Positions 1-64,000 of a stretch of 64,000 nucleotides of DNA are shown in pieces. The stretch comes from Anaerococcus pacaensis 9403502 (GTDB lineage: Bacteria; Bacillota; Clostridia; Tissierellales; Peptoniphilaceae): the NCBI GenBank assembly GCA_000308255.3, contig HG326663.1, positions 1-64,000 on the forward strand, read 5' to 3'. A program made the translations under genes and the position numbers. The notes beneath the pieces are model-generated. The model had not been told where the DNA came from. It saw only the letters and a program-made list of their open reading frames with translations, and searched no databases. Numbering within the stretch: position 1 is the first letter of the stretch; each line of letters starts with the position of its first letter.

Positions 1-6
1 TTTCTT

Positions 7-25
7 CTATCTATTATATAGATAG
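7..25 (+). terminator. Possible terminator hairpin at the window edge
   Basis: A 7-bp stem (CTATCTA/TAGATAG, 5-nt loop) is followed on the plus strand by a T-rich stretch, CTTTTAGTCTTTTT. It could end a plus-strand gene lying before the window, but no such gene is visible. Four more hairpins without T-runs follow before the first gene (see findings). Confidence 0.3.
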
Positions 26-267
26 CTTTTAGTCTTTTTATGAGAGCCTATGTTGTCATGGCTCCATTCATTTACATCAACTTACTGTTAATGCGTGATT
101 TAATATTTCGTCTAAGACGAAATCATTGTTTTTAAGGTTACTCAAATTAATTGCTTAAAGTTTAATTACTATTTAAATGTTGATAGATGAAAATCTATCT
201 GGTTCAGTGTCGTTTCTTAACGACAAATAATATAATACCATGCTCGTTTTATTATGTCAACTATTTT

Positions 268-1470
268 TTACAAAATTTTTTCTAATATTTTCTGACCTAT
301 GTTGGACCATGATAATTTCAGTATTACTTCGCTTATTTCTTCTGTGAAAAGTCCATCATCTAGCCTTGATATTTGCTTATCTATATTTTCTGCTAGTCTT
401 TTTACATAAGCAGGTATATCTGCTGCTACTGGTTTATCGACATCGTATATGCCAGGTAATTTTGTAAATTCTATTACACCAGATCCGATAATAACAGGGC
501 TTAGTAATTCACGCAAACCCTCAATCTCACTAGTTACAACGAGTCTATGGCAAGCTAGGGCCTCGATAGCTATGAGCCCTAGTGCCTCAAAATACGATGG
601 GAGGACAAATATATCAGATGATCTTAGCATATTGCCTAGTTTCTTCTGGTCTAGTGCATTGCAAATAACCAGCCTTTCTGAATGATTGGCTGAATCTTTG
701 AGTCTTAGGCAAGATTCTCTATCAGGGTTGCCAATGATAAATAGTTTTATATTGGGATGTTTTTTTTCAAGAATTGGGAGTGTCTTACAAAGTTCAAATA
801 CACCTTTTGATTCAGTGATTTTACCAGCATAGACTACTCTTATATATTCTCTATTCTCATCAATCTCAGCAGGATAGAAAATATTGTCGTTGTATCCACC
901 CCCGATATTTTCAACCTTTACTGGATCTACACCTAGTTTATTGATAATTGCTTCATCTTCGGCATCGGTTACTGTAAGCACATAATCTAGATCTTTGATG
1001 TGACCAAGATATTTTAGAAATCTTTCATGTTTTTTGATTTGTCTAATGTCTGTACCATGAGAGATGCCTACTACTTTTCTATCAGAAAATATTTCTCTTA
1101 CTAGATCAGAGATAAAAAATAAGTGGTGGGTGATGACTATATCTGGATCAAATTCTTCTTTCATAGCTATAAGTCTGTCTCTAAAGGCATCTAAGAGCTG
1201 AGATATTTCTACATCTGTCATTTCGCTATAGACAGTAGAATCATATGGCATTTCATCGCTCATGCCGCATATATGAAATGGTAATTCTGCGCTATCATAG
1301 ACTACTGGTTTGATAATATCAGCCTTTACATTGATATCATATTTTTCTTCAGTCCCATATATAGCTGCATTTTCTACACCCATTTTATCCAAGCTTTCTA
1401 TAAGGTTTGAGAAATACACGCCACTTCCAGTAAGAGATGGGAGTTGGGTAAGTACATGTAGTATTTTCAT
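268..1470 (-). CDS. Glycosyltransferase family 4 (GT-B fold)
   Basis: A 400-residue GT4-type glycosyltransferase, expected to move a sugar from a nucleotide-sugar donor to an unidentified acceptor in the cytoplasm. The N-terminal half begins like the family (MKILHVLTQLP), with a Gly-Ser-Gly acceptor-side loop. The C-terminal half has the expected AGKITESKGVFEL stretch, a FIIGNP strand, and SDIFVLPSYFEALGLIAIEA with the donor-binding E-x7-E pattern. The start overlaps the end of the upstream ABC ATPase gene by 4 bp, so it is translationally coupled as the last gene of the ABC operon. That position is unusual for a glycosyltransferase, and the acceptor cannot be read from sequence. Confidence 0.85.
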   Translation of the reverse strand: MKILHVLTQLPSLTGSGVYFSNLIESLDKMGVENAAIYGTEEKYDINVKADIIKPVVYDSAELPFHICGMSDEMPYDSTVYSEMTDVEISQLLDAFRDRLIAMKEEFDPDIVITHHLFFISDLVREIFSDRKVVGISHGTDIRQIKKHERFLKYLGHIKDLDYVLTVTDAEDEAIINKLGVDPVKVENIGGGYNDNIFYPAEIDENREYIRVVYAGKITESKGVFELCKTLPILEKKHPNIKLFIIGNPDRESCLRLKDSANHSERLVICNALDQKKLGNMLRSSDIFVLPSYFEALGLIAIEALACHRLVVTSEIEGLRELLSPVIIGSGVIEFTKLPGIYDVDKPVAADIPAYVKRLAENIDKQISRLDDGLFTEEISEVILKLSWSNIGQKILEKIL

Positions 1471-2396
1471 TTTATCTGCTCCAATTCATATTTTAATCTG
1501 ATAGTGTCGCCGACTTTATATTGATTGTTATTATTTAGTTCCATGACAGTAAGATCTATTTGACCATTGCTGGCCACAATTTCTAATATATTTCCTAAAA
1601 ATAAGATATCCTTGATGACAAATTCTTCACCCGCATCAGATATTGTAATTTTCTCTGGCCTTACATAAGATTCCTCTACATAATTTTTCTGCCCTATAAA
1701 ATCGAGTGAAATCTTATTTGCAGGCTTATTATAAATATCTTGTGGTGTCCCACGGTCTACTATCTCACCTTTATTCAGAACAATGACCTCATCGGCCATT
1801 ATAAAGGCTTCAGCTTGGTCATGAGTGACAAATATAGTGGTCAAATCGAAATCTTTGTGAATTCTTCTTATCTCTAGTTGCATTTTTTCTCTTAATTTTT
1901 GGTCTAGGGCAGACAGTGGTTCGTCCATCAATAGTATTTTTGGTTTTACTACTAGAGATCTCGCTAGCGCTACTCTTTGCCTTTCCCCACCAGATAACTC
2001 GTGAGGTTTACGGGTCTCGTAGCCGGCGAGCCCTACCATTTCAATTGTATCAAGACTTAGCTTTTTCTTCTCAGCTTGACTAAGGCCCTTATTATTAAAT
2101 TTGAGACCATAAGACACATTTTGATATACAGTCATATGGGCAAAAAGGCCTAATGATTGAAAAACAGTAGATACATTTCTCTTCTCTGGACCAAGATTTG
2201 TGATATCCTCACCATCCAAAGAGATAGTACCCTCATGGTCTATGAATCCACCTATGGAATGGAGGATAGTACTTTTCCCGGAACCCGATGGCCCTAATAG
2301 CGATAAAAACTTACCTTTTTCCAAGGAAAAATTTACATCCTTTAGGGCATATAATCCATTATATGATTTTGATAAATTGTTTACTTCTAAGTACAT
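1467..2396 (-). CDS. ABC transporter ATP-binding protein, FbpC/PotA type
   Basis: A 309-residue ATPase that powers the importer encoded by the two genes upstream. Walker A is GPSGSGKST at about residues 35-43, the signature is LSGGERQR near residue 134, Walker B is ILLMDEP, and a switch His follows in FVTHDQAEA. About 80 residues after the nucleotide-binding domain form a TOBE-like regulatory extension, typical of iron(III), spermidine/putrescine and phosphonate importers. It begins 6 bp after the permease gene. The permease and binding protein favour Fe(3+) or a similar small ligand over polyamines, but the substrate is not settled. Confidence 0.88.
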   Translation of the reverse strand: MYLEVNNLSKSYNGLYALKDVNFSLEKGKFLSLLGPSGSGKSTILHSIGGFIDHEGTISLDGEDITNLGPEKRNVSTVFQSLGLFAHMTVYQNVSYGLKFNNKGLSQAEKKKLSLDTIEMVGLAGYETRKPHELSGGERQRVALARSLVVKPKILLMDEPLSALDQKLREKMQLEIRRIHKDFDLTTIFVTHDQAEAFIMADEVIVLNKGEIVDRGTPQDIYNKPANKISLDFIGQKNYVEESYVRPEKITISDAGEEFVIKDILFLGNILEIVASNGQIDLTVMELNNNNQYKVGDTIRLKYELEQIK

Positions 2397-2402
2397 GATT
2401 TC

Positions 2403-4082
2403 CTAACTAAATTTATTAAAAGTGCTCTCGCGAACTATTAATTTGCTAACTAAAATGTTAAATATGAGACAGATTATCATAATTAATAAGGCTATTACAG
2501 CGCCCTCATCATATTTACCGCTATTGATGACATCAAACATGACAAGCGTCATAAGTTTTTTGCCTGGATATACTAAAAATATGATACTACCTACAGTTGT
2601 CATGGTGGCGGTAAATGAATTGATTATAGATATACCAATTGATGACCTGATGTTTGGAATAATACCATCTTTTATTTCATAATAGGTATTGGCTCCAAGG
2701 TCTCTTATAGAATTTATCACATTTCTATCAACTGAACTCATAGCACTATTACCGACTCTAGTTGCAAATGGCATTTGCTTAAAGAGTACATTTAGAACAA
2801 CTATAATGCTAGTGCCTGTGAGTGCTAGCGGAGGGGATTTGAAAAATAATAGATAACCCAAACCAAAAAATGTGCCCGGGATTATATATGGCATATTTGA
2901 AATAAGATCTATCAGCCTCATAAATCTACTTTTCTTTATTATCACATAATATCCTATCAAAAATCCTATAAAAGTACCAAATATAGCTGCTATCAAGCTA
3001 TAGGCAATCGACCTAAGCATAGAATCATTGATATATTTTCCCGCATTTCTAAAATTCTTCAGTGAAAATACGAGCTCGCCCTTGCTCATGGTTGTAAATG
3101 CGCTAAATATAATTGATAAATATAACATAGTCAGTAGTGTGACTAATAGAATTGAAATTATTGCAAATATATAATAAATAGTCCCATTTCTTTTAATGAT
3201 TACTTTTGACAATGATTGTGATTTTGACTGGATAGGTCTTTTGTCATAGAGCCTATTTAATATCAAATATAAAAAAACAATTGGTAATAATAACAATACG
3301 TTCATTGAACTTGCCTTGGCTAGATTGCCGTTGGCTATTACCTCAAAATAGCTTTGGAGGGCAAGGACATTAAAACGTCCTCCAATAATAGATGGGGTCG
3401 CAAAGTCTGCTACCGATTTAAAAAAGCTAAGTAGAAATACAGTTATCATCGGATTTCTAATTTGTGGTAGGATGATGTCTATTATAATGCGATTGGTATT
3501 TGCCCCTAGAGATCTAGCGGAATTGATAGCATCCTTATCGATACTAGCTAATAATCCATATAAAATGAGTGTGTTGAGTGAAATAAATGCTAGGGTCTGC
3601 ATGGCCACTACTCCCCACATGTTGTAAGGATCGAGATTAAGGGATAGGACCTTGTGGGTAATAAAGCCTCTTCTACCAAATAGACTAATATAGCTTAAGC
3701 TGGTTACAAAAGGTGGGCTAATAAGAGTGACAGATAGGATAAAGGTGATAATTCTCTTTATAGTATCACGCGTCATAAATAAATAGACAGCGAGTACTAT
3801 TGAGGTCAATAAAGATGTGAATGATGTGATAAAACCAAGCTTTAATGTGTTAGTTAATAGATATCCGCTATCTAGCAATTCTTTGTAAAAGTTAAAGTTT
3901 ATCTCACCATTTATTACAAAACTTTCTATGAACACATACAAAAATGGCATTAAAATAAAGAGGATGGTAGCTAAGCCCAACATCCCCTCTATGATTATGT
4001 CTGAAATTTTGATATTTTTAAATCTTTTCATATTATGTAAGAAAGGAGCTGTTGCAAAATAGATAAATTGTTCCAAAATCAT
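2403..4082 (-). CDS. ABC transporter permease, fused two-domain FbpB type
   Basis: A 559-residue membrane protein with about 12 predicted helices. It holds two tandem binding-protein-dependent transport permease domains; the EAA-type loops are SARSLGANTNRIIIDIILPQ in the first half and a matching RDLGANTYYEIKDGIIP in the second. One gene therefore supplies both permease halves, as in FbpB-like iron(III) importers. The first dozen residues (MILEQFIYFATAP) are encoded inside the MITE-like element at 4045-4219. M18 (MKRFKNIKIS, position 4031) may be the ancestral start, but it lacks a clear ribosome site. The 4082 start has GAGGG at fair spacing. Confidence 0.85.
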   Translation of the reverse strand: MILEQFIYFATAPFLHNMKRFKNIKISDIIIEGMLGLATILFILMPFLYVFIESFVINGEINFNFYKELLDSGYLLTNTLKLGFITSFTSLLTSIVLAVYLFMTRDTIKRIITFILSVTLISPPFVTSLSYISLFGRRGFITHKVLSLNLDPYNMWGVVAMQTLAFISLNTLILYGLLASIDKDAINSARSLGANTNRIIIDIILPQIRNPMITVFLLSFFKSVADFATPSIIGGRFNVLALQSYFEVIANGNLAKASSMNVLLLLPIVFLYLILNRLYDKRPIQSKSQSLSKVIIKRNGTIYYIFAIISILLVTLLTMLYLSIIFSAFTTMSKGELVFSLKNFRNAGKYINDSMLRSIAYSLIAAIFGTFIGFLIGYYVIIKKSRFMRLIDLISNMPYIIPGTFFGLGYLLFFKSPPLALTGTSIIVVLNVLFKQMPFATRVGNSAMSSVDRNVINSIRDLGANTYYEIKDGIIPNIRSSIGISIINSFTATMTTVGSIIFLVYPGKKLMTLVMFDVINSGKYDEGAVIALLIMIICLIFNILVSKLIVRESTFNKFS

Positions 4083-4219
4083 TCGAGCACCCTCTCATAA
4101 AGTGTCTCAGTCCGCCGACGGGCTACAAGCCTCCATGAGCCGGCGGGCTTAATCTCAAACTTTCTGCGAGTGCACTCTAATGATGGAACAATGATTATCT
4201 ATTGATTTGCAACAACCCC
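4045..4219. mobile_element. MITE-like element with IS6-type ends
   Basis: The ends are inverted: GGAGCTGTTGCAAA at 4045 and, on the other strand, GGGGTTGTTGCAAA from 4219. The match continues inward with small gaps (AGATAA, ATTGTTCCA, ATCATT, GTGCAC) for about 44 bp. The core holds a GC-rich hairpin around 4111-4150. No transposase fits in 175 bp. The TGTTGCAAA end resembles the termini of IS6-family elements, from general knowledge of that family. No 8-bp target duplication is seen. It fills the gap between binding protein and permease and supplies the permease start codon. Confidence 0.6.
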
Positions 4220-4224
4220 ATTTT

Positions 4225-5403
4225 TTATTCTTCTTCGCTTGCTTTATCGCCTGCGATTTCTTGGAATCTATTTAGAATTTCATCTCTTTTTGAACCAAAT
4301 GTTGATAGGTCTTGGTCAATTAGCTTATCTTTAGGTAGGCCAAGGTCTAGACCTGTGATGCCTGGTACGATAAGTTGGTTTGTGTCTTTACCGTCGATTT
4401 CAGCAATCATGTTTTGAGCTTTATCTGTAAGCATGAAGTCAACGAAAGCTTTTGCTACATCAACATTTTCGCTGTCTTTGAAGATTGCAACACCTTCTGG
4501 AACCCATGGAATACCATCTTCTGGATAAACAACTGTTAGGTTGTAGTCTTCTGCTGCATCAAATGCTTTTTGGTCTACTGGAATAATACCAACAGCAAAT
4601 TCGCCTTGAGCTGTCTTTTCTTGTGGGTCTTTACCACGTTTAGAATAGAAGTCTATGTTGTCGTTGATTTTTGTGAATAATTCCCAACCTGCTTCTTCAC
4701 CTTTAAGGTCAAGTAGGCCTTTTAGGGCTGCGTAGTTTGTACCAGAGATAGCTGGGTTTGACATGATTAGTTCACCCTTATAAGCTGGATCTGCTAGGTC
4801 ATCCCAAGTTTTTGGAATTTCGAGACCCTTTTCTTCTAGGATAGTATTATTTGCTAAAAATCCTACTACTGTAAGACCTTTGGCAAAGTAATAATCTTCA
4901 CTGTCTTTATATTCTTCTGGAAGTAGGGCTGTCATGTCTGAGCTGTGTTGTTCTAATAGGCCGTCTTCTTTAGCTGCCATAAATGCATCTAAACCACCAC
5001 CGAACCATAGGTCAGCCATAGCCTTACCTTCAGCTTTAGTTCTTGAGATAACTTCACCTGATGACATAGAAAGGAATTCTACATTGGCACCAGTTTGAGC
5101 TGTGAATTCTTCAAATAGTGGTACATATGAATCGCTAGTAGCAACTACATTTAGTGTTCTACCCTCAAATTCATTGGTAGCTACTACTTCTTCTTCTGAT
5201 TCAGTTTCAGCTTCTTGAGCTTCTTCTTCAGCTACTTCTTCTGTTTTTTCTTCATTTTCTGTAGTATCAGCTGTTTGATCTACAGTTTCTTCCATAGTTG
5301 TTTCTACTTGTTCTGGAGCTTCTGTTGTAGTGGTATTACCACAAGCAGTTAAGCTAGCCATAGCTAGTAGAGCTACAGAAATTTTACTTATAATATTTTT
5401 CAT
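4225..5403 (-). CDS. ABC transporter substrate-binding lipoprotein (Fe(3+)-type)
   Basis: A 392-residue extracellular solute-binding protein. A type II signal peptide ends in LTAC with the lipidated Cys at 21. A long acidic Glu/Thr-rich linker of about 50 residues follows, suited to tethering the domain above the membrane. The binding domain starts near RTLNVVATSD and carries features of family 1 iron(III)/thiamine/aminoethylphosphonate binding proteins (ADLWFGGGLDAF, YSKRGKDPQEK, GIPWVPEGVAI). A good ribosome site (AAGGAGG) precedes the ATG, and a TATAAT lies about 45 bp upstream, so the operon starts here. The ligand is unproven; Fe(3+) is the best guess. Confidence 0.85.
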   Translation of the reverse strand: MKNIISKISVALLAMASLTACGNTTTTEAPEQVETTMEETVDQTADTTENEEKTEEVAEEEAQEAETESEEEVVATNEFEGRTLNVVATSDSYVPLFEEFTAQTGANVEFLSMSSGEVISRTKAEGKAMADLWFGGGLDAFMAAKEDGLLEQHSSDMTALLPEEYKDSEDYYFAKGLTVVGFLANNTILEEKGLEIPKTWDDLADPAYKGELIMSNPAISGTNYAALKGLLDLKGEEAGWELFTKINDNIDFYSKRGKDPQEKTAQGEFAVGIIPVDQKAFDAAEDYNLTVVYPEDGIPWVPEGVAIFKDSENVDVAKAFVDFMLTDKAQNMIAEIDGKDTNQLIVPGITGLDLGLPKDKLIDQDLSTFGSKRDEILNRFQEIAGDKASEEE

Positions 5404-5464
5404 ACATCCTCCTTAAATATTATAAAGGGTATTATACGACACAATTATAAAAGTAAAAGTTTAT

Positions 5465-5950
5465 TTAAAATTCTGGCACATCACTTAGGTTCACATGGCA
5501 GTAGCCTGTTGGGTTTTTATCTAGATAGTCTTGGTGATATTCTTCAGCTGAGATGAAATGCTTAAGGCTTTCTACTTCTACTTGAATCTTTCTATCAGCC
5601 TCAGCTTGTTTTTTGTCGATAAATTCTTTTGCTTCTTCTAGTATATCCTTATCAGTAGCATAAATCCCAGTCCTATATTGGCGGCCCATGTCGTTACCTT
5701 GCTTATCGATAGAAAATGGATCTATGATGTAATATAGATATTCTAAGATTGTTTCAATGTCGATTTCATCATCGTCAAATACTACTCTAACTGTTTCTGC
5801 ATGGTCAGTTCTAGAAAGCTCTCTATAACTAGTTTCTTCTGTGAGGCCATTGGCATAGCCAACTTCTGTTTCTAAAACTCCTTCTAGATTTTTAAAATAT
5901 GCTTCTACTCCCCAGAAGCATCCTCCTGCTAAATAAATTTCTTTTATCAT
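5465..5950 (-). CDS. msrA: Peptide methionine-S-sulfoxide reductase MsrA
   Basis: A 161-residue cytoplasmic enzyme that reduces the S epimer of methionine sulfoxide in proteins, using thioredoxin. The catalytic motif GCFWGVE has its nucleophilic Cys at residue 11. The family blocks TEVGYANG, MGRQYRTGIY and AEEYHQDYLDKNPTGYC are intact, including a resolving-type Cys near the C-terminus. Length is normal for the family, with no MsrB fusion. AGGAG lies just before the ATG. It stands 17 bp upstream of the exporter gene that ends at 6423. Confidence 0.95.
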   Translation of the reverse strand: MIKEIYLAGGCFWGVEAYFKNLEGVLETEVGYANGLTEETSYRELSRTDHAETVRVVFDDDEIDIETILEYLYYIIDPFSIDKQGNDMGRQYRTGIYATDKDILEEAKEFIDKKQAEADRKIQVEVESLKHFISAEEYHQDYLDKNPTGYCHVNLSDVPEF

Positions 5951-5967
5951 GATTTCTCCTTAATAGT

Positions 5968-6423
5968 TTAATACTTTGTTCTATTTGCTGGCCTTCTTCT
6001 AAAACTTCTAAGTGAAGTCGAAAATGAGCTTGCTAGTAATACTCCAAACGCAATAGATCCTGCGATTGCTATAGCTTGATATAGGCTTGAAATAGCAATT
6101 TCTGATTGATTAGATATAAAATAAGTCATTGTCCTATAAATATAAACTCCAGGACATAAATTTATAATCCCAGGAAAAATAAACACTAATGCTGGGTGTT
6201 TTAAAAACTTTGCTAGTACTTCAGATATAGCTGCTATAGCAAATGATGAAACGAATGTTGACATATAAACTCCACCAGTCATTTCTAGAGAGATTCTATA
6301 TATCAGCCATCCAAAGCCACCAGTAATTCCTGATATTATCAAAGTTTTCTTTGGTATAGAAAATATAAGTGCAAATCCTATTGATGAAATGATACTTACA
6401 ATTAACTCTAAGATGTATGTCAT
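5968..6423 (-). CDS. Threonine/serine exporter, small subunit (ThrE C-terminal half)
   Basis: A 151-residue membrane protein with four or five hydrophobic segments, matching the ThrE_2/DUF3815 half of the ThrE amino-acid exporter. A Pro-Gly-rich loop (FIFPGIINLCPGVYIYRTM) is characteristic of this half. Its start overlaps the stop of the larger half by 4 bp (ATGA type), so the two are coupled. In Corynebacterium ThrE the two halves are one protein; here they are split, the common Firmicute arrangement. Export of threonine or serine is inferred from family. Confidence 0.85.
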   Translation of the reverse strand: MTYILELIVSIISSIGFALIFSIPKKTLIISGITGGFGWLIYRISLEMTGGVYMSTFVSSFAIAAISEVLAKFLKHPALVFIFPGIINLCPGVYIYRTMTYFISNQSEIAISSLYQAIAIAGSIAFGVLLASSFSTSLRSFRRRPANRTKY

Positions 6424-7208
6424 ATTAACCCCACAAATCTAAACAAACTAATCGGTATAGCTACTCCTAGGGCTAGGGCTATAGATATTAGAAAGGCTAA
6501 TGTCGCTGCTATTAAGCCGCTTGTCGCATCACCACTCATGATATCTCTTACAGCATTTGTAATGGGCATACCGGGTACAAATGCCATCATTGCACTAATG
6601 ATTATGATGTCATAATTTGACCCAGTAAAATAGCTTATCAACAGCGCTAGAAAAGATACGAAAATTCCATACAAGAAATGAACTATGAAGTATGTAAGAC
6701 TATTCTTTTCTAGGAAAATACAAAATAAATAACCTAATAGTCCCACAATAAAGGCTGGCACTATCTCCTTGATACTTGCCCCAATTAATATAGAATAGGC
6801 ACCTGAGGCTATGCTAGCACCAAGGATTTTCAAACTAGTGCTAGTGCCTTTTGAATTTCTAATATTTTCCAATTCCTTGACTGCCTCATCTAGGGTGTAC
6901 ATTCCTTGCGAGAAGTTTCTAGAGAAGGTGTTCACCTTGTCTACATAATGAAGGTTTGTCCCCCTGGTTTTTACCCTTCTAAGATTGGTATGGATATTAC
7001 CCTCATAGGAAAATGATATTATTATTACATTTACTGTAGCATAGACATCAACATCTTTGATTGATTTCTTGCTTCGAATAATTCTTTCAACTGTATCTTC
7101 CACACGATATATCTCAGCACCATTGGCAAGCATAATCGCCCCTGCATTGGCTGCTATTTCCGATAGTAAGATTGCTTCTTCGTATGATGTTATTTTTTCA
7201 TGTACCAT
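6420..7208 (-). CDS. Threonine/serine exporter, large subunit (DUF1212)
   Basis: A 262-residue protein with a soluble N-terminal part of about 115 residues, including the family block SEIAANAGAIMLANGAEIYR. About five membrane segments follow, with the conserved loop FVPGMPITNAVRDIMSGD near residues 210-226. This is the ThrE_1/DUF1212 half of the exporter; the gene ending at 5968 supplies the other. In the ThrE family it drives proton-coupled efflux of threonine or serine. It begins 8 bp after the J-domain gene, so 7993 to 5968 reads as one unit and possibly runs on into msrA. Confidence 0.87.
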   Translation of the reverse strand: MVHEKITSYEEAILLSEIAANAGAIMLANGAEIYRVEDTVERIIRSKKSIKDVDVYATVNVIIISFSYEGNIHTNLRRVKTRGTNLHYVDKVNTFSRNFSQGMYTLDEAVKELENIRNSKGTSTSLKILGASIASGAYSILIGASIKEIVPAFIVGLLGYLFCIFLEKNSLTYFIVHFLYGIFVSFLALLISYFTGSNYDIIIISAMMAFVPGMPITNAVRDIMSGDATSGLIAATLAFLISIALALGVAIPISLFRFVGLI

Positions 7209-7216
7209 AAGATACC

Positions 7217-7993
7217 CTACATAAATTGACTCTTATATTTTTTGATATTTTCTTCGCTGAGGAATTCATAAGCCTCGTTGACTTTGGTAAACATCTCAGT
7301 GGCATTTGGATCGGTTGAGACATCTGGGTGGTATTTTTTAGCAAGTTTTCGATAGTTTAGCTTAACTTGATAAATATCAGTATCTACAGGTACGCCCAAA
7401 ATTCGAGTAGCTTCTTCGTATTTTTCTTTAAAACCAATATTATTTACTCCAGTATATCCACCATAGTTTCCTTGATTGTAACCACCTTGGCCGTAGCCTC
7501 CCGACTGTTGCTGATAATATCCACCAAAGCCTCTAACAAATTCTTCAAACCTACGGTTCATTTCTTCTTGTTGGCGGCGAACTTGCTCTTCATAAGCACG
7601 ACGGCGGGCTTGTTCTTGCTCGTAGCGGTATCTATCTGAATAATCAGATAGGTTTTTATAGCCTACTTGTTCCCCAGTTATCATGGTATCCGCCTTGTCA
7701 TACATCCATTCTGTAAGGGTGTAGTTGGCATAGCGCAAAAATGAAATAAACTTAGGTCCTAGTATTGGGATAAATATGACTGCCATCAAAAACCAAAAGA
7801 CAGGCCTTGGGATGTTTATTAAAAATATTGGGAAAAATATAAAAACTGAGCATCCCACAAAGAAAATCATTACTAGAAGCTGTCTGATATTTTCAAAGGC
7901 AATTGTAATTATATTCATAATATTAATCAGGATATTAAATATCGTCCCTATCACGGTTGCAAGTCCGCGAATAAATTTACCTAAAATTTTCAT
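7217..7993 (-). CDS. Membrane-anchored J-domain (DnaJ-like) protein
   Basis: A 258-residue protein with two hydrophobic N-terminal segments, then a charged Arg/Glu/Gln stretch (EQEQARRRAYEEQVRRQQEE) and a Gly/Tyr/Gln-rich linker (GGYGQGGYNQGNYGGYTG). A J-domain occupies the last 60 residues, with its HPD tripeptide near residue 222. The J-domain should stimulate DnaK ATPase at the membrane. DnaJ zinc and substrate-binding domains are absent, so it is a type III J-protein with the domain at the C-terminus. An upstream in-frame ATG at 8005 exists, but GGAG is placed for the ATG at 7993. Confidence 0.8.
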   Translation of the reverse strand: MKILGKFIRGLATVIGTIFNILINIMNIITIAFENIRQLLVMIFFVGCSVFIFFPIFLINIPRPVFWFLMAVIFIPILGPKFISFLRYANYTLTEWMYDKADTMITGEQVGYKNLSDYSDRYRYEQEQARRRAYEEQVRRQQEEMNRRFEEFVRGFGGYYQQQSGGYGQGGYNQGNYGGYTGVNNIGFKEKYEEATRILGVPVDTDIYQVKLNYRKLAKKYHPDVSTDPNATEMFTKVNEAYEFLSEENIKKYKSQFM

Positions 7994-8051
7994 AAATTTC
8001 TCCATTCCATTAGATTATATCAAAATCTATGAATTATTTAAAACAAAAGAA

Positions 8052-8067
8052 GATGGCATATGCCACC
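8052..8067 (-). terminator. Rho-independent terminator after the ABC exporter
   Basis: On the minus strand GGTGGC-ATAT-GCCATC forms a 6-bp stem, followed by TTCTTTTGTTTTA. It lies just past the stop of the ABC exporter gene at 8071. Confidence 0.6.
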
Positions 8068-8070
8068 TAT

Positions 8071-9840
8071 TTAACCAAACAACGCTTCGTTGTTACTATT
8101 ATATAAATTGTAATAGATACCTTTTTTTGCGAGAAGGTCTTTGTGATTGCCTCGCTCTACTATACCATCATAGGTTAAAACTAGGATTTCATCAGCATTT
8201 ATAATGGTTGATAGCCTGTGGGCAATAGTAATTGTTGTCCTACCCTTAGATAATTCTTCTAATGATTTTTGGACAATTGCCTCAGATTTATTATCTAGGG
8301 CACTTGTTGCCTCATCTAAGATAAGAATTGGAGGGTTCTTTAAAAAAACTCTCGCAATAGATAATCTTTGTTTTTGTCCACCAGATAATTTAATCCCGCG
8401 TTCACCAATATAGGTATCAAAACCATAAGGAAGGTCATCGATAAATTCGATAGCACCCGCTAGCTCTGCTGCGCGTCTTATCTCTTCATCTGTAGCATCA
8501 TCCTTGCCGTAGCGGATATTATCTTTGACAGTACCTGAGAATAGGTAAACATCTTGTTGGACGATACCGATATTATCCCTAAGGGATTCGAGTGTAAGAT
8601 CTCTGATATCTACTCCATCGATTTTGATAGATCCCTTGTTGATATCATAAAATCTTGGGATTAGTTTTGATATAGTAGTCTTACCTGCCCCAGATGGACC
8701 TACTAGGGCAATATTTTCCCCTATGTCTACTGAAAAATCTATATCTTCAAGCACCCATGGATCTTCCTCACTAGATTCTGGATATTTGAAATATACATGC
8801 TCAAAATCAATCTTGCCGCGAACATCACCTAATTTGCGAGCATGGTCAAGGTCGAAGATGCTATTATCCATCTCCATTACTTCAACAAATCGAGCAATAC
8901 CTGTTACACCTGCTTCAAATTGATCGGTGAAATTTAAGATTCTTTCAACTGTTGCTACCAGCATATTTAGATACATAGTAAATGCAATAAGTTCACCAGG
9001 ACTAATTCTATCAGTCAAAACGAAAAATCCACCAACAAATATCATAATAGCATACATGATGCCAGCAAAAACTTCAGTAATCATGAAGAATCCTGCCATA
9101 TCATAATATCTGCCGCGTTTGATATCTACAAACTTGTCATTATTTAGGGCAAACTTTTCCTTCTCTACTCCCTCATTGGCAAATGATTTTACAACTGATA
9201 TACCAAGCAAGGTATCTTCTACGCCAGAGTTTATCTCTCCTATTTGTCTCTTTACATCTAATGTCGCTTTTCTAAAGCTTCTTCTTTTACTAGACGAGAA
9301 AATAAACATAAATGGAATTATAGCATAGATTATAAGCGAGAGTTGCCAATTGATTCCAATAAGGACTACGAAAGAAATAATAAGTTTTATAATTCCTACC
9401 AAAATTTCTTCGGGTATATGGTGGGAGAATTCTGTAATATCAAACAGGTCTGTAGTAATCCTACTCATTAATGCACCAATCCTTGCTTCGTTGAAGAATT
9501 CGGTGTCCATAGCTAAGAGATGATTAAAGACATCTTTTCTCATATCTCTTTCAATCTTTGCCCCCATGATGTGGCCTATAGATTGCATGAAATATCTAGC
9601 TACTACTTCTATGGTTTTTGTCACAACATATATAATGCCTACTTTTATAACCCTATTTGCATCTAAAAGTCCAAGCTGAGCCCAGTCTGTCAAATAAGAT
9701 AGCAAGAGCGGCAGGACCAATTGGCTGACTGTGGTAAGGGCTGATGCAAAAAGGTCAGCTGCCAGTATGCCCTTGTAGGGTTTATAATAAGGAATGAATT
9801 TTCCTAATAAATCTTTTGTGTTATAAGATTTCTTTTCCAT
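8071..9840 (-). CDS. ABC exporter, fused membrane and ATPase domains (MdlB/MsbA-like)
   Basis: A 589-residue half-transporter. An N-terminal six-helix exporter domain covers about residues 1-320, and a C-terminal ATPase carries GPSGAGKTT (Walker A), LSGGQKQRLSIAR (signature), ILILDEATSALD (Walker B) and the switch IAHRLSTI. It should work as a homodimer exporting lipid, peptide or drug; the substrate is unknown. An in-frame ATG nine codons upstream is less likely, because AAAGGAGG sits ideally before the ATG at 9840. It appears monocistronic, with a terminator right after its stop. Confidence 0.9.
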   Translation of the reverse strand: MEKKSYNTKDLLGKFIPYYKPYKGILAADLFASALTTVSQLVLPLLLSYLTDWAQLGLLDANRVIKVGIIYVVTKTIEVVARYFMQSIGHIMGAKIERDMRKDVFNHLLAMDTEFFNEARIGALMSRITTDLFDITEFSHHIPEEILVGIIKLIISFVVLIGINWQLSLIIYAIIPFMFIFSSSKRRSFRKATLDVKRQIGEINSGVEDTLLGISVVKSFANEGVEKEKFALNNDKFVDIKRGRYYDMAGFFMITEVFAGIMYAIMIFVGGFFVLTDRISPGELIAFTMYLNMLVATVERILNFTDQFEAGVTGIARFVEVMEMDNSIFDLDHARKLGDVRGKIDFEHVYFKYPESSEEDPWVLEDIDFSVDIGENIALVGPSGAGKTTISKLIPRFYDINKGSIKIDGVDIRDLTLESLRDNIGIVQQDVYLFSGTVKDNIRYGKDDATDEEIRRAAELAGAIEFIDDLPYGFDTYIGERGIKLSGGQKQRLSIARVFLKNPPILILDEATSALDNKSEAIVQKSLEELSKGRTTITIAHRLSTIINADEILVLTYDGIVERGNHKDLLAKKGIYYNLYNSNNEALFG

Positions 9841-9914
9841 ATATCCTCCTTTATTTAATTTTCGCAATATAAGCTATTTTACTATTATTTTCAAAAAATT
9901 ATAGGCTAAGTTAG

Positions 9915-9943
9915 TTGAATTATTAGTAAAGTTTTGTTATTAT
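9915..9943 (+). promoter_or_regulatory. Promoter of the nfnAB operon
   Basis: TTGAAT at 9915-9920, a 17-bp spacer and TATTAT at 9938-9943 give a near-consensus sigma-A promoter. Transcription would start around 9950, just ahead of the AGGAGG ribosome site of nfnA. Confidence 0.6.
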
Positions 9944-9951
9944 TATAACAG
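9934..9951 (+). promoter_or_regulatory. Rex-like operator over the nfnAB -10 box
   Basis: TTGTTA-N6-TAACAG matches the Clostridial Rex pattern (TTGTTAA-N4-TTAACAA) in the outer half-sites, with one end mismatch and two inner ones. It includes a perfect TGTTAT-TATT-ATAACA inverted repeat and covers the -10 box, so a bound repressor would block initiation. No rex gene lies in the window, so the regulator is inferred. Confidence 0.4.
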
Positions 9952-9960
9952 GAGGAAAGA

Positions 9961-10803
9961 ATGGCTAGAATTATCGAAAAAACAAATCTTAACGAAAATA
10001 CAATTAAATTTGTAGTTAATGCGCCTGAAATAGCTAAACGTGCGCTTCCAGGCCAGTTTATTATATTAAGACTTGATGAAAAAGGCGAAAGAGTACCTTT
10101 CACTATTTCATCTACTGATGAAGAAAATGTAACAATCATCGTTCAAATCGTTGGTGGTACAACCATGAGAATGGATCAGCTTAAAGCTGGTGATGGTTTC
10201 CTAGACTTTGTAGGACCACTTGGTATACCAACAGAACTAGATGAACTTAAAGGCAAAAACGTATGTGTAGTTGGTGGTGGTCTTGGTACTGCTATTGCTT
10301 ATCCACAAGCTAAATACCTACACGATATTGGAGCTAATGTAGATGTTATCATCGGTTTTAGAAATGAAGACCTTATACTTTTAGAAGATGAACTAAAAGA
10401 TGCAAGCCAAAACCTATACATAGCAACTGATGATGGCTCAGCAGGACACCATGGTTTTGTTACTGAAATATTAAAGGAAAATATAGAAGCTGGCAAAACA
10501 TACGACCACGTACTAGCTATTGGTCCAGTTATCATGATGAAAAATGTCGTAGAAGTAGCTCGCCCATACGACATTCCAGTAACAGTATCTATGAACTCTA
10601 TCATGGTAGATGGTACAGGTATGTGCGGATGCTGCAGACTTACAGTAGATGGTGAAATGAGATTTGCCTGTGTAGATGGCCCAGACTTTGACGGCTACAA
10701 GATAGATTTTGAAGAAGCAATGAATAGATCTAGAAACTATATTAATCAAGAACGTGACCACATTTGTAGACTAACAGGGGAGGAAAGAAATGGCCAAATT
10801 TAA
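9961..10803 (+). CDS. nfnA: NADH-dependent ferredoxin-NADP+ oxidoreductase, small subunit (NfnA)
   Basis: A 280-residue flavoprotein of the dihydroorotate dehydrogenase electron-transfer type. It has an N-terminal FAD barrel (RVPFTISS), an NAD-binding middle (VCVVGGGLGTAIAYPQ), and a C-terminal [2Fe-2S] site with GTGMCGCCRLTVDGEMRFAC. With the next gene it forms NfnAB, which couples ferredoxin and NADH to NADP+ by electron bifurcation or confurcation. The downstream gene overlaps by 14 bp, so the subunits are coupled. The pair is often annotated as glutamate synthase or sulfide dehydrogenase subunits. No glutamate-synthase large subunit is present, so Nfn is the better reading. Confidence 0.87.
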   Translation: MARIIEKTNLNENTIKFVVNAPEIAKRALPGQFIILRLDEKGERVPFTISSTDEENVTIIVQIVGGTTMRMDQLKAGDGFLDFVGPLGIPTELDELKGKNVCVVGGGLGTAIAYPQAKYLHDIGANVDVIIGFRNEDLILLEDELKDASQNLYIATDDGSAGHHGFVTEILKENIEAGKTYDHVLAIGPVIMMKNVVEVARPYDIPVTVSMNSIMVDGTGMCGCCRLTVDGEMRFACVDGPDFDGYKIDFEEAMNRSRNYINQERDHICRLTGEERNGQI

Positions 10804-12187
10804 TATGAGTCAAGAAAAGGTGGCAATGCCTGAACAAGACCCTAATGTTAGAAATGCCAATTTTGAAGAGGTAACTCTTGGCTATACACTTGAAATGGCT
10901 CAAGAAGAAGCACTAAGATGCGTACAATGTAAAAATGCACCATGTATGACAGGTTGTCCTGTTTCAGTTCATATACCAGAATTTATCCACCACGTAGTAG
11001 AAGGTGACCTTGATGCAGCTTATGATGCGATTTCTATGACCAACAACCTTCCAGCTATCTGTGGTAGAGTATGCCCACAAGAAGTTCAATGTGAGGGTGT
11101 ATGTACACGTGGTAAAAAAGGTGAATCAGTAGCTATCGGTCGTCTAGAAAGATTTGTAGCTGACTGGCACATGAATAACTCTTACAACAAACCAGTAGAA
11201 GTTACCAGCCAAAATGCCAAAGTAGCTGTAATAGGCTCTGGCCCATCTGGCCTATCTGCTGCAGCAGATTTAGCAAAACTAGGTTACCAAGTAGTAATCT
11301 TTGAAGCTTTCCACACAGCTGGTGGTGTACTAATGTATGGTATCCCAGAATTCAGACTTCCAAAACAATTAGTACAAAAAGAACTTAAAAACGTAATCGG
11401 TCTTGGTGTAAAACTTCAAACTAACACAATAGTTGGTAGAACAATCTCTCTACAAGACCTATTTGATCAAGGCTTTGAAGCTATATATGTATCAACAGGT
11501 GCAGGACTCCCATCCTTCCTAGGTATCCCAGGGGAAAACCTAAATGGTGTATACTCAGCTAACGAATTCTTAACCAGAATCAACCTAATGAAAGCATACA
11601 AATTCCCAGAATACGACACACCAGTACAAGTTGGTAAAAAAGTATGTGTAGTAGGTGGTGGTAACGTAGCGATGGATGCTGCAAGATCTGCTAAGCGTCT
11701 AGGTGCTGATGTAACAGTAGTATACAGACGTAGTTTCGAAGAAATGCCAGCTCGTATAGAAGAAAGTCACCATGCTCGTGAAGAAGGCATCAACTTCCTA
11801 AATCTACACAACCCAGTAGAAATACTAGGCGAAGATGGTTGGGTAAAAGCTGTTAAAGTAGAAAAAATGGAACTAGGTGAACCAGACAAATCAGGTCGTC
11901 GTCGTCCAATCCCTACAGGGGAATATGAAGAAGTACCATTTGACTCTGTAGTAATATCAATCGGCCAATCACCAAACCCACTTATCAAACAAACTAATCC
12001 AGATATCGAAACTGAAGACTGGGGTGGTATTATCATCAACGAAGATACAACCATGACTACAAAAGATGGTGTATTTGCTGGTGGGGACGCTGTAAGTGGT
12101 GCTGCTACAGTAATTCTAGCCATGGGTGCTGGTAAAAAAGCTGCAGAAAATATTGATAAATATATTAAAGAAAAAAGAAATAAGTAA
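10790..12187 (+). CDS. nfnB: NADH-dependent ferredoxin-NADP+ oxidoreductase, large subunit (NfnB, GltA-like)
   Basis: A 465-residue FAD/[4Fe-4S] protein. The N-terminal cluster domain holds CVQCKNAPCMTGCP and, further on, CGRVCPQEVQCEGVC. An FAD-binding GSGPSGLSAAADLA and an NADP(H)-binding VVGGGNVAMDAARSAKRLG follow, and the C-terminus has the family's GDAVSGAATVILAMGAGKKAA. It receives and splits electrons in the Nfn complex. In a glycine-reducing anaerobe this can supply NADPH from reduced ferredoxin. Strong codon preference, shared with grd and nfnA, suggests high expression. A terminator follows at 12356. Confidence 0.9.
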   Translation: MAKFNMSQEKVAMPEQDPNVRNANFEEVTLGYTLEMAQEEALRCVQCKNAPCMTGCPVSVHIPEFIHHVVEGDLDAAYDAISMTNNLPAICGRVCPQEVQCEGVCTRGKKGESVAIGRLERFVADWHMNNSYNKPVEVTSQNAKVAVIGSGPSGLSAAADLAKLGYQVVIFEAFHTAGGVLMYGIPEFRLPKQLVQKELKNVIGLGVKLQTNTIVGRTISLQDLFDQGFEAIYVSTGAGLPSFLGIPGENLNGVYSANEFLTRINLMKAYKFPEYDTPVQVGKKVCVVGGGNVAMDAARSAKRLGADVTVVYRRSFEEMPARIEESHHAREEGINFLNLHNPVEILGEDGWVKAVKVEKMELGEPDKSGRRRPIPTGEYEEVPFDSVVISIGQSPNPLIKQTNPDIETEDWGGIIINEDTTMTTKDGVFAGGDAVSGAATVILAMGAGKKAAENIDKYIKEKRNK

Positions 12188-12394
12188 TTGGATTTCATAA
12201 TAAGAAATCTTAAAAGTATCTTAATTTTTTCTGGCATAATGATTTTTGTAAGTGGAGTTTTGAGACAAAAAGATGATAAGAACAGTAAGATCTTAAAAAT
12301 CTTTGGAGCTTTAATCCTTTATTGCTTGCATTATTATGTTCACAAAATAAATAAGCCCTCCGATATTTCGGAGGGTTTTAAAATGCATATTTAG
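12188..12394 (+). CDS. Doubtful 68-residue membrane peptide
   Basis: An open frame opens with TTG directly after the nfnB stop and runs 68 codons. It would encode two hydrophobic segments (SILIFSGIMIFVSGVL and ILKIFGALILYCLHYY) with a charged loop between. No ribosome site is visible and the frame runs through the operon terminator, both against a real gene. The clear two-helix pattern is the only support. Confidence 0.22.
   Translation: MDFIIRNLKSILIFSGIMIFVSGVLRQKDDKNSKILKIFGALILYCLHYYVHKINKPSDISEGFKMHI
12356..12379. terminator. Terminator between nfnB and the aldo/keto reductase gene
   Basis: CCCTCCGA-TATT-TCGGAGGG makes a perfect 8-bp stem followed by TTTTAAA. It ends nfnAB transcription and could serve the convergent aldo/keto reductase gene as well. 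Confidence 0.75.
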
Positions 12395-13230
12395 TCCATG
12401 TTACGGGCTTCATCAAGCCACTTTTTATCTTCTGGATCATTTGAATATCTCTTTTTCTGATCAAGACTTGCTAGTGCATGCATATCAACTTCTTCTAAGT
12501 CAAAATCAAATAAAGCAATATTTTCTCTAATCCTATCTGGTGTTATTGATTTTACAATTGGCATAGACCCACGTTCTATATGCCATTTCAAAACTATTTG
12601 GGCAGGGGTTCTGCTATACTTATCAGCTAGTTCACTTAGGATTTCTTCACCTAATAAATCTTCTTTGCCTCGAGCTATAGGACTCCATGGTTGGTGGAGA
12701 ATATTATTTTCTTTTAAGAAATTTACTGTATCCTTATCTTGTAGGTGGAGGTGGCTTTCTAGTTGGTCAAGGACTGGCATTACTCCTGTTTCAAGTAACT
12801 CAGCCATTTGACTTATACTAAAGTTACATACACCAATAGATTTTACGATGCCTTGCTCTTTATAGTCGTCAAATACTTTCCAAGCCTCTTTAAAGTTCTC
12901 CCCATACCAGTGAATAAGTAAGACATCAATATAATCACTATCAAGGTCAGCAAGTGAATCATCGATGGATTTTTTGCATTTATCAGTATCGAAAGAATTT
13001 GGCCAAACCTTTGTCGCTATTTGGTAGTCATCTCTTTTTTTGCCAGATTCCTTTAAATACTTACCTAAAATTTTTTCGTTATTATAAAACTTCGCTGTAT
13101 CAAAATATGTGAAGCCCGCCTCAAGCGCAGCCTCAATAGCCCTATCCATATCAGCTGCTTCAGTTATCTTATATGTGCCAAAACCTATAGCAGGTACTTT
13201 GTTTCCGTCATTTAAGTCATAATATTTCAT
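12391..13230 (-). CDS. Aldo/keto reductase (AKR5-like)
   Basis: A 279-residue TIM-barrel oxidoreductase using NADPH to reduce aldehydes or ketones. It has the family opening (GFGTYKI), the catalytic Asp/Tyr pair in FDTAKFYNNEKILG, the Lys in YQIATKVWP, the His in VLLIHWYG, and the cofactor-binding KSITPDRIRENIALFDF near the C-terminus. GGAGG precedes the ATG well. It is single-gene, divergent from the SDR gene and convergent with nfnAB. The substrate is unknown; the 2,5-diketo-gluconate or glyoxal reductase subfamilies are possible. Confidence 0.88.
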   Translation of the reverse strand: MKYYDLNDGNKVPAIGFGTYKITEAADMDRAIEAALEAGFTYFDTAKFYNNEKILGKYLKESGKKRDDYQIATKVWPNSFDTDKCKKSIDDSLADLDSDYIDVLLIHWYGENFKEAWKVFDDYKEQGIVKSIGVCNFSISQMAELLETGVMPVLDQLESHLHLQDKDTVNFLKENNILHQPWSPIARGKEDLLGEEILSELADKYSRTPAQIVLKWHIERGSMPIVKSITPDRIRENIALFDFDLEEVDMHALASLDQKKRYSNDPEDKKWLDEARNMD

Positions 13231-13275
13231 AATATTTCCTCCAGGATTTCTTATTCTCTTTATACCCTCTTATGC

Positions 13276-13281
13276 TATAAT
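13276..13281 (+). promoter_or_regulatory. -10 box placing the SDR mRNA start at its ATG
   Basis: TATAAT ends 6 bp before the ATG at 13288, so the predicted transcript begins at or within a base of the start codon. The -35 region is weak. No ribosome site is present. Confidence 0.5.
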
Positions 13282-13287
13282 GATACT

Positions 13288-14016
13288 ATGAAAACAGTAT
13301 TAATAACAGGGTCTTCGAGGGGCATAGGTGCTGCCATAGCCAGAAGACTAAATGATGAATATAAAATAGTATTAAATTATAAAAACAGTAAGGATGCTGC
13401 CTTTGATTTGCTTTATGAACTAAGGGAGGCCAATCCAAATGTGATAGCCATAAAGGCCGATGTGTCAGACGAAGATGACGTCAATATGATGTTTGAAGTA
13501 GCTGAGAAAAACTTCGGTCATGTGGATATACTTATAAATAATGCTGGCATATCGCACTTCTCGCTCATACAAGATATCGACTTTGACACTTGGAAAAATG
13601 TCATAAACACCAATCTGAATTCAGTTTTCCTAAATTCTAAGCGAGCTATCCCCTCTATGATTAGAAACGAATATGGTGTCATCATAAATATGAGTTCTAT
13701 TTGGGGAGACTTCGGCGCTAGTATGGAGGCTCTTTATTCGACTAGCAAGGGTGGGATAAATACTTTCACCAAGGCCATGGCCAAGGAGCTAGCCCCTTCG
13801 GGCATTCGTGTCAATGCCATTGCCCCTGGAATGGTTGATACGGACCTTATGCGAAATGACTTTACAGATAGTGAGCTAGAAGATTTAAAAAATGAAGTAT
13901 CTACAGGCCGCTTTGCCAAACCAGAGGAGATAGCAGGCCTTGTCCGATATCTGATATCTGATGAGGCAAGCTACATTACCGGAGATATTATCCACATTAA
14001 TGGAGGTTTCTATTAA
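13288..14016 (+). CDS. Short-chain dehydrogenase/reductase (FabG-like)
   Basis: A 242-residue classical SDR. It has the cofactor loop GSSRGIGAA, the structural NNAG, a Ser in MSSIWGDF, and the catalytic Tyr-x3-Lys in YSTSKGG. The C-terminus (YLISDEASYITGDIIHINGGFY) is typical of 3-oxoacyl-ACP reductases. FabG activity is possible, but no fatty-acid synthesis genes are adjacent, so another ketone or alcohol substrate is equally likely. The mRNA looks leaderless (see the -10 entry), unlike nearly every other gene here. A terminator follows at 14020. Confidence 0.85.
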   Translation: MKTVLITGSSRGIGAAIARRLNDEYKIVLNYKNSKDAAFDLLYELREANPNVIAIKADVSDEDDVNMMFEVAEKNFGHVDILINNAGISHFSLIQDIDFDTWKNVINTNLNSVFLNSKRAIPSMIRNEYGVIINMSSIWGDFGASMEALYSTSKGGINTFTKAMAKELAPSGIRVNAIAPGMVDTDLMRNDFTDSELEDLKNEVSTGRFAKPEEIAGLVRYLISDEASYITGDIIHINGGFY

Positions 14017-14019
14017 AAT

Positions 14020-14044
14020 AGCACTTGAGATATCCCCAAGTGCT
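14020..14044. terminator. Bidirectional terminator between the SDR gene and addA
   Basis: AGCACTTG / CAAGTGCT, an 8-bp stem with a 9-nt loop, is flanked by A-rich sequence on one side and TATTTTAAT on the other. It can serve the convergent SDR and addA transcripts. Confidence 0.7.
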
Positions 14045-14048
14045 TATT

Positions 14049-17000
14049 TTAATAATAAGTAAATTCTTTGAAATTGTACCAATAAATTATTGATTCTTTT
14101 ACTTCTTTACCGCCCTTAGATTTCATAATAGCTTCCTTATATCTAGCTAGCTGGTCCTTGTAGGCATCAAGTCTTTTTTCCTTGTCTGTTTTGAAATCTA
14201 GGAGTATGAAGTGGTCATCATATTCAAACATTAGGTCAATCTGCCCGTCGATATAATAAAAGTCATCATCCGCCTCGCCATACTCATACTTCATCAAGAA
14301 TGATTCTTCATTGATGATAGCTTTGGCACCTTCGCTCAGTTTCTTAACTACAGCGCTTTGATAGAAATACAAAAGCTTATCAATTTCTATCAGGTCTACC
14401 TCGTCTTGGCTTAGCTTATAATTTGCTATGAGATTATCAAGTTCTTCTGCTAATTCTTCTTCTGTATAGTATCTCACAGGCACATTTTGGAATACCTTGT
14501 GGATGATAGTACCCCTTTCCATTGGCCTGTACTCGATCCTTTCTGTTAGAAAATCTGGTTTTCTAATGTCAAAGTCTGGGATATAGGCATAATATTGACC
14601 TTCTCTACCATCATCATCAACTTGCTTATTAAAGTTTTTAGAAATTTCTGTTACCGTGCGCTTGATAGAGTCGGTGGTTGCATTTTCATAGGTATAAGGC
14701 TTATAGTATTCACTAAGTTTATCATAATAAGAGAGTTTCATCTCTGTCTTTAAGATATCATCTATCTTATTCGTCCCCTTATCCTCACCTATATCATCTG
14801 AAAGTAAGTTGATTTTAACAATATTACCTAATTCACTTGTAGTGTAGGTAGATTCATCTGAAGATTTTAAACCAGCATCATTTAGTGCTTTTATTATCCA
14901 CTCGCTGTGAGAATTTAAATCTAGATAATCTTTGCTAGCTACCTTTTCGAGGGTACTATTAAAGTCCTCTAGCTCTTGGGATATTACTAGCTTATTTTCG
15001 GCCCTAGTGAGGGCTACATATAGGATACGCATTTCTTCTCTGAGGTTTTCTTCACGGAGCCTATTTATAATCAGAGAATAATTGATCGATGGAACTTTTA
15101 CCATGAGCTCTTCATCTATGATCCTAAAGCCAAATCCGATGGCTGGGTGGAAGGCGTAGGATTTTTTGACCTCTTGGATATCCATTTCTTTCTCAGCATT
15201 GGCAAGGATTATAGCCTTGCTCTCGAGTCCCTTGGACTTGTGGACTGTCATGATGCGGACGAAGTTTTCATTGTCGGTAAGGCCGCGTGCAGAAAGGTCG
15301 TTGGTATTGTTGCGCTCTAGGTCATCGTAATATTTTAAGAATCCAAACAAGCCATTTTCATTGGCCTCATCAAAGTCTGCCATCATTTCAATAACATTTT
15401 CTACATTGCTAATTCGCTCATCTGCCCTATCGCGGGCTCTCAGGAAATTGTAATATCCGGTATTTTCAAAGATATAAGAGCCAAATTCTGCTAAATCCAT
15501 GAGATTTGACTCATACCTAAGTTGGTCAAATTTGGTTATAAAATCACTCACCCTATTTGAGAGGTCTTCGTCATAGAATTCTCTGACATTTTTCTTGTAT
15601 TCATTAAGTCTCTCATCATCATAGGTCCAAGAGTACTCATCAAAGGCCTTATAAAAATTCCTATTTGGACCAAAAAGCCTTATCTTTGCTATATCATCTT
15701 CGGTAAAACCAAATATTTCGCTGCGGATGACTGAAAGTAAGGTGATATCATCAAATGGATTGGCCAAATAATTTAAGATATCAATAAAGAAATTTACTTC
15801 CACACTTTTTATATCTGGGTTTATAATTTCATTTACTACAGGTATACCAGCATCTCTTAGGGCATTTTCATAAAGGTGGGCTTTACCGCGGGCTCCTCTA
15901 AGTAGTATTAAGATATCCTTGTACTGGTAATCATATTCTACAATCTTTTCTTCATCCCCATCCTTTTCAGCTACCTTATATAAAGAGTTTTCAACTAAAT
16001 CTTTTACCCTGTGGGCTACTGCCTTGTAGGCTAGGTCATCTCTACGAGCCTTTTCTTCAGCTTCTTTGCTACGAGTATTCTTTTTTCTCACTATATCTAG
16101 AACTACTTTGTGGTCAGTATCATCAATATCCTTATAGAAATTGAGCTGGTGGCCGTCTAGATAATCTATACCTGACTGGTCCTTGGTCATAAGCCTTTCG
16201 AAGACATAGTTATTGAAAGTAAGGATGTCTTTTTCAGTCCTAAAGTTTTGTGATAAGTCTATGCGAGTAGAAAGCTCATTTGATGGGCTCTTGTAGCTAT
16301 CAAGCCTATTTATAAATAGCTCTGGATTGGCTCTTCTAAAGCCGTATATAGATTGCTTGACATCGCCTACGAAAAATAGGTTGTCGGATCTGCTGATTTT
16401 CTCTACTATATAGTTTTGTGTATCATTGGCATCTTGATATTCATCAAAGAATATATAGGCAAATTGGTCTCTGATTTGCTCTAGGGTGTTATTGTCGGAA
16501 TTATTGATAAGTTCTACAAAGCGATGCTCCAAGTCATTAAAATCTAGACCTGATATCTCATCCTTTTTCGCCCTATAGATTTCTTCAAATTCATCTACAA
16601 GCTTAGCAAGTTCTTTAAGTATCGCCTCTTCTTTTTCTTCAAACTTCTTATAGACTTCAGATTTAGTTGGGCTTATCTTTACACTGATTTCTGATAATTT
16701 CGACTTGATATTATTGCGGGCAGTTTGTATGTCACCATAGCTATTCTTATCAGGCTTCTCACCCTTAAAGGATCTAAGGTCTGCAAAATAAACTTTCGCT
16801 GTATCATCAATAAATTCATCCCAGCTATCATCAGTAATAGCTGCCCATTCCACCTTTTTATAAGCTTTTTTGATATCTTCCATTTCCAAAGAAAAGAAAT
16901 CTTTTAGTTCATCATAGCCTATAAAGAGTTCAGATTTTAAAAATTCATCGATATCTTCTATTAGCTTGTCATATTCATCTTTGATATACATCCTATAATC

Positions 17001-17609
17001 ATCTATAGATGAGCTTGGGTTAAAATATATTTCCTTGGCCTGGTCTGGGTATATCTGATCCATGATTTTATCGTAGGCATAGCTTACTACATATTTGGCA
17101 TTCTCATCATCTCGAGTTTTTGAAAAATTGTTGATAAAAAGGCGAAAGTTTTCGGTGAGATTTTCATATCTATAGTCAAAAAGTTCATCGAGAGTATCAG
17201 ACTTTAATATCTTAGACTTTCTATCATCTAGGATTTTGAAGTTTGGAGATATGCCAGCTTCATAAAAATTCTCTCTTAGCATGTCAGCACAAAAGGCGTG
17301 GAGGGTCTCTATGTGGGTAGTCCTTAGCTTTTTGACCTGATCTCTGAGATGGCTAGCATTAGCTGCGTTATTAGCGATAGCCTCCTTGTAGACTTTCTCG
17401 AGATTTGTTTGAATCCTTCCCTTCATTTCAGTGCTGGCCTTGTTGGTGAAGGTTACTATGAGCATCGAGTCAATATCTGCGCCTTCTGCTACAAGTTCAA
17501 TTATCCTATCGACTAGGACCTTAGTCTTACCAGACCCTGCCGCAGCTGAAACTATGATATTTTTATTTCGTTCATCAACTATCCTCTGTTGGTCTTCTGT
17601 TCTACTCAT
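14049..17609 (-). CDS. addA: ATP-dependent helicase/nuclease subunit A (AddA)
   Basis: A 1186-residue UvrD-family helicase with a C-terminal RecB-type nuclease, the motor of the AddAB enzyme that resects double-strand breaks. Helicase motif I is SAAAGSGKTKVLVDRI near residues 21-36, motif II is FIFFDEYQDAND, motif III is VGDVKQSIYGFR, and motif VI is RILYVALTRAENKL. The nuclease site is GQIDLMFEYDDHFILLDFKTDK. Its start overlaps the addB stop by 8 bp. Length is normal. Because AddB lacks Walker A, AddA should be the only ATPase of the complex. Confidence 0.95.
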   Translation of the reverse strand: MSRTEDQQRIVDERNKNIIVSAAAGSGKTKVLVDRIIELVAEGADIDSMLIVTFTNKASTEMKGRIQTNLEKVYKEAIANNAANASHLRDQVKKLRTTHIETLHAFCADMLRENFYEAGISPNFKILDDRKSKILKSDTLDELFDYRYENLTENFRLFINNFSKTRDDENAKYVVSYAYDKIMDQIYPDQAKEIYFNPSSSIDDYRMYIKDEYDKLIEDIDEFLKSELFIGYDELKDFFSLEMEDIKKAYKKVEWAAITDDSWDEFIDDTAKVYFADLRSFKGEKPDKNSYGDIQTARNNIKSKLSEISVKISPTKSEVYKKFEEKEEAILKELAKLVDEFEEIYRAKKDEISGLDFNDLEHRFVELINNSDNNTLEQIRDQFAYIFFDEYQDANDTQNYIVEKISRSDNLFFVGDVKQSIYGFRRANPELFINRLDSYKSPSNELSTRIDLSQNFRTEKDILTFNNYVFERLMTKDQSGIDYLDGHQLNFYKDIDDTDHKVVLDIVRKKNTRSKEAEEKARRDDLAYKAVAHRVKDLVENSLYKVAEKDGDEEKIVEYDYQYKDILILLRGARGKAHLYENALRDAGIPVVNEIINPDIKSVEVNFFIDILNYLANPFDDITLLSVIRSEIFGFTEDDIAKIRLFGPNRNFYKAFDEYSWTYDDERLNEYKKNVREFYDEDLSNRVSDFITKFDQLRYESNLMDLAEFGSYIFENTGYYNFLRARDRADERISNVENVIEMMADFDEANENGLFGFLKYYDDLERNNTNDLSARGLTDNENFVRIMTVHKSKGLESKAIILANAEKEMDIQEVKKSYAFHPAIGFGFRIIDEELMVKVPSINYSLIINRLREENLREEMRILYVALTRAENKLVISQELEDFNSTLEKVASKDYLDLNSHSEWIIKALNDAGLKSSDESTYTTSELGNIVKINLLSDDIGEDKGTNKIDDILKTEMKLSYYDKLSEYYKPYTYENATTDSIKRTVTEISKNFNKQVDDDGREGQYYAYIPDFDIRKPDFLTERIEYRPMERGTIIHKVFQNVPVRYYTEEELAEELDNLIANYKLSQDEVDLIEIDKLLYFYQSAVVKKLSEGAKAIINEESFLMKYEYGEADDDFYYIDGQIDLMFEYDDHFILLDFKTDKEKRLDAYKDQLARYKEAIMKSKGGKEVKESIIYWYNFKEFTYY

Positions 17610-20600
17610 CTGCCCTATCTCCCTTCTCTAGTATTTTTTCCAAATCCTCTATGGTTAGGTCCTTATCAATTTCCCTATACCTATCCGAATCGATAAGTAC
17701 ATCTATCTTACAAACTCCACCATAAGGACAAAAATCACAATTGGTTCTAGTTTTGCTTTCTTTAACTGGTTCTAGGTCGATTTTCCCAGCCTTGATTTCT
17801 TCTACGAAGTTTTTGCTTTCTTCTTTTACAAACTGAGTCAGCATTTCGGCTTGAGCCGGGGTTAGGATGTCTTTTTTGTCTATTTTAATCGACTCTAGAT
17901 TCGATACTCCACCTGCACCTAAACTATAAATATCAAACATTGGTTTTCTTGCCTTATCTATATTTGATTTTTTGGTGTTTTCATAGTCTGTGATGTAGTC
18001 GGTGACTATACCTACCATCTTGTGTTTGTTGGCGTTAGCTTTTTTTAAGTCATCTTCATCATACATTCCTGACACAGATTCGTACTCTTCTTTTAGTGGC
18101 AGATAGAAAGCACCTAGTGGTTTTCTATTTTGATCATCAGTGATAGCAAGGATATATACGATTAGCTGGAAGTCAAGCTTGTTTAATACATAGGCAAGGG
18201 AAAAGTCCTTGGCACCAGTCTTGTAATCAACCACTCTATAGTAGTAATTGCCATCATCTGCGACATATTCATCTAGCCTATCTATCCTACCGACCAAGAC
18301 ATTTTCTCCATCTATATCTACAGCCGGTAGGTTGCTATCATCTGTTACGTCAAATTTGAGTTCAGCGTCTTTTACCATAAATTTACCAGCATTTATCTGG
18401 TCTATGATATGCTTATAGTTTGACTTGCTCTTATCGTAGATATTTTCTGTGGTAATCTGGTTTCTAGGGTCGGTTAGCCTTACGTTATCGAGGTGTTTGG
18501 CAAGTATTTCTTCGTATAAGTCCCTGTCAAGTTCTGATTCTAATTCTCCTGGCTCTTTGCCCTTGATGTGGGTAGTTAGTTCTTCAAATACATTGTGAAC
18601 TACATTGCCTTCTTCCCTAGGGTCGACTTCATAGTCGCGGACTTCAACCGGCCTTATACCATAGTCGATATAGTGCTTGTACGGACACCTAGAGAAACTA
18701 TCAATTTGACTAGACCCCCAGGTATTTTTTTTGAAAAGATTTTTAGAAAGATTTGTATCTAGTCTTTTTTTATCATTGCTATAATGAATGCCTATGTTTA
18801 TCAGGTCATAGTCAGTTAGAACTTTTAATTTGTGCCTATCTTCGTGGTCTTCTCTTAGATACTTATCAACCGAAAGGATAAAGTCGAGGTCCTCATCTGT
18901 TAGGTCTTTGTCTTTATTTTTGTAAGCATAAAGTAAGTCTAGCATGTGCTTTATAGATGAGTCCTTAGAAAATTTGATTTCTCCTATATCGTATGTAGAT
19001 GTATCAATCGGTCCTATATTCCTAAAAATATTATTAATTTGCTTTAGTACAGCTGCTTTTTCTAGACCTTCGTTATCCTTATTACTTTTTGCAAAAGAGA
19101 GGTAAATATTTTCACTTACAGTAAATATTTTGTATAAGTCACGTAGCTGTTTGTCTTCGATATTTTCTTCAAAAAATCTAAGATCTATCGCACTTTCCTT
19201 ATCTGTTCCATCTGATGAGATGAGCTTTAGTTGGTCAATCTCAGTATTGGTAAGGATATTGGCAGCTGAGTCTAGGCTTGGGAAAAAGGCATCATTTAGG
19301 CCAATGATGAAGTTGTCTTTCCTATTGGCAATGCTTGATCTCATGAGGTCTGAGATAATAACGTGGTCTTTGGTTGGCGGAATGACTCCGATTTTAGAAT
19401 TTTTTGTACCAGCTTCGATGAGTTTGTAGGCTTCTTTAAGGCTTATTTTCCTATCAGCCATGATAGCTACAAATTGCTCGAGTATTACTACAAATTTTTC
19501 AACGGCTTGTTGGTTAATAAGTTTTGCTTCGTTTTTCTTATCCTCATCTAAAAACTCTTGGAAGCGGGCGATTCCCCTTCTAAATTCATCTTTGCTAATG
19601 AGCCTATAGATAGCACTAGCTATGTCTCTCGCCTCATGCTCACCTTTTCTAATAGCTAATACTTCATCAAGTAAATCTAGTACAGCAAGTCTTAAGTTAT
19701 TGATGCTAGTAATTTCTGCTTCTTTGCTCTTATATCTTTTATCATCTACGCCATAAAGATTTTCATAATAGGCTTCATCGAAGGTAAAATATTTATCATT
19801 TGTAAACATATCGCCCTTAATATTTCTCTCAATGAGATAAGGGATAAGGGTAATTTCTCTGATATTTTCGATATCTTTAAAATAATACAGGTTAGAATTT
19901 ATAAAATAGCTAATGTCATCTATCCTAAAATTATAAATAACCATACGAAGGGCTGCCATAAAGGTCTTTATGATGTGGTTATCGCTAAGGGTCTGAGTGT
20001 CATCTATAAAATATGGGATGTCATTTCTATTAAAGACTTTGACTATCTCATTTTCATACTCATCCTTGTCTGTAATATAAACAGCAAAGTCTTTGTAGCG
20101 TACCTTTTTATCTTCATCCGTTATGATTGCTTTTTTTATAAAAAGGGCTACATTTTCTACTTCCTTGGCAGTGGATGGGTTTTCAAATAATTTGATATGG
20201 TCATAATCATAAAAATATTCATTTTGATTTTCGATTTTTTTGACATAGGAATCAAGGCTGTTTAAATAATCTGCATCAAGCAAAGATACTTCAAATCTTT
20301 CAAAATTATCCACTAAATGTACAATTTCATAAGATATGTCATTGTCGATTTTATCCTCTATAGACTTTGCTTCCACCTTAATATTTTCATCCCTTAGCCT
20401 AAGCATCCTATCTAAAAATGCATAGGACTTATCAAACATATTTAGGTCATTTTTTGCCCTGTCATAGACATAAGCTGGCTCTAGGGTTAGGCTAATAGTG
20501 ATATCTATTCCCATTCTATCAAGGGCCTTTAATAGCTCTATTTGTAGGTCTGTTAGGGTGTCAAACTTATCAAAATAAAAGCTAGTTCCCTTTAGAAAAT

Positions 20601-21168
20601 CAGCCTGATCTAGCTTTTCGATGACAGTCATTATCCTATCTTCGGTATCGAGGTACTTATTCTTGATTCTTTCTTCATACTCATCGTATACTAGCTTTAT
20701 ATCATGAAATTTATTTTTTATCCTGTCATATGAACTATCATCCAGATTTTCTATCATCTTAAAAGCAGCTTCATCTAAGCCCTTGTCCTTGATTTGACTG
20801 ATCATATCGGCAAGGTTATTTGAAAATTCTATATCTTGATAGGCATCCTTAAAGGTGGTAAGTTCTTCGTTTAAATCATTTAAAATGTTACTAATTAGTA
20901 TTAGCTTGGCATTTGGTGTAAGTGCATCCTCAGCTGATCCACCCACCCTGTCCATGACATATCTAGAAAATGAATGGAAACTTAGGACCTTGGCATCCAT
21001 GACAGCTTCCACTTCGAGTGCTTCTATCATGTCCACATCGGATTGGAGGGTGTATTGTTGGGGTACTAGAAGAAATGATTTTTTATGATTTGTAAGGTCA
21101 TTTTTTATATATTCATAGATTTTCTTTGAATTTTCTTTTGGGTACCTGGAATATATTATTTTTATCAT
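17602..21168 (-). CDS. addB: ATP-dependent nuclease subunit B (AddB), Walker A absent
   Basis: A 1188-residue AddB partner with an inactive helicase-like N-terminal half and a C-terminal nuclease containing VGRIDRLDEY and YYRVVDYKTGAK. Four cysteines placed for the AddB [4Fe-4S] cluster are visible: one in RCPYKHYIDYG, three in TNCDFCPYGGVC. Where other AddB proteins have a GxxGSGKT loop, this one begins MIKIIYSRYPKENSKKIYEY, so nucleotide binding seems lost. It is the first gene of the addB-addA pair, 10 bp after sbcC, so the whole 26.1-14.0 kb block may be one transcript. Confidence 0.9.
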   Translation of the reverse strand: MIKIIYSRYPKENSKKIYEYIKNDLTNHKKSFLLVPQQYTLQSDVDMIEALEVEAVMDAKVLSFHSFSRYVMDRVGGSAEDALTPNAKLILISNILNDLNEELTTFKDAYQDIEFSNNLADMISQIKDKGLDEAAFKMIENLDDSSYDRIKNKFHDIKLVYDEYEERIKNKYLDTEDRIMTVIEKLDQADFLKGTSFYFDKFDTLTDLQIELLKALDRMGIDITISLTLEPAYVYDRAKNDLNMFDKSYAFLDRMLRLRDENIKVEAKSIEDKIDNDISYEIVHLVDNFERFEVSLLDADYLNSLDSYVKKIENQNEYFYDYDHIKLFENPSTAKEVENVALFIKKAIITDEDKKVRYKDFAVYITDKDEYENEIVKVFNRNDIPYFIDDTQTLSDNHIIKTFMAALRMVIYNFRIDDISYFINSNLYYFKDIENIREITLIPYLIERNIKGDMFTNDKYFTFDEAYYENLYGVDDKRYKSKEAEITSINNLRLAVLDLLDEVLAIRKGEHEARDIASAIYRLISKDEFRRGIARFQEFLDEDKKNEAKLINQQAVEKFVVILEQFVAIMADRKISLKEAYKLIEAGTKNSKIGVIPPTKDHVIISDLMRSSIANRKDNFIIGLNDAFFPSLDSAANILTNTEIDQLKLISSDGTDKESAIDLRFFEENIEDKQLRDLYKIFTVSENIYLSFAKSNKDNEGLEKAAVLKQINNIFRNIGPIDTSTYDIGEIKFSKDSSIKHMLDLLYAYKNKDKDLTDEDLDFILSVDKYLREDHEDRHKLKVLTDYDLINIGIHYSNDKKRLDTNLSKNLFKKNTWGSSQIDSFSRCPYKHYIDYGIRPVEVRDYEVDPREEGNVVHNVFEELTTHIKGKEPGELESELDRDLYEEILAKHLDNVRLTDPRNQITTENIYDKSKSNYKHIIDQINAGKFMVKDAELKFDVTDDSNLPAVDIDGENVLVGRIDRLDEYVADDGNYYYRVVDYKTGAKDFSLAYVLNKLDFQLIVYILAITDDQNRKPLGAFYLPLKEEYESVSGMYDEDDLKKANANKHKMVGIVTDYITDYENTKKSNIDKARKPMFDIYSLGAGGVSNLESIKIDKKDILTPAQAEMLTQFVKEESKNFVEEIKAGKIDLEPVKESKTRTNCDFCPYGGVCKIDVLIDSDRYREIDKDLTIEDLEKILEKGDRADE

Positions 21169-21178
21169 ATATATCTCC

Positions 21179-24100
21179 TTAAGAAATTATCTTTATACTT
21201 GAACCAGTAGCCTCGTCGTAGTCTACGAGGATTTTCGCATCTATGGCATCTTTTAGTTCCTTGACATGGCTTATAAGACCAATAAATTTATTTTCATAGG
21301 ATAGGATTTCAATTTGCTCGATTACCTTGTTTAGATAATCATCAGAAAGTGTACCAAAACCTTCGTCTATAAAGAGAGTATCGATTGTTATTCCCCCACT
21401 TTCTGCACTTATCTCATCAGATAAACCAAGGGCTAAGGCAAGGGATGCGAGGAAAGATTCGCCCCCTGATAGGGTGCTGGCTGGTCGAAGTTTGCCGGTA
21501 TTTGCATCGAGGATTTCTATATCGAGGCCAGCATCTTTTCTATTGTCCATGGCAGTCCTGCTTCTCACCATTTTAAACTGGCCATTAGACATGTAGGCTA
21601 GCCTCATATTGGCGAGGTTTAGGACCTTGTCGAAATAATATGTTAGAACAAATGTTTCGAATTTGACCTTTGTCCTGCCAGCCACTTTTCCTGTATCCCC
21701 ATTGGCGATTTCAGATAGCTGGTGGAGGATGTGAGAATTAGACTCGATAGTATTGTAATCATCACGCAAATTACTGATACTTACTCGTATCCCCCTTATA
21801 TTTAGTAAACGATGGTGAATATCTGATAGATTTTTATTTACTTCCTCAATTTCACTTTCTAGTGCATCGATATTTGTATTAATAGCGGCAACATCGATTA
21901 TTTCCATATCCTCATATTCTTTTAGAGTATCTCTGCTAATTCTAAGATTATTTATCCTTTCAAAAAAGTCTTCAATCTCACCTTTTCTAGTAATTATCTC
22001 ATCGTAAGTAGCTAATATTTCCCTATACTCATTTTCACTCACAAAGGCAGCTGTGATTTTGTTTTTTAGTTCCAGTTCATATTTAGCTATATCTTCCCTA
22101 AGGCTCTTAATGTCTACTTGGTAATTTGAAATTTCAGATTTAAATTTTTCCTCGATTATCTTTAGTTGGTTATAAGTGCTATTGATTTGATTGATTTCTC
22201 CTTCAAGACCTACAATATTTGTGGATATATCAGAGATATCTTCTTTAATCTCGTTTTCATCTAGAGCTTCCATCGTCTCTTTGTTGGCGTCGTAATAGGT
22301 CTTTAAGCTTTGCGATTCACTTGCTAGATGATTTAGATTTGTAATTTCATTGTCAGCTGTTGATATAGCTTTTGATAATTTATCTATATTGGCCCTAATT
22401 GATAAAATCTCATTAGAGATTTCTTTTTGAACATCGGAAAGTTCGGTTATTTCTTTGTTAATATCCGCTATATTTTTATCAAGTTCCTTTAGCTTTATTT
22501 CTAATTCATCAATGTCAGCTACCTCTCTTACGGTAGCTTCTAAGCTAGTATTTCGCTCATTTAGTTGGGCGATTTTTATATCGATAGTGCTTAGCCTTTC
22601 AGCTATTTCTTCTTCGCTTAAATCAATACTTTCTATATCCGATATAGCATGTTTTTCAAATATATCGTCGTGATGTGTTTTACATACTGGGCAGATGCCT
22701 GATTTATTTAGGTCATCGATGAGTGAATTAATTTGAATTAGCATTTGATTTTCTTCAAAGAGGTTTTTGATTTTTAGAGTGTCTGCTCTTTGGCCTTGAA
22801 GGGCGAGTATATTATCTCCATTAGTAGCTATTTGGCTTAAAATTTCTTGGTTTTTATTATAAATTGCTATTTCATCTGCTATTTGATTTGCATCTTCATT
22901 TAGAGATCTATGCTCTATTTCTCTAAGGCGGAGGTCGGTTTTTTTGGAGTCTAATAGGGTATTTTTCTGATCTAGGTCTTCGTATGATTTGGCTAAGTTT
23001 ATTTTATCATTATCTTGAGATCTTTTTAGGTCTTCGAGTTTGATTAGTTTATCTTCAATAGCTAAGTAGTCTCTTTTTTTCTCATTATATTCTAATAGGT
23101 TATTTTGTGTTTCTAGAAGCTTTATTTTTTCTGTTTTGAACTTATCTAGGGTCTTATTTTTATCTGGCAAACTATCAACTAAATCTTGATGCTCACTTAG
23201 GCTCTTATTAACAAGCTCTAAGTCATTTTGAGATTTAAAAAGTGACTTTTCTTTGTTATCTAAATTATTTTTTAATCCATCAAGCCTATTTTCAAAGTCT
23301 TTGATACCGTAAGCAAGCTCTGCTTTTTTGAGATTTTCTTTAAGATTTTCATACTGGTTTTCAGCCTCACTTAGACTTTCCAGGTCATGTTTTATGGTGT
23401 TTAGCTTTTCGATATTAGCATTGTCATTTAAGATTTGCTCTTTTTTGCGAATTAAGTTTGTGTATTCCTCATTGAGCTTATTTTTATTACTCTCTATATC
23501 AGCATACAAATTTTCTCTATCAGTAATGATTAGATTTATTTGCTCTAATATTGGCTTAAATTTTCTGCTTGCTATGTCTCCTATTTCGACATTTGCCGCT
23601 AATTCTTCATCTCTTTCGACCTCTGTCTTTAGGCTTTCATATATGGCTTCGAGTTTATTGGCGCTTGCCTTGGCTCTTTCTTTAAGGTCGATTTGGATTT
23701 CTTCATACATAAGAGTTTTAAATATATCCCCAAGTAATTTCGATCTGACCTTGGAATCAGCTGAGAGAAATTGCTGAAATTGGCCTTGGGCAAGGAGCAT
23801 GACCTTGGTGAATTGGTCTTTATCAAGACCCATTAGTTCGATTATTTTATTATTGACTGGGGTTACTTTTGTAAGTAGGCTTTCTTTTTCGTTGCCTATT
23901 TCATAAAAGCTTGCACTATTACCGCGAAGGTTGATTGATTTGCCTTCTTTATTTGCCTCTTGGCTAGGGATTCTTTCGACCATATATCTCTTTCCATCAA
24001 GTTCAAACTCGAGTCTAACAAAGGTATATGGGTCAGTCTCTGAGAGAAAGTCTGAGCGGAGAGTCGAGCCACTTATACCTCTTGATATTTCGCCATAGAG

Positions 24101-24253
24101 CGCATAGCTTATTCCATCAAATATAGTAGTCTTGCCTGATCCAGTATCGCCAGATACTAGAAAGATTTTTTTGGGATAGAGCTTTGTGAAGTCGATTTCA
24201 ATCTGGTCTTTGTAGGTCATAAAGCCCCTCATGGTGAGTTTTATAGGTTTCAT
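21179..24253 (-). CDS. sbcC: Exonuclease SbcC (Rad50-like ATPase)
   Basis: A 1024-residue SMC-like protein. N-terminal Walker A is SGDTGSGKTTIFDGI and the Q-loop follows in VMLLAQGQFQQFL. Long heptad-rich coiled coils flank a central zinc hook, CPVC, near residue 525. The C-terminal half-domain has STLSGGESFLASLALALGLS and TLFIDEGFGTL. With SbcD it cleaves hairpins and DNA ends. The sbcD stop overlaps its start by 4 bp. The length and coiled-coil architecture are normal for the family. Confidence 0.94.
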   Translation of the reverse strand: MKPIKLTMRGFMTYKDQIEIDFTKLYPKKIFLVSGDTGSGKTTIFDGISYALYGEISRGISGSTLRSDFLSETDPYTFVRLEFELDGKRYMVERIPSQEANKEGKSINLRGNSASFYEIGNEKESLLTKVTPVNNKIIELMGLDKDQFTKVMLLAQGQFQQFLSADSKVRSKLLGDIFKTLMYEEIQIDLKERAKASANKLEAIYESLKTEVERDEELAANVEIGDIASRKFKPILEQINLIITDRENLYADIESNKNKLNEEYTNLIRKKEQILNDNANIEKLNTIKHDLESLSEAENQYENLKENLKKAELAYGIKDFENRLDGLKNNLDNKEKSLFKSQNDLELVNKSLSEHQDLVDSLPDKNKTLDKFKTEKIKLLETQNNLLEYNEKKRDYLAIEDKLIKLEDLKRSQDNDKINLAKSYEDLDQKNTLLDSKKTDLRLREIEHRSLNEDANQIADEIAIYNKNQEILSQIATNGDNILALQGQRADTLKIKNLFEENQMLIQINSLIDDLNKSGICPVCKTHHDDIFEKHAISDIESIDLSEEEIAERLSTIDIKIAQLNERNTSLEATVREVADIDELEIKLKELDKNIADINKEITELSDVQKEISNEILSIRANIDKLSKAISTADNEITNLNHLASESQSLKTYYDANKETMEALDENEIKEDISDISTNIVGLEGEINQINSTYNQLKIIEEKFKSEISNYQVDIKSLREDIAKYELELKNKITAAFVSENEYREILATYDEIITRKGEIEDFFERINNLRISRDTLKEYEDMEIIDVAAINTNIDALESEIEEVNKNLSDIHHRLLNIRGIRVSISNLRDDYNTIESNSHILHQLSEIANGDTGKVAGRTKVKFETFVLTYYFDKVLNLANMRLAYMSNGQFKMVRSRTAMDNRKDAGLDIEILDANTGKLRPASTLSGGESFLASLALALGLSDEISAESGGITIDTLFIDEGFGTLSDDYLNKVIEQIEILSYENKFIGLISHVKELKDAIDAKILVDYDEATGSSIKIIS

Positions 24254-25380
24254 TCAAGGACCTCCCTTAAGGCTTCTATTTGCTCTACTGTCATATCTTC
24301 ATCCATCTTGTAGCGGTAAAATTCTTCGAAAAGTTCTAACGTGTTTTTATTTTCTAGGTCAAGAGTCAGCTCATTGTCGACATTAAAAATAGCATTGTTT
24401 GCATAAGTCACTTGGACCGCGTGAGGGAATTTTTCCTTTAGCTTAGTCATAGCATTGGTGATTGTAGTATCATCTGTGAGGACGAATTTGATATAGTCAT
24501 CGCTCGCCTCATTTTTAGTATTTATTTCATCAAATGTCCCAGTAAGTATCCTAAAATCACGAAGTGGATTGATATTAATCTCTTCTGTACGGACCTCATC
24601 AGTGATATCAACAATTGTCACCGACTTTTCTCCCTCATTGGCATCAAAGGAATATTTCATAAAGGTCCCAGCATATCTAATCTTTGGATCTATCACATAG
24701 TGTTTTCTATGAAGATGGCCTAGGGCTACGTAGTCAAAGTCCAGGAATAAGTGCCCATCCATTGCATCTGTACCGCCTATGACAAGAGGCTTTTGGCCTT
24801 CGGTGTATGTATCTTCATCTTCTTCTGTTCTCGTATTAGCATAGCAATGGGTGATGAGGATATTCCTATCTTCATAGCTTTTATCAGTTAATAAGTTCCT
24901 ATATACATCAGTAAAATTATTGATCTCATCATCAAATATAAGCTTAGCGGCATTGATAGTCATAAATGGGATGAGGTGAAAATGAATTTTACCGTAATCA
25001 TCTTCTAGGGTAATCACATCTCCATTATCAAGCCCACTAGCTACCTTGCCCCTGTATTCACCGTGCAGATAATAATTATTGGCTGTAAAGAATCTATTGT
25101 GAATATCAAGCCTTCTGCTAGAATCATGGTTGCCACTAATTGCTAAAACTGGTTTTTTAAGTTCAAATATAATAGTTTCTATAAAATTAGAATATAAATC
25201 CATAGCCTCAGAGCTTGCAACAGCAGTATCGTAGATGTCACCCGCTATCATAACAGCATCGATGTTATTGTTTTTTATGATATCTATGATTTGGTCAAGG
25301 GCATAGGCTTGATCTTCGATTAATGAGTAATTTCCTATTGATTTGCCCAAATGCAGGTCGGCTAAATGGAGTAATCTCAA
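24250..25380 (-). CDS. sbcD: Exonuclease SbcD (Mre11-like nuclease)
   Basis: A 376-residue metallophosphoesterase-type nuclease, partner of SbcC. The dinuclear-metal motifs appear in order: LHLADLHLGKS, MIAGDIYD, AISGNHDSSRR, ITHCY and VALGHLHRKH. It overlaps yaaA upstream and sbcC downstream by 4 bp each, so yaaA-sbcD-sbcC are translationally coupled. Metal-dependent DNA nuclease activity at hairpins and ends follows from the family. Confidence 0.94.
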   Translation of the reverse strand: MRLLHLADLHLGKSIGNYSLIEDQAYALDQIIDIIKNNNIDAVMIAGDIYDTAVASSEAMDLYSNFIETIIFELKKPVLAISGNHDSSRRLDIHNRFFTANNYYLHGEYRGKVASGLDNGDVITLEDDYGKIHFHLIPFMTINAAKLIFDDEINNFTDVYRNLLTDKSYEDRNILITHCYANTRTEEDEDTYTEGQKPLVIGGTDAMDGHLFLDFDYVALGHLHRKHYVIDPKIRYAGTFMKYSFDANEGEKSVTIVDITDEVRTEEININPLRDFRILTGTFDEINTKNEASDDYIKFVLTDDTTITNAMTKLKEKFPHAVQVTYANNAIFNVDNELTLDLENKNTLELFEEFYRYKMDEDMTVEQIEALREVLE

Positions 25381-26102
25381 GACTCTCTCCTAACAAATAC
25401 TAGATTGTCCTCAGTCGATTCATCCTCATCATAATAGTAGCCATCTATGTCAATTTCTTTGATTTTCTCTATATCTTCGATTTTGTTAGTAATAATTTCT
25501 TTTAGCATCCTGCCTCGCATTTGCTTCATGTAGGCCACTATGGATTTTAATTTACCATCGCGGACATCTTTAAAATCAACAGTTACAAAGCGATCATCTT
25601 TTTTAAGGAACGGCCTGATGGTTCCAGTGTATTCCTTGCTAGCAAGATTTAATACCCAGTCCCCATCCTTGTATAATTCCTTATAGAGGTCATCGCCCCA
25701 ATATTCATATAAATCCATGTCTTCATTGTCAAAATATAGCCTGTAGTCAGCAATGCCGGTAAGTGGCTTCGCTAGCCCCCAGAGGGCAGATATTATATAT
25801 ACATGGTCGTTTAGATAAGCTAGGTCATCAAAATCATCTCGACCAAATTGTTTGAAAACCAAGCCATCATAGGCAAAGATAGCTGGATTAGATAGATTGT
25901 CTAAGTCCATTTCTTGGTAATCATAATAGGCCTTTTCAGTAAGCTTATCATTGGTCCTATTTAGATTGCCCATCTCGTTCATGGTGTATTTCTTAAGTTT
26001 TTTTACTAAATTTTCGCTTTTTTTAGGAAACAAAAGCTCTTCCGTTTTTATACCTTCATTTTTTTTAAAACTTTTTGCTGGTGAAATAATTATTTTCATC
26101 AT
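25377..26102 (-). CDS. yaaA: YaaA family protein (DUF328, peroxide stress)
   Basis: A 241-residue member of the YaaA family, which in E. coli limits free iron during peroxide stress and binds DNA. It begins with the family signature MKIIISPAKSF and contains AIFAYDGLVFKQFG, YIISALWGLAKPLTGIADYR and NLASKEY. Two adjacent ATG codons occur; GGAGG is better spaced for the second (26099). It heads an operon with sbcDC and addBA, and oxidative DNA damage is a plausible common theme. Confidence 0.88.
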   Translation of the reverse strand: MMKIIISPAKSFKKNEGIKTEELLFPKKSENLVKKLKKYTMNEMGNLNRTNDKLTEKAYYDYQEMDLDNLSNPAIFAYDGLVFKQFGRDDFDDLAYLNDHVYIISALWGLAKPLTGIADYRLYFDNEDMDLYEYWGDDLYKELYKDGDWVLNLASKEYTGTIRPFLKKDDRFVTVDFKDVRDGKLKSIVAYMKQMRGRMLKEIITNKIEDIEKIKEIDIDGYYYDEDESTEDNLVFVRRES

Positions 26103-26135
26103 GCACCTCCATCTATATTAATTATACATGAAAAA

Positions 26136-26155
26136 AAGTAGGCCTAAGCCTACTT
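26136..26155 (-). terminator. Terminator of the znuABC operon
   Basis: On the minus strand AAGTAGGC-TTAG-GCCTACTT is followed by TTTTT. The stem starts inside the last codons of the permease gene and includes its TAG stop. Confidence 0.8.
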
Positions 26156-26968
26156 ACTCAAATTTCTCTTATTAGATTTATTGTATATATAATTTATGAG
26201 CCCTATTACTAGCATAAAGCCAATTGCAATTAGGACAATCGCCCCACCAGGTTTGACTCCTAGATAAAAACTTGCAGTAATACCCAGCACCATAAAGATC
26301 ACTGATAGTATTATCGATCTGACATATGTTTTCTTATATGAATCAGATATTAAAAGGCTAGTTGCAACTGGGATTGTCATAAGCGATGTTATCATAAGCG
26401 CCCCTACAGTTTTAGCAGAGATTGCTACGGTGATCGCCGTAAGGAAGGTGAAAACTATATTTACTCTGCGAGTGTTTATTCCAGCAAGCCTTGCCATAGT
26501 TGGGTTTATGGCATTGTATAATAGTGCATTATAAGAATAAATTGAAACGGCTACGACTAGAGCAAATATTACGCCAACTATCCATACATCTTCTTTTGAT
26601 ACAGTTGTAATAGACCCAAACATAAAGGATTCGAAATTGGTCCCACCTGGGGTGAAATCAGACAATATTGCTGCTATAGCAATCCCCGCACTCATTACAA
26701 GAGCAACCGCCATATCACCAAAATCCCTAAACTGGCGTCTAATTATTTCTATTGCAAAGCTAGCGATGACACAAACTAAAAGCGAAGTCCAAATTGGGTT
26801 AATCCCCATGATAAGACCAAAACCAATACCTGCAAGGCTAGCGTGGCTTAGGGCATCTCCTATCATTGAAGTCCTGCGGTTAATCATAATTATCCCAATC
26901 ATAGGGATAATTATTGCAAGCATGACCCCTACTATAAAGGACCTTTGCATGAAGGCATAACTAAACAT
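26150..26968 (-). CDS. znuB: Zinc/manganese ABC transporter permease (ZnuB-like)
   Basis: A 272-residue membrane protein of the ABC-3 family with about eight helices. It carries the family blocks MIGDALSHASLAGIGFG and MVLGITASFYLGVKPGGAIVL. It overlaps the ATPase gene by 8 bp. With the binding protein's His-rich loop and the neighbouring Fur-family gene, zinc import is the most likely role. Manganese cannot be excluded from the permease alone. Confidence 0.88.
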   Translation of the reverse strand: MFSYAFMQRSFIVGVMLAIIIPMIGIIMINRRTSMIGDALSHASLAGIGFGLIMGINPIWTSLLVCVIASFAIEIIRRQFRDFGDMAVALVMSAGIAIAAILSDFTPGGTNFESFMFGSITTVSKEDVWIVGVIFALVVAVSIYSYNALLYNAINPTMARLAGINTRRVNIVFTFLTAITVAISAKTVGALMITSLMTIPVATSLLISDSYKKTYVRSIILSVIFMVLGITASFYLGVKPGGAIVLIAIGFMLVIGLINYIYNKSNKRNLSK

Positions 26969-27626
26969 GGCTTAGCCTCCCTTCCTTTAGAAAAACCTTG
27001 CTATCGACATGATTTTCAATCACGTCAATCTCATGGCTTACTAAAAGTATTGTGATCCCATGGTCGTGGTTTAAGTGAGATAAGAGGTCCATGAAATCTT
27101 CTTTGTTTTTCTGATCAATCCCCACAGTTGGCTCATCAAGGATAAGAAAATCTGGCGCATTAACAAGTGCCCTTGCTATCATCACTCTTTGGGCCTGGCC
27201 GCCTGATAACTGATTGACTGGTCTATCCATAAGATTCTCAATATTTAAAGATACAAAAGAATTTTCCACTATCTTTTGACATTTTTTAGTCGGCCTATTG
27301 AACTTATTAAAATGCTCATAGAGATTTAGCATGACATATTCTTTGCTAGTCACAGGAAAGGATATGCGACTGGTTTCATTTACTTGAGGCACATATCCGA
27401 TTTTGTTAAAGTCTGTGAAATCCTCGATTGGGATTTCATTTATCAAAATCTCACCAGCATTTTTTTTAAGTTCACCTAGGATGAGCTTGATTAGCGTAGA
27501 CTTGCCAGATCCATTGGCCCCTGATATGGCGATAAAGTCACCCTCTCTTAACTCAAGGTTTATATCATTTAATATTAAATTTTCTTTATAGGCAAATTTT
27601 AAATTCCTTATATCAAGTATTGTCAT
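26961..27626 (-). CDS. znuC: Zinc ABC transporter ATP-binding protein (ZnuC-like)
   Basis: A 221-residue ATPase: Walker A SGANGSGKSTLIKL, signature LSGGQAQRVMIARAL, Walker B FLILDEPTVGID, switch His in LLVSHEIDVI. Its first base overlaps the last base of the binding-protein stop region, indicating tight coupling. It energises the metal importer formed with the permease downstream in the operon and the lipoprotein upstream. Confidence 0.88.
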   Translation of the reverse strand: MTILDIRNLKFAYKENLILNDINLELREGDFIAISGANGSGKSTLIKLILGELKKNAGEILINEIPIEDFTDFNKIGYVPQVNETSRISFPVTSKEYVMLNLYEHFNKFNRPTKKCQKIVENSFVSLNIENLMDRPVNQLSGGQAQRVMIARALVNAPDFLILDEPTVGIDQKNKEDFMDLLSHLNHDHGITILLVSHEIDVIENHVDSKVFLKEGRLSHV

Positions 27627-28681
27627 TAATTAATCATTGATTGGTATATAGCTTCCAAATTCTCTCTTATTAGTTGTTGATAAGTAATATTATTATCCAA
27701 ATCTTCATCAGTTGCAAATTCCATAGTATTTAGAGTGGCTGTTTCAGCTCCTATTTCATCAGCTATAGTCTGTGCTGACTTGCCATCGGTGCCTTTTTCA
27801 TAAAACACTGTGTTGATACCAAGCTCATTTGCTGTATCTATCATCTGTTTTACATCGCGAGCACCTTCATCGCCTGTGGATGTGAGGTCTGTGAGGGCTA
27901 GTTGATTTAAGCCAAAATCACGTGCTAGATATGAAAAGGCCTTGTGGTTCACTAGGAAATTTTTATGAGTTGTTTCTTCAAATTTTTCTTCGTACTCTTT
28001 TATTATATCATTAAGTTCGGCAATTACTTTATCATAATTTGCCATATAGTATTCTTTGTTGGCAGGATCTATATCGGATAATTTATCCGCTATCACCTTA
28101 GCTTGATCTTTTGCAACTATTGGAGATAGCCAAGTGTGTGGGTCATATTGGCCGTGAACATGGTCGTGGTCTTCGTGGTCATAATCATTGTCTTCATCTT
28201 CATAATCGTGGTCATGGTCTTCATCTTGATGGTCATAGTCGTGTGTGTGGTCGCCTGTTGCTTCTAATAAATTAGCATTAGCGCTAGTATCGACCATATC
28301 TATGTCAATAGCATCCTTTACTGATTCTTCCCACTCTTCCATACCTGCTCCATTGATAAATATTAGGCTTGCTTCACTTAGATCAGCCATATCTTTAGCA
28401 GATGGCTCCCAACCGTGGGATTCGGTCTTAAGTGATGAGAAATTTCTCACTTCATATTTATCTCCTGCTATTTGCTTGGTGAGGTTATAAATTGGATAAA
28501 TTGAAGTATAGATTACCCCTTGATTTTCATTTTCTTCTACTATCTCTGTATCATTTTCAGTTTCACTATCTGTTTGTACTATTTCTGTCGATGTGTCATT
28601 TTTAGTTTCTGTTGTCTGATTACCACAAGCTGTAAACATCATAGTCACAGCAAGCATTGCTATAAGCCTATTTCTTTTCAT
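27626..28681 (-). CDS. znuA: Zinc-binding lipoprotein (ZnuA-like)
   Basis: A 351-residue cluster A-I metal-binding protein. Its lipobox is FTAC with Cys at 19. The metal-site residues appear in SHGWEPSAKD, YDPHTWLSP, LVNHKAFSYLARDFGL and, late in the chain, the acidic pair of TVFYEKGTD. A His/Asp-rich loop near residues 140-175 (repeats such as DHDHDYEDEDNDYDHEDHDH) is the mark of zinc-specific members. An upstream in-frame ATG exists, but GGAGGACTT fits the ATG at 28681. It is first in the operon and sits next to a Zur-like operator. Confidence 0.9.
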   Translation of the reverse strand: MKRNRLIAMLAVTMMFTACGNQTTETKNDTSTEIVQTDSETENDTEIVEENENQGVIYTSIYPIYNLTKQIAGDKYEVRNFSSLKTESHGWEPSAKDMADLSEASLIFINGAGMEEWEESVKDAIDIDMVDTSANANLLEATGDHTHDYDHQDEDHDHDYEDEDNDYDHEDHDHVHGQYDPHTWLSPIVAKDQAKVIADKLSDIDPANKEYYMANYDKVIAELNDIIKEYEEKFEETTHKNFLVNHKAFSYLARDFGLNQLALTDLTSTGDEGARDVKQMIDTANELGINTVFYEKGTDGKSAQTIADEIGAETATLNTMEFATDEDLDNNITYQQLIRENLEAIYQSMIN

Positions 28682-28694
28682 AAGTCCTCCTTGT

Positions 28695-28709
28695 TGCAAA
28701 TCATTTGCA
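28695..28709. promoter_or_regulatory. Candidate Zur operator
   Basis: TGCAAATCATTTGCA is a perfect 7-1-7 inverted repeat, the geometry of Fur/Zur/PerR boxes. It lies 13 bp upstream of the znuA start, just before its ribosome site and downstream of a TATAAT on the minus strand, where a repressor would block znuABC. The divergent gene at 28774 encodes a Fur-family protein. Confidence 0.6.
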
Positions 28710-28773
28710 TTTATAATTATATATTATTTTATCATTCTGTCAAATTCTTGTATAATAGAAAAGAGGTGAGAAC

Positions 28774-29184
28774 GTGAAGCATGAAGACTTACTAAAAGAT
28801 AAAAATCTTAGAATAACCAAGCAAAGAAAGATGATACTAGAGGCAATTGAAGCAGCAGCCAACCCTATCTCAGCTGAGGAGATATTTGAAGATATCAAAG
28901 ATGAGGGCCTAGATTTATCTACTGTATATAGAAATCTAAATATCCTAGAAGAAAAAAGCGTTCTTCTAAAGACAACAAATATCGATGGGATGAGCTATTA
29001 TCAGCTTCATACAGATAGCCACAAGCACTTTATTACCTGCAATATTTGCCACAGCAAATATATAATAGAAAATTGCCCTATACATGAACTCGAAGATCAA
29101 GTAGCAAATGAAACAGGCTTTCAAATCACCGGCCACAATTTCGAATTTACTGGAATCTGCCCGGCCTGCCAAGAAAAAAACTAA
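28774..29184 (+). CDS. zur: Fur-family metalloregulator, probably Zur
   Basis: A 136-residue Fur-type repressor. The winged-helix part carries LRITKQRKMILEAIE and the recognition helix DLSTVYRNLNILEE. The dimerisation part carries HKHFITCNICHSKY, with structural zinc pairs CNIC and CPAC. It starts at GTG, preceded by AGAGGTGA. Divergence from znuABC, with the palindrome between them, argues for Zur over Fur or PerR. TATAAT near 28752 supplies its promoter. Confidence 0.85.
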   Translation: MKHEDLLKDKNLRITKQRKMILEAIEAAANPISAEEIFEDIKDEGLDLSTVYRNLNILEEKSVLLKTTNIDGMSYYQLHTDSHKHFITCNICHSKYIIENCPIHELEDQVANETGFQITGHNFEFTGICPACQEKN

Positions 29185-29193
29185 GGAGCTAAT

Positions 29194-29931
29194 ATTAAGT
29201 TTACACATGATTATGAATTAAATGATGAGGGTGTTGATTATAGCCTGGAGATAGCCGACAGATTTCAAATATTTAAGAAATTTTCAAAAATTTACGATTC
29301 ATTAAATACAGGCTACAAAATGGTTCAATATCTGGCTACACTAATAGCCTTTGTAGTGCTAATCTTTGGTTTTGATTTTTTGAGAGAAAATATATCTAAG
29401 TCAGAATTTGACCCAACTAGAACGCTACTTACTATCATTATAATCGTTATAATTGCTATGGTTTTATATACTTGGTTTATAGTTTTTAGATTCAATGAAG
29501 AGGAAATCATAGAAGCCGAAACCATCATCCAAAAAATGTTTAGAGAAAATGATACGAAATTTACTGTATTTGTAAATAACGAACTCCTAAGCGAGGGAGA
29601 TAAGCTAAATGGTAGGATAAATACAATGACAGTATCATTAGTCCTTTCTATTATAGTCGGTGTCGTCGGTTCAGTATCACAAAACCTCAATGCCATTTGG
29701 TTTGAAACAGCCGAACCATCAGCTATAAGGCCAGATAAGTTTACCATTACATTCTTTATTCTCACACTTATCGTATCTTTAGCCCTATTATTAACATTTT
29801 TACTAAGCAACCTCAGAAACCGCAACCTATTTTACGAAACCCTTCGCCATATGAAACTCGAGGGCCAAGTAAGAACAGACGTGGCTGACCCACTGCAAAT
29901 GCTAATGGATAGTTTAAAAAACAAAGACTAG
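29194..29931 (+). CDS. Four-helix membrane protein with an apparent ATT start
   Basis: Unrecognised membrane protein. The first ATG of the frame is at 29320, inside the first hydrophobic segment and without a ribosome site. The frame stays open upstream to the zur stop, with no ATG, GTG or TTG in it. AGGAG at 29184-29188 stands 5 bp before ATT at 29194, so ATT is the best start, giving 245 residues. The added N-terminus is KFTHDYELNDEGVDYS-like and soluble. Four hydrophobic segments follow (about residues 44-64, 72-92, 146-166, 185-207). Co-transcription with zur is likely. Function unknown. Confidence 0.65.
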   Translation: MKFTHDYELNDEGVDYSLEIADRFQIFKKFSKIYDSLNTGYKMVQYLATLIAFVVLIFGFDFLRENISKSEFDPTRTLLTIIIIVIIAMVLYTWFIVFRFNEEEIIEAETIIQKMFRENDTKFTVFVNNELLSEGDKLNGRINTMTVSLVLSIIVGVVGSVSQNLNAIWFETAEPSAIRPDKFTITFFILTLIVSLALLLTFLLSNLRNRNLFYETLRHMKLEGQVRTDVADPLQMLMDSLKNKD

Positions 29932-29957
29932 GTCTGTTTCTTGACCTAGTCTTTGTT
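29920..29957. terminator. Strong bidirectional terminator
   Basis: A 15-bp perfect stem (AACAAAGACTAGGTC and its complement, 8-nt loop) is followed by TTTTTATAT. It starts within the last codons of the membrane gene and separates it from the convergent symporter gene. Confidence 0.85.
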
Positions 29958-29976
29958 TTTATATACATCTTTTATT

Positions 29977-31251
29977 TTAATCTCGCATGAATTTCTCTTT
30001 ATCAAATGCCCCCACAGTATTAGCAACAATAGTAGTTCCTGCTGCATCACCTGTTATATTTACCGCAGTACGAGCCATGTCTAGGATCCTATCGATACCC
30101 ATAATGATGGCAATCCCTTCTACAGGTAGGCCCACAGATTGGAGTACCATTGAAAGAGTGATTAGCCCTACAGATGGGATACCGGCTGTACCTACTGATG
30201 CAATAGTTGCTGTAAGTATTACTGTCATAAAGTCTGTCATGGTAAGATCGATATTGTAGGCGTTAGCTATAAATACAACTGCTACACCTTGCATGATAGC
30301 GGTACCATCCATGTTTATAGTAGCTCCAAGTGGAATTGTAAAAGATGAAATCTTTTTATCAATACCCATTTCATCTAAGGTTTGGATATTGATTGGTACT
30401 GTCGCCGAGCTTGATGCAGTAGAAAATCCAAAGGTAATTACAGGTAAGAATTTCTTTAAGAACCTAAAAGGATTTACCCTTACAAAGGCAGCTAAGAAAA
30501 TCATATATACTAATAGTAACTGGAGAGCTAGGCCACCAAGAACTGATAGCATATAGCTTAGCATTGATAATATTACATCGTATCCTAGATTTGCAAAGGT
30601 ACGGGCGATTAGGAAAAATACCCCTATTGGAGCAAGCTTCATTACCCACATAGTCATCCCCATCATCAAATCATTCATTTCTGTAATGATATTACCAAGG
30701 GTAACCATTCTATCTTCCATACTTGCTACTAGTAAACCAACAAGGACCGCAAATACAATAATTTGAATCATGTCTCCTTGGGCAAGAGCCCCTATTGGAT
30801 TGGTTGGGATAAATTTTAAAATGGTTTCAGATAGAGATAGCTCTACTGTTTCTACATCAAAGCTCTGCTCACCTATAGTCATATTCATACCAAGGCCTGG
30901 CTTAATTGCACTTGCTAATGAAAGAGCAATGATTATAGCAAGGGCTGTAGTAAATAAGTAGAAAATTACAATCCTTATTCCGACCTTACCTAGCGTTTCA
31001 GTATCTCCTAAGTTCCTACAACCATCTGCTATAGAGAAAAACACAAGTGGTACTACTAGCATTTGCATTAGCCTAATAAAGAGCTGGCCTATAGTGTAAA
31101 ATATTCCTTCGATAAGTACATCATTTTTAAATGATGAATCAGGTACTAAATAGTGCATGAGCATGCCGACTATGAGGCCTGCAATTAGGGCTATAAATAT
31201 TTTTGATGTGAGAGATCTTTTATTGGTATTTTTTGTATTTTTCTTATCCAC
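29977..31251 (-). CDS. Dicarboxylate/amino acid:cation symporter (DAACS family)
   Basis: A 424-residue inner-membrane carrier of the GltP/GltT/SstT fold. It has the re-entrant hairpin block GFSTASSSATVPI, the conserved PLGATINMDGTAIMQGV, and the late motif MGIDRILDMARTAVNITGDAAGTTIVA, whose Asp and Arg contact the substrate. Glutamate, aspartate, serine or a dicarboxylate is imported with Na+ or H+. It overlaps the RmlD-like gene by 8 bp. An amino-acid role suits the fermentative lifestyle, but the substrate is not resolved. Confidence 0.9.
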   Translation of the reverse strand: MDKKNTKNTNKRSLTSKIFIALIAGLIVGMLMHYLVPDSSFKNDVLIEGIFYTIGQLFIRLMQMLVVPLVFFSIADGCRNLGDTETLGKVGIRIVIFYLFTTALAIIIALSLASAIKPGLGMNMTIGEQSFDVETVELSLSETILKFIPTNPIGALAQGDMIQIIVFAVLVGLLVASMEDRMVTLGNIITEMNDLMMGMTMWVMKLAPIGVFFLIARTFANLGYDVILSMLSYMLSVLGGLALQLLLVYMIFLAAFVRVNPFRFLKKFLPVITFGFSTASSSATVPINIQTLDEMGIDKKISSFTIPLGATINMDGTAIMQGVAVVFIANAYNIDLTMTDFMTVILTATIASVGTAGIPSVGLITLSMVLQSVGLPVEGIAIIMGIDRILDMARTAVNITGDAAGTTIVANTVGAFDKEKFMRD

Positions 31252-32098
31252 GTAAGCCCTCCCTATCTATATGGTCATGAACCATGTCCTTCCAATGAGG
31301 TAAGCTATAATCACCGATTATTTTTAATATATAATCCTCAAGAGCCATAAATCCAGGCTTATATTCCATATCATCTACATCAGTTACTTCGACAATTTCT
31401 GCACGGATTCCAGCATAATCTATGATTTCTTTGGCGAAATCATACATGGTGGTATAGCCACCACCTGATGCGTGGATAGTGCCATACGAATTGCCTTGCA
31501 TTAAATCTATGATAAATTGAGCAAGTTCATAGGCTGATGTTGGACTGGCATAAAGATCTTTACCAACTACTACTTTGCCATTTTTTGCCTGCTGAATGAT
31601 GCCCTCTACTTGGCCACGTTCTCTAGAATATAGTCTACTTACTCTTACTATAAAGTGGTTATAACAGAATTGTCTAACATAATTTTCCCCCTCATACCTA
31701 CTTTTCCCGTAGATACTTTGTGGGTTTGGAGTGTCAAATTCAGTATAAGGCCTATCAGCCTTGCCATCAAAGACATCAGCTGTTGAAAGTTGGATGAGCT
31801 TAGCATTGCATCTGGCAGCAGCTATGGCGATATTCCTAGCTCCTATGGCATTTAGTAGATAAGCTTGGTCTGGGTTTTCTTCACATTTATTTCTATTTGT
31901 CATACCTGAGCAATTAATAATAATATGTGGACGAAGTCTATCTACAAAATTTAAAACTGCTTGCTGGTCAGTGATGTCAACTTGATTTTCATCTGTAGCT
32001 ACGATCTCTGCATCAATTGGATTTAAGTGGCGGGTCATGGCTGCTCCTAGCCTGCCACTGGCTCCAGAAATCCAAATTTTGTCATTACTTAATCTCAT
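31244..32098 (-). CDS. RmlD-like NAD(P)-dependent sugar reductase (extended SDR)
   Basis: A 284-residue extended SDR of the dTDP-4-dehydrorhamnose reductase family. The nucleotide loop is ISGASGRLGAAMTRHL, the catalytic Tyr-x3-Lys is SIYGKSRYEGE, and a Ser/Thr lies in LSTADVFDG. No rml genes are adjacent, so rhamnose synthesis is not shown. A homologue acting on another sugar, or the methionine adenosyltransferase beta-like subgroup, is possible. It leads a two-gene operon with the symporter. AAGGAA precedes the ATG. Confidence 0.78.
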   Translation of the reverse strand: MRLSNDKIWISGASGRLGAAMTRHLNPIDAEIVATDENQVDITDQQAVLNFVDRLRPHIIINCSGMTNRNKCEENPDQAYLLNAIGARNIAIAAARCNAKLIQLSTADVFDGKADRPYTEFDTPNPQSIYGKSRYEGENYVRQFCYNHFIVRVSRLYSRERGQVEGIIQQAKNGKVVVGKDLYASPTSAYELAQFIIDLMQGNSYGTIHASGGGYTTMYDFAKEIIDYAGIRAEIVEVTDVDDMEYKPGFMALEDYILKIIGDYSLPHWKDMVHDHIDREGLRG

Positions 32099-32340
32099 AA
32101 TTGTTCCTTTCTAATACGGTTACTTAGATGATTTCTACAAAATTATATATAAATTATATCAAATAAATGATATATTTGTCATGTTTTTTTGCTTAATTAT
32201 TCTGATAAATGATCTTATGAAGGTATAAACAATGTATTAATTGGACTTAATGAGTTTTAAATTTGAGAGATATTTAGATAATTGGAATGGAATAAGGTTT
32301 TGGATAGAGTTTGGCCTAGGTGAATTTAAATCTACTTTTG

Positions 32341-32405
32341 GTCCTCGCCGCTTCGCTCCTGCGGTTATTCCGTGCCTATTGGGCACGGGCCCTCCAAAAG
32401 CCGGG
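32341..32405. repeat. GC-rich stem-loop repeat A, copy 1
   Basis: The last 47 bp (32359-32405) are identical to 32805-32851. They contain the hairpin CCGTGCC-TATT-GGCACGG (with one extra G), then CCCTCCAAAAGCCGGG. It sits in the gene-free stretch 32099-32860 and is far richer in G+C than the surroundings. Confidence 0.85.
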
Positions 32406-32435
32406 TAAATATGCGTTGATTTCGCATATTTACCC
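32403..32435. repeat. 13-bp perfect hairpin
   Basis: GGGTAAATATGCG and its exact complement are separated by 7 nt. It follows repeat A copy 1 directly, without a T-run, so it is not a standard terminator. Confidence 0.75.
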
Positions 32436-32499
32436 CGAAAACTTAGCGCGGGGGCGAGGGAGAGCTTTCACAGAAAGCGGGTTTTCGTAGTGGGCTTGA

Positions 32500-32537
32500 G
32501 TCGGCTTGCTGACAAAGTTGCTTCCGCAACTTTGAAA
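32500..32537. repeat. Stem-loop repeat B, copy 1
   Basis: GTCGGCTTGCTGAC is followed by the hairpin AAAGTTGC-TTCC-GCAACTTT and GAAA. Copy 2 at 32705 keeps the frame and changes both arms together. Confidence 0.8.
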
Positions 32538-32628
32538 GTCCTCTACGGGCCGGACAGGCCAATTGCGACATCTGACCTTCCAAAAAATCTCATAGTCATT
32601 TGGTAAAGCAAATGAAATGAGGATTGAT

Positions 32629-32695
32629 CCTCGTCGCTTCGCTCCTGCGGATATTTCGCGCTTGTAGGCGCGAGGCCTCCCAGGAAGCCGGCCGG
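32629..32695. repeat. GC-rich stem-loop repeat A, copy 2 (diverged)
   Basis: It shares CCTCG-CGCTTCGCTCCTGCGG and the CCTCC-AAGCCGG tail with copy 1. The central hairpin is TCGCGC/GCGCGA in place of CCGTGCC/GGCACGG, so pairing is preserved while sequence differs. Confidence 0.75.
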
Positions 32696-32704
32696 GCTTA
32701 TCGC

Positions 32705-32742
32705 GTCGACTTGCTGACAAAGTGAGTAAACTCACTTTGAAA
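32705..32742. repeat. Stem-loop repeat B, copy 2
   Basis: GTCGACTTGCTGAC is followed by AAAGTGAG-TAAA-CTCACTTT and GAAA. It has the same length as copy 1 with covarying arms. Confidence 0.8.
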
Positions 32743-32788
32743 CGCCATAAATATATTTTAAACCTACTAGGTTATTCTTTTGACTGTG

Positions 32789-32851
32789 GTCCTCGGGCTG
32801 CGCCCTGCGGTTATTCCGTGCCTATTGGGCACGGGCCCTCCAAAAGCCGGG
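32789..32851. repeat. GC-rich stem-loop repeat A, copy 3
   Basis: It is identical to copy 1 over 47 bp (32805-32851). The preceding segment differs, with its own GGGC-TGC-GCCC hairpin. It ends 9 bp from the 3' end of the tRNA-Arg gene. Confidence 0.85.
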
Positions 32852-32860
32852 CAGGCTTGG

Positions 32861-32934
32861 TGGCACACCAGGAGGGATTCGAACCCTCGTCTTAGGCTTC
32901 GGACACCTTTATTTTGCCTTTAAACTACTGGTGC
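32861..32934 (-). tRNA. tRNA-Arg (anticodon CCG)
   Basis: Read on the minus strand the cloverleaf is complete. The acceptor is GCACCAG/CTGGTGT and the D-arm GTTT/AAAT has loop AAAGGCA. The anticodon loop GTCCGAA has U33 and anticodon CCG, on a stem with one terminal A-A mismatch and one G-U. The T-arm is GAGGG/CCCTC with loop TTCGAAT, and CCA is encoded. It reads CGG codons. Its 5' end overlaps the last 15 bp of the phosphoesterase gene, so it is probably cut from that mRNA; no separate promoter is evident. Confidence 0.85.
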
Positions 32935-33726
32935 AATTGTGATATTTGAATAGCCTATTGGGTCTAGGATTCTTAGGGGTAGGAAGGTGTTTCCGAGTCC
33001 ACTATCTACATAAATTACCGAATTTTTAAACTTATAGATTCCCTTATCATAGTCTGGGAAGATGCCTTCACCCGGAGCTATTAGGCCGCCTATTATAGGT
33101 GCTCTAACTTGGCCTCCGTGAGTGTGGCCTGATAAGACTAGGTCTATGTCATCCCTATAATTATCTCTTATATTCTTTGAAAAGTGGCTAAGGATTATAT
33201 TTAGGCTATCATTAGAAGGCTTGTAAGATTCCAAAGAGAAATTATACATGCCAGTCCCATAAAGATACACTTTTTGTCCCTTAATTTCCAGTTCTTTGCC
33301 CTCATTATTTAGATATATAATCCCCAATCTATCAATTTCATTTAAAAACTTACTAAGATTTGGCCCGCCTTCTTCGTGGTTGCCTGTGATGTAATAAGTA
33401 TCTTTACCAAGGGTCATTAGATGTTTTAGAAAATACACAGATCTCTCAATCTTTTTATCTGTACCATAGTCAATGATATCTCCTGTAAGGACTATAAAGT
33501 CAGGATCAAAGTCTTTAATATTTGCAATCGTCTCATCTAGATTTTTTAGGACATTGGAATGAAAGTCTGATATTTGGGTGATTTTGATAGGCTCATCAAC
33601 TTTGGCACTAGTGATTCTAATATCTTTCTCACGGGCCACGAAACATTGGTTGTTTACATAAAATCCTAGAGCAAGCCCTGCAATGGCAAGGCCTGCTGCT
33701 AGTCTTCTTTTATTTTTAATTTTCAT
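32920..33726 (-). CDS. Metallophosphoesterase (YkuE-like), membrane-anchored
   Basis: A 268-residue calcineurin-like phosphoesterase with an N-terminal hydrophobic anchor (about residues 8-25), so the enzyme faces outside the membrane. Metal-binding motifs in order: QISDFHSN, LTGDIIDYG, TGNHEEGG, ILSHFSK, LSGHTHGGQ. The family includes UDP-diacylglucosamine and lipid-linked phosphate hydrolases; the substrate is unknown. Its start overlaps nadE by 11 bp. Its last five codons and stop are also the first 15 nt of the tRNA-Arg gene, so the C-terminal sequence APVV is fixed by tRNA structure. Confidence 0.85.
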   Translation of the reverse strand: MKIKNKRRLAAGLAIAGLALGFYVNNQCFVAREKDIRITSAKVDEPIKITQISDFHSNVLKNLDETIANIKDFDPDFIVLTGDIIDYGTDKKIERSVYFLKHLMTLGKDTYYITGNHEEGGPNLSKFLNEIDRLGIIYLNNEGKELEIKGQKVYLYGTGMYNFSLESYKPSNDSLNIILSHFSKNIRDNYRDDIDLVLSGHTHGGQVRAPIIGGLIAPGEGIFPDYDKGIYKFKNSVIYVDSGLGNTFLPLRILDPIGYSNITIAPVV

Positions 33727-35530
33727 CTATATCCTCGATGTATACATCAGACCCCACATCAGATGGTATTTTAAAGCCAGCTCGTGCTGAGAAGCTACGA
33801 CCAGTTATATTTGGTCCATCTACTGCAGCAGAGCGCTTGAATTGGCTCATTGTAAAGCGTTTGAAATATGAGATCATCCATTTTCGAATAGTAGTCTCAT
33901 CATAAGTATCGCAAAAAGCAGAAATGGCATCTTCTAAGATATCTGCTGCAGGGCTGTGGTAGGTCAAATGATGATAGATGAAGAAGTCAATCAGCTCATA
34001 AGGCCCTATAATGTCTTCTGTTTTTTGACTAATTTCACCAGTATTTTTGGCTATAAGTTCAGGTGAAATCGGAGTGTCTAGGATGTCATTTAGGACATTT
34101 TTAAGGGCAATATTTTCTGTGTTTTCTGCAATTTGACCAACTATATATCTAATTTCCGTTTTCATAAGCGTTGCATTTATTGAGTAATTGCTCATCTGAT
34201 CACCATTGTAGGTGGCAAAGCCTTGCATATTTTCAGATAGGTCACCTGTTCCTATCACTATCCCATTATGCATATTGGCAAGGTCAAATAGTATTTGTGT
34301 ACGCTCACGGGCTTGGGCATTTTCATAGGCTGCATCTGTAGTAGTGCCATCATGACCAATATCGCGCAAATGAATTGTCACAGCCTCTGTGATATTTATT
34401 TCATTGAGAGTCAAGCCCAGAGCTTCGCAAAGCTTAAAGGCATTAGACTTGGTTCTATGACTTGTGCCAAAAGCTGGCATAGTATAGCAATGGATGCCAG
34501 ATAAGTCCCAACCTTCCCTGCGGTAGCCATGCACTAAGAATAACAAGGCCATGGTAGAATCGAGCCCACCAGATACTCCGATAAAGGTATCACGGACTCC
34601 AATACGTTTCATACGAGTAAGAAAGCCTGTAGCCGCTATGTCCAGTACATCAGCCACATATTTTTCAGATTTTTCATAGTCTGGCAGATATGGAAATTTA
34701 TCTATATCCTCTCGCTTGGCCTTAAAGTCCTTCATAAACCAGCTATCTTCATCTAAGTTTAGATAGTATTTACCAACAAATTCTACTGGATGATTACTAG
34801 CAAAACTTTTAATTTCACCCTTGTGGGCGATTATATTTAGGCCGCCATACACATAATCAGTAGTAGATTCGCCAGATCCACTTGATGTATACACATAGGT
34901 CACATCTTTAGATAAGAATTTCACTCGATTTAAGATTTCATCTTCATTTAGGGCAAGCTTAGCTTCTGCAGATGGGTTTAGGATTATATCATGAAAACCT
35001 TCTTTACTACTGTTGTAGGCTAGGCTCCTTGGTATAGGCATTAGCTCATCTTCTCCAATTGTCACATTGATAGCAAGACCATTTATAGTTGACCAAGAGA
35101 GGTTTACATCTGGCCAGCCTTCTAAAACATTTATAAAATCATCGTCAATCATATCATCAGAGAATACTGATTTTTCAATAGTAGTTAGATTTTTCTTTGT
35201 TGTAAGAGCAATTATTCCGCCATCTAAGATTTGTACTACAGCATTGTATATTTTGTTGTTATAGGCTAAAGGAAAGCCAACTGTAAAAATAACTTTTATT
35301 TCCTTAGAAAATTCGATTAAGTCAAATACTGCTTCCTCACATTTTTCTGTAATATCCTTATAACCATCATAAAAACTTGCCCCCACTAGGGATAATTCTG
35401 GTAATGATAGGATATCCACCCCATCTTTTTCAGCTGTTCTTACTAGTTCTTTGATAGTTTCTTTATTTTTTGTCACATTGCCTACGGCAACTTCGAAATT
35501 TGTAGATCTAATTTTTAAATTTGTTCGCAT
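33716..35530 (-). CDS. nadE: NAD+ synthetase with amidase domain, glutaminase cysteine missing
   Basis: A 604-residue two-domain NadE. The C-terminal synthetase is intact (FIGVSGGLDSTMALLFLV, GTGDLSENMQGFATYNGD) and adenylates then amidates nicotinate adenine dinucleotide. The N-terminal nitrilase-like domain keeps the Glu (LPELSLVGA) and a Lys region, but the nucleophile motif, normally EICEDLW, reads TIGEDEL: Cys is replaced by Gly (GGA) near residue 159. It should therefore use free ammonia. A GTG three codons upstream was set aside because AGAGGTGA is spaced for the ATG at 35530. Confidence 0.88.
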   Translation of the reverse strand: MRTNLKIRSTNFEVAVGNVTKNKETIKELVRTAEKDGVDILSLPELSLVGASFYDGYKDITEKCEEAVFDLIEFSKEIKVIFTVGFPLAYNNKIYNAVVQILDGGIIALTTKKNLTTIEKSVFSDDMIDDDFINVLEGWPDVNLSWSTINGLAINVTIGEDELMPIPRSLAYNSSKEGFHDIILNPSAEAKLALNEDEILNRVKFLSKDVTYVYTSSGSGESTTDYVYGGLNIIAHKGEIKSFASNHPVEFVGKYYLNLDEDSWFMKDFKAKREDIDKFPYLPDYEKSEKYVADVLDIAATGFLTRMKRIGVRDTFIGVSGGLDSTMALLFLVHGYRREGWDLSGIHCYTMPAFGTSHRTKSNAFKLCEALGLTLNEINITEAVTIHLRDIGHDGTTTDAAYENAQARERTQILFDLANMHNGIVIGTGDLSENMQGFATYNGDQMSNYSINATLMKTEIRYIVGQIAENTENIALKNVLNDILDTPISPELIAKNTGEISQKTEDIIGPYELIDFFIYHHLTYHSPAADILEDAISAFCDTYDETTIRKWMISYFKRFTMSQFKRSAAVDGPNITGRSFSARAGFKIPSDVGSDVYIEDIDEN

Positions 35531-35567
35531 TATACTCACCTCTTAGTATAATTTTACCCACAAAAAA

Positions 35568-35587
35568 GAGCCTGCCTGAGCAGACCC
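35568..35587 (-). terminator. Terminator of the acyl-CoA dehydrogenase gene
   Basis: On the minus strand GGGTCTGC-TCAG-GCAGGCTC (8 bp with G-U pairs) is followed by TTTTTT. It also separates this gene from nadE. Confidence 0.75.
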
Positions 35588-35599
35588 TTATATTTTATA

Positions 35600-37279
35600 T
35601 TAAGCGTTGATAGCTTCGATCAATGCTGGGATTACTTCGTGGAAGTCTCCTACGATACCGTAGTCACAGTTTTCAAAGAAAGCTGCAGATTCGTCATTAT
35701 TGATTGCAACAATTGTCTTAACTTCTGGAATACCTAATAAGTGTTGAACAGCTCCTGATACACCTACACCTACATATAGGTTTCCTGCCCATTTTTGACC
35801 AGAAAGCCCGATATATCTATCTAGTGGTAGATAGTGTTTTACTTCGGATACTGGACGAGAAGCACCTACTTCTGCATTGAGTTCACCAGCTAGTTCTTTC
35901 ACTAAATCAAGGTTTTGCTCTTCACCAATACCCATACCAGCTACTACTAGTCTGTCGGATTCTTCAAATTTGTAGCCTACATCTTCATTTTTTTGATCAA
36001 ATGTATAGCCATCAGCCTTTAGAGCTTCTACTAATTGTTTAGCAGCTTCTTTGGCATCACCCTTGAAGATTTGTTTTTTACGATCACCTACTACTGATTT
36101 CTTTTGTTTTGGTGCGTCAGTTTTTTTCTTTTCTGGTTTTGGAAGTAGGTAGCCTGCGATTACCACTCTCATGATTTCATTTGTACCTTCATAGATTTGA
36201 GTAATCTTAGAGTCTCTGTAGTGGCGCTCTACGTCTACACCCTTGATGAAACCAGATCCACCGTACATTTGTAGGGCTTCGCTTGTAAGCTTATTAGCTA
36301 GATCTGATGCATATAGTTTTGCCATAGCTGCATCTAGACCGTAACCTTTTTCGTGGTTATCTTTCTTTTCTGCTGCATCATAAATAAGTAATCTTGCTGC
36401 TTTTAGTTGGGTAGCCATATCAGCTAACTTAAATTGGTTGACTTGGAAATATGCTATAGCTTGGCCAAATTGTTCTCTTTGTAATTGATATTCACGAGCT
36501 GATTCATAAGCACCTTGTGCTATACCAAGTGCTTGAGATGCTATACCGATTCTACCACCATCTAGAATCATCATAGCTTGCTTAAAGCCTTTACCAAGGT
36601 CACCTAGTAGGTTTTCTTTTGGTACTTTTACATCTTTAAAGTGTAGTTCAGCAGTGATAGATGATCTGATACCTAGTTTGTCGTATGGTTCACTAAAGGT
36701 GAAGCCTTCAAAATCTTTATCAACGATAAACATTGAGATACCGTGATTACCCTTGCCTGGTTCAGTAACAGCTGTTACTAGATAAGTTTGAGCTTCGGGT
36801 GCATTTGTGATATAGATTTTTTTACCATTTAATAACCAGTGGTCTCCCTTATCTACTGCTGTAGTTTCTGTACCAGCAGAGTCAGATCCAGCATTATCTT
36901 CCGTTAAACCAAAACCACCGATTGATGTACCATCACAAAGTGGTCTTAGGTATTTTTCTTTTTGTTCTTCTGTACCCCATTCATTAAGTCCCCATGTACC
37001 TAGTGAAGTATGAGCAGAGCAAATTACACCCACACCACCATCAACTCTAGATAATTCTTCTACAGCGATTGCGTAGTGTTTGTTGGTAAGGCCAGCGCCA
37101 CCATATTCTTCTGGAAATGGTATACTCATTAGCCCCAGCTCACCCATTTCTTTAACTATTTCTCTAGGGAATTCCTTATGTTGATCTAATTGGAAAGCGA
37201 TAGGTTTAACTTTTTTCTCAGCAAAGTCCCTAACATACGCTCTAAATTCTTCTAAATCTCTTGGTAAATCGTAAGCCAT
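35600..37279 (-). CDS. Acyl-CoA dehydrogenase fused to an EtfA-type FAD domain
   Basis: A 559-residue fusion. Residues 1 to about 385 are an acyl-CoA dehydrogenase (FGLTEDNAGSDSAGT, YITNAPEAQTYLV, LQMYGGSGFIKGVDVERHYRD, catalytic Glu in IYEGTNEI). A Lys-rich linker follows (KPEKKKTDAPKQKK). The last 130 residues match the C-terminal FAD domain of electron-transfer flavoprotein alpha (VGASRPVSE, YIGLSGQKW, YVGVGVSGAVQHLLGI, AINNDESAAFFENCDYGIVGD). The enzyme oxidises or reduces acyl-CoA and may pass electrons within one chain. No etfB lies nearby. An upstream ATG was rejected because AAGGAGATATT precedes 37279. Confidence 0.88.
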   Translation of the reverse strand: MAYDLPRDLEEFRAYVRDFAEKKVKPIAFQLDQHKEFPREIVKEMGELGLMSIPFPEEYGGAGLTNKHYAIAVEELSRVDGGVGVICSAHTSLGTWGLNEWGTEEQKEKYLRPLCDGTSIGGFGLTEDNAGSDSAGTETTAVDKGDHWLLNGKKIYITNAPEAQTYLVTAVTEPGKGNHGISMFIVDKDFEGFTFSEPYDKLGIRSSITAELHFKDVKVPKENLLGDLGKGFKQAMMILDGGRIGIASQALGIAQGAYESAREYQLQREQFGQAIAYFQVNQFKLADMATQLKAARLLIYDAAEKKDNHEKGYGLDAAMAKLYASDLANKLTSEALQMYGGSGFIKGVDVERHYRDSKITQIYEGTNEIMRVVIAGYLLPKPEKKKTDAPKQKKSVVGDRKKQIFKGDAKEAAKQLVEALKADGYTFDQKNEDVGYKFEESDRLVVAGMGIGEEQNLDLVKELAGELNAEVGASRPVSEVKHYLPLDRYIGLSGQKWAGNLYVGVGVSGAVQHLLGIPEVKTIVAINNDESAAFFENCDYGIVGDFHEVIPALIEAINA

Positions 37280-37548
37280 AATATCTCCTTCATATATAAT
37301 ATTTCTACTTGTATACAAACTTATGAAATTGTTTGCCTCACAAGTTATTATACTTGTCACAGAATCTTTAGCCAATCATTTTTTATTCATTATTGGCCAA
37401 TTTTAATAAAAATTCAATGATAATATAGAAAATATTTTATATTTATTATTAATAATACTAAATTTAAAATAATTAGGTAAATAATTTTCATTATTAGGGT
37501 CATTGATGTATAATAATCACAAATGTTTTAATAATAATGGAGGAATTA

Positions 37549-38772
37549 ATGCATAATATTAGAGAAGTAGCCGACAATTTATACTATGTAGGTGTAAATG
37601 ATAGAAGAATCGACAGATTCGAAAATATGTTCCCACTTACAAACGGCGTAGCTTACAACTCATATCTTATTACAGATGATAAAAATGTCCTTTTAGATAG
37701 TGTTGAATCTGGTTTTACTAGACAATACCTTGAAAATATAGAAGCAGCCCTAGCAGGCGAAGAACTTGATTATATGGTAATCCACCACATGGAACCAGAT
37801 CACTGTAGAAATATCGACTTTGTCCTTCGCAAATACCCAAATGCTAAATTTGTAGGTAATGCAAAGACATTTAAATTCTACGAACAATTCTATAATGATG
37901 AATTTAAAGATAGATACTATGAAGTAAAAGAAGGCGATGAGCTAAACCTAGGTACTAGAAATCTTAAGTTCGTATTTGCACCAATGGTTCACTGGCCAGA
38001 AGTAATGGTTTCTTATGAAACTACTGATAAAATGTTCTTCTCATCTGATGCCTTTGGTTCATTTAATGCTATCGAAGGTCATCTAAAAGCTCGTAATGTC
38101 ATCCACAGAGGAGACTGGCTAGACCAAGCTCGTAGATATTATACAAATATCGTAGGTAAATTTGGTGGCCAAGTACAAGCTTTATTTAAAAAAGTGGCTG
38201 ACCTTGAAATCAATATGATCCTACCTCTACACGGTCCAGTTTATGATGACCCTGAATCTATCGAATTCATCATGGAAAAATACCAAAGATGGTCAACATA
38301 CACACCAGAAGAAAAGGGTGTTGCAATCATATATGCAAGCATGTATGGGGACACAGAAGAAGCTGCTGATATCCTAGCTAAAGAATTAGTAGAACTAGGT
38401 GTGGAAGAAGAAATCAAAATTTTTGACGTATCAGGTACTGACCCATCATATATGATTTCTGATTGCTTCAAATACACACACGCAGTATTTGCTCCAATCA
38501 ACTATAACTCAGGCCTATACTACAAAATGGAAGCCTTCCTTACAGAACTAGTTGGCTGTGGTTGGAAAAACAGACACGTATCCTTCCTAAACAACTGGTC
38601 TTGGGGTGGTAACAGCTTAAAGATTTCTAAAGAAATCCTTGAAGGCGGCAAACATGAATATATCGGTGAAGATGTCTTAATCAACTCATCAGTAAAACTT
38701 GAACAAGTAGAACAAATCAAAGAATTAGCTAAGGCTATCAAAGCAGACTTAGATTCTTATGAATTAGCATAA
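37549..38772 (+). CDS. fprA: A-type flavoprotein / flavodiiron protein (FprA-like)
   Basis: A 407-residue O2 or NO reductase. The N-terminal metallo-beta-lactamase domain has the diiron ligands of HHMEPDH, VHWPEVMV, FSSDAFGSF and LPLHGPV. The C-terminal flavodoxin domain binds FMN (YASMYGDTEEAADIL). It protects oxygen-sensitive enzymes such as the Sec-containing Grd proteins by reducing O2 to water. An ATG four codons upstream lies within the ribosome site; GGAGGAATTA fits 37549. Its codon preference resembles that of the grd genes, suggesting high expression. A strong terminator follows. Confidence 0.93.
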   Translation: MHNIREVADNLYYVGVNDRRIDRFENMFPLTNGVAYNSYLITDDKNVLLDSVESGFTRQYLENIEAALAGEELDYMVIHHMEPDHCRNIDFVLRKYPNAKFVGNAKTFKFYEQFYNDEFKDRYYEVKEGDELNLGTRNLKFVFAPMVHWPEVMVSYETTDKMFFSSDAFGSFNAIEGHLKARNVIHRGDWLDQARRYYTNIVGKFGGQVQALFKKVADLEINMILPLHGPVYDDPESIEFIMEKYQRWSTYTPEEKGVAIIYASMYGDTEEAADILAKELVELGVEEEIKIFDVSGTDPSYMISDCFKYTHAVFAPINYNSGLYYKMEAFLTELVGCGWKNRHVSFLNNWSWGGNSLKISKEILEGGKHEYIGEDVLINSSVKLEQVEQIKELAKAIKADLDSYELA

Positions 38773-38778
38773 TAAATA

Positions 38779-38809
38779 AACCTCTGCAAAGATAATATTT
38801 GCAGAGGTT
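38779..38809 (+). terminator. Terminator of the flavodiiron gene
   Basis: AACCTCTGCAAA and its exact complement make a 12-bp stem, followed by TTCTAATTATATTT. Confidence 0.8.
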
Positions 38810-38821
38810 TTCTAATTATAT

Positions 38822-38849
38822 TTGATTTTTATTCTAAGAATGTTATAAT
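38822..38849 (+). promoter_or_regulatory. Promoter of tRNA-Sec
   Basis: TTGATT, a 16-bp spacer and TATAAT end 11 bp before the tRNA 5' base, so the transcript starts a few bases ahead of the mature end. Confidence 0.65.
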
Positions 38850-38860
38850 ATAGTTCATAT

Positions 38861-38955
38861 GGGGGCGGATGAGTGTCTGGTGTGCTCTACGGTCTTCAAA
38901 ACCGTCGTGAGAAGTGTACTTCTTAGGTAGGTTCGATTCCTACCCGCTCCCGCCA
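38861..38955 (+). tRNA. selC: tRNA-Sec (anticodon TCA)
   Basis: A 95-nt selenocysteine tRNA. It has the 8-bp acceptor stem typical of bacterial tRNA-Sec (GGGGGCGG/CCGCTCCC), anticodon loop CTTCAAA with TCA, a long variable arm (GTGAGAAGTGTACTTCTTA), T-loop TTCGATT and encoded CCA. It reads the UGA codons of grdA and grdB. Its last base abuts the stop codon of selB on the opposite strand, with no intergenic space. Confidence 0.97.
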
Positions 38956-40818
38956 TTACACTAACACCCTGTAATCATCAATTCGTTTGGTGATATTTTT
39001 TTTGTCCAAATATTCGAGGAAGGCTACAGCCTGCTTGCGGCTAAGACCAGATTGATCTCTAAATTCAGATACTTCCAGCTTTTTATTGTCAACTATAATC
39101 TTCTTTACAAGTTCTGTTAGCTCATCTTTATATTCATTACGTAAGAAGAATTCATCTACCTTAGTCAGTCTATCTTTTAATAAGAAACTTAGTAGGTCTT
39201 TATCTTCTTTTTTGTCGATAATTTCAGTTTCTTTTAGAATCTTTGGTTCATTATCTTTTAATATTTTTAATATATCATTGATTTTTTCTTCTTGGTTGGC
39301 GGTATTTATCGCAAAATCTTTATCTTTTATGATGCCTCTTTGCATCATAATATTTTTTGTAATTATCTTATTTTTTAATAAAGCCTCAAAGTCCTTATTA
39401 TCTAAGTTTATAGCAAGTTTTTGCCTAAACTCATCTTTGCTTAAGCCCTCTTCTAGCGGATGATTATTATGATAATCTTCCATGTAGGTCTTGTAAGTGT
39501 CAGATAAGTCTTTGAGGGATTCTGTTGATATGAAAGACTCCCCTATGATTTGTATAAGCCCATCTTTTTCCATTTGATTAAGGGAAGATCTTAAATTTTC
39601 TTCATCAATACCCATGTGCCCGTAAATTTCTGCAAAGCTCCTAAAGTTAAATAAGTAATCTGCTATTTCATCTAATTCAGAGAACTCTTCCTTGCTCTCT
39701 AGATAAGCCACGTAATCAGTTGTGTTTGATGTGTGGTTGTCTTGGTTGGTATCTATTATTACTCCCCCACCTATGGTCATAACTGGTGAGAAGGACCTTA
39801 TTACAAACCTATCTAATCTTTTTACAAAGATTTCTTCTTCTAGCCTAAATTCGCATAGCTTTGTTTCACCTGGATAGATTTCCTTGCTTGACAATGGGAC
39901 TGCACGAGCAAGGACTTCTTTAGTTCCATGGAAAAATCTCACTCTAGTCCAATGTTCTACTTTGATATCTTCAAAATTTGATAGAGATAGGTCGCATTGG
40001 ACATTTTTTACCTTGATAAGAGAATTGCTTTCTGCTATGATATCCCCTCTATGGATTTCGTTTGAAGAAATATTTGATAAGTTTAGGGCAACCCTCTGGC
40101 CCTTGTGGGCGATGTCTGTTGGCACTCCGTGGTTTTCTATAGACCTTATTTTCACTATTCTACCCGCAGGATAGATCATATAGTCTTTATCTTTTTCAAT
40201 TTGACCTTCAGTAAGTGTTCCTGTAATGACTGTACCTATACCCTTTAGCGAAAATGCCCTATCGATATTCATCCTCATGGCTTTATTATCTTCAGCCTTA
40301 TCAGTATTTAGGATTTTATCTTCTATAGTCGCTTTTAGCTCGTCTATCCCTTCGCTTGATACAGAATCCACCTTTATAATTGGCGCATCTTTTAAGATTG
40401 TATTTTCAAACGATAGTCTAATATCCTCTTCCACTAGGCCGAGCATTTCACTATCGACTAGGTTTTTCTTGGTGATAACTATAATTGCATTATCAACTCC
40501 CATGTAGTGGAGGATTTGGGCGTGTTCTATGGTTTGTGGCATAACTCCATCATCAGCAGCTACTAAAAGCAAGATTACATCTATACCTACTACACCAGCC
40601 ATCATATTCTTAACAAAGTTCTCATGGCCTGGCGCATCGATTATACCAGCCTTATCCCCATTGGATAAGGTCATGTAAGTAAAGCCAAGGTTTATGGATA
40701 TACCACGCTCTTTTTCTTCTTTTAGGGTATCAGTTTCGCGACCAGTTAGAGCCTTAACTAGTGTAGTCTTACCGTGATCGATGTGGCCGGCTGTACCTAT
40801 AATAAAATTATTCTTCAT
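38956..40818 (-). CDS. selB: Selenocysteine-specific elongation factor SelB
   Basis: A 620-residue translational GTPase that carries Sec-tRNA to UGA codons and binds the mRNA SECIS hairpin. G-domain motifs: GTAGHIDHGKTTLVKAL, the switch EKERGISINLGF, DAPGHENF and TKKNLVDS. Beta-barrel domains follow, and the C-terminal 250 residues form winged helices, the last (LSRKQAVAFLEYLDKKNITKRI) being the RNA-binding one. It overlaps selA by 11 bp. It converges on tRNA-Sec with zero gap, and no separate terminator is visible for it. Confidence 0.95.
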   Translation of the reverse strand: MKNNFIIGTAGHIDHGKTTLVKALTGRETDTLKEEKERGISINLGFTYMTLSNGDKAGIIDAPGHENFVKNMMAGVVGIDVILLLVAADDGVMPQTIEHAQILHYMGVDNAIIVITKKNLVDSEMLGLVEEDIRLSFENTILKDAPIIKVDSVSSEGIDELKATIEDKILNTDKAEDNKAMRMNIDRAFSLKGIGTVITGTLTEGQIEKDKDYMIYPAGRIVKIRSIENHGVPTDIAHKGQRVALNLSNISSNEIHRGDIIAESNSLIKVKNVQCDLSLSNFEDIKVEHWTRVRFFHGTKEVLARAVPLSSKEIYPGETKLCEFRLEEEIFVKRLDRFVIRSFSPVMTIGGGVIIDTNQDNHTSNTTDYVAYLESKEEFSELDEIADYLFNFRSFAEIYGHMGIDEENLRSSLNQMEKDGLIQIIGESFISTESLKDLSDTYKTYMEDYHNNHPLEEGLSKDEFRQKLAINLDNKDFEALLKNKIITKNIMMQRGIIKDKDFAINTANQEEKINDILKILKDNEPKILKETEIIDKKEDKDLLSFLLKDRLTKVDEFFLRNEYKDELTELVKKIIVDNKKLEVSEFRDQSGLSRKQAVAFLEYLDKKNITKRIDDYRVLV

Positions 40819-42157
40819 AATATCCCCTTAGGGTTTCATATATTTCTGGGATTTGCCTGTCAAAAATGGTGAGGGCATTTAGATATACACTTCCATTTTG
40901 CACTGTAGCAACGATGTGAGCATCTGAAAGTCTTAGGTATTCTTCCAGTTCATTTGGACTATCGGTATTTATTTTTACAGAATAAGTATTCTTGTTATCA
41001 AGTGGATATGATCCACCGCCTACTTTTCCAAAAGAATTTACCATTTCTATATCTATACCATCAATAGTTTGTAGTTTTTTAAATAGTTTTTGACATCTTG
41101 TGTTTACAGACTTTTCTTCTTCAAGGATCATTCTAATAGTTGGATTGTCTTCTTTAAGTTTTTCAAAATCCATATATTCTAGAAGAGTTGCTTCTACTGA
41201 TGCGAGTGTTAGTTTATCTACTCTCAGTGTTCTTAGAAGCTGATTTTTCTTCATTTTTGCAATCAAGTCTTTTTTACCAACTATAATCCCAGCCTGAGAA
41301 CCACCGATTAGCTTATCGCAAGAAAAACTAACTAGGTCTATACCATCATTTAAGCAATCAGTTACTGTTTTTTCATAAGAATAGCCATAAGGAGTCAAAT
41401 CAATTAATGACCCACTTCCTAGGTCCTCATACAATAGGATGCCCTTATCAGCTATTAGATTTTTAAGCTCTTTGGTATCGACTTCTTCATTGTAGCCTAC
41501 CATTTGGAAATTTGACTTGTGTACTTTTACTATGGCACTTATGTCCTTATCTAGCTCTCTTTCATAATCATATAGGTGGGTTCTATTGGTTGCCCCTACT
41601 TCGATGACATTGGCCCCAGTTTGCTTCATTATCTCAGCTATCCTAAAGGATTCACCAATTTCAACTAGCTCTCCTCTTGATATAAGGACATTTGAGTTTT
41701 GGCAGAAAGTGTTTAATACTAAAAACACCGCAGCGGCATTGTTATTTACGATAAGTGCATCCTCTGCTCCAGTAAGTTTTTTTACTATATCTGTTAGGTG
41801 GGTATATCTGGAACCACGTTTTCCTGTATCAACATCGTATTCGAGGTTCGAATAGTTGCTAGCAATCTCTATAATCCTTGCTATAGACTTCTCAGATAGG
41901 ACCGCCCTACCAAGGTTTGTATGAAGTATGACCCCAGTTGCATTTATCATTTTGTGCAGTGAATAAGGATTGAAATTGATTAACTTATTATCAATCTCCT
42001 TGTACACATCACTAGTTTCAAAGTCTTCACCATTTTTTGCCATCTGTCTAAAATCAGCTAGTACATTATTGGCAATTTCTTTTATTATATTGCGATTTCC
42101 TTCGTATTTTGTTAATATCTCATTCATTTGAGGTAATTTTTTGTATAAATTGTCCAT
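40808..42157 (-). CDS. selA: L-seryl-tRNA(Sec) selenium transferase SelA
   Basis: A 449-residue PLP enzyme that converts Ser-tRNA(Sec) to Sec-tRNA(Sec) with selenophosphate. The N-terminal recognition domain (LPQMNEILTKYEGN) and the block NATGVILHTNLGRAVLS are intact. The PLP lysine sits in FSCDKLIGGSQAGIIVGK. The frame stays open 42 codons further upstream, but GGAGGAATT lies directly before the ATG at 42157 and the length then fits the family. The gene is divergent from the grd operon. Confidence 0.95.
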   Translation of the reverse strand: MDNLYKKLPQMNEILTKYEGNRNIIKEIANNVLADFRQMAKNGEDFETSDVYKEIDNKLINFNPYSLHKMINATGVILHTNLGRAVLSEKSIARIIEIASNYSNLEYDVDTGKRGSRYTHLTDIVKKLTGAEDALIVNNNAAAVFLVLNTFCQNSNVLISRGELVEIGESFRIAEIMKQTGANVIEVGATNRTHLYDYERELDKDISAIVKVHKSNFQMVGYNEEVDTKELKNLIADKGILLYEDLGSGSLIDLTPYGYSYEKTVTDCLNDGIDLVSFSCDKLIGGSQAGIIVGKKDLIAKMKKNQLLRTLRVDKLTLASVEATLLEYMDFEKLKEDNPTIRMILEEEKSVNTRCQKLFKKLQTIDGIDIEMVNSFGKVGGGSYPLDNKNTYSVKINTDSPNELEEYLRLSDAHIVATVQNGSVYLNALTIFDRQIPEIYETLRGYYEE

Positions 42158-42228
42158 AATTCCTCCGTTTAGTTTATTATACAAAATAAATAAATTTTTC
42201 TCAAATAAGTAAGAAATCGCTATCCAAC

Positions 42229-42257
42229 TTGAAAAGTAATTCAAAAAGTGATAAAAT
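42229..42257 (+). promoter_or_regulatory. Promoter of the grd operon
   Basis: TTGAAA, a 17-bp spacer and TAAAAT predict a start near 42264, just before the glycine aptamer. Confidence 0.55.
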
Positions 42258-42276
42258 ATTATCAAGTTCAAGTGAA

Positions 42277-42364
42277 GTTGCAATGAGATTTAATTTAAAA
42301 CCGAAGGTACAAGCTAGTGACTTAGTCGACACTAGCGAATTTCTCAGGTCCAAGGAGTTGCAAC
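42277..42364 (+). promoter_or_regulatory. Glycine riboswitch (gcvT type), single aptamer
   Basis: P1 pairs GTTGCAA (42277) with TTGCAAC (42358). P2 pairs TGAGA (42284) with TCTCA (42342), and P3 pairs GCTAGTG (42313) with CACTAGC (42330). The conserved aptamer sequences ACCGAAGG and CTCAGG are at the expected places. A second, incomplete aptamer-like stretch (ATGAGATTCTGGAGG) and the hairpin GTTAC/GTAAC at about 42381-42412 follow before the grdX ribosome site. No terminator with a T-run is seen, so control may be translational or act through the ghost aptamer. Confidence 0.85.
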
Positions 42365-42430
42365 AGATGAGATTCTGGAGGTTACGACAGAAGGTAAGAC
42401 TAGCAAGAGTAACTTTTATTTGGAGGATAT

Positions 42431-42811
42431 ATGTTAATTACCAATAATCCTAGATTTAAGGATTATAAACCAGATTACTATGACCTTAAAGTTATCTATA
42501 TGGATGTAGAGCCTTTAGAAATATTAAAGGAAGCGCGTAGCTATATCCAAAAAGGCTACAAGCTATTATCTCATCCCCTATATGGTAATTTTAGAGCTCA
42601 AGAAATCTTTTATAGGTCAATAGTTGTTGAAGAGTCAAATGAGGTAGATTTATTATCACTTGATCTTATAGAACATTCTGTAAATAAAATAGAGAATATT
42701 CTATCAAAGCAAAATAAAAGAATCGCAACCGAAAAGATGCTAGATGACTATAGTTACATTGACTTTCAAATAATGAGGGAAAACATGGAAGGAGGAATGT
42801 TACATGTATGA
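42431..42811 (+). CDS. grdX: GrdX protein of the glycine reductase operon
   Basis: A 126-residue protein of the GrdX family, found at the head of many glycine reductase operons. The opening LITNNPRF and the block LLSHPLYGNFR, KEIFYRS-like, are typical; no catalytic motif is known. The C-terminal half is helical and charged. Its role is not established; position suggests assembly or regulation of the Grd complex. It begins after TTTGGAGG, directly downstream of the glycine riboswitch, and overlaps trxB by 8 bp. Confidence 0.85.
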   Translation: MLITNNPRFKDYKPDYYDLKVIYMDVEPLEILKEARSYIQKGYKLLSHPLYGNFRAQEIFYRSIVVEESNEVDLLSLDLIEHSVNKIENILSKQNKRIATEKMLDDYSYIDFQIMRENMEGGMLHV

Positions 42812-43748
42812 ATTAGTAATCATTGGTGCAGGCCCAGCAGGACTTGCAGCAGGTCTTTACGCTGGTCGTGCTAGACTAAATACACTAATTCTTGAGAAAG
42901 ATGCTGTCGGTGGTCAAATCGCTATTTCTGATGAAATAGAAAACTACCCAGGTGGTAAAGCTGGTGAGCCAGAATCTGGTAAAGAGCTTACAAACAGAAT
43001 GAAAGCTCAAGTAGAAAGATTTAATGTACCTATTCAAAAGGCTAATGTAGTAAGCGTTGACCTTAAAGGTGATGTTAAAAAACTTGAACTAGCTACAGGT
43101 GAAACTATCGAAGCAAAAGCAGTACTTATTGCAACAGGTGCAAATCCTAAAAAACTAAATGTTCCTGGTGAAAAGGAATTTACTTCTAAGGGTGTATCAT
43201 ACTGTGCAACATGTGATGCGGATTTCTTCTCAGATCTAGAAGTATTCGTAGTAGGAGCTCGTAACTCTGCTGTTGAAGAAGCTATGTATCTGACAAAATT
43301 TGCTAGAAAAGTTACTATTCTTTGTAGACGTGAAAAACTAAGATGTGATGCTATCGTTAAAGAACGTGCAGAAGCTATTGATAATCTTGAAGTACTTTAT
43401 AACACTTCTATCAAAGAAATCAGAGGCGAAGGCGTTGTTAACCAATTACTATTAGTAAATAACGAAACCAAAGAAGAATGGACTTACGATGCTGATGAAG
43501 AAGATGGCTTATTCGGTGTATTCGTATTCATAGGTTATGATCCAAACAATGCATTATTTGTAGATCAAGTTGAAATGGATGATTCTGGCTACATCATAGC
43601 AGATGAACATATGAGAACAAATCTTAAAAATGTATACGTTGCTGGTGACCTAAGAAACACTGTACTAAGACAAGTAATCACAGCAGCAGCTGACGGTGCA
43701 ATTGCAGCAGTAACAGCAGAAAAAGAACTAAAAGAACTAGATTATTAG
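42804..43748 (+). CDS. trxB: Thioredoxin reductase (grd-linked), altered NADPH site
   Basis: A 314-residue flavoprotein that keeps the operon's thioredoxin reduced. The FAD loop is IIGAGPAGLAAGLYAGRA, the redox pair is CATC (Cys134, Cys137), and the C-terminal FAD motif is VYVAGDLRNTVLRQVITAAADG. In the nucleotide domain the usual GGGxSA reads GARNSA (151-156) and the usual HRRxxxR reads CRREKLR (174-180). The second Gly and the His are thus replaced, so NADPH use is uncertain. It lies between grdX and trxA, as in other glycine reducers. Confidence 0.92.
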   Translation: MYELVIIGAGPAGLAAGLYAGRARLNTLILEKDAVGGQIAISDEIENYPGGKAGEPESGKELTNRMKAQVERFNVPIQKANVVSVDLKGDVKKLELATGETIEAKAVLIATGANPKKLNVPGEKEFTSKGVSYCATCDADFFSDLEVFVVGARNSAVEEAMYLTKFARKVTILCRREKLRCDAIVKERAEAIDNLEVLYNTSIKEIRGEGVVNQLLLVNNETKEEWTYDADEEDGLFGVFVFIGYDPNNALFVDQVEMDDSGYIIADEHMRTNLKNVYVAGDLRNTVLRQVITAAADGAIAAVTAEKELKELDY

Positions 43749-43758
43749 GAGTTTAATT

Positions 43759-44082
43759 ATGATGCTATCACTTGATAAAACAAACTTTGAAGAAGAAGTA
43801 CTAAACCACGAAGGTAAAGTATTTGTTGACTATTGGTCAGAATCATGTGTTCCATGCATGGCGCTTAAACCATTCGTTGACGAACTTGCTGAAGAATTTG
43901 GCGACAAAATGAAATTCTGTGACCTAAACATTACAGGTGCTCGTAGAGTTGCTATCAAACAAGGTGTACTAGGTCTTCCAACAATGATCGTTTATGAAAA
44001 CGGTGAAAAGCTAGAAGAACTTCACGAAGACGAATGTACTGAAGAAAAAATCAGAGAAATCGTTGAAAAACACGCTAACTAA
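43759..44082 (+). CDS. trxA: Thioredoxin, CVPC active site
   Basis: A 107-residue thioredoxin, the electron donor for glycine reductase. The active site is WSESCVPC (Cys30, Cys33) in place of the common WCGPC; the cis-Pro loop is GLPTMIVY. Substitutions at this site are usual in thioredoxins of glycine-reducing clostridia and probably go with the modified TrxB. It follows trxB by 10 bp and precedes grdE by 24 bp. Two adjacent ATGs occur at the start; either could serve. Confidence 0.93.
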   Translation: MMLSLDKTNFEEEVLNHEGKVFVDYWSESCVPCMALKPFVDELAEEFGDKMKFCDLNITGARRVAIKQGVLGLPTMIVYENGEKLEELHEDECTEEKIREIVEKHAN

Positions 44083-44106
44083 TTAAATATTTAATAAGGA
44101 GTTTAT

Positions 44107-45393
44107 ATGCGTCTAGAATTAGGTGAAATCTTAATTGAAGATATTCAATTTGCTGAAAAATCTGAAATTAAAGACCACGTTCTTTATGTTAATAAAGAAG
44201 AATTATTAGAAGCCGCTAAACTCTCTGAAACATATCTTGAATCGCTTGATTTTGAAATTGCAAAACCAGGCGATGAAACAAGAATCATTCCTGTTAAAGA
44301 TGTTTTAGAGCCAAGAGTTAAAACAGAAGGCGGCAAAATCTTCCCAGGCATCTTAAATGATGTTGACCAAGTTGGTTCAGGTGTAACAAAATGTCTAAAA
44401 GGCATGTCAGTTATTACAACAGGTTCAATCGTAGGTTTCCAAGAAGGAATCATCGATATGACAGGTGAAGGTGCAAAATACACACCATTCTCTAAACTTA
44501 ACAACCTTGTAGTAATAGCTACAGTTAAAGAAGGCGTTGAACAAAAGAACCACGAAGAATCAGTTCGTATGGTTGGCTTAAGAATTGCTGAATTTATCGG
44601 TAAACTTGCAGCTGATCTTGAATGTGATGAAACAAAAGTATACGAAACTAAAACTATCAAAGAAATCCACCAATTAAACAACGGACTTCCAAATGTAGTT
44701 TATGTATACATGCTTCAAACACAAGGTCTATTACACGATACTTACGTATACGGTGTGGATGCTAAAAGAATTATCCCAACATTCATCTACCCTACTGAAG
44801 TAATGGATGGTGCTATCGTATCAGGTAACTGTGTATCTGCGTGTGATAAAAACCCAACATACGTACACTTAAACAACGAAGTAATCAAAAGACTATATGA
44901 AGAAGATGGTAAAACATTAAACTTCATGGGTTGTATCATTACTAACGAAAACGTGTATCTAGCTGATAAGAAAAGATCTTCTGACATGGCAAGTAAATTA
45001 GCACAACTTATCGGTGCTGACGCTGCTATCGTAAGCCAAGAAGGTTTCGGTAACCCAGATACAGACCTTATCATGAACTGTACAAAACTTGAAAAGAAAG
45101 ATATCAAGACAGTTCTAATCACTGATGAATACGCTGGACAAGACGGAGCTAGCCAATCTCTAGCAGATGCTGATCCACTAGCAACAGCAACAGTAACAGG
45201 TGGTAACGCAAACGAAGTAGTAGTACTTCCAAAAATCGACCACATCATCGGTGACCAAAACGCAGTACTAGTAATAGCTGGTGGTAGCGATCAAGCTATC
45301 CTTGAAGACGGCTCACTAAGAGTTGAAGTTCAAGCTATCACAGGTGCTACAAACGAAACTGGATTTAACTATCTAACAGCTAAAGGTTTATAA
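44107..45393 (+). CDS. grdE: Glycine reductase component B, alpha/beta precursor (GrdE)
   Basis: A 428-residue proprotein that self-cleaves to give two subunits of the substrate-binding component PB. The cleavage site is GNCVSACD: cutting before Cys242 turns that residue into the pyruvoyl group, which binds glycine as a Schiff base. Downstream are the typical stretches ITNENVYLADKKRSSDMASKL and ALLTKADG-like VSQEGFGNPDTDLIMNC. It could in principle serve sarcosine or betaine, but the glycine riboswitch and symporter favour glycine. It is highly codon-adapted, like the rest of the operon. Confidence 0.95.
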   Translation: MRLELGEILIEDIQFAEKSEIKDHVLYVNKEELLEAAKLSETYLESLDFEIAKPGDETRIIPVKDVLEPRVKTEGGKIFPGILNDVDQVGSGVTKCLKGMSVITTGSIVGFQEGIIDMTGEGAKYTPFSKLNNLVVIATVKEGVEQKNHEESVRMVGLRIAEFIGKLAADLECDETKVYETKTIKEIHQLNNGLPNVVYVYMLQTQGLLHDTYVYGVDAKRIIPTFIYPTEVMDGAIVSGNCVSACDKNPTYVHLNNEVIKRLYEEDGKTLNFMGCIITNENVYLADKKRSSDMASKLAQLIGADAAIVSQEGFGNPDTDLIMNCTKLEKKDIKTVLITDEYAGQDGASQSLADADPLATATVTGGNANEVVVLPKIDHIIGDQNAVLVIAGGSDQAILEDGSLRVEVQAITGATNETGFNYLTAKGL

Positions 45394-45460
45394 TTTTTAA
45401 ATTTCCAGTAAGATAATAATAAGAACGTAACTATTATAAATAAAAATACAAGGAGAAAAA

Positions 45461-45934
45461 ATGTCTAACTTATTAGAAAATAAAAAGATCATAATCCTTG
45501 GTGACCGTGACGGTATCCCAGGAGATGCGATCAAAACATGTGTTGAGACAGTTGACAACACAGACGTTATTTTTTCAGCTACTGAATGTTTCGTCTGAAC
45601 AAGCGCCGGCGCTATGGACTTAGAAAACCAAAAGAGAGTTAAAGCTTTCGCAGAAGAATACGGTAGAGATAATATCGTGGTTTTACTAGGTGCAGCAGAA
45701 GCCGAAGCGGCAGGTCTGACCGCAGAAACAGTAATGGGTGGCGATCCTACATTTGCAGGACCTCTTGCAAACGTCGAACTAAAACTTCCAGCTTACCACG
45801 TAGTTGAAGAAGAAATCAAATCAATAGTTGATCCAGACGTTTACGATGAAGAAATCGGCATGATGGAAATGGTTCTAGATGTCGACGAAATTGCTGAAGA
45901 AATGAATGACATCAGAGAGGAATTCCTCGATTAA
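45461..45934 (+). CDS. grdA: Glycine reductase selenoprotein A (GrdA), in-frame UGA = Sec46
   Basis: A 157-residue selenoprotein. The reading frame holds TGA at 45596-45598 (codon 46) in the context [14 protein letters not shown], the conserved GrdA redox site. Open frame and family similarity continue on both sides to TAA at 45934. GrdA takes the carboxymethyl group from PB as a Se-carboxymethyl selenoether, passes acetyl to PC and is re-reduced by thioredoxin. AAGGAG precedes ATG 45461. Automatic callers would report only the fragment from 45614. Confidence 0.96.
45599..45620 (+). promoter_or_regulatory. Candidate bacterial SECIS in grdA
   Basis: Immediately after the UGA, AGCGCCGGCGCT is self-complementary and can form a short hairpin a few nucleotides downstream, within the span expected of bacterial SECIS elements. 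The exact loop is unclear, and Gram-positive SECIS consensus is loose. Confidence 0.35.
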
Positions 45935-45949
45935 TTATAAGGAGAAGAT

Positions 45950-47254
45950 ATGGCTATTAAATTAGTTCATTACGTAAACCAGTTCTACGCTGGTATTGGT
46001 GGTGAAGAAGTTGCCGATACAAAACCATTTGTAGCTGACACTCTTCCTCCAATTTCTGAGCAACTCCAAAAACAACTTGGCGATGACTTTGAAGTTGTAG
46101 CTACAGTTGTATGTGGTGACTCATACTACAACGAAAATGAAGCTAGTGCAAAAGAAGAAATCCTTGGCATGATCAAAGGATTTGATCCAGACTTCTTTAT
46201 AGCTGGTCCTGCATTTAACGCTGGTCGTTACGGTGTTGCAGCAGGTTCTATCACAGCAGCTGTAAAAGAAGAATTAAACATCCCTGCTATCACTGGTATG
46301 TATGTTGAAAACCCAGGTGCAGATATGTTTAAAAAGTCAGTATACATTGTTGAAACAAAAGACAGTGCTGCTGGCATGAGAAAAGCTATCAAATCATTAG
46401 CAACTCTAGCTCAAAAAATCGCAAATAACGAAGAAGTATCACCAGCAGCTGATGGTTATTTGGCTCAAGGTGTTAGAAAGAACTACTTTGCAGAAGAAAA
46501 TGGTTCTACACGTGCTGTTGAAATGCTTCTTAAGAAAATCAATGGCGAAGAATTTGAAACAGAATATCCAATGCCTACATTCGACAGAGTTGATCCACAA
46601 CCTGCAGTAGAGGATGTTTCAAAAATTAAAATCGCTCTAGTAACATCAGGTGGTATTGTTCCAAAAGGAAACCCTGACCACATCGAATCATCATCTGCTT
46701 CTAAATACGGTAGATATGACATCGAAGGTATTGATGCATTTACAAGTGAAAATGCAGAAACAGCACACGGTGGTTATGACCCAACATATGCAAACCACGA
46801 TCCAAACAGAGTACTTCCTCTAGATGTACTTAGAAATATGGAAAAAGAAGGAAAAATTGGTTCCCTTCACAACTACTACTACTCAACAGTAGGTAACGGT
46901 ACAGCTATCGCATCAGCTAAAAAATTCGGTGAAGAAATTGCTGAATACCTAAAAGAAGATAAAGTTGACGCAGTTATATTAACCAGTACATGAGGTACCT
47001 GTACACGTTGCGGTGCAACAATGGTTAAGGCTATAGAAGCAGCAGGATTCCCTGTGGCTCACATGTGTACAATCACACCAATTTCTCTAACAATTGGTGC
47101 TAACAGAATTGTACCTACAATAGCAATCCCTCACCCACTTGGTAATCCAGAAATGACAGCGGATGAGGAATATCAACTTCGTTACAACCTAGTTGAAAAA
47201 GCTCTAAGAGCTTTAGAAACTGAAATTTCAGAACAAACTGTTTTTGAAAATTAG
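45950..47254 (+). CDS. grdB: Glycine reductase component B gamma selenoprotein (GrdB), in-frame UGA = Sec348
   Basis: A 434-residue selenoprotein, the large subunit of PB. TGA at 46991-46993 is codon 348, in the motif U-GTC-TRC, which matches the GrdB UxxCxxC site. Sequence before (VDAVILTST) and after (GATMVKAIEAAGFP) keeps family similarity to TAG 47254. It cleaves the C-N bond of glycine, releasing ammonia and delivering the carboxymethyl group to GrdA. AAGGAGAAGAT precedes the ATG. Without recoding it would be split into 347- and 77-residue pieces. Confidence 0.96.
46994..47019 (+). promoter_or_regulatory. Candidate bacterial SECIS in grdB
   Basis: Downstream of the UGA, GTTGC-GGT-GCAAC (47007-47019) forms a 5-bp hairpin with a GGU loop. 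Its distance from the UGA (about 13 nt) and the G and U in the loop resemble known bacterial SECIS elements. Confidence 0.45.
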
Positions 47255-47262
47255 GAGGCATA

Positions 47263-48804
47263 ATGTATCCAGTAATTAAATGTGCAGGATTTACATTAGC
47301 AAATGCTCCCAGCTTAATGGATGTAGCTGGGAGTACATTTGTTCAAGAAAAGCACAATAATCCTGACGGTGATTTTCTAAAAAACTACAAATCACATGTA
47401 AGAAGCTTTGAAGACGTAGTAAGCTACCTACCTAACCAAATCTACATAGGTAACGAAAGAATCGAAGCACTAGAAGATAAGCAAATGCCATTTTCTAGTC
47501 TAGATTATTCAAGCGATAAAACTGAAGGTAAATTTGGTCAAATCCTTAGAGAAGAAGAATTATATTTATTACTTCAAATGGTAGACGAATTCGACCTAGT
47601 ATTTTTATCAGAAGATTTCATCAATGCTAATTCTGAATCACTTAAGGAAAAATTCCCAGAATTAGAAAATCGTTTCGCTAAACTAAAAGGCTCTGATTTA
47701 TCTAAAGGTAATGATTTATTAGAATCTCACATGGCTGAACCTCTAAACCACGATGGTGAACTTGTAGGTTATGTAAAAGCAGCTCACGATTCTGACGGTA
47801 ACTTAGGTGCAGAGTATATGCTTGAAAACCTTGTAGTAAAAGCTACAGGTGTTATCGCTGGTCTAAATGTACTTAGAACTGGTGTAGACAAAGATTCTAT
47901 CGAATATGTAGTAGAATGTTCTGAAGAAGCTGCTGGAGATGTAAACCAAAGAGGTGGTGGTAACATCGCTAAATCAATCGCAGAAGTACTAGGCCTTGGT
48001 AATGCTACAGGTTCTGATACAAGAGGATTCTGTGCAGCACCAATCCACTCTATAATTGAAGCTGCAGCTTTAGTAAAAGCTGGCGTTTACAAAAACGTAC
48101 TTGTAGTAGCTGGTGGATCTGTACCAAAACTTGGTATGAACTCACGTGACCACGTTAAAAAAGACCTACCTATTTTTGAAGATGTTATCGCTGGATTTGC
48201 AACACTAATTTCTGAAAACGACGGAGTTTCTCCAGAAATCAGAACAGACGTTGTAGGTCGTCACACAGTTAATACTGGATCAAGCCCACAAGCTGTTATC
48301 ACATCACTAGTTGCAAAACCACTAAATGATAATGGTTTCAAAATCACAGATATTGATAAATTCTCACCAGAAATGCAAAACCCAGATATCACAGTTCCTG
48401 CAGGTGCTGGTAACGTACCAGAAGCAAACTACAAAATGATCGGTGCTCTTGCAGTTAAAAATGGTGAATTAGAAAAGAAAGAACTTCCAAACTTCATTAA
48501 AGAAAAAGGAATGGTTGGTTGGGCTCCTACACAAGGACATATCCCTTCAGCTGCTCCATATATCGGACAAATGATCGAAGATATCAAAGATGGTAAAATC
48601 GAACGTGCTATGCTTATAGGTAAGGGTTCCCTATTCCTAGGTAGACTTACAAACCTATTTGACGGTGTATCAGTACTAATCCAAAAAAATAGTGGAGAAT
48701 CTGACGAAGCAACAGCTACATCATCAAACGATAGCGAAGAAATCAAAAACTTCCTAGCAGAAGCTCTAAGAAAAATTTCAGAAGATTTAACAAAGGAAGC
48801 TTAA
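47263..48804 (+). CDS. grdC: Glycine reductase component C, beta subunit (GrdC)
   Basis: A 513-residue subunit of the acetyl-transfer component PC. It resembles the FabH/thiolase fold: RGGGNIAKSIAEVLG, TRGFCAAPIHSIIEAA with a thiolase-like Cys, and GWAPTQGHIPSAAPYIG near the C-terminus. PC accepts the acetyl group from GrdA and releases acetyl phosphate after phosphorolysis. It begins 8 bp after grdB with GGAGGC before the ATG, and grdD follows 2 bp after its stop. The length and the C-terminal helical tail are family-typical. Confidence 0.95.
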   Translation: MYPVIKCAGFTLANAPSLMDVAGSTFVQEKHNNPDGDFLKNYKSHVRSFEDVVSYLPNQIYIGNERIEALEDKQMPFSSLDYSSDKTEGKFGQILREEELYLLLQMVDEFDLVFLSEDFINANSESLKEKFPELENRFAKLKGSDLSKGNDLLESHMAEPLNHDGELVGYVKAAHDSDGNLGAEYMLENLVVKATGVIAGLNVLRTGVDKDSIEYVVECSEEAAGDVNQRGGGNIAKSIAEVLGLGNATGSDTRGFCAAPIHSIIEAAALVKAGVYKNVLVVAGGSVPKLGMNSRDHVKKDLPIFEDVIAGFATLISENDGVSPEIRTDVVGRHTVNTGSSPQAVITSLVAKPLNDNGFKITDIDKFSPEMQNPDITVPAGAGNVPEANYKMIGALAVKNGELEKKELPNFIKEKGMVGWAPTQGHIPSAAPYIGQMIEDIKDGKIERAMLIGKGSLFLGRLTNLFDGVSVLIQKNSGESDEATATSSNDSEEIKNFLAEALRKISEDLTKEA

Positions 48805-48806
48805 TT

Positions 48807-49952
48807 ATGGATAAATTAAGTTTAGCTAAATCACTTGAAGAAATCGCTAGCCTTTTAGAAAGTGGTGAAAGTTTAAACAAGCCTACCATAGCTGTTACAA
48901 ACTTCCTTTCTGAGCTAGGTCTAGATAATGTAAATAACGCCATCAATAATGTAAAAGATGACGCTAATATAATTATCGTTGGCGAAAAATTCACAGATGA
49001 ATTTGAATATTACGAAGCTAAAGATGATGCTACAAATGCAGATGTAATCGAAAATCTATTTAAAGAAGGCAAAATCGATGCTGCTATTACTATGCACTAC
49101 CCATTCCCTATCGGCGTATCTACCGTAGGCCGTGTTATAGCTCCAGCTAATGGTAAACAAGTATACGTAGCAAACACAACAGGTACAAATGATACCAACC
49201 GTGAAAAAGCTATGGTACTAAATGCTATAGACGGTATTATCGCTGCAAAAGCAAACGGTATCGAAAATCCAACAGTAGGTATCCTAAATGTTGATAGTGC
49301 ACGTGTAGTAGAAAAGAAACTAAATGAGCTTAAAGAAAATGGCTTTGACATAAACTTTGGATCTAGCCAAAGAGCTGACGGTGGTGCTGCACTTCGTGGT
49401 AACGACGTGCTAGCAGCTAGTACAGATGTCATCGTATGTGATTCACTTACAGGTAATGTCCTCCAAAAAGTGTTCTCATCATTTAACTCAGGTGGATTCT
49501 ACGAAACTACAGGATCAGGCTACGGCCCATCTATTGGTGAAGGATTCTATACACCAGTATTTATCGTAAGTCGTGCTAGTGGTACTCCAGTTATTGAAAG
49601 TGCTATTAGATATGCTATAGATTCTGTAAAAGGTAATATCAACCAAGTATCTAAAGACGTATTTGCATCTGCTAAAAAAGCTGGTCTTGAAGATGTACTA
49701 AAATCTCTCGAACCAAAAGCAGCAGCAGCTAGCGAATCCACAGAAGAAGTAAAAGTTCCAGACAAGGAAATTGTTAATGGATCTATCGGTGGTATCGACA
49801 TCCTTGAAATTGATGATGCTATTACAGCAGTACACAAAGCTGGTATCTATGCAGAATCAGCTATGGGATGTACCGGTCCAGTTGTCATGGTAAATGAAGC
49901 ACATATAGAAGAAGTTAAAAAAGTATTACAAGAAAATAACTTCATCGAATAA
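48807..49952 (+). CDS. grdD: Glycine reductase component C, alpha subunit (GrdD)
   Basis: A 381-residue PC subunit that holds the acetyl thioester. A PlsX-like fold is suggested by the middle (VIVCDSLTGNVLQKVFSSF, YGPSIGEGFYTPVFIVSRASG). The catalytic Cys is in AESAMGCTGPVVMVNE, residue 355, the position equivalent to the acetyl-binding Cys of known GrdD proteins. It is the last gene of the grd operon proper, with a weak hairpin after it, so the symporter downstream may receive read-through transcription. Confidence 0.95.
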   Translation: MDKLSLAKSLEEIASLLESGESLNKPTIAVTNFLSELGLDNVNNAINNVKDDANIIIVGEKFTDEFEYYEAKDDATNADVIENLFKEGKIDAAITMHYPFPIGVSTVGRVIAPANGKQVYVANTTGTNDTNREKAMVLNAIDGIIAAKANGIENPTVGILNVDSARVVEKKLNELKENGFDINFGSSQRADGGAALRGNDVLAASTDVIVCDSLTGNVLQKVFSSFNSGGFYETTGSGYGPSIGEGFYTPVFIVSRASGTPVIESAIRYAIDSVKGNINQVSKDVFASAKKAGLEDVLKSLEPKAAAASESTEEVKVPDKEIVNGSIGGIDILEIDDAITAVHKAGIYAESAMGCTGPVVMVNEAHIEEVKKVLQENNFIE

Positions 49953-49971
49953 TGAAAAACACTAAATAAAT

Positions 49972-49998
49972 GATAGGGCTATTACTATAGCCCCTATC
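49972..49998 (+). terminator. Weak terminator after grdD
   Basis: GATAGGG-CTAT / ATAG-CCCCTATC forms an 11-bp stem with one bulged C and a 4-nt loop, followed by GTTTATTC. The T-run is short, so partial read-through into the symporter gene is likely. Confidence 0.5.
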
Positions 49999-50095
49999 GT
50001 TTATTCTAAATAATATTAAATTTTTTTTGGATACGATTGTTAAAAAATTATTGTTTATTTTCATTACATTCAATCGATATCAGAAAGGTGTAATT

Positions 50096-51538
50096 ATGGC
50101 AGCATTAGTTAACAGTATTAACTCAGTTCTTGTAGATTATTTCTTAACATTTGCACTTGTAGGTGCAGGTGTATTCTTCCTATTTTGGAACAGAGGTGTC
50201 CAATTTAGAAGATTTGGTCAGGCGTTTAAAGAAACATTCGGTGGAATGTTTAAAAAATCAGATGATGGTGTATCTTCATTCCAAGCACTAGCAGTAGCTA
50301 TAGCAGCTCAGGTAGGTACAGGAAACGTAGCCGGTGTTGCTACAGCTATGTACTCAGGTGGTGCTGGTGCAATCTTTTGGATGTGGATCATGTCACTACT
50401 TGGTATGGGTACTATCTTCTCAGAAGCTGTTCTTGCTCAAAGATATAGAGTAAAAGATGAAGACGGCAACTGGGTTGGGGGACCTGCTTACTACATTTCT
50501 CGTGGTTTAAAAGGCAATGGAGCGGCTGGATTCTTATCAAAATTCTTTGCTGTAATGATTATCATTGCCCTTGGTTTATTTGGTAATATGACCCAATCAA
50601 ACTCTATCTCAGGTGCAGTAAACGCAGCATTCCCATCTATACCACTATTTGTAATCGGTCTTATTATAGCTATCTTCGCAGCACTAGTATTTGTTGGCGG
50701 TATTGATAGAATCGCAAACTTTGCGCAACTCGTAGTTCCATTCATGGCACTAATTTATATTATCCTTACTATCGTAACACTAGTTAAATTTAGAGCACAT
50801 ATCGGATCAGCATTTTCACACATCTTCTCTGCAGCATTTTCTACAGAAGCAGCTGCTGGCGGTGTAATGGGTTATGGTGTTAAAACAGCTATCCGTTACG
50901 GTATTGCTCGTGGTCTATTCTCAAACGAAGCTGGTATGGGTTCTACACCTCATGCTCATGCTACAGCAAACGTGCCACATCCTGTTAACCAAGGTCTAGT
51001 AGCTATATGTGGTGTATTTATCGATACAATTATTGTTTGTACAGCAACAGCTCTTATCATCCTTGTAACTGATTCAATGGAATCAGGCCTAACAGGCGCT
51101 CTACTAACACAAAAAGCGTTTGAAATTGGTTTTGGTAACTTTGGTAAAATAGTTCTTGCTATTTCACTTACTTTCTTCGCTTTCACAACTATTATTGGTT
51201 GGTACTACTTTGGTGAAACAAACATTAAATTCCTATTTGGCGAAAAAGGTTTATGGCCATATAGAATTTTAGTTATCCTATTCATCATTGCTGGTTCTAT
51301 GGCAAAAGTTGACTTAGTATGGAACCTATCAGACCTATTCAACTCTCTAATGGTAATACCAAATATCATTGCTATATTCTTACTAAGAGATGATATTAAA
51401 GATATTATCAACGACTATGAAATCAATGGTGGAAAGAAATTTGCCCGCATCAAAGGTGGCCACTTCGCTTTTGAAGCAAATGATGCAAATAGAGAAAGAG
51501 TAGTTACAGAAGAAACTACAACATACGAATCAAAATAA
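50096..51538 (+). CDS. Alanine/glycine:cation symporter (AGCS family)
   Basis: A 480-residue sodium or proton symporter with 11-12 helices. The family signature is plain: FQALAVAIAAQVGTGNVAGVATA, GGAGAIFWMWIMSLLGMGT and, later, RGLFSNEAGMGSTPHAHATA. Next to the glycine reductase operon, glycine is the likely main substrate, with alanine as an alternative. An in-frame TTG 23 codons upstream was rejected, since GAAAGGTG precedes the ATG at 50096. A perfect terminator follows. Confidence 0.93.
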   Translation: MAALVNSINSVLVDYFLTFALVGAGVFFLFWNRGVQFRRFGQAFKETFGGMFKKSDDGVSSFQALAVAIAAQVGTGNVAGVATAMYSGGAGAIFWMWIMSLLGMGTIFSEAVLAQRYRVKDEDGNWVGGPAYYISRGLKGNGAAGFLSKFFAVMIIIALGLFGNMTQSNSISGAVNAAFPSIPLFVIGLIIAIFAALVFVGGIDRIANFAQLVVPFMALIYIILTIVTLVKFRAHIGSAFSHIFSAAFSTEAAAGGVMGYGVKTAIRYGIARGLFSNEAGMGSTPHAHATANVPHPVNQGLVAICGVFIDTIIVCTATALIILVTDSMESGLTGALLTQKAFEIGFGNFGKIVLAISLTFFAFTTIIGWYYFGETNIKFLFGEKGLWPYRILVILFIIAGSMAKVDLVWNLSDLFNSLMVIPNIIAIFLLRDDIKDIINDYEINGGKKFARIKGGHFAFEANDANRERVVTEETTTYESK

Positions 51539-51541
51539 ACT

Positions 51542-51567
51542 AAAACCGGGATTTAAGTCCCGGTTTT
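51542..51567. terminator. Bidirectional terminator
   Basis: AAAACCGGGA-TTTAAG-TCCCGGTTTT with TTTT beyond on the plus strand and A-rich sequence on the other side. It ends the symporter gene and the convergent selenium operon. Confidence 0.85.
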
Positions 51568-51569
51568 TT

Positions 51570-52706
51570 TTATCTATATTCATTTGCAATTTCTTTTACT
51601 ACTTCTATTGCCTTTTCTATCTCTTCCATCTCGTTAAAATACGAAAATGAAAATCTACATATGCCCTGGTCTTGAGTCCCAAAATGCTCATGAATGAGCG
51701 GAGCGCAGTGGGCACCAGGCCTTGTTTGTATGTCGTATTCATCATCTAATATGAGAGCAAGCTCTGATGAGTCCATGTCAGCTAGATTGAAACTTACTAT
51801 AGCTGTAGTATTTTCTCCTGGTTCTTTAGAATATATCTTTATTCCTTCTATATCCTTAATACCGTCATAAAAGGCCTTAGTAAGCTCTGTAAGCTTTTTA
51901 TTTATACTTCCTATACCAATATCCAAAATGTATCTTAAACTCGCATCAAAGGCTATTTGAGTCATGAAATTACTAGTCCCTACTTCAAATACATCTGGGA
52001 ATTCTTTTGGGTGGCAGTGGTCAAATGAGTTCATGCCGGATCCACCAGCAAAGACATTTTTAAAATCAAAGTCCCCTACCTTTACTATTCCACCAGTACC
52101 AGTAGGTCCATAAAGTGATTTGTGGCCTGTAAAGACGAAGATGCTATTATCATATTTTGACAAGTCAGTATCCACACATCCTGCAGTTTGAGCCATATCT
52201 ACTATCATGGTTAAATTATGCTCATTTGCAATCTCATGCATCTTATCTAGGTCATTGATGTTTGCTAGTAAGTTTGAAGCATGGTTTATTACTAATAACT
52301 TCGTATTATCCTTAACCATCTCATTGATTTTATCAAGCTCTAAATTGCAATTTTCATCAAAATCTACAAATGAAAGCTCTGCCCCTGTTTGATATAGGGG
52401 TCTAAGGACTGAGTTGTGCTCAGTAGTCGATGTGATGACATGGTCCTCATCAGTGATTAGCGATTTGATTACCATATTTAGGCCAAAACTAGCATTTTCG
52501 GTAAGGGCTATATCAGATGGGTCATCTATGTGAAATATTTCTGCAAGACTAGTCTTTGTCTGGTAGATTCCTAGCATGGAGTTTTGCGATAGGCTATGGC
52601 CTGACCTAGATGGGTTGCCGAAATTACCAGCATTTAATATTTCTATATATTTTTCTTTCAAACTATCCGGTTTATGGATAGTGGTCGCCCCATTATCAAA
52701 GTACAT
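51570..52706 (-). CDS. Cysteine desulfurase-like enzyme, paralogue 1
   Basis: A 378-residue class V PLP aminotransferase-fold protein (CsdA/SufS-like). It opens with MYFDNGATTIHKP, carries TEHNSVLRPL, the PLP lysine in FTGHKSLYGPTGTGG, and the persulfide Cys in RPGAHCAPLIHE. Such enzymes release sulfur from cysteine or selenium from selenocysteine. Last gene of the selenium operon, it overlaps DUF3343 copy 1 by 11 bp. The first gene of the operon (56826-57992) is a clear paralogue with its own DUF3343 partner. Delivery of selenium to SelD is inferred. Confidence 0.88.
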   Translation of the reverse strand: MYFDNGATTIHKPDSLKEKYIEILNAGNFGNPSRSGHSLSQNSMLGIYQTKTSLAEIFHIDDPSDIALTENASFGLNMVIKSLITDEDHVITSTTEHNSVLRPLYQTGAELSFVDFDENCNLELDKINEMVKDNTKLLVINHASNLLANINDLDKMHEIANEHNLTMIVDMAQTAGCVDTDLSKYDNSIFVFTGHKSLYGPTGTGGIVKVGDFDFKNVFAGGSGMNSFDHCHPKEFPDVFEVGTSNFMTQIAFDASLRYILDIGIGSINKKLTELTKAFYDGIKDIEGIKIYSKEPGENTTAIVSFNLADMDSSELALILDDEYDIQTRPGAHCAPLIHEHFGTQDQGICRFSFSYFNEMEEIEKAIEVVKEIANEYR

Positions 52707-52959
52707 GCTTTTCTATCACTCTCTTCCTGCCCTCATGGCTTAGGGTGTAGATACCTACATAGTCATCCTTACCTAATATTTCTAATGCCTTATCAAGATC
52801 ATCAAGTCCTACACGCAAACTATTCCCACAACCTGCAGAGATTTCTGGAGGTAGTGGGATTAGTCGTGCACTTTTTAATTTACCATTCACTTTAGCAAGG
52901 GCCTTTGTAGCATCCCCAGTTGATTTGAATGAAAATAAGTAATATTCAATCATTAGCAA
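52696..52959 (-). CDS. DUF3343 putative Se/S carrier, copy 1
   Basis: An 87-residue DUF3343 protein. It shares with copy 2 (56605-56829) the motif RLIPLPPEISAGCG, whose single invariant Cys could carry persulfide or perselenide. Pairing with a cysteine desulfurase and YedF in selenium loci underlies the carrier proposal; no biochemistry can be read from sequence. It overlaps YedF by 7 bp and the desulfurase gene by 11 bp, so the three are coupled. The C-terminal extension after the motif (VYTLSHEGRKR-type) is longer than in copy 2. Confidence 0.8.
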   Translation of the reverse strand: MLMIEYYLFSFKSTGDATKALAKVNGKLKSARLIPLPPEISAGCGNSLRVGLDDLDKALEILGKDDYVGIYTLSHEGRKRVIEKHVL

Positions 52960-53561
52960 GGAGAAACTACGTGATTGCTTCTAAGCTCTTCTACGATTTT
53001 ATACATATTGGTGATTTCACCAACTGCAAGTTTATCTTTAACTTCATAGTGTTCTAAGCATAAGCCGCAAGAATAAATTCTAACGCCACGTTCTTCAAGA
53101 GTTTTAAGGTCTTCAATAGTTTTTTCGTTTTCTGTAGTTAGATATACGCCTGTATTGAAGAAAATCATTTCTACTGGCAGCTGATCTTGTTCTGTGAGAG
53201 CATATATAAAGCCTTCTAGTATTTGCTTAGAGAATTCTTCTTCTCCATCGCCGATTTTGTTTGAATTAATTGCTACAATGTAGTTATTGCTTGTAGCTTG
53301 ATCTACAGAATAATCTTCGATTTCTCTGTGGTCTTTAGATTGGTCTGTTTTTGTTAGGCTCACCTTGTATTCTCTGTCAGCTACTTTTTCTACAGCTGAC
53401 TCTATTTTTAACTCACGAGCCATTTTTGTTAGGTTTTCAGTGGACACCTCATTGTCTACTAATACTTCAAATTCTGTTTCGTCAGGATTTTCTCTAAGAG
53501 CTTTTTTAGTTTCAATTACTGGAATTGGACATGCTTTACCTAATACATCTACTTTAATCAT
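52953..53561 (-). CDS. yedF: Selenium metabolism protein YedF (TusA-DsrE fusion)
   Basis: A 202-residue two-domain protein. The N-terminal TusA-like domain has GKACPIPVIETKKAL with Cys11. The C-terminal DsrE-like domain has IVAINSNKIGDGEEEF and a redox-type pair in YSCGLCLEHY. The family tracks SelD and selenium use across genomes and is thought to relay selenium as a perselenide. It starts 8 bp after selD. The three Cys would suit hand-over between DUF3343 or the desulfurase and SelD; this is inference. Confidence 0.88.
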   Translation of the reverse strand: MIKVDVLGKACPIPVIETKKALRENPDETEFEVLVDNEVSTENLTKMARELKIESAVEKVADREYKVSLTKTDQSKDHREIEDYSVDQATSNNYIVAINSNKIGDGEEEFSKQILEGFIYALTEQDQLPVEMIFFNTGVYLTTENEKTIEDLKTLEERGVRIYSCGLCLEHYEVKDKLAVGEITNMYKIVEELRSNHVVSPC

Positions 53562-53569
53562 ATTGCCTC

Positions 53570-54583
53570 CTATTTTACTATGATTGGGGTTGATCTTCTT
53601 AGTTTTACTTCCCCGATTTCATAAATTTGCATTTCTTTTTCATTAAACTCTGCTATTATCTTATCTGCTGTAGGTCTATCTACACTTACCATTAAACCAC
53701 CACTTGTTTGTGGATCAAATAGAACTTCTTCAAGTCCCATGTTTTCGATGTAAAATTCTACTTTGTTGCCTAGGTAGTTTCTGTTGTTTTGACCACCTGA
53801 TGTGAAATAAAATTCATTGGCAAGGTCAATGGCTGGGTTTAAAACTGGAACTTTTTTGCTGTCTACTACGATGGTGAAATCATCTTCTGCCATCTCAGAT
53901 AAGTGGCCAAGTAGGCCAAAGCCAGTTACATCTGTAGCAGCGTGAATATCGTAGTTTACGAAGATATCACGTGCATACTTATTTAGATAGGACATTTGGT
54001 CTGTACAAGCCTTAAAGTCTTCTTCGCTTACAAGTCCAGCATTGTATGAAGATGTCACAAGGCCTACACCAAGCTTTTTGGTTATTAGGATGACATCGCC
54101 ATTTTGTGGTGTGTTGTTCTTCCATATCTTATCTGGATGAACCTTGCCTGTTACAGAAAGACCATATTTGGTAAGTGGGTCGTGGATAGAGTGCCCACCT
54201 GTGAGAGATCCGCCAGCTTCAACTACCTTATCATTGCCACCCCTAAAGATTTCTCTAAGGATATCAAAGTCACCTTCTAATGGGAACATAGCAATATTTA
54301 GGGCACAGACTACCTCTCCACCCATAGCATAGATATCACTCATACTATTGGTCGCTGCTATTTGACCAAATAGGTATGGGTCTTCTACCATAGATGGAAA
54401 GAAGTCTAGAGTTTGAATAACAGCCACATCATCACTCATTTGGATAACAGCTGCATCGTCTTTTTTATCAAAGCCTACGATGATGTCATCGCGTTTTAGT
54501 GGTTCTATGTCATATAATAGCTTGTCTAGGTTGCCTGCTGCAATTTTCGCATTGCAACCACCACAAACCTCGAGTTTACTCAT
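53570..54583 (-). CDS. selD: Selenide, water dikinase SelD
   Basis: A 337-residue enzyme that makes selenophosphate from selenide and ATP. The N-terminal glycine-rich loop CGGCNAKI carries Cys7 and Cys10; some relatives have Sec there, this one Cys. AIRS-type ATP-binding parts follow: DDAAVIQ, QTLDFFPSMVEDPYLFGQIAATNSMSDIYAMGG and GGHSIHDP. The C-terminal PQTSGGLMVSV is intact. It lies mid-operon, 68 bp after the double-cubane gene, the largest internal gap, so an extra internal promoter is possible. Confidence 0.95.
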   Translation of the reverse strand: MSKLEVCGGCNAKIAAGNLDKLLYDIEPLKRDDIIVGFDKKDDAAVIQMSDDVAVIQTLDFFPSMVEDPYLFGQIAATNSMSDIYAMGGEVVCALNIAMFPLEGDFDILREIFRGGNDKVVEAGGSLTGGHSIHDPLTKYGLSVTGKVHPDKIWKNNTPQNGDVILITKKLGVGLVTSSYNAGLVSEEDFKACTDQMSYLNKYARDIFVNYDIHAATDVTGFGLLGHLSEMAEDDFTIVVDSKKVPVLNPAIDLANEFYFTSGGQNNRNYLGNKVEFYIENMGLEEVLFDPQTSGGLMVSVDRPTADKIIAEFNEKEMQIYEIGEVKLRRSTPIIVK

Positions 54584-54651
54584 GTAATCACTTCCTTGTT
54601 AAAATTATTATCATTAATATTGTACGATAATATTAGACTTTTAACAGGAAC

Positions 54652-55821
54652 TTATAACATTTCTACAAAGGCTGCCATTCTTGTGTTGATTTGTCCAACG
54701 TCTGCTTGTGAGAAATCTGTTTCTACATAGGTGTATGGTACACCTTTTTCTTCTTGGCAGAAGTTTTTGATTTGTTCGCGTTCTACATTGTAGGTATGGC
54801 AAGCAACAAGGTCCATTTCTACTACACCATCAGCCTTATACTCATCAATCATTCTACCAAGTAGCTCAAACCTCTTTTCATCTGGTGTCATAACTGAGCA
54901 TCCAATATCTAGGTATCTGCGAGCTAGGGCTTCGTATATATCTTCAGCTTCAAGATCTATATTATTGTCAAATCTCTTCTCACCATTACAGTTTTCAAAA
55001 CCAACTATCTGACCACCAGCAGCTTCTATTGCCTTGATCACTTTTTCTGGTGCACCACCTATTGGACAACCTGTTATAATTATCCTAGGTTTTCTTTCTC
55101 TTTTTTCAGGATCGTATTCATCTAGGACTTGTTGAGTGATTGCCCTAACTTGAGCTGGTATTTCTTCCTTGTTTGGATTATACATAACACCATTTGATAC
55201 CTTAAAGAAGCCGTATCCATCCATTGGTGCTGGGTCTAGTCTCATAGTATTTGCAAGATCTTTTAGAGCATCTCTGATATCATTTCCAAGCTTAGCAGAT
55301 TTCCTTAGACTCTCTTCTGTAATTTCCGAGTCTAATTTTTGTTCGATATAGTCCTTAAAGTCTAGGATTTCTTGCTTCCAAGCCCTAAGTGACTTATCAC
55401 TTTGATCATTTGGTAGGTTTAATACATATGTCTCTTTGATGTTATCATTCATTAATTCATACATCTTTTTCTTACCATCGCAGGTAGTCTCACCTACAAT
55501 TATGTCAGAAAAATAGAAAAATGGACACTTATCAGTTGCAGCAAAACCATATGAGGCCTTAATCATTGGACATAGGTTTTTTGGAAGTACCTTCTCAGCT
55601 TCCTCTATAGTTTCATCAGATGTTTGGCAAAGACCCACAGAACTTGCTCCCGCAGCCCATGCTAATTCTTCAGGGAAATATGTACAATATGCTCCAACTA
55701 ATGGTATGCCCTTATCTTTAAGTTCTTTAATGCTTAGAAAGGCATTTTTTCTAGCATCTGCGAATTGTTCAAATGTTTCTGGTAGGTCGTGTATGTAAAT
55801 ATTTTCTTTAACGTCTGTCAT
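54652..55821 (-). CDS. Double-cubane-cluster type reductase (HgdB/YjiM family)
   Basis: A 389-residue member of the 2-hydroxyacyl-CoA dehydratase beta/D family. Cysteines suited to iron-sulfur ligation occur in GAYCTYFPEEL, KNLCPMIKAS, TDKCPFFYF, GETTCDGKKKMYE, FENCNGEKRF and VACHTYNVER. A single subunit with its own activase, with no dehydratase partner subunit, is the arrangement of double-cubane proteins that do ATP-driven low-potential reductions. The overlap with the activase is 4 bp. Position between DUF3343 and SelD suggests a role in selenium (or sulfur) reduction; the substrate is unknown. Confidence 0.82.
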   Translation of the reverse strand: MTDVKENIYIHDLPETFEQFADARKNAFLSIKELKDKGIPLVGAYCTYFPEELAWAAGASSVGLCQTSDETIEEAEKVLPKNLCPMIKASYGFAATDKCPFFYFSDIIVGETTCDGKKKMYELMNDNIKETYVLNLPNDQSDKSLRAWKQEILDFKDYIEQKLDSEITEESLRKSAKLGNDIRDALKDLANTMRLDPAPMDGYGFFKVSNGVMYNPNKEEIPAQVRAITQQVLDEYDPEKRERKPRIIITGCPIGGAPEKVIKAIEAAGGQIVGFENCNGEKRFDNNIDLEAEDIYEALARRYLDIGCSVMTPDEKRFELLGRMIDEYKADGVVEMDLVACHTYNVEREQIKNFCQEEKGVPYTYVETDFSQADVGQINTRMAAFVEML

Positions 55822-56594
55822 CTTTTTTTCTTCTCCTTTGCTAAAAGTGCAGCTCCATATGAGCCTGCAAACTTTCCATTTTCAGTTGTTGCTACTTCTG
55901 TCTTCAATTTTTCACCTAGGACTTTGGCAAAATAGTCCACAGAGCTTAGGCCGCCTGTAAGTATAACTGGATTGTTATCCACTGATCTACTTGCAAGATT
56001 GCTTACTTTTGTTGCTACCGAATCGATAACGCCCGCTGCTATATCCTCCTTGTCCCTTCCTTCACCAATGTATGAGATAATCTCACTTTCAGCAAAAACC
56101 GTGCACATGGAACTAATTGCAATTGGCTCGCCTTCGCTTGCTGCACGAAACATCTCTTCTAGGGTGAAATTTAGCTTATCTGCCATGATTTCAATAAAAC
56201 GACCAGTACCTGCTGAGCACTTGTCATTCATCTGAAAATCAGTGACAAATCCATTTTCTAACTTTATAGACTTGGTGTCCTGGCCACCAACATCTACTAT
56301 AGTGACATCCTTACTATTTGATAACTCCCTGCCGCCTCTGCCATGGCAAGTAATCTCTGTGATCACAAAGTCCGCATAGTCTACAGATATGCGGCCATAG
56401 CCTGTTGCCACAGTCCTCACCTCGTCAGAGTCGACATCGACACCGTATTTATCTGCTATTTTCTCTTTTATAATCCTTGCAGTTTCCTTGCTTGACCAGC
56501 CTGTCGGCATCACAAAATGGTCAACGGTGCCATCGGGAGTTATAACCGAAATTTTTGCAGCAGTAGATCCAATATCTATGCCTACATAATACAT
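55818..56594 (-). CDS. ATP-dependent activase (HgdC/YjiL family)
   Basis: A 258-residue ASKHA-fold ATPase that injects an electron into the reductase encoded next. Motifs: GIDIGSTAAKISVI (phosphate 1), VDVGGQDTK (phosphate 2), and the two cysteines that hold the bridging [4Fe-4S] cluster of the dimer, in NDKCSAGTGRFIE and SSMCTVFAESE. It overlaps the reductase start by 4 bp and begins 10 bp after DUF3343 copy 2. The length is normal. Confidence 0.88.
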   Translation of the reverse strand: MYYVGIDIGSTAAKISVITPDGTVDHFVMPTGWSSKETARIIKEKIADKYGVDVDSDEVRTVATGYGRISVDYADFVITEITCHGRGGRELSNSKDVTIVDVGGQDTKSIKLENGFVTDFQMNDKCSAGTGRFIEIMADKLNFTLEEMFRAASEGEPIAISSMCTVFAESEIISYIGEGRDKEDIAAGVIDSVATKVSNLASRSVDNNPVILTGGLSSVDYFAKVLGEKLKTEVATTENGKFAGSYGAALLAKEKKKR

Positions 56595-56604
56595 ACGTCC
56601 TCCC

Positions 56605-56829
56605 TTAGATATCTATAACAACCACCTCAGTATATTTGATGTTATTCTCTTTTAATATGCTAATAGCCCCATCCTTGTCATCACTTTCATAATCCCAGGC
56701 TAGTCCACAGCCAGCTGATATCTGATTTGGTATAGGTATTAGCCTACCAGATACATCAGAGTGCTTACTAAAGTCCTCCATCGCCATGGCATCTGTTGTG
56801 GTGTCAAATGTGATAATTGCAGTATTCAT
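56605..56829 (-). CDS. DUF3343 putative Se/S carrier, copy 2
   Basis: A 74-residue DUF3343 protein with GRLIPIPNQISAGCGLAW, containing the only Cys. It is shorter than copy 1 and ends as a beta-strand (YTEVVVIDI). It overlaps the first desulfurase gene by 4 bp and leads directly to the activase. The two DUF3343-desulfurase pairs bracket the operon in mirror order, so either a duplication produced separate delivery routes or each pair serves a different acceptor. Confidence 0.8.
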   Translation of the reverse strand: MNTAIITFDTTTDAMAMEDFSKHSDVSGRLIPIPNQISAGCGLAWDYESDDKDGAISILKENNIKYTEVVVIDI

Positions 56830-57992
56830 TTATACTCCTTCGATATTTCATCAATCGCTCTAATAGCCTCATCGATTTCTTCTTTCGTATTAAAATAAGA
56901 TAGAGAAAATCTCAAAAGTCCTTGGTGGTCAGTGTCCAATGCTTTATGCATCAAAGGTGCGCAATGAGCCCCTGCTCTAATCGCGATATCATACTTACTT
57001 GCCAAAAGGTCAGCTGCTTTTGATGAATCAATACCAGCGATATTTATAGAAACTATGCCAACTCTTTGATTGAGATCTGGATTGCCATAATAGATAATAT
57101 CTGGAATTTCCCTTAGCTGGTCTACGAAGTATTTCTTTAGTTCATCCTCTTTAGCTTTGAGTTTATCAAGACCTTCTTCTAGTATAAAGCTAACTCCACC
57201 ATTTAGGGCAACTATACCGTGACCATTTAGAGTCCCTGCTTCTAGTCTTTCTGGCATAGTCGTTGGATGGATTCTATCAAAGCTCTTAACACCAGAGCCA
57301 CCCACCTTAAGCGGATCGATGTCTATACCGTCTCTTACATAGATTCCACCAGTGCCCTGGATTCCAAAGAGGCCCTTGTGTCCTGTAAAGCAGAGGATAT
57401 CAATCCCCATAGACTCTATGTCTATATCTATAACTCCCGCACTTTGGGCTGCATCGACTATCATAATAAGATTATGTTTTTTACAAATCTCAGATACCTT
57501 TTTTAGATCAGTAATATTACCAGTGACATTTGAAGCATGAGTGATGATAAGTGCTTTGGTATTTGAACAAATGAAACTTTCTAGTGAATCGATGTCTAAG
57601 ATTCCCTTGCGATTGTCTACCTCATCTCCCTTTATAATATCTAAAAATGAAATGTCTATCACACCAGCATCTTCTAATCTATATAGTGGGCGAAGCACCG
57701 AGTTGTGCTCAGCAACAGTCGTAATCACATGGTCACCCTTTCTAAATAAGCCATTTATAGCTATATTTAAGCTCTCTGTGGCATTGGCCGTAAAGGCTAT
57801 GTCTTTTGGACTTGGCGCATTAAATAGCTTGGCGAGTTTTATCCTTGTATCTAAGATATACCTAGATGTATCGAGGCTTGCCCTATTGAATCCGCGACCA
57901 TTGTTACCTAGCTTATTAACTGAACCTAAGAGATTGTCATAGACCTGTTGGGGCTTTTTCATAGTTGTGGCTGCATTGTCAAAATAAATCAT
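56826..57992 (-). CDS. Cysteine desulfurase-like enzyme, paralogue 2
   Basis: A 388-residue class V PLP enzyme: MIYFDNAATTMKKPQ, VAEHNSVLRPLYRL, PLP lysine in FTGHKGLFGIQGTGG, persulfide Cys in RAGAHCAPLMHK. It resembles paralogue 1 along its length, but is diverged. First gene of the selenium operon, it starts downstream of a terminator-bearing leader (57993-58206); GGTAGG lies 5 bp before the ATG. Selenocysteine lyase or cysteine desulfurase activity is inferred from family. Confidence 0.88.
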   Translation of the reverse strand: MIYFDNAATTMKKPQQVYDNLLGSVNKLGNNGRGFNRASLDTSRYILDTRIKLAKLFNAPSPKDIAFTANATESLNIAINGLFRKGDHVITTVAEHNSVLRPLYRLEDAGVIDISFLDIIKGDEVDNRKGILDIDSLESFICSNTKALIITHASNVTGNITDLKKVSEICKKHNLIMIVDAAQSAGVIDIDIESMGIDILCFTGHKGLFGIQGTGGIYVRDGIDIDPLKVGGSGVKSFDRIHPTTMPERLEAGTLNGHGIVALNGGVSFILEEGLDKLKAKEDELKKYFVDQLREIPDIIYYGNPDLNQRVGIVSINIAGIDSSKAADLLASKYDIAIRAGAHCAPLMHKALDTDHQGLLRFSLSYFNTKEEIDEAIRAIDEISKEYK

Positions 57993-58206
57993 TCTACCTA
58001 CCTTTATATAACAAAAAAAACTCTAAGCAATCACGCATAGAGTTTTAAAATTATTAATGGCATCACAAAGAAACACAACTCTTGTGCGGGATAGAAAAGA
58101 GTGTACTAAGCATCTGCTTTCTTTTCTAAGTGATTATTAATAATATATATGTAATTTATCGATGATAATTAAGTGTACTCATTGAATTTATCAATTTAAT
58201 TATCAA
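57993..58206 (-). promoter_or_regulatory. Structured 5' leader with attenuator, unknown class
   Basis: Between the promoter and the first selenium gene the minus strand holds, in order: a stem ATCAC...GTGAT (58133-58062) extended by AAAGAAA/TTTCTTT, an enclosed hairpin ACTCTT/AAGAGT with a 13-nt loop, then a terminator (58017-58046). AGAGTT of the enclosed hairpin can instead pair with AACTCT of the terminator, giving mutually exclusive forms. It matches no riboswitch consensus I know. A 16-codon frame, MLSTLFSIPHKSCVSL then UGA (58113-58063), lies inside. Confidence 0.6.
58017..58046 (-). terminator. Attenuator terminator in the selenium operon leader
   Basis: AAAACTCTA and TAGAGTTTT form a 9-bp stem with a 12-nt loop, followed by a run of at least eight T on the minus strand. 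It precedes the desulfurase ATG by about 24 bp, so it can only act as a regulated terminator of this operon. Confidence 0.75.
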
Positions 58207-58212
58207 CCAATT

Positions 58213-58242
58213 ATATTAAACTATTAAATAATATTTTGTCAA
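58213..58242 (-). promoter_or_regulatory. Promoter of the selenium operon
   Basis: Consensus TTGACA, an 18-bp spacer and TAATAT on the minus strand. The predicted start is near 58206. Confidence 0.6.
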
Positions 58243-58286
58243 TATATTTATATTTAAAAAGAATTTTAGTTTTAAAATATTAAAAA

Positions 58287-58306
58287 CCTAGCTATTTCTA
58301 GCTAGG
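58287..58306 (-). terminator. Terminator of the aldehyde dehydrogenase gene
   Basis: On the minus strand CCTAGCTA-GAAA-TAGCTAGG is followed by TTTTTAATATTTT. Confidence 0.85.
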
Positions 58307-58314
58307 CTTCGGTT

Positions 58315-59679
58315 CTAAATATTTTTAATCAATTTGTATTTGCCGTCTTGATAAGGTGGGTATTTTACTTTCATTTCTAGTGTAGCTGATGATTCCATGA
58401 TTGATTTTCTATTAGAGAAATTTTGGAAGCTATAGTAGCCATGGTAGCCACCTTGACCAGAGTTGCCTACACCACCAAATTCTAGATATGGGTTTGATGT
58501 CATCATGAGCGTATCATTTACCATACCATTGCCAAATTCCATATTATACATTACTTTTTCAATCGTTCTCTCATCGGTTGTAAATAGGTAGAAGGCAAGT
58601 GGTTTTGGTAAAGTTTTTACTTTATATAAGACTTCGTTTAGATTATTGTAGGTAATAATCGGAAATATTGGTCCAAATATTTCTGCATCCATAAGTTTGT
58701 TGTCAAAGTCTACCCCATCGATTATAGTTGGGGCAAGCTTTAAGCTTGACCTATTGTAAGTTCCACCAAAGACAACTTCTTGGCCTTCGATTAGCCCTAC
58801 TAATTTATCCAGGTGCTCTTGATCTATAATCTTTGGATAGTCGTGAGATGTGAGTGGATCGACTCCATAAAATTCTACCAAGGCATTGGCCAATTCGTGT
58901 ACAAATCTATCTTTTACCGCCGCATGGACTAGGATATAGTCAGGTGATACGCACGTTTGACCTGCATTTACAGTATTGCCCCAGGCGATAGACCTTGCGG
59001 CAAGGCCGATATTTGCATCCTTTTCTACTATCGCTGGTGATTTGCCTCCTAGCTCTAAGGTTACCTTTGATAGGTTATTAGCAGCTTTTGCCATAATCTC
59101 TTTTCCAACTTCTGCCCCACCGGTGTAGAAGATATGGTCGTAGTTATATGAAAGAAGTTCATCATGGTCCACTTCCGTGTTATCCACCACATATATATAT
59201 CTTGGTTCAAAGTTTGAATTGAGCATTTGATGTATTAGCATAGAAGTTTCTTTAGACTTTCTACTAGTCTTTAAAATCATAGTATTACCCGCAGCCATAG
59301 CGCCAATTAGTGGGTCAATCGCAAGTAAGAATGGGTAATTCCATGGAGATATGATTAGTGTCACCCCTAGTGGTTCGTATAGGGTGTATGATTTGGCTGG
59401 CATCGCTACTAGTGGAGTCTTTTCATGAATTGGCTCCATCCAATCATCAAGGTTTTCGATTGCCATGTCAATCTCATCATAAACCATAGTAAGCTCTGTA
59501 GCATAGGCCTCGAAGTTTGATTTGCCTAGGTCTTTGGCTAGGGCCATGAGGATATTGTCTTCAAATATTTTAATCAATTCTTTTAATTTTCTAAGATTTG
59601 CTTTTCTAAAGTCTTTGGTCTTTGTAGCTCCAGAGTAAAAATATTCTCTTTGCATGTCGACTACATTTTGTAATTGCAT
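58315..59679 (-). CDS. NAD(P)-dependent aldehyde dehydrogenase
   Basis: A 454-residue ALDH of the short class-3/YwdH type. It has IISPWNYPFLLAIDPLIGA, the cofactor loop GGAEVGKEI, the general base Glu in LELGGKSPAIV, the nucleophile Cys in NAGQTCVSPDY, and EIFGPIFPI. A C-terminal helix with FQNFSNRKSIM replaces a membrane tail. It oxidises aliphatic or aromatic aldehydes to acids; the substrate is not evident. Single gene, divergent from the 59800 gene, with a 10-bp inverted repeat in the shared upstream region. Confidence 0.92.
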   Translation of the reverse strand: MQLQNVVDMQREYFYSGATKTKDFRKANLRKLKELIKIFEDNILMALAKDLGKSNFEAYATELTMVYDEIDMAIENLDDWMEPIHEKTPLVAMPAKSYTLYEPLGVTLIISPWNYPFLLAIDPLIGAMAAGNTMILKTSRKSKETSMLIHQMLNSNFEPRYIYVVDNTEVDHDELLSYNYDHIFYTGGAEVGKEIMAKAANNLSKVTLELGGKSPAIVEKDANIGLAARSIAWGNTVNAGQTCVSPDYILVHAAVKDRFVHELANALVEFYGVDPLTSHDYPKIIDQEHLDKLVGLIEGQEVVFGGTYNRSSLKLAPTIIDGVDFDNKLMDAEIFGPIFPIITYNNLNEVLYKVKTLPKPLAFYLFTTDERTIEKVMYNMEFGNGMVNDTLMMTSNPYLEFGGVGNSGQGGYHGYYSFQNFSNRKSIMESSATLEMKVKYPPYQDGKYKLIKNI

Positions 59680-59714
59680 GATATTCTCCTTATAGTCTTA
59701 TTTCATCTTTAAAT

Positions 59715-59768
59715 ATAGATACCCAGCTAATATAATTTGAATAATTTAAAATCCTATGGGGTATCTAT
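59715..59768. promoter_or_regulatory. Inverted repeat in a divergent promoter region
   Basis: ATAGATACCC (59715) and GGGTATCTAT (59759) are exact complements, 34 bp apart, flanking an AT-rich core between the divergent aldehyde dehydrogenase and 59800 genes. It could be a two-site operator or an mRNA stem. No regulator gene is adjacent. Confidence 0.4.
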
Positions 59769-59799
59769 AAATCATAAGGAATAACACAAGGAGGGTATC

Positions 59800-60213
59800 A
59801 TGGATACATATAAAATTGAATTTTCAGACACAACCCATATCGGTGGAGCCTATGATGAATTCCACCACGAAATAGCACAAATAAAGAAATTTGATGATGG
59901 CGAAGTAAAAGTAGAGTTTAGATCAAAAGACTTCTTCCAACCTATGGAAATAGTTGATGATCATACTTACCTATTAAAATTTGAAGATGGTAGAGAAATT
60001 AAAATCTATGGTGAAGGCGAAAATGTGTACATGCTAGTTGGTGAAGATAAGGTAGATGTAACATATCCAGAATTTAACTACCAATCTTCTCATGGCACAT
60101 ACAATTTCACATTTGATGATGAAGACAATTTAAAATTAGAAACAGACTCAGATGAAATAGTAATGGCCATATCAGCTTCTCTTAGCCTCATGGCTTACCT
60201 ACACAACCATTAA
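59800..60213 (+). CDS. Hypothetical acidic protein, 137 residues
   Basis: Not recognised. It is a soluble, strongly acidic protein without signal peptide, Cys or membrane segment. Alternating hydrophobic and charged strands (EVKVEFRSKDF, YLLKFEDGREIKIYGEG, VYMLVGEDKVDVTYP) suggest an all-beta fold, with a helical C-terminus (IVMAISASLSLMAYLHNH). AAGGAGGGT before the ATG and a strong terminator after it show that it is a real gene. Codon use is like its neighbours. Confidence 0.75.
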   Translation: MDTYKIEFSDTTHIGGAYDEFHHEIAQIKKFDDGEVKVEFRSKDFFQPMEIVDDHTYLLKFEDGREIKIYGEGENVYMLVGEDKVDVTYPEFNYQSSHGTYNFTFDDEDNLKLETDSDEIVMAISASLSLMAYLHNH

Positions 60214-60220
60214 AAAAACA

Positions 60221-60242
60221 ACCTCCAAGGTAACTTGGAGGT
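60221..60242. terminator. Bidirectional terminator
   Basis: ACCTCCAAG-GTAA-CTTGGAGGT, 9-bp perfect stem, with AAAAAAA on one side and TAAATTTTTT on the other. It serves the 59800 gene and the convergent peroxiredoxin gene. Confidence 0.85.
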
Positions 60243-60249
60243 AAATTTT

Positions 60250-60702
60250 TTATAAGTTTTCTATTAATTCTTCTATATCAGGTAGTTCGCTTGGTTCATA
60301 AACCTTATAGAACTTTACATTACCTTCTTCATCTACTATTACATTTGCTCTTTGGCTAGCCCCATTTTCTTCGTTAAATAATCCATAAGCTTTAGTTACT
60401 TCTGCATATGGGAAGAAATCTGATACAATTCTTACGTCTCTAAGGTCAAGGATATCAGCCCATTTTTGTTTAGCTGGGAATGGGTCTACAGATAGGCCAA
60501 CTACTACTGTATCACCCTTTTCTTGGATTCTTTCGTAGTTTCTTTGTAGGCTTCTCATTTGATCTGTACATACTGATGTATATGCTAGTGGGTGCCAAGA
60601 TAGGATTACCTTCTTGCCCTTTAGTTCGCTTAGACTAATTTCTTCTTTGTTTTGATCTTTAAGTGTAAAATCTGGTGCCTTGTCTCCGATATTTAGTGTC
60701 AT
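60250..60702 (-). CDS. Peroxiredoxin (AhpC/TSA), Cys form
   Basis: A 150-residue thiol peroxidase that reduces hydrogen or organic peroxides. The peroxidatic site is HPLAYTSVCTDQM, coded TGT. Some glycine-reducing anaerobes have Sec at this position in the related PrxU; here it is Cys. No second conserved Cys is seen, so it looks like a 1-Cys enzyme recycled by an external thiol. It starts 37 bp after the M20 gene stop. Confidence 0.9.
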   Translation of the reverse strand: MTLNIGDKAPDFTLKDQNKEEISLSELKGKKVILSWHPLAYTSVCTDQMRSLQRNYERIQEKGDTVVVGLSVDPFPAKQKWADILDLRDVRIVSDFFPYAEVTKAYGLFNEENGASQRANVIVDEEGNVKFYKVYEPSELPDIEELIENL

Positions 60703-60739
60703 TATAATCTCCTTTCACTTTCTAGTATATACATACCCA

Positions 60740-61939
60740 TTAGTTGTCATAATCTAGAAAAGCTAGTGTAAATTTTACCATAGCAATGACAGCTATGAGA
60801 AGAGAGTCCTCATCTATGTCGAAATATTCGTTGTGGTGCTCAGCTCCAGATCCTAGTTTATCATTTTTTGTACCTACGAAAGTAAATAATGTTTTTGCTA
60901 CTTTGTCGTATTCAGAAAATGTTTCTGATGCAAACCAAGTCACATCATTTACTACTCTGGTTGGCATGATTTCAGATATTTGGTCTAGGGCAAGGTCAGC
61001 TAAAAACTTATCATTATCCACTGTGTGATTTTGTAAATAAATTTCATTTTCTATAAATTGGCATTCGTGAGCTTCTGCTGTAAGTCTGCCTACTTTTTTT
61101 ACCAGTTCAATAGCCTTTCTGCCTTCATCTATGTCAAAAAATCTCATAGTCCCAGTAACTCTCACATCATCAGGGATAACATTGGCAGCAGTTCCCCCAT
61201 GGATAGTTCCAAGGCCTAGGGTAACTGTTTTTGTCACATCTATCCTATTGGCCCAGGCTGAGGCAAGGCCATTTATGATATTTGTCGCTGCAAAAATTGG
61301 GCTAATCGAAAGGTCTGGACGAGATCCATGTCCGCCCCTGCCTCTGACAGTAAAGTCCACTACTGCAGATCCTGCCATAATTGGACCGTCTTTGATTGCT
61401 AATTTGCCAGTATCTAGAAAGGCTGCTAAGTGGTTACCATAGATGGCATCTATATTTTCTTTTTCTAATGCTTTTATCATTTTATCTATACCACATCCAG
61501 TCTCTTCTCCCTCTTCAAATATGAATATTATTCTCCCGTTTAATTTATCCTTGTAGTGGTAGAGGATATTCATAGCTGCTAGTACAGTTGCCATATGGCC
61601 ATCGTGGCCGCAGGCATGAAATATTCCCTCTCTCTTGGACCTACATAGTCTTTTGTTTTTGAGATTTGATGGAGTTTCCTCTATTGGCAGAGCATCGATA
61701 TCTGTGCGTAGACCTATGGTTTTGCCTGGACGCTCAGTATCTAGGATGGCATAAAAACCAGTCCCTCCTACCTCTACTATAGGAAGGCCGAGCTTATTCA
61801 CTTCGTTTTTTAAAAACTCAGTTGTTTCATATTCTTCTCCTGATAACTCAGGATATTCGTGCAAGTGGCGGCGGGTAGATATTAGATAATCCTCCACCTC
61901 TCTCACAGATTGTATAATATTTTCATTTGATATTTGCAT
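60740..61939 (-). CDS. M20 family amidohydrolase
   Basis: A 399-residue metallohydrolase of the M20D type (N-acyl amino acid or aminobenzoyl-glutamate hydrolases). It has TRRHLHEYPELSGEEYETT, the metal-site stretches GLRTDIDALPI and HACGHDGHMATVLAA, and EEGEETGCG. The dimerisation domain includes GRGGHGSRPDLSISPI. It releases an amino acid from an acylated or peptide precursor in the cytoplasm; the substrate is open. A terminator for the preceding PatB-like gene lies in its leader. Confidence 0.88.
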   Translation of the reverse strand: MQISNENIIQSVREVEDYLISTRRHLHEYPELSGEEYETTEFLKNEVNKLGLPIVEVGGTGFYAILDTERPGKTIGLRTDIDALPIEETPSNLKNKRLCRSKREGIFHACGHDGHMATVLAAMNILYHYKDKLNGRIIFIFEEGEETGCGIDKMIKALEKENIDAIYGNHLAAFLDTGKLAIKDGPIMAGSAVVDFTVRGRGGHGSRPDLSISPIFAATNIINGLASAWANRIDVTKTVTLGLGTIHGGTAANVIPDDVRVTGTMRFFDIDEGRKAIELVKKVGRLTAEAHECQFIENEIYLQNHTVDNDKFLADLALDQISEIMPTRVVNDVTWFASETFSEYDKVAKTLFTFVGTKNDKLGSGAEHHNEYFDIDEDSLLIAVIAMVKFTLAFLDYDN

Positions 61940-61952
61940 AAACCCCTCAAAA

Positions 61953-61978
61953 AAATGGCAGATTGACTCCTGCCATTT
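61953..61978 (-). terminator. Terminator of the PatB-like gene
   Basis: AAATGGCAG / CTGCCATTT, 9-bp stem with an 8-nt loop, followed on the minus strand by TTTT. Confidence 0.7.
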
Positions 61979-62021
61979 GTTTTATATTATTATAATCTAA
62001 TATTTGTATTAGTCCAACCTT

Positions 62022-63230
62022 TTAGGAGACTAGGGCATAGTCTAAGGCCTTTGCCATCTTCGCTAAACCTTCTTTAAGATATGACCTTGGGCAGGCTAGA
62101 TTTATCCTAACCATCCTATTGGCATTATCTACAAAAGCCTTGTCTGCTTCAATTAGGACTCCCGCTTCATGGGCAAAAAATAGTTCTATATCATCATCTT
62201 CATTAAAATATTCACTCATATCTATCCAGCCGAGATATGTGGTCTGAGATGGGCAGACTTTTGCTTTAGGTAGATTATCTGCTACAAAATCAACTAGGTA
62301 TTTGAAATTTTCGTCTAGATATGTATTACAGCATTTAAGCCATTCTTCCCCTTTGGTATAAGCGGCGATAGTTGCTTCATGGCTAAGCGGATTTATATTT
62401 TCATGCCCACTAGTATTCCAAGTATTTCTAAGTTTCTCATTGCGGATTATGATAGATGATTCGGCTAAACCAGCTATATTAAATGATTTTGAAGTCGACA
62501 TACAGGTGATGAGCTTATCATAATCAGGCATGACCTTACCAAGTGGTATGTGGGCTGGGGTTCCCTCGCGTCTTAGGTCGCAATGGATTTCATCTGATAT
62601 GACCCACATGTCATATTTTTTGATTAATTCTGCAAATTTTTCTAATTCATCCTCTGTGTAGGCCTTGCCTGTTGGATTGTGAGGGTTACATAGAATAAAT
62701 ACAGGTGTATCTGCTTTTGCCATCTTTTTTTCTAGATCTATATAATCTATATCATAGGTCCCATCACAATTTTTTATAAATGGGCTTGTTACTATGTCGA
62801 TATTATTTAGCTTAGCAGCACTAGCAAATTGAACATAGGCAGGAGTATTAAAGAGGACCTTCTCATCATCCGCACATATATAGCCTATTAGAGTCCTTAT
62901 AGCAGGCACTATGCCAGGAGAAATAACTAGCTCATCTTCATCAAAAGTCCATTCATACCTATTCATACACCATGAATTTAGAGCATCATAAAGCCTTCGA
63001 TCTGAATTGATAGTATAGCCATATATCTTTTGATCTAGTCTTTTTTTGATGGCCTCTGTAATCTCCGGGGCTACTGCAAATTCCATATCGGCTATCCAAA
63101 AATGGATGAGTTCATCATCCTCATATGGCAACTTTATGGAAGCATCCTTAAACATGTAGGCCTTGTATCCATCGAACTTCTTTGCATTTGTATTCCTTCT
63201 ATCAATTCTTTGATCAAAATCGTACTTCAT
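62022..63230 (-). CDS. PatB/MalY-type PLP-dependent C-S lyase or aminotransferase
   Basis: A 402-residue fold-type I PLP enzyme of the MalY/PatB group. It starts with the group's N-terminus (FDQRIDRRNTNAKKFD) and LIHFWIADMEFAVAPEI. It has CNPHNPTGKAYTEDEL, VISDEIHCDL and the PLP lysine in CMSTSKSFNIAGL. Cystathionine beta-lyase or cysteine desulfhydrase activity is usual in the group, so it could supply sulfide, but aminotransferase activity is possible. GGAGAC precedes the ATG. It is monocistronic. Confidence 0.87.
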   Translation of the reverse strand: MKYDFDQRIDRRNTNAKKFDGYKAYMFKDASIKLPYEDDELIHFWIADMEFAVAPEITEAIKKRLDQKIYGYTINSDRRLYDALNSWCMNRYEWTFDEDELVISPGIVPAIRTLIGYICADDEKVLFNTPAYVQFASAAKLNNIDIVTSPFIKNCDGTYDIDYIDLEKKMAKADTPVFILCNPHNPTGKAYTEDELEKFAELIKKYDMWVISDEIHCDLRREGTPAHIPLGKVMPDYDKLITCMSTSKSFNIAGLAESSIIIRNEKLRNTWNTSGHENINPLSHEATIAAYTKGEEWLKCCNTYLDENFKYLVDFVADNLPKAKVCPSQTTYLGWIDMSEYFNEDDDIELFFAHEAGVLIEADKAFVDNANRMVRINLACPRSYLKEGLAKMAKALDYALVS

Positions 63231-63296
63231 GTCTCCTCCATTCTTATGTTATTATATGAGTATTATATAACGTTTTCATATATTGGTCAAAAAAAA

Positions 63297-63316
63297 GACA
63301 AGGCTAAAACCTTGTC
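63297..63316 (-). terminator. Terminator, distal of a tandem pair
   Basis: GACAAGG / CCTTGTC, a 7-bp stem, followed on the minus strand by TTTTTTTT. It lies beyond the 63352 hairpin. Confidence 0.7.
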
Positions 63317-63351
63317 ACAAATTTTTTCATCTTCTGTATATTTGTATTTTA

Positions 63352-63375
63352 AAAGGCTACTTTTAGTAGCCCTTT
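63352..63375 (-). terminator. Terminator, proximal of a tandem pair
   Basis: On the minus strand AAAGGGCTAC-TAAAA-GTAGCCTTT is followed by TAAAATAC. It directly follows the stop of the gene at 63381. Confidence 0.5.
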
Positions 63376-63380
63376 AAATG

Positions 63381-64000
63381 TTATTGATTATCTTTTTTAA
63401 ATTTTAGATATCCAATTAGGATAGTGAAGGCCATTACAAAGGCAAGACCAATTGTGTTGAAGAAGGCTATCTTTGTTCCAAGGAAGTCCACTATGAAATA
63501 TAGGATTGCAGCAATACATAGATATGTTAAGCCAAATTTCGGATTATTCTTTGTCATCATTACAAGTAGTGAACCGTACAGGCCAGGCATTACAAAAGCA
63601 AGGCCAGCTTTTACTGAGTCTGGTAGGATTTTTATAATAAAGCTACCTGCTAGTACTACGAGTAGTAGGATGAGTATATTTACTAAAACTGATACAGCTA
63701 TAGCAAAGATTGTAGCAAGGTTACCTCTAGGGGATTTAACGTCAGTTTTTAGTGTGTTTTGCACTGATAGGGCTACTGGAGTTCTCATGTTTCCTACGTT
63801 ACCAGAAAGGTAAGCCATGTATGTGCCGGCAGAGCCTAGGATTGGAAAATATGAAATAGGTTCTGTAAGCCACATGCCTATACCAAAGGCAACTATAGCC
63901 ATCACTACATTGCCATAAGCTTCAGCTGGTTCTCTATATCCTCTTATGAAGTACATATAAATAGCAGGAAGGAAGGTAAGGAAGAATCCTATTACCATTG
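63381..64000 (-). CDS. Polytopic membrane protein, N-terminus outside the window
   Basis: At least 205 residues with about six hydrophobic segments, read from the window edge. An ATG at 63998 is visible, but no ribosome site can be seen, so the gene probably begins beyond the window. The first part carries AEAYGNVVMAIVAFGIGMWL and GSAGTYMAYLSGNVGNMRTP. The Gly/Asn/Met-rich loop in the second is striking and may line a pore or substrate site. I do not recognise the family; a transporter or channel is likely. Confidence 0.7.
   Translation of the reverse strand, partial: MVIGFFLTFLPAIYMYFIRGYREPAEAYGNVVMAIVAFGIGMWLTEPISYFPILGSAGTYMAYLSGNVGNMRTPVALSVQNTLKTDVKSPRGNLATIFAIAVSVLVNILILLLVVLAGSFIIKILPDSVKAGLAFVMPGLYGSLLVMMTKNNPKFGLTYLCIAAILYFIVDFLGTKIAFFNTIGLAFVMAFTILIGYLKFKKDNQ

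Follow-up and report, generated by a model that had tools for sequence, protein, structure and literature searches.

The operon described here raises the question of why a predicted ATP-driven double-cubane-cluster reductase (DCCP) should be encoded among genes for selenium use. Structures of double-cubane reductases have been solved and reactions recorded in vitro, and to our knowledge neither a cellular job nor a physiological role has been established for any known DCCP. How usable selenide is made without a toxic free pool is itself an old open question. The operon lies on the minus strand of the window, a 64,000-nucleotide stretch of the Anaerococcus pacaensis 9403502 genome (contig HG326663.1).

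Operon architecture and gene identity

Eight intact open reading frames without internal stops follow one another in the order desulfurase A, DUF3343 A, activase, DCCP, selD, yedF, DUF3343 B and desulfurase B, separated in transcription order by -4, 10, -4, 68, 8, -7 and -11 bases, as the initial annotation's account of a one-strand run with short gaps or overlaps had it. Its span, 51570-58206, applies to the genes from the operon end at 51570 to the first start codon at 57992; positions 57993-58206 are leader and not coding. The 68-base gap (54584..54651) is the longest of the operon and marks the junction of two modules, which are separate in genomes G117, G091 and others. Module 1 consists of desulfurase A, DUF3343 A, the activase and DCCP, and module 2 of selD, yedF, DUF3343 B and desulfurase B. 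The two lyase-carrier pairs are indeed mirror-placed as regards order, lyase-carrier at one end and carrier-lyase at the other, and this mirror look arises from the two modules, which are found separately in relatives.

The DCCP (54652..55821, 389 aa) scores 484.1 bits against the family profile NF040772 (cut-off 350) and 236 bits in a sequence comparison with 6eno, which is also the best Foldseek match of its AF2 model (pLDDT 88.6; E 4e-29, TM 0.90, rmsd 2.1). By family it is predicted to carry an [Fe8S9] cluster and to carry out ATP-dependent reduction. Eight cysteines, C46, C65, C84, C99, C114, C278, C308 and C341, are invariant across 16 rows and align with cysteines of 6eno; C99 is only nearly invariant in a 26-row alignment. 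The gene of the cognate activase (55818..56594, 258 aa), a DCCP reductase-type ATPase with cysteines at 83, 126 and 164, overlaps that of DCCP by 4 bases and its product scores 222.9 bits against TIGR00241 (cut-off 125.4).

The selenophosphate synthetase gene selD (53570..54583) is identified by its TIGR00476 score (342.5 bits, cut-off 125) and was placed in a tree. It is of the Cys form, with a CNAK visible in its N-terminal translation, whose Cys and Lys we take to be the catalytic pair. YedF (52953..53561, 202 aa), with a TusA domain (PF01206) and a DsrE-like domain (PF02635), is well above the two-domain profile cut-off (TIGR03527, 215.9 bits versus 110). DUF3343 A (56605..56829, 74 aa, 80.5 bits) and DUF3343 B (52696..52959, 53.5 bits, 87 aa counted from TTG, with an alternative ATG start 6 bases downstream) both exceed the PF11823 gathering score of 25. 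Each has a single cysteine, Cys41 and Cys44 respectively, that aligns to an invariant Cys-Gly, and both are putative Se/S carriers. The AF2 model of DUF3343 A (pLDDT 90) is beta-alpha-beta-beta-alpha-beta, ferredoxin-like in arrangement only. Its Foldseek search gave no match under E 0.001, and in VIA-align the UreE C-domain scored best, at Z 7.3, with Atx1 at 5.9. This likeness may reflect only a common arrangement, and no function is drawn from the fold.

The selenocysteine-lyase-like PLP enzymes at the two ends, desulfurase A (56826..57992, 388 aa) and desulfurase B (51570..52706, 378 aa), fall above and below the TIGR01977 cut-off of 377, at 440.1 and 356.6 bits. Both keep RxGxHC, as RAGAHC (catalytic-type) in A and RPGAHC in B. 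Although scores of 338.5 and 279.2 bits against the SclA profile NF040779 (cut-off 525) do not file them as SclA, each may be SclA-like in action.

Upstream of the genes, a leader of putative function (57993..58242, minus strand) contains a promoter-like TTGACA-18-TAATAT at 58242-58213 and, directly before the ribosome-binding site, a hairpin with a run of eight T after it; the folding z-score is -2.5. Promoter-like sites were no commoner than in shuffled sequence (25 versus 24.7), and the hairpin is absent from the terminator-like matches of the scan. The leader was rejected as a known riboswitch, since no Rfam family came close to its gathering score, and as a conserved element, since 40 relatives gave zero full-length matches and the only 7 partial ones (30-51 bases, E 9e-5 to 9e-4) lie in six of them. 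The idea of a leader peptide translated into the hairpin was dropped, as no clear ribosome-binding site was seen. At the other end, the same kind of scan placed a terminator-like hairpin (51542..51567, strand not assigned) between the operon and a convergent AGCS symporter gene. A G+C scan for recent acquisition found nothing, with values of 33-41% across the window in 2-kb steps and 37-41% over the operon.

The wider window also encodes selenium use. The gene for tRNA-Sec (selC) lies at 38861..38955 on the plus strand, and selB (38956-40818, profile match 38980-40803) and selA (40808-42283, named from translation) are on the minus strand. Plus-strand thioredoxin reductase, thioredoxin and glycine reductase genes follow (42804..49952; trxB, trx, grdA and grdD named from translation). 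The grdA and grdB frames each extend across one in-frame TGA, and a SECIS_4 match (46994-47031) lies inside this region.

Lineages, distribution and linkage

In the DUF3343 tree, which leaves out seven rows longer than 100 aa (L077, L125, L126, L130, L139, L140 and L146), the carriers sort by partner, DCCP/activase or YedF/lyase, with 5 changes versus 18 when shuffled. DUF3343 A groups with DCCP-linked carriers, and DUF3343 B is nearest to YedF/lyase-linked ones. The desulfurase tree, in which rows longer than 450 aa were trimmed to their last 400 residues, places desulfurase A, at a support of 82, among DCCP-side lyases from Aedoeadaptatus and Peptoniphilus nemausensis and puts desulfurase B in a set of eight rows (marked 100*), seven of them YedF/SelD-side. 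Because the trees assign the pairs to different lineages, a recent tandem duplication was rejected, and the initial view of two specialised lyase-carrier pairs is upheld. The idea that selD-linked reductases might form one clade was rejected: in the DCCP tree, built without L093 and rows under 350 aa, selD linkage occurs in 11 rows and requires at least 9 changes.

Within the window's class, all 24 genomes carrying an over-cut-off DCCP have selD, against a background of 55 in 245 (hypergeometric 2e-18, relatedness ignored), and none of the 190 selD-less genomes has such a DCCP, so that the reductase is far from equally common where selD is missing. The same co-occurrence is seen in the class of G276 (Enterococcus; 4/4 DCCP genomes versus 67/200 overall) and in 49 of 50 named DCCP genomes picked for spread from 80 named loci. 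In one genus, G122, G169 and G190 carry both DCCP and selD over cut-off and G146 carries neither. The class of G292 (Aeromonas) has selD in only 1/3 genomes with an over-cut-off DCCP score, and its two selD-less proteins (356 and 362 bits) lie outside the DCCP clade; both the G276 and the G292 class were inferred from the organism, and both genomes are in the named set as well as the class draws. In Aeromonas finlandensis, DCCP, SelB and YqeB are present and selD was not found. As for the end use of selenium, SelB occurs in 44 of 59 DCCP genomes, and YqeB in 14 of the 15 that lack SelB (all of these among the 24 genomes scanned for it). The reverse dependence does not hold: DCCP is absent over cut-off from 31 of the 55 selD genomes of the window's class, and same-family genomes G206 and G227 have selD-yedF-DUF3343-lyase and no DCCP. 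DCCP is thus dispensable for SelD, and, since selD users are often without it, accessory.

Linkage was compared with that of related non-DCCP HGD loci. In the window's class, 18/28 DCCP loci have scored selenium genes no more than about 9 kb away, versus 0/22 control loci (P = 8e-7), eight of the latter being easier controls from genomes without over-cut-off selD. With controls limited to selD genomes the count is 0/14 (P = 4e-5); both P values ignore relatedness. A 66-aa lyase fragment at the edge of one control locus, L167, scores 84 bits, under the threshold of 400. The grouping of the operon genes exceeds chance, and, together with the selD co-occurrence, this linkage bears out the description of the reductase as a selenium-trait protein.

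A broader set of 113 DCCP loci (29 loci of the class draw, 80 named ones and 4 Bacilli, with one site counted twice as L052 and L093, and 14 stretches shorter than 12 kb) was assigned to families by custom profiles from window seeds with author-set score thresholds. The named loci are the best 80 of 481 confirmed relatives, and distant DCCPs are under-sampled. Scored selenium genes are absent around 60 of the 113, within about 9 kb per side or less. In 44, a DUF3343 gene is no more than 400 bases from DCCP or activase, in a range spanning Clostridia, a Fusobacteriales MAG, Enterobacteriaceae and Aeromonas. The commonest companions are activase, DUF3343, lyases, YedF and SelD. Among neighbour clusters, each named via a single representative, MtaA-like methyltransferase genes adjoin DCCP in 10/109 loci, YqeB and MocA-like genes each occur no further than 7 kb away in 5/109, and Mo-cofactor genes are near in some. 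Three representatives, those of the corrinoid protein, the corrinoid activase and MocA, are under NCBIfam cut-offs, the first two being over those of Pfam.

Possible roles of the DCCP module

The near-exclusive presence of DCCP in selenium users, the linkage control and the lineage-matched carriers point to selenium supply. The locus is probably a selenium-supply operon built from two selenium modules placed end to end, with the DCCP module supplying reduced selenium, most likely to the carriers and SelD. In module 2, which would be the ordinary route, selenium is released from selenocysteine by a lyase (or sulfur is released from cysteine), kept on cysteine carriers and converted to selenophosphate by SelD. 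Module 1 would be accessory: the activase would use ATP to drive electrons of low potential into DCCP, DCCP would reduce a selenium compound, and the lone cysteine of DUF3343 A could capture the freed Se(-II) and hand it towards SelD. The initial annotation's proposal was that the reductase may make or maintain selenide or perselenide. Since selenite reduction already involves the thioredoxin system, the likelier substrate seems to be a refractory or organic selenium compound and not selenite or plain perselenide.

A bolder and considerably more tentative form of this proposal is that DCCP, activase and DUF3343 make up a dedicated ATP-driven machine for the reductive cleavage of C-Se (or Se-Se) bonds, which passes selenide from organic or refractory selenium onto a protein carrier for SelD in organisms from E. 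coli to strict anaerobes. The nitrogenase-like MarHDK cleaves C-S bonds. If the idea is right, the trio would be the selenium counterpart of MarHDK, and a double-cubane enzyme would for the first time have a role in physiology. A part in selenium supply in general is testable in an ordinary laboratory because the same trio is present in E. coli as yjiM-yjiL-ytiA.

It may instead be, though this is rather unlikely, that DCCP and its activase re-reduce oxidised selenium-dependent enzymes (formate dehydrogenase, glycine reductase or selenium-dependent molybdenum hydroxylases), in the manner of the methyl-coenzyme M reductase activation complex, and are not a selenium source. Such a role is compatible with the tie to selD, with the presence of DCCP alongside either SelB or YqeB and with the YqeB, MocA-like and Mo-cofactor genes near some loci. 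ATP-driven enzyme activation also has a precedent, in a paper whose text, in the portions available, mentions "double-cubane" twice (PMC12176620). However, the commonest companions of DCCP look like supply genes, and the glycine reductase genes of the window form a separate plus-strand cluster. Less probable again is a role on sulfur, in which DCCP and activase would strip sulfane or oxidised sulfur from DUF3343, YedF and lyase cysteines and so ensure their loading with selenium instead of sulfur; the sorting of DUF3343 lineages by partner suggests that the carrier could itself be DCCP's partner, but a thiol reductase should suffice for this task without ATP. Accidental placement of module 1 beside selD, with DCCP serving an unrelated anaerobic reduction, would fit the separate modules of same-family genomes and the 60 loci away from scored selenium genes, but is strongly disfavoured by the selD co-occurrence, by the clean control loci, by the tree, on which linkage to selD changes 9 times or more, and by co-expression in E. 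coli, as given in the parts of PMC7888660 available.

Comparison with known systems

The operon can be set against several described systems. The statement that a reductase embedded with SelD is not a characterised selenium pathway stands as regards function, as none was found for DCCP in the literature searched; relevant papers may lie outside that search, and absence from print is not claimed. It does not stand as regards association, since a provisional DCCP-selenium link is already in print in the available parts of PMC5322559 (Lin 2015, Table 1) and PMC10418091, with E. coli co-expression in PMC7888660.

The 2-hydroxyacyl-CoA dehydratases and benzoyl-CoA reductases share the superfamily, the activase partner and the fold (TM 0.82-0.87 to HadC, BzdN and MbdN chains). 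They differ in having a second HGD subunit, for which there is no gene in the operon, and the HadC score of the DCCP (91 bits) is far under the cut-off of 700. In type I mlp gene clusters (MGCs), which encode corrinoid S/Se-methyltransferases and for which methyl-selenide demethylation has been proposed, DCCP is provisionally linked to selenium (PMC10418091), and the MtaA-like genes beside some DCCP loci recall these clusters. Type I MGCs, however, have Mlp methyltransferases, a corrinoid protein and a corrinoid activase, whereas no corrinoid or methyltransferase genes were found among the eight operon genes (by profiles) or in the 30-62 kb ORF lists (by eye).

In Slackia heliotrinireducens, STRING rows in Lin 2015 (Table 1, PMC5322559) list activase, DUF3343s, Sec lyase, YedF, HGD subunits and SelD under neighbouring locus tags; as far as these table rows go, the window differs in having all eight genes in a single run. 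The same source, in the parts available, reports DUF3343 also in selD-less organisms. In E. coli, the successive genes yjiM-yjiL-ytiA encode DCCP, activase and DUF3343, which are neighbours in the window too (names taken from 5 listed records); of 5426 complete E. coli genomes, 5335 match, 5323 of them with 80% or more of the query covered. According to the available parts of PMC7888660, yjiLM, yedEF and ynjE belong to one iModulon that is more active without oxygen. Unlike in the window, the E. coli trio adjoins neither selD nor a lyase gene in the one record viewed. The closest structural relatives, the DCCP and DCCP-R of 6eno, 7yyl and 7yzm, come from Carboxydothermus hydrogenoformans (PMC7306483). 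They share with the window proteins the profile, the fold, the eight aligned cysteines and an adjacent activase, but the DCCP of the window is embedded with DUF3343, lyases, SelD and YedF.

The selenium operon and its setting

The eight selenium and reductase genes noted in the initial annotation are confirmed as intact ORFs in a short-gap run on the minus strand (51570-57992): desulfurase A, DUF3343 A, an activase, the double-cubane cluster reductase (DCCP), selD, yedF, DUF3343 B and desulfurase B, with gaps, in order, of -4, 10, -4, 68, 8, -7 and -11 bases. All names are backed by profile scores except desulfurase B, which falls under the TIGR01977 cut-off (356.6 vs 377); neither desulfurase reaches the SclA profile cut-off. 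In translation, both lyases contain RxGxHC, the DUF3343 proteins retain single-cysteine sites (Cys41 and Cys44), and SelD and YedF contain CNAK and CPIP, respectively, all of which we take to be the functional key-cysteine motifs. DCCP is present as one copy in the genome. Its predicted structure (pLDDT 88.6) most closely matches 6eno (TM 0.90), followed by complexes of DCCP with its reductase-type ATPase; dehydratase and benzoyl-CoA reductase subunits rank below these.

Also in the window, 2-19 kb from the operon, are selC, selB and selA with glycine reductase genes (38861-49952). Both grdA and grdB have an in-frame TGA, and the glycine reductase cluster includes a SECIS_4 match; a glycine riboswitch lies at 42272-42369. 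SelB over the cut-off is absent from one comparison genome of the same genus (G117). The leader upstream of desulfurase A (about 210 bases; 57993-58242, minus strand) contains a promoter-like site (10/12 matches) and, directly ahead of the ribosome-binding site, a hairpin plus eight T, resembling an attenuator. It matches no Rfam family, and no conservation was detected among 40 relatives.

Two modules joined in one operon

The mirror placement of the lyase/DUF3343 pairs holds as gene order. It reflects two modules, desulfurase A through DCCP (module 1) and selD through desulfurase B (module 2), meeting at the 68-base gap, because the modules are separate in relatives and trees place their parts by module. 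In G117, DUF3343 A-activase-DCCP and module 2 are on separate contigs, and in G091, from the same family, module 1 and selD-yedF are 0.9 Mb apart. Two further comparison genomes (G206 and G227) have module 2 and no DCCP over the cut-off, and Neofamilia massiliensis has the modules joined without desulfurase A. The operon's SelD and YedF each group within a starred set of eight rows (support 99 and 96), where the other rows carry module 2 or its selD-yedF portion. Desulfurase B belongs to a starred set of eight (support 100), seven of them on the YedF/SelD side and one (locus L074) on the DCCP side. The nearest rows to desulfurase A and the activase are module 1 rows from Aedoeadaptatus or Peptoniphilus; DCCP is placed beside this group with modest support (81), although measured along the tree the Neofamilia row is closest to it. 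DUF3343 A and DUF3343 B belong to different lineages: when the 57 rows of their tree are labeled by neighbors (DCCP/activase on one side, YedF/lyase/SelD on the other), 5 changes of label suffice vs 18 in shuffles, a count based on a short alignment with many forks unresolved.

Association of the reductase with selenium use

The proposed co-occurrence of the reductase with selD was borne out. Among 245 evenly drawn genomes of the window organism's class, with profile cut-offs applied, DCCP is found in 24, selD in 55 and long YedF in 51, and all 24 DCCP genomes have selD, an overlap expected by chance at 2e-18 if kinship is ignored. Within one genus, three genomes (G122, G169 and G190) have both DCCP and selD, and a fourth (G146) has neither. 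DCCP occurs in 4 of 200 genomes from the class of Enterococcus moraviensis, every one among the 67 with selD. The Aeromonas class (n=185) has DCCP in 3 genomes and selD in 39; one of the three DCCP genomes has selD, and the two selD-less matches are barely above the DCCP cut-off and outside the DCCP clade in the tree. selD is found in 49 of the 50 named DCCP genomes, and the one lacking it, that of Aeromonas finlandensis, carries both SelB and YqeB. A set of 14 control genomes has both DCCP and selD above the cut-off in two, Escherichia coli and Methanocaldococcus jannaschii, and neither in the rest. SelB is present in 44 of 59 DCCP genomes, and YqeB in 14 of the 15 lacking SelB (the exception is a MAG); DCCP is therefore tied to selenium utilization broadly rather than only to selenocysteine.

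Gene neighborhoods agree with this association. An activase is present in 83 of 113 DCCP loci, DUF3343 in 51, a lyase in 21, YedF in 13 and SelD in 10; in 44 loci the DUF3343 gene is no more than 400 bases from DCCP or the activase. One or more scored selenium genes occur in 53 loci and none in 60; 30 of 67 named loci have such a gene. The control set comprised 22 loci of related non-DCCP proteins from the wider dehydratase-type (HGD) superfamily, most with two adjacent HGD genes, which score 84-140 bits (20 proteins) or 232 and 282 bits (two) against a DCCP model made for this analysis. None of these 22 has a scored selenium gene, whereas 18 of 28 class-draw DCCP loci do (P 8e-7); with the eight control loci from selD-less genomes set aside, the control count is 0/14 (P 4e-5). 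Other genes beside DCCP among 109 loci, each cluster being named from a single representative, encode MtaA-like methyltransferases (10), corrinoid proteins (7), RACo-type proteins (7), YqeB (5), MocA-like proteins (5) and LysR_Se (4). DCCP, activase and DUF3343 also occur in a row in Enterobacteriaceae and Aeromonas, where the two carriers scanned match PF11823 at 47.3 and 40.6 bits; the E. coli version is yjiM-yjiL-ytiA, with a 4-base overlap of ytiA and yjiL.

Several unusual forms were observed. One 713-residue DCCP (L137:8989-11130) is fused with a PucR-type helix-turn-helix (PF13556, 51.1 bits), and those at loci L143 (713 residues) and L122 (723 residues) are of similar length. Lyases at L053:10513-12354, L055 and L056 are fused behind a PP-loop ATPase that resembles diphthamide synthase (PF01902, 95.8 bits in L053, the one locus scanned), and each adjoins a DCCP-DUF3343-activase trio. 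DUF3343 proteins adjacent to a long DCCP lineage (~425 residues) mostly have C-C-G rather than the usual G-C-G (L039, L041, L042, L047, L053, L076 and others). Locus L033 has tandem DCCPs of different lineages (382 and 419 residues), followed by DUF3343 and activase, within a corrinoid methyltransferase cluster.

A possible route to reduced selenium

The operon is a new arrangement of a known association. In the cited passages, STRING partners of YedE, YedF, a LysR-like protein and DUF3343 in Slackia include an activase and HGD subunits (Lin et al. 2015, PMC5322559), and a dicubane cluster protein is provisionally linked to selenium metabolism (PMC10418091). An E. coli iModulon containing ynjXYZABCD, yedEF, yjiLM and ynjE, the activity of which is higher when oxygen is absent, has a proposed role in molybdenum and selenium use (PMC7888660), and yjiM, yjiL and ynjE have same-sign values in a table in the section on the LysR regulator YgfI (PMC9068703; column meaning assumed). 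No function for the DCCP reductase was found in the literature searched, coverage of which is incomplete.

The earlier interpretation, that the reductase makes or maintains reduced selenium for SelD, is partly supported: DCCP tracks selenium (24/24), and the Se(-II)-making step is one we infer. Such a route remains the most likely role. The activase would drive low-potential electrons into DCCP, where reduction of a selenium compound would yield Se(-II); DUF3343 A may keep this Se(-II), desulfurase A could be a second entry of selenium, and SelD with module 2 would consume what is delivered. Rival roles for DCCP and activase, less likely than this supply route, are the reactivation of selenoenzymes and the clearing of sulfur from carriers.

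Spending ATP on selenite or perselenide would seem wasteful, because the thioredoxin system is described as capable of selenite reduction, although one bacterium needs an additional component for it (PMC8538045, cited passage). An organic selenide, or another substrate that is more difficult to reduce, would be a better fit, and the methyl-selenide gene clusters near some DCCP genes point to the same. The case is sufficiently strong for the role of double-cubane reductases to be testable in E. coli. Genes for the nitrogenase-like MarHDK accompany the non-selenium clusters (PMC10418091), which suggests a likeness to DCCP.
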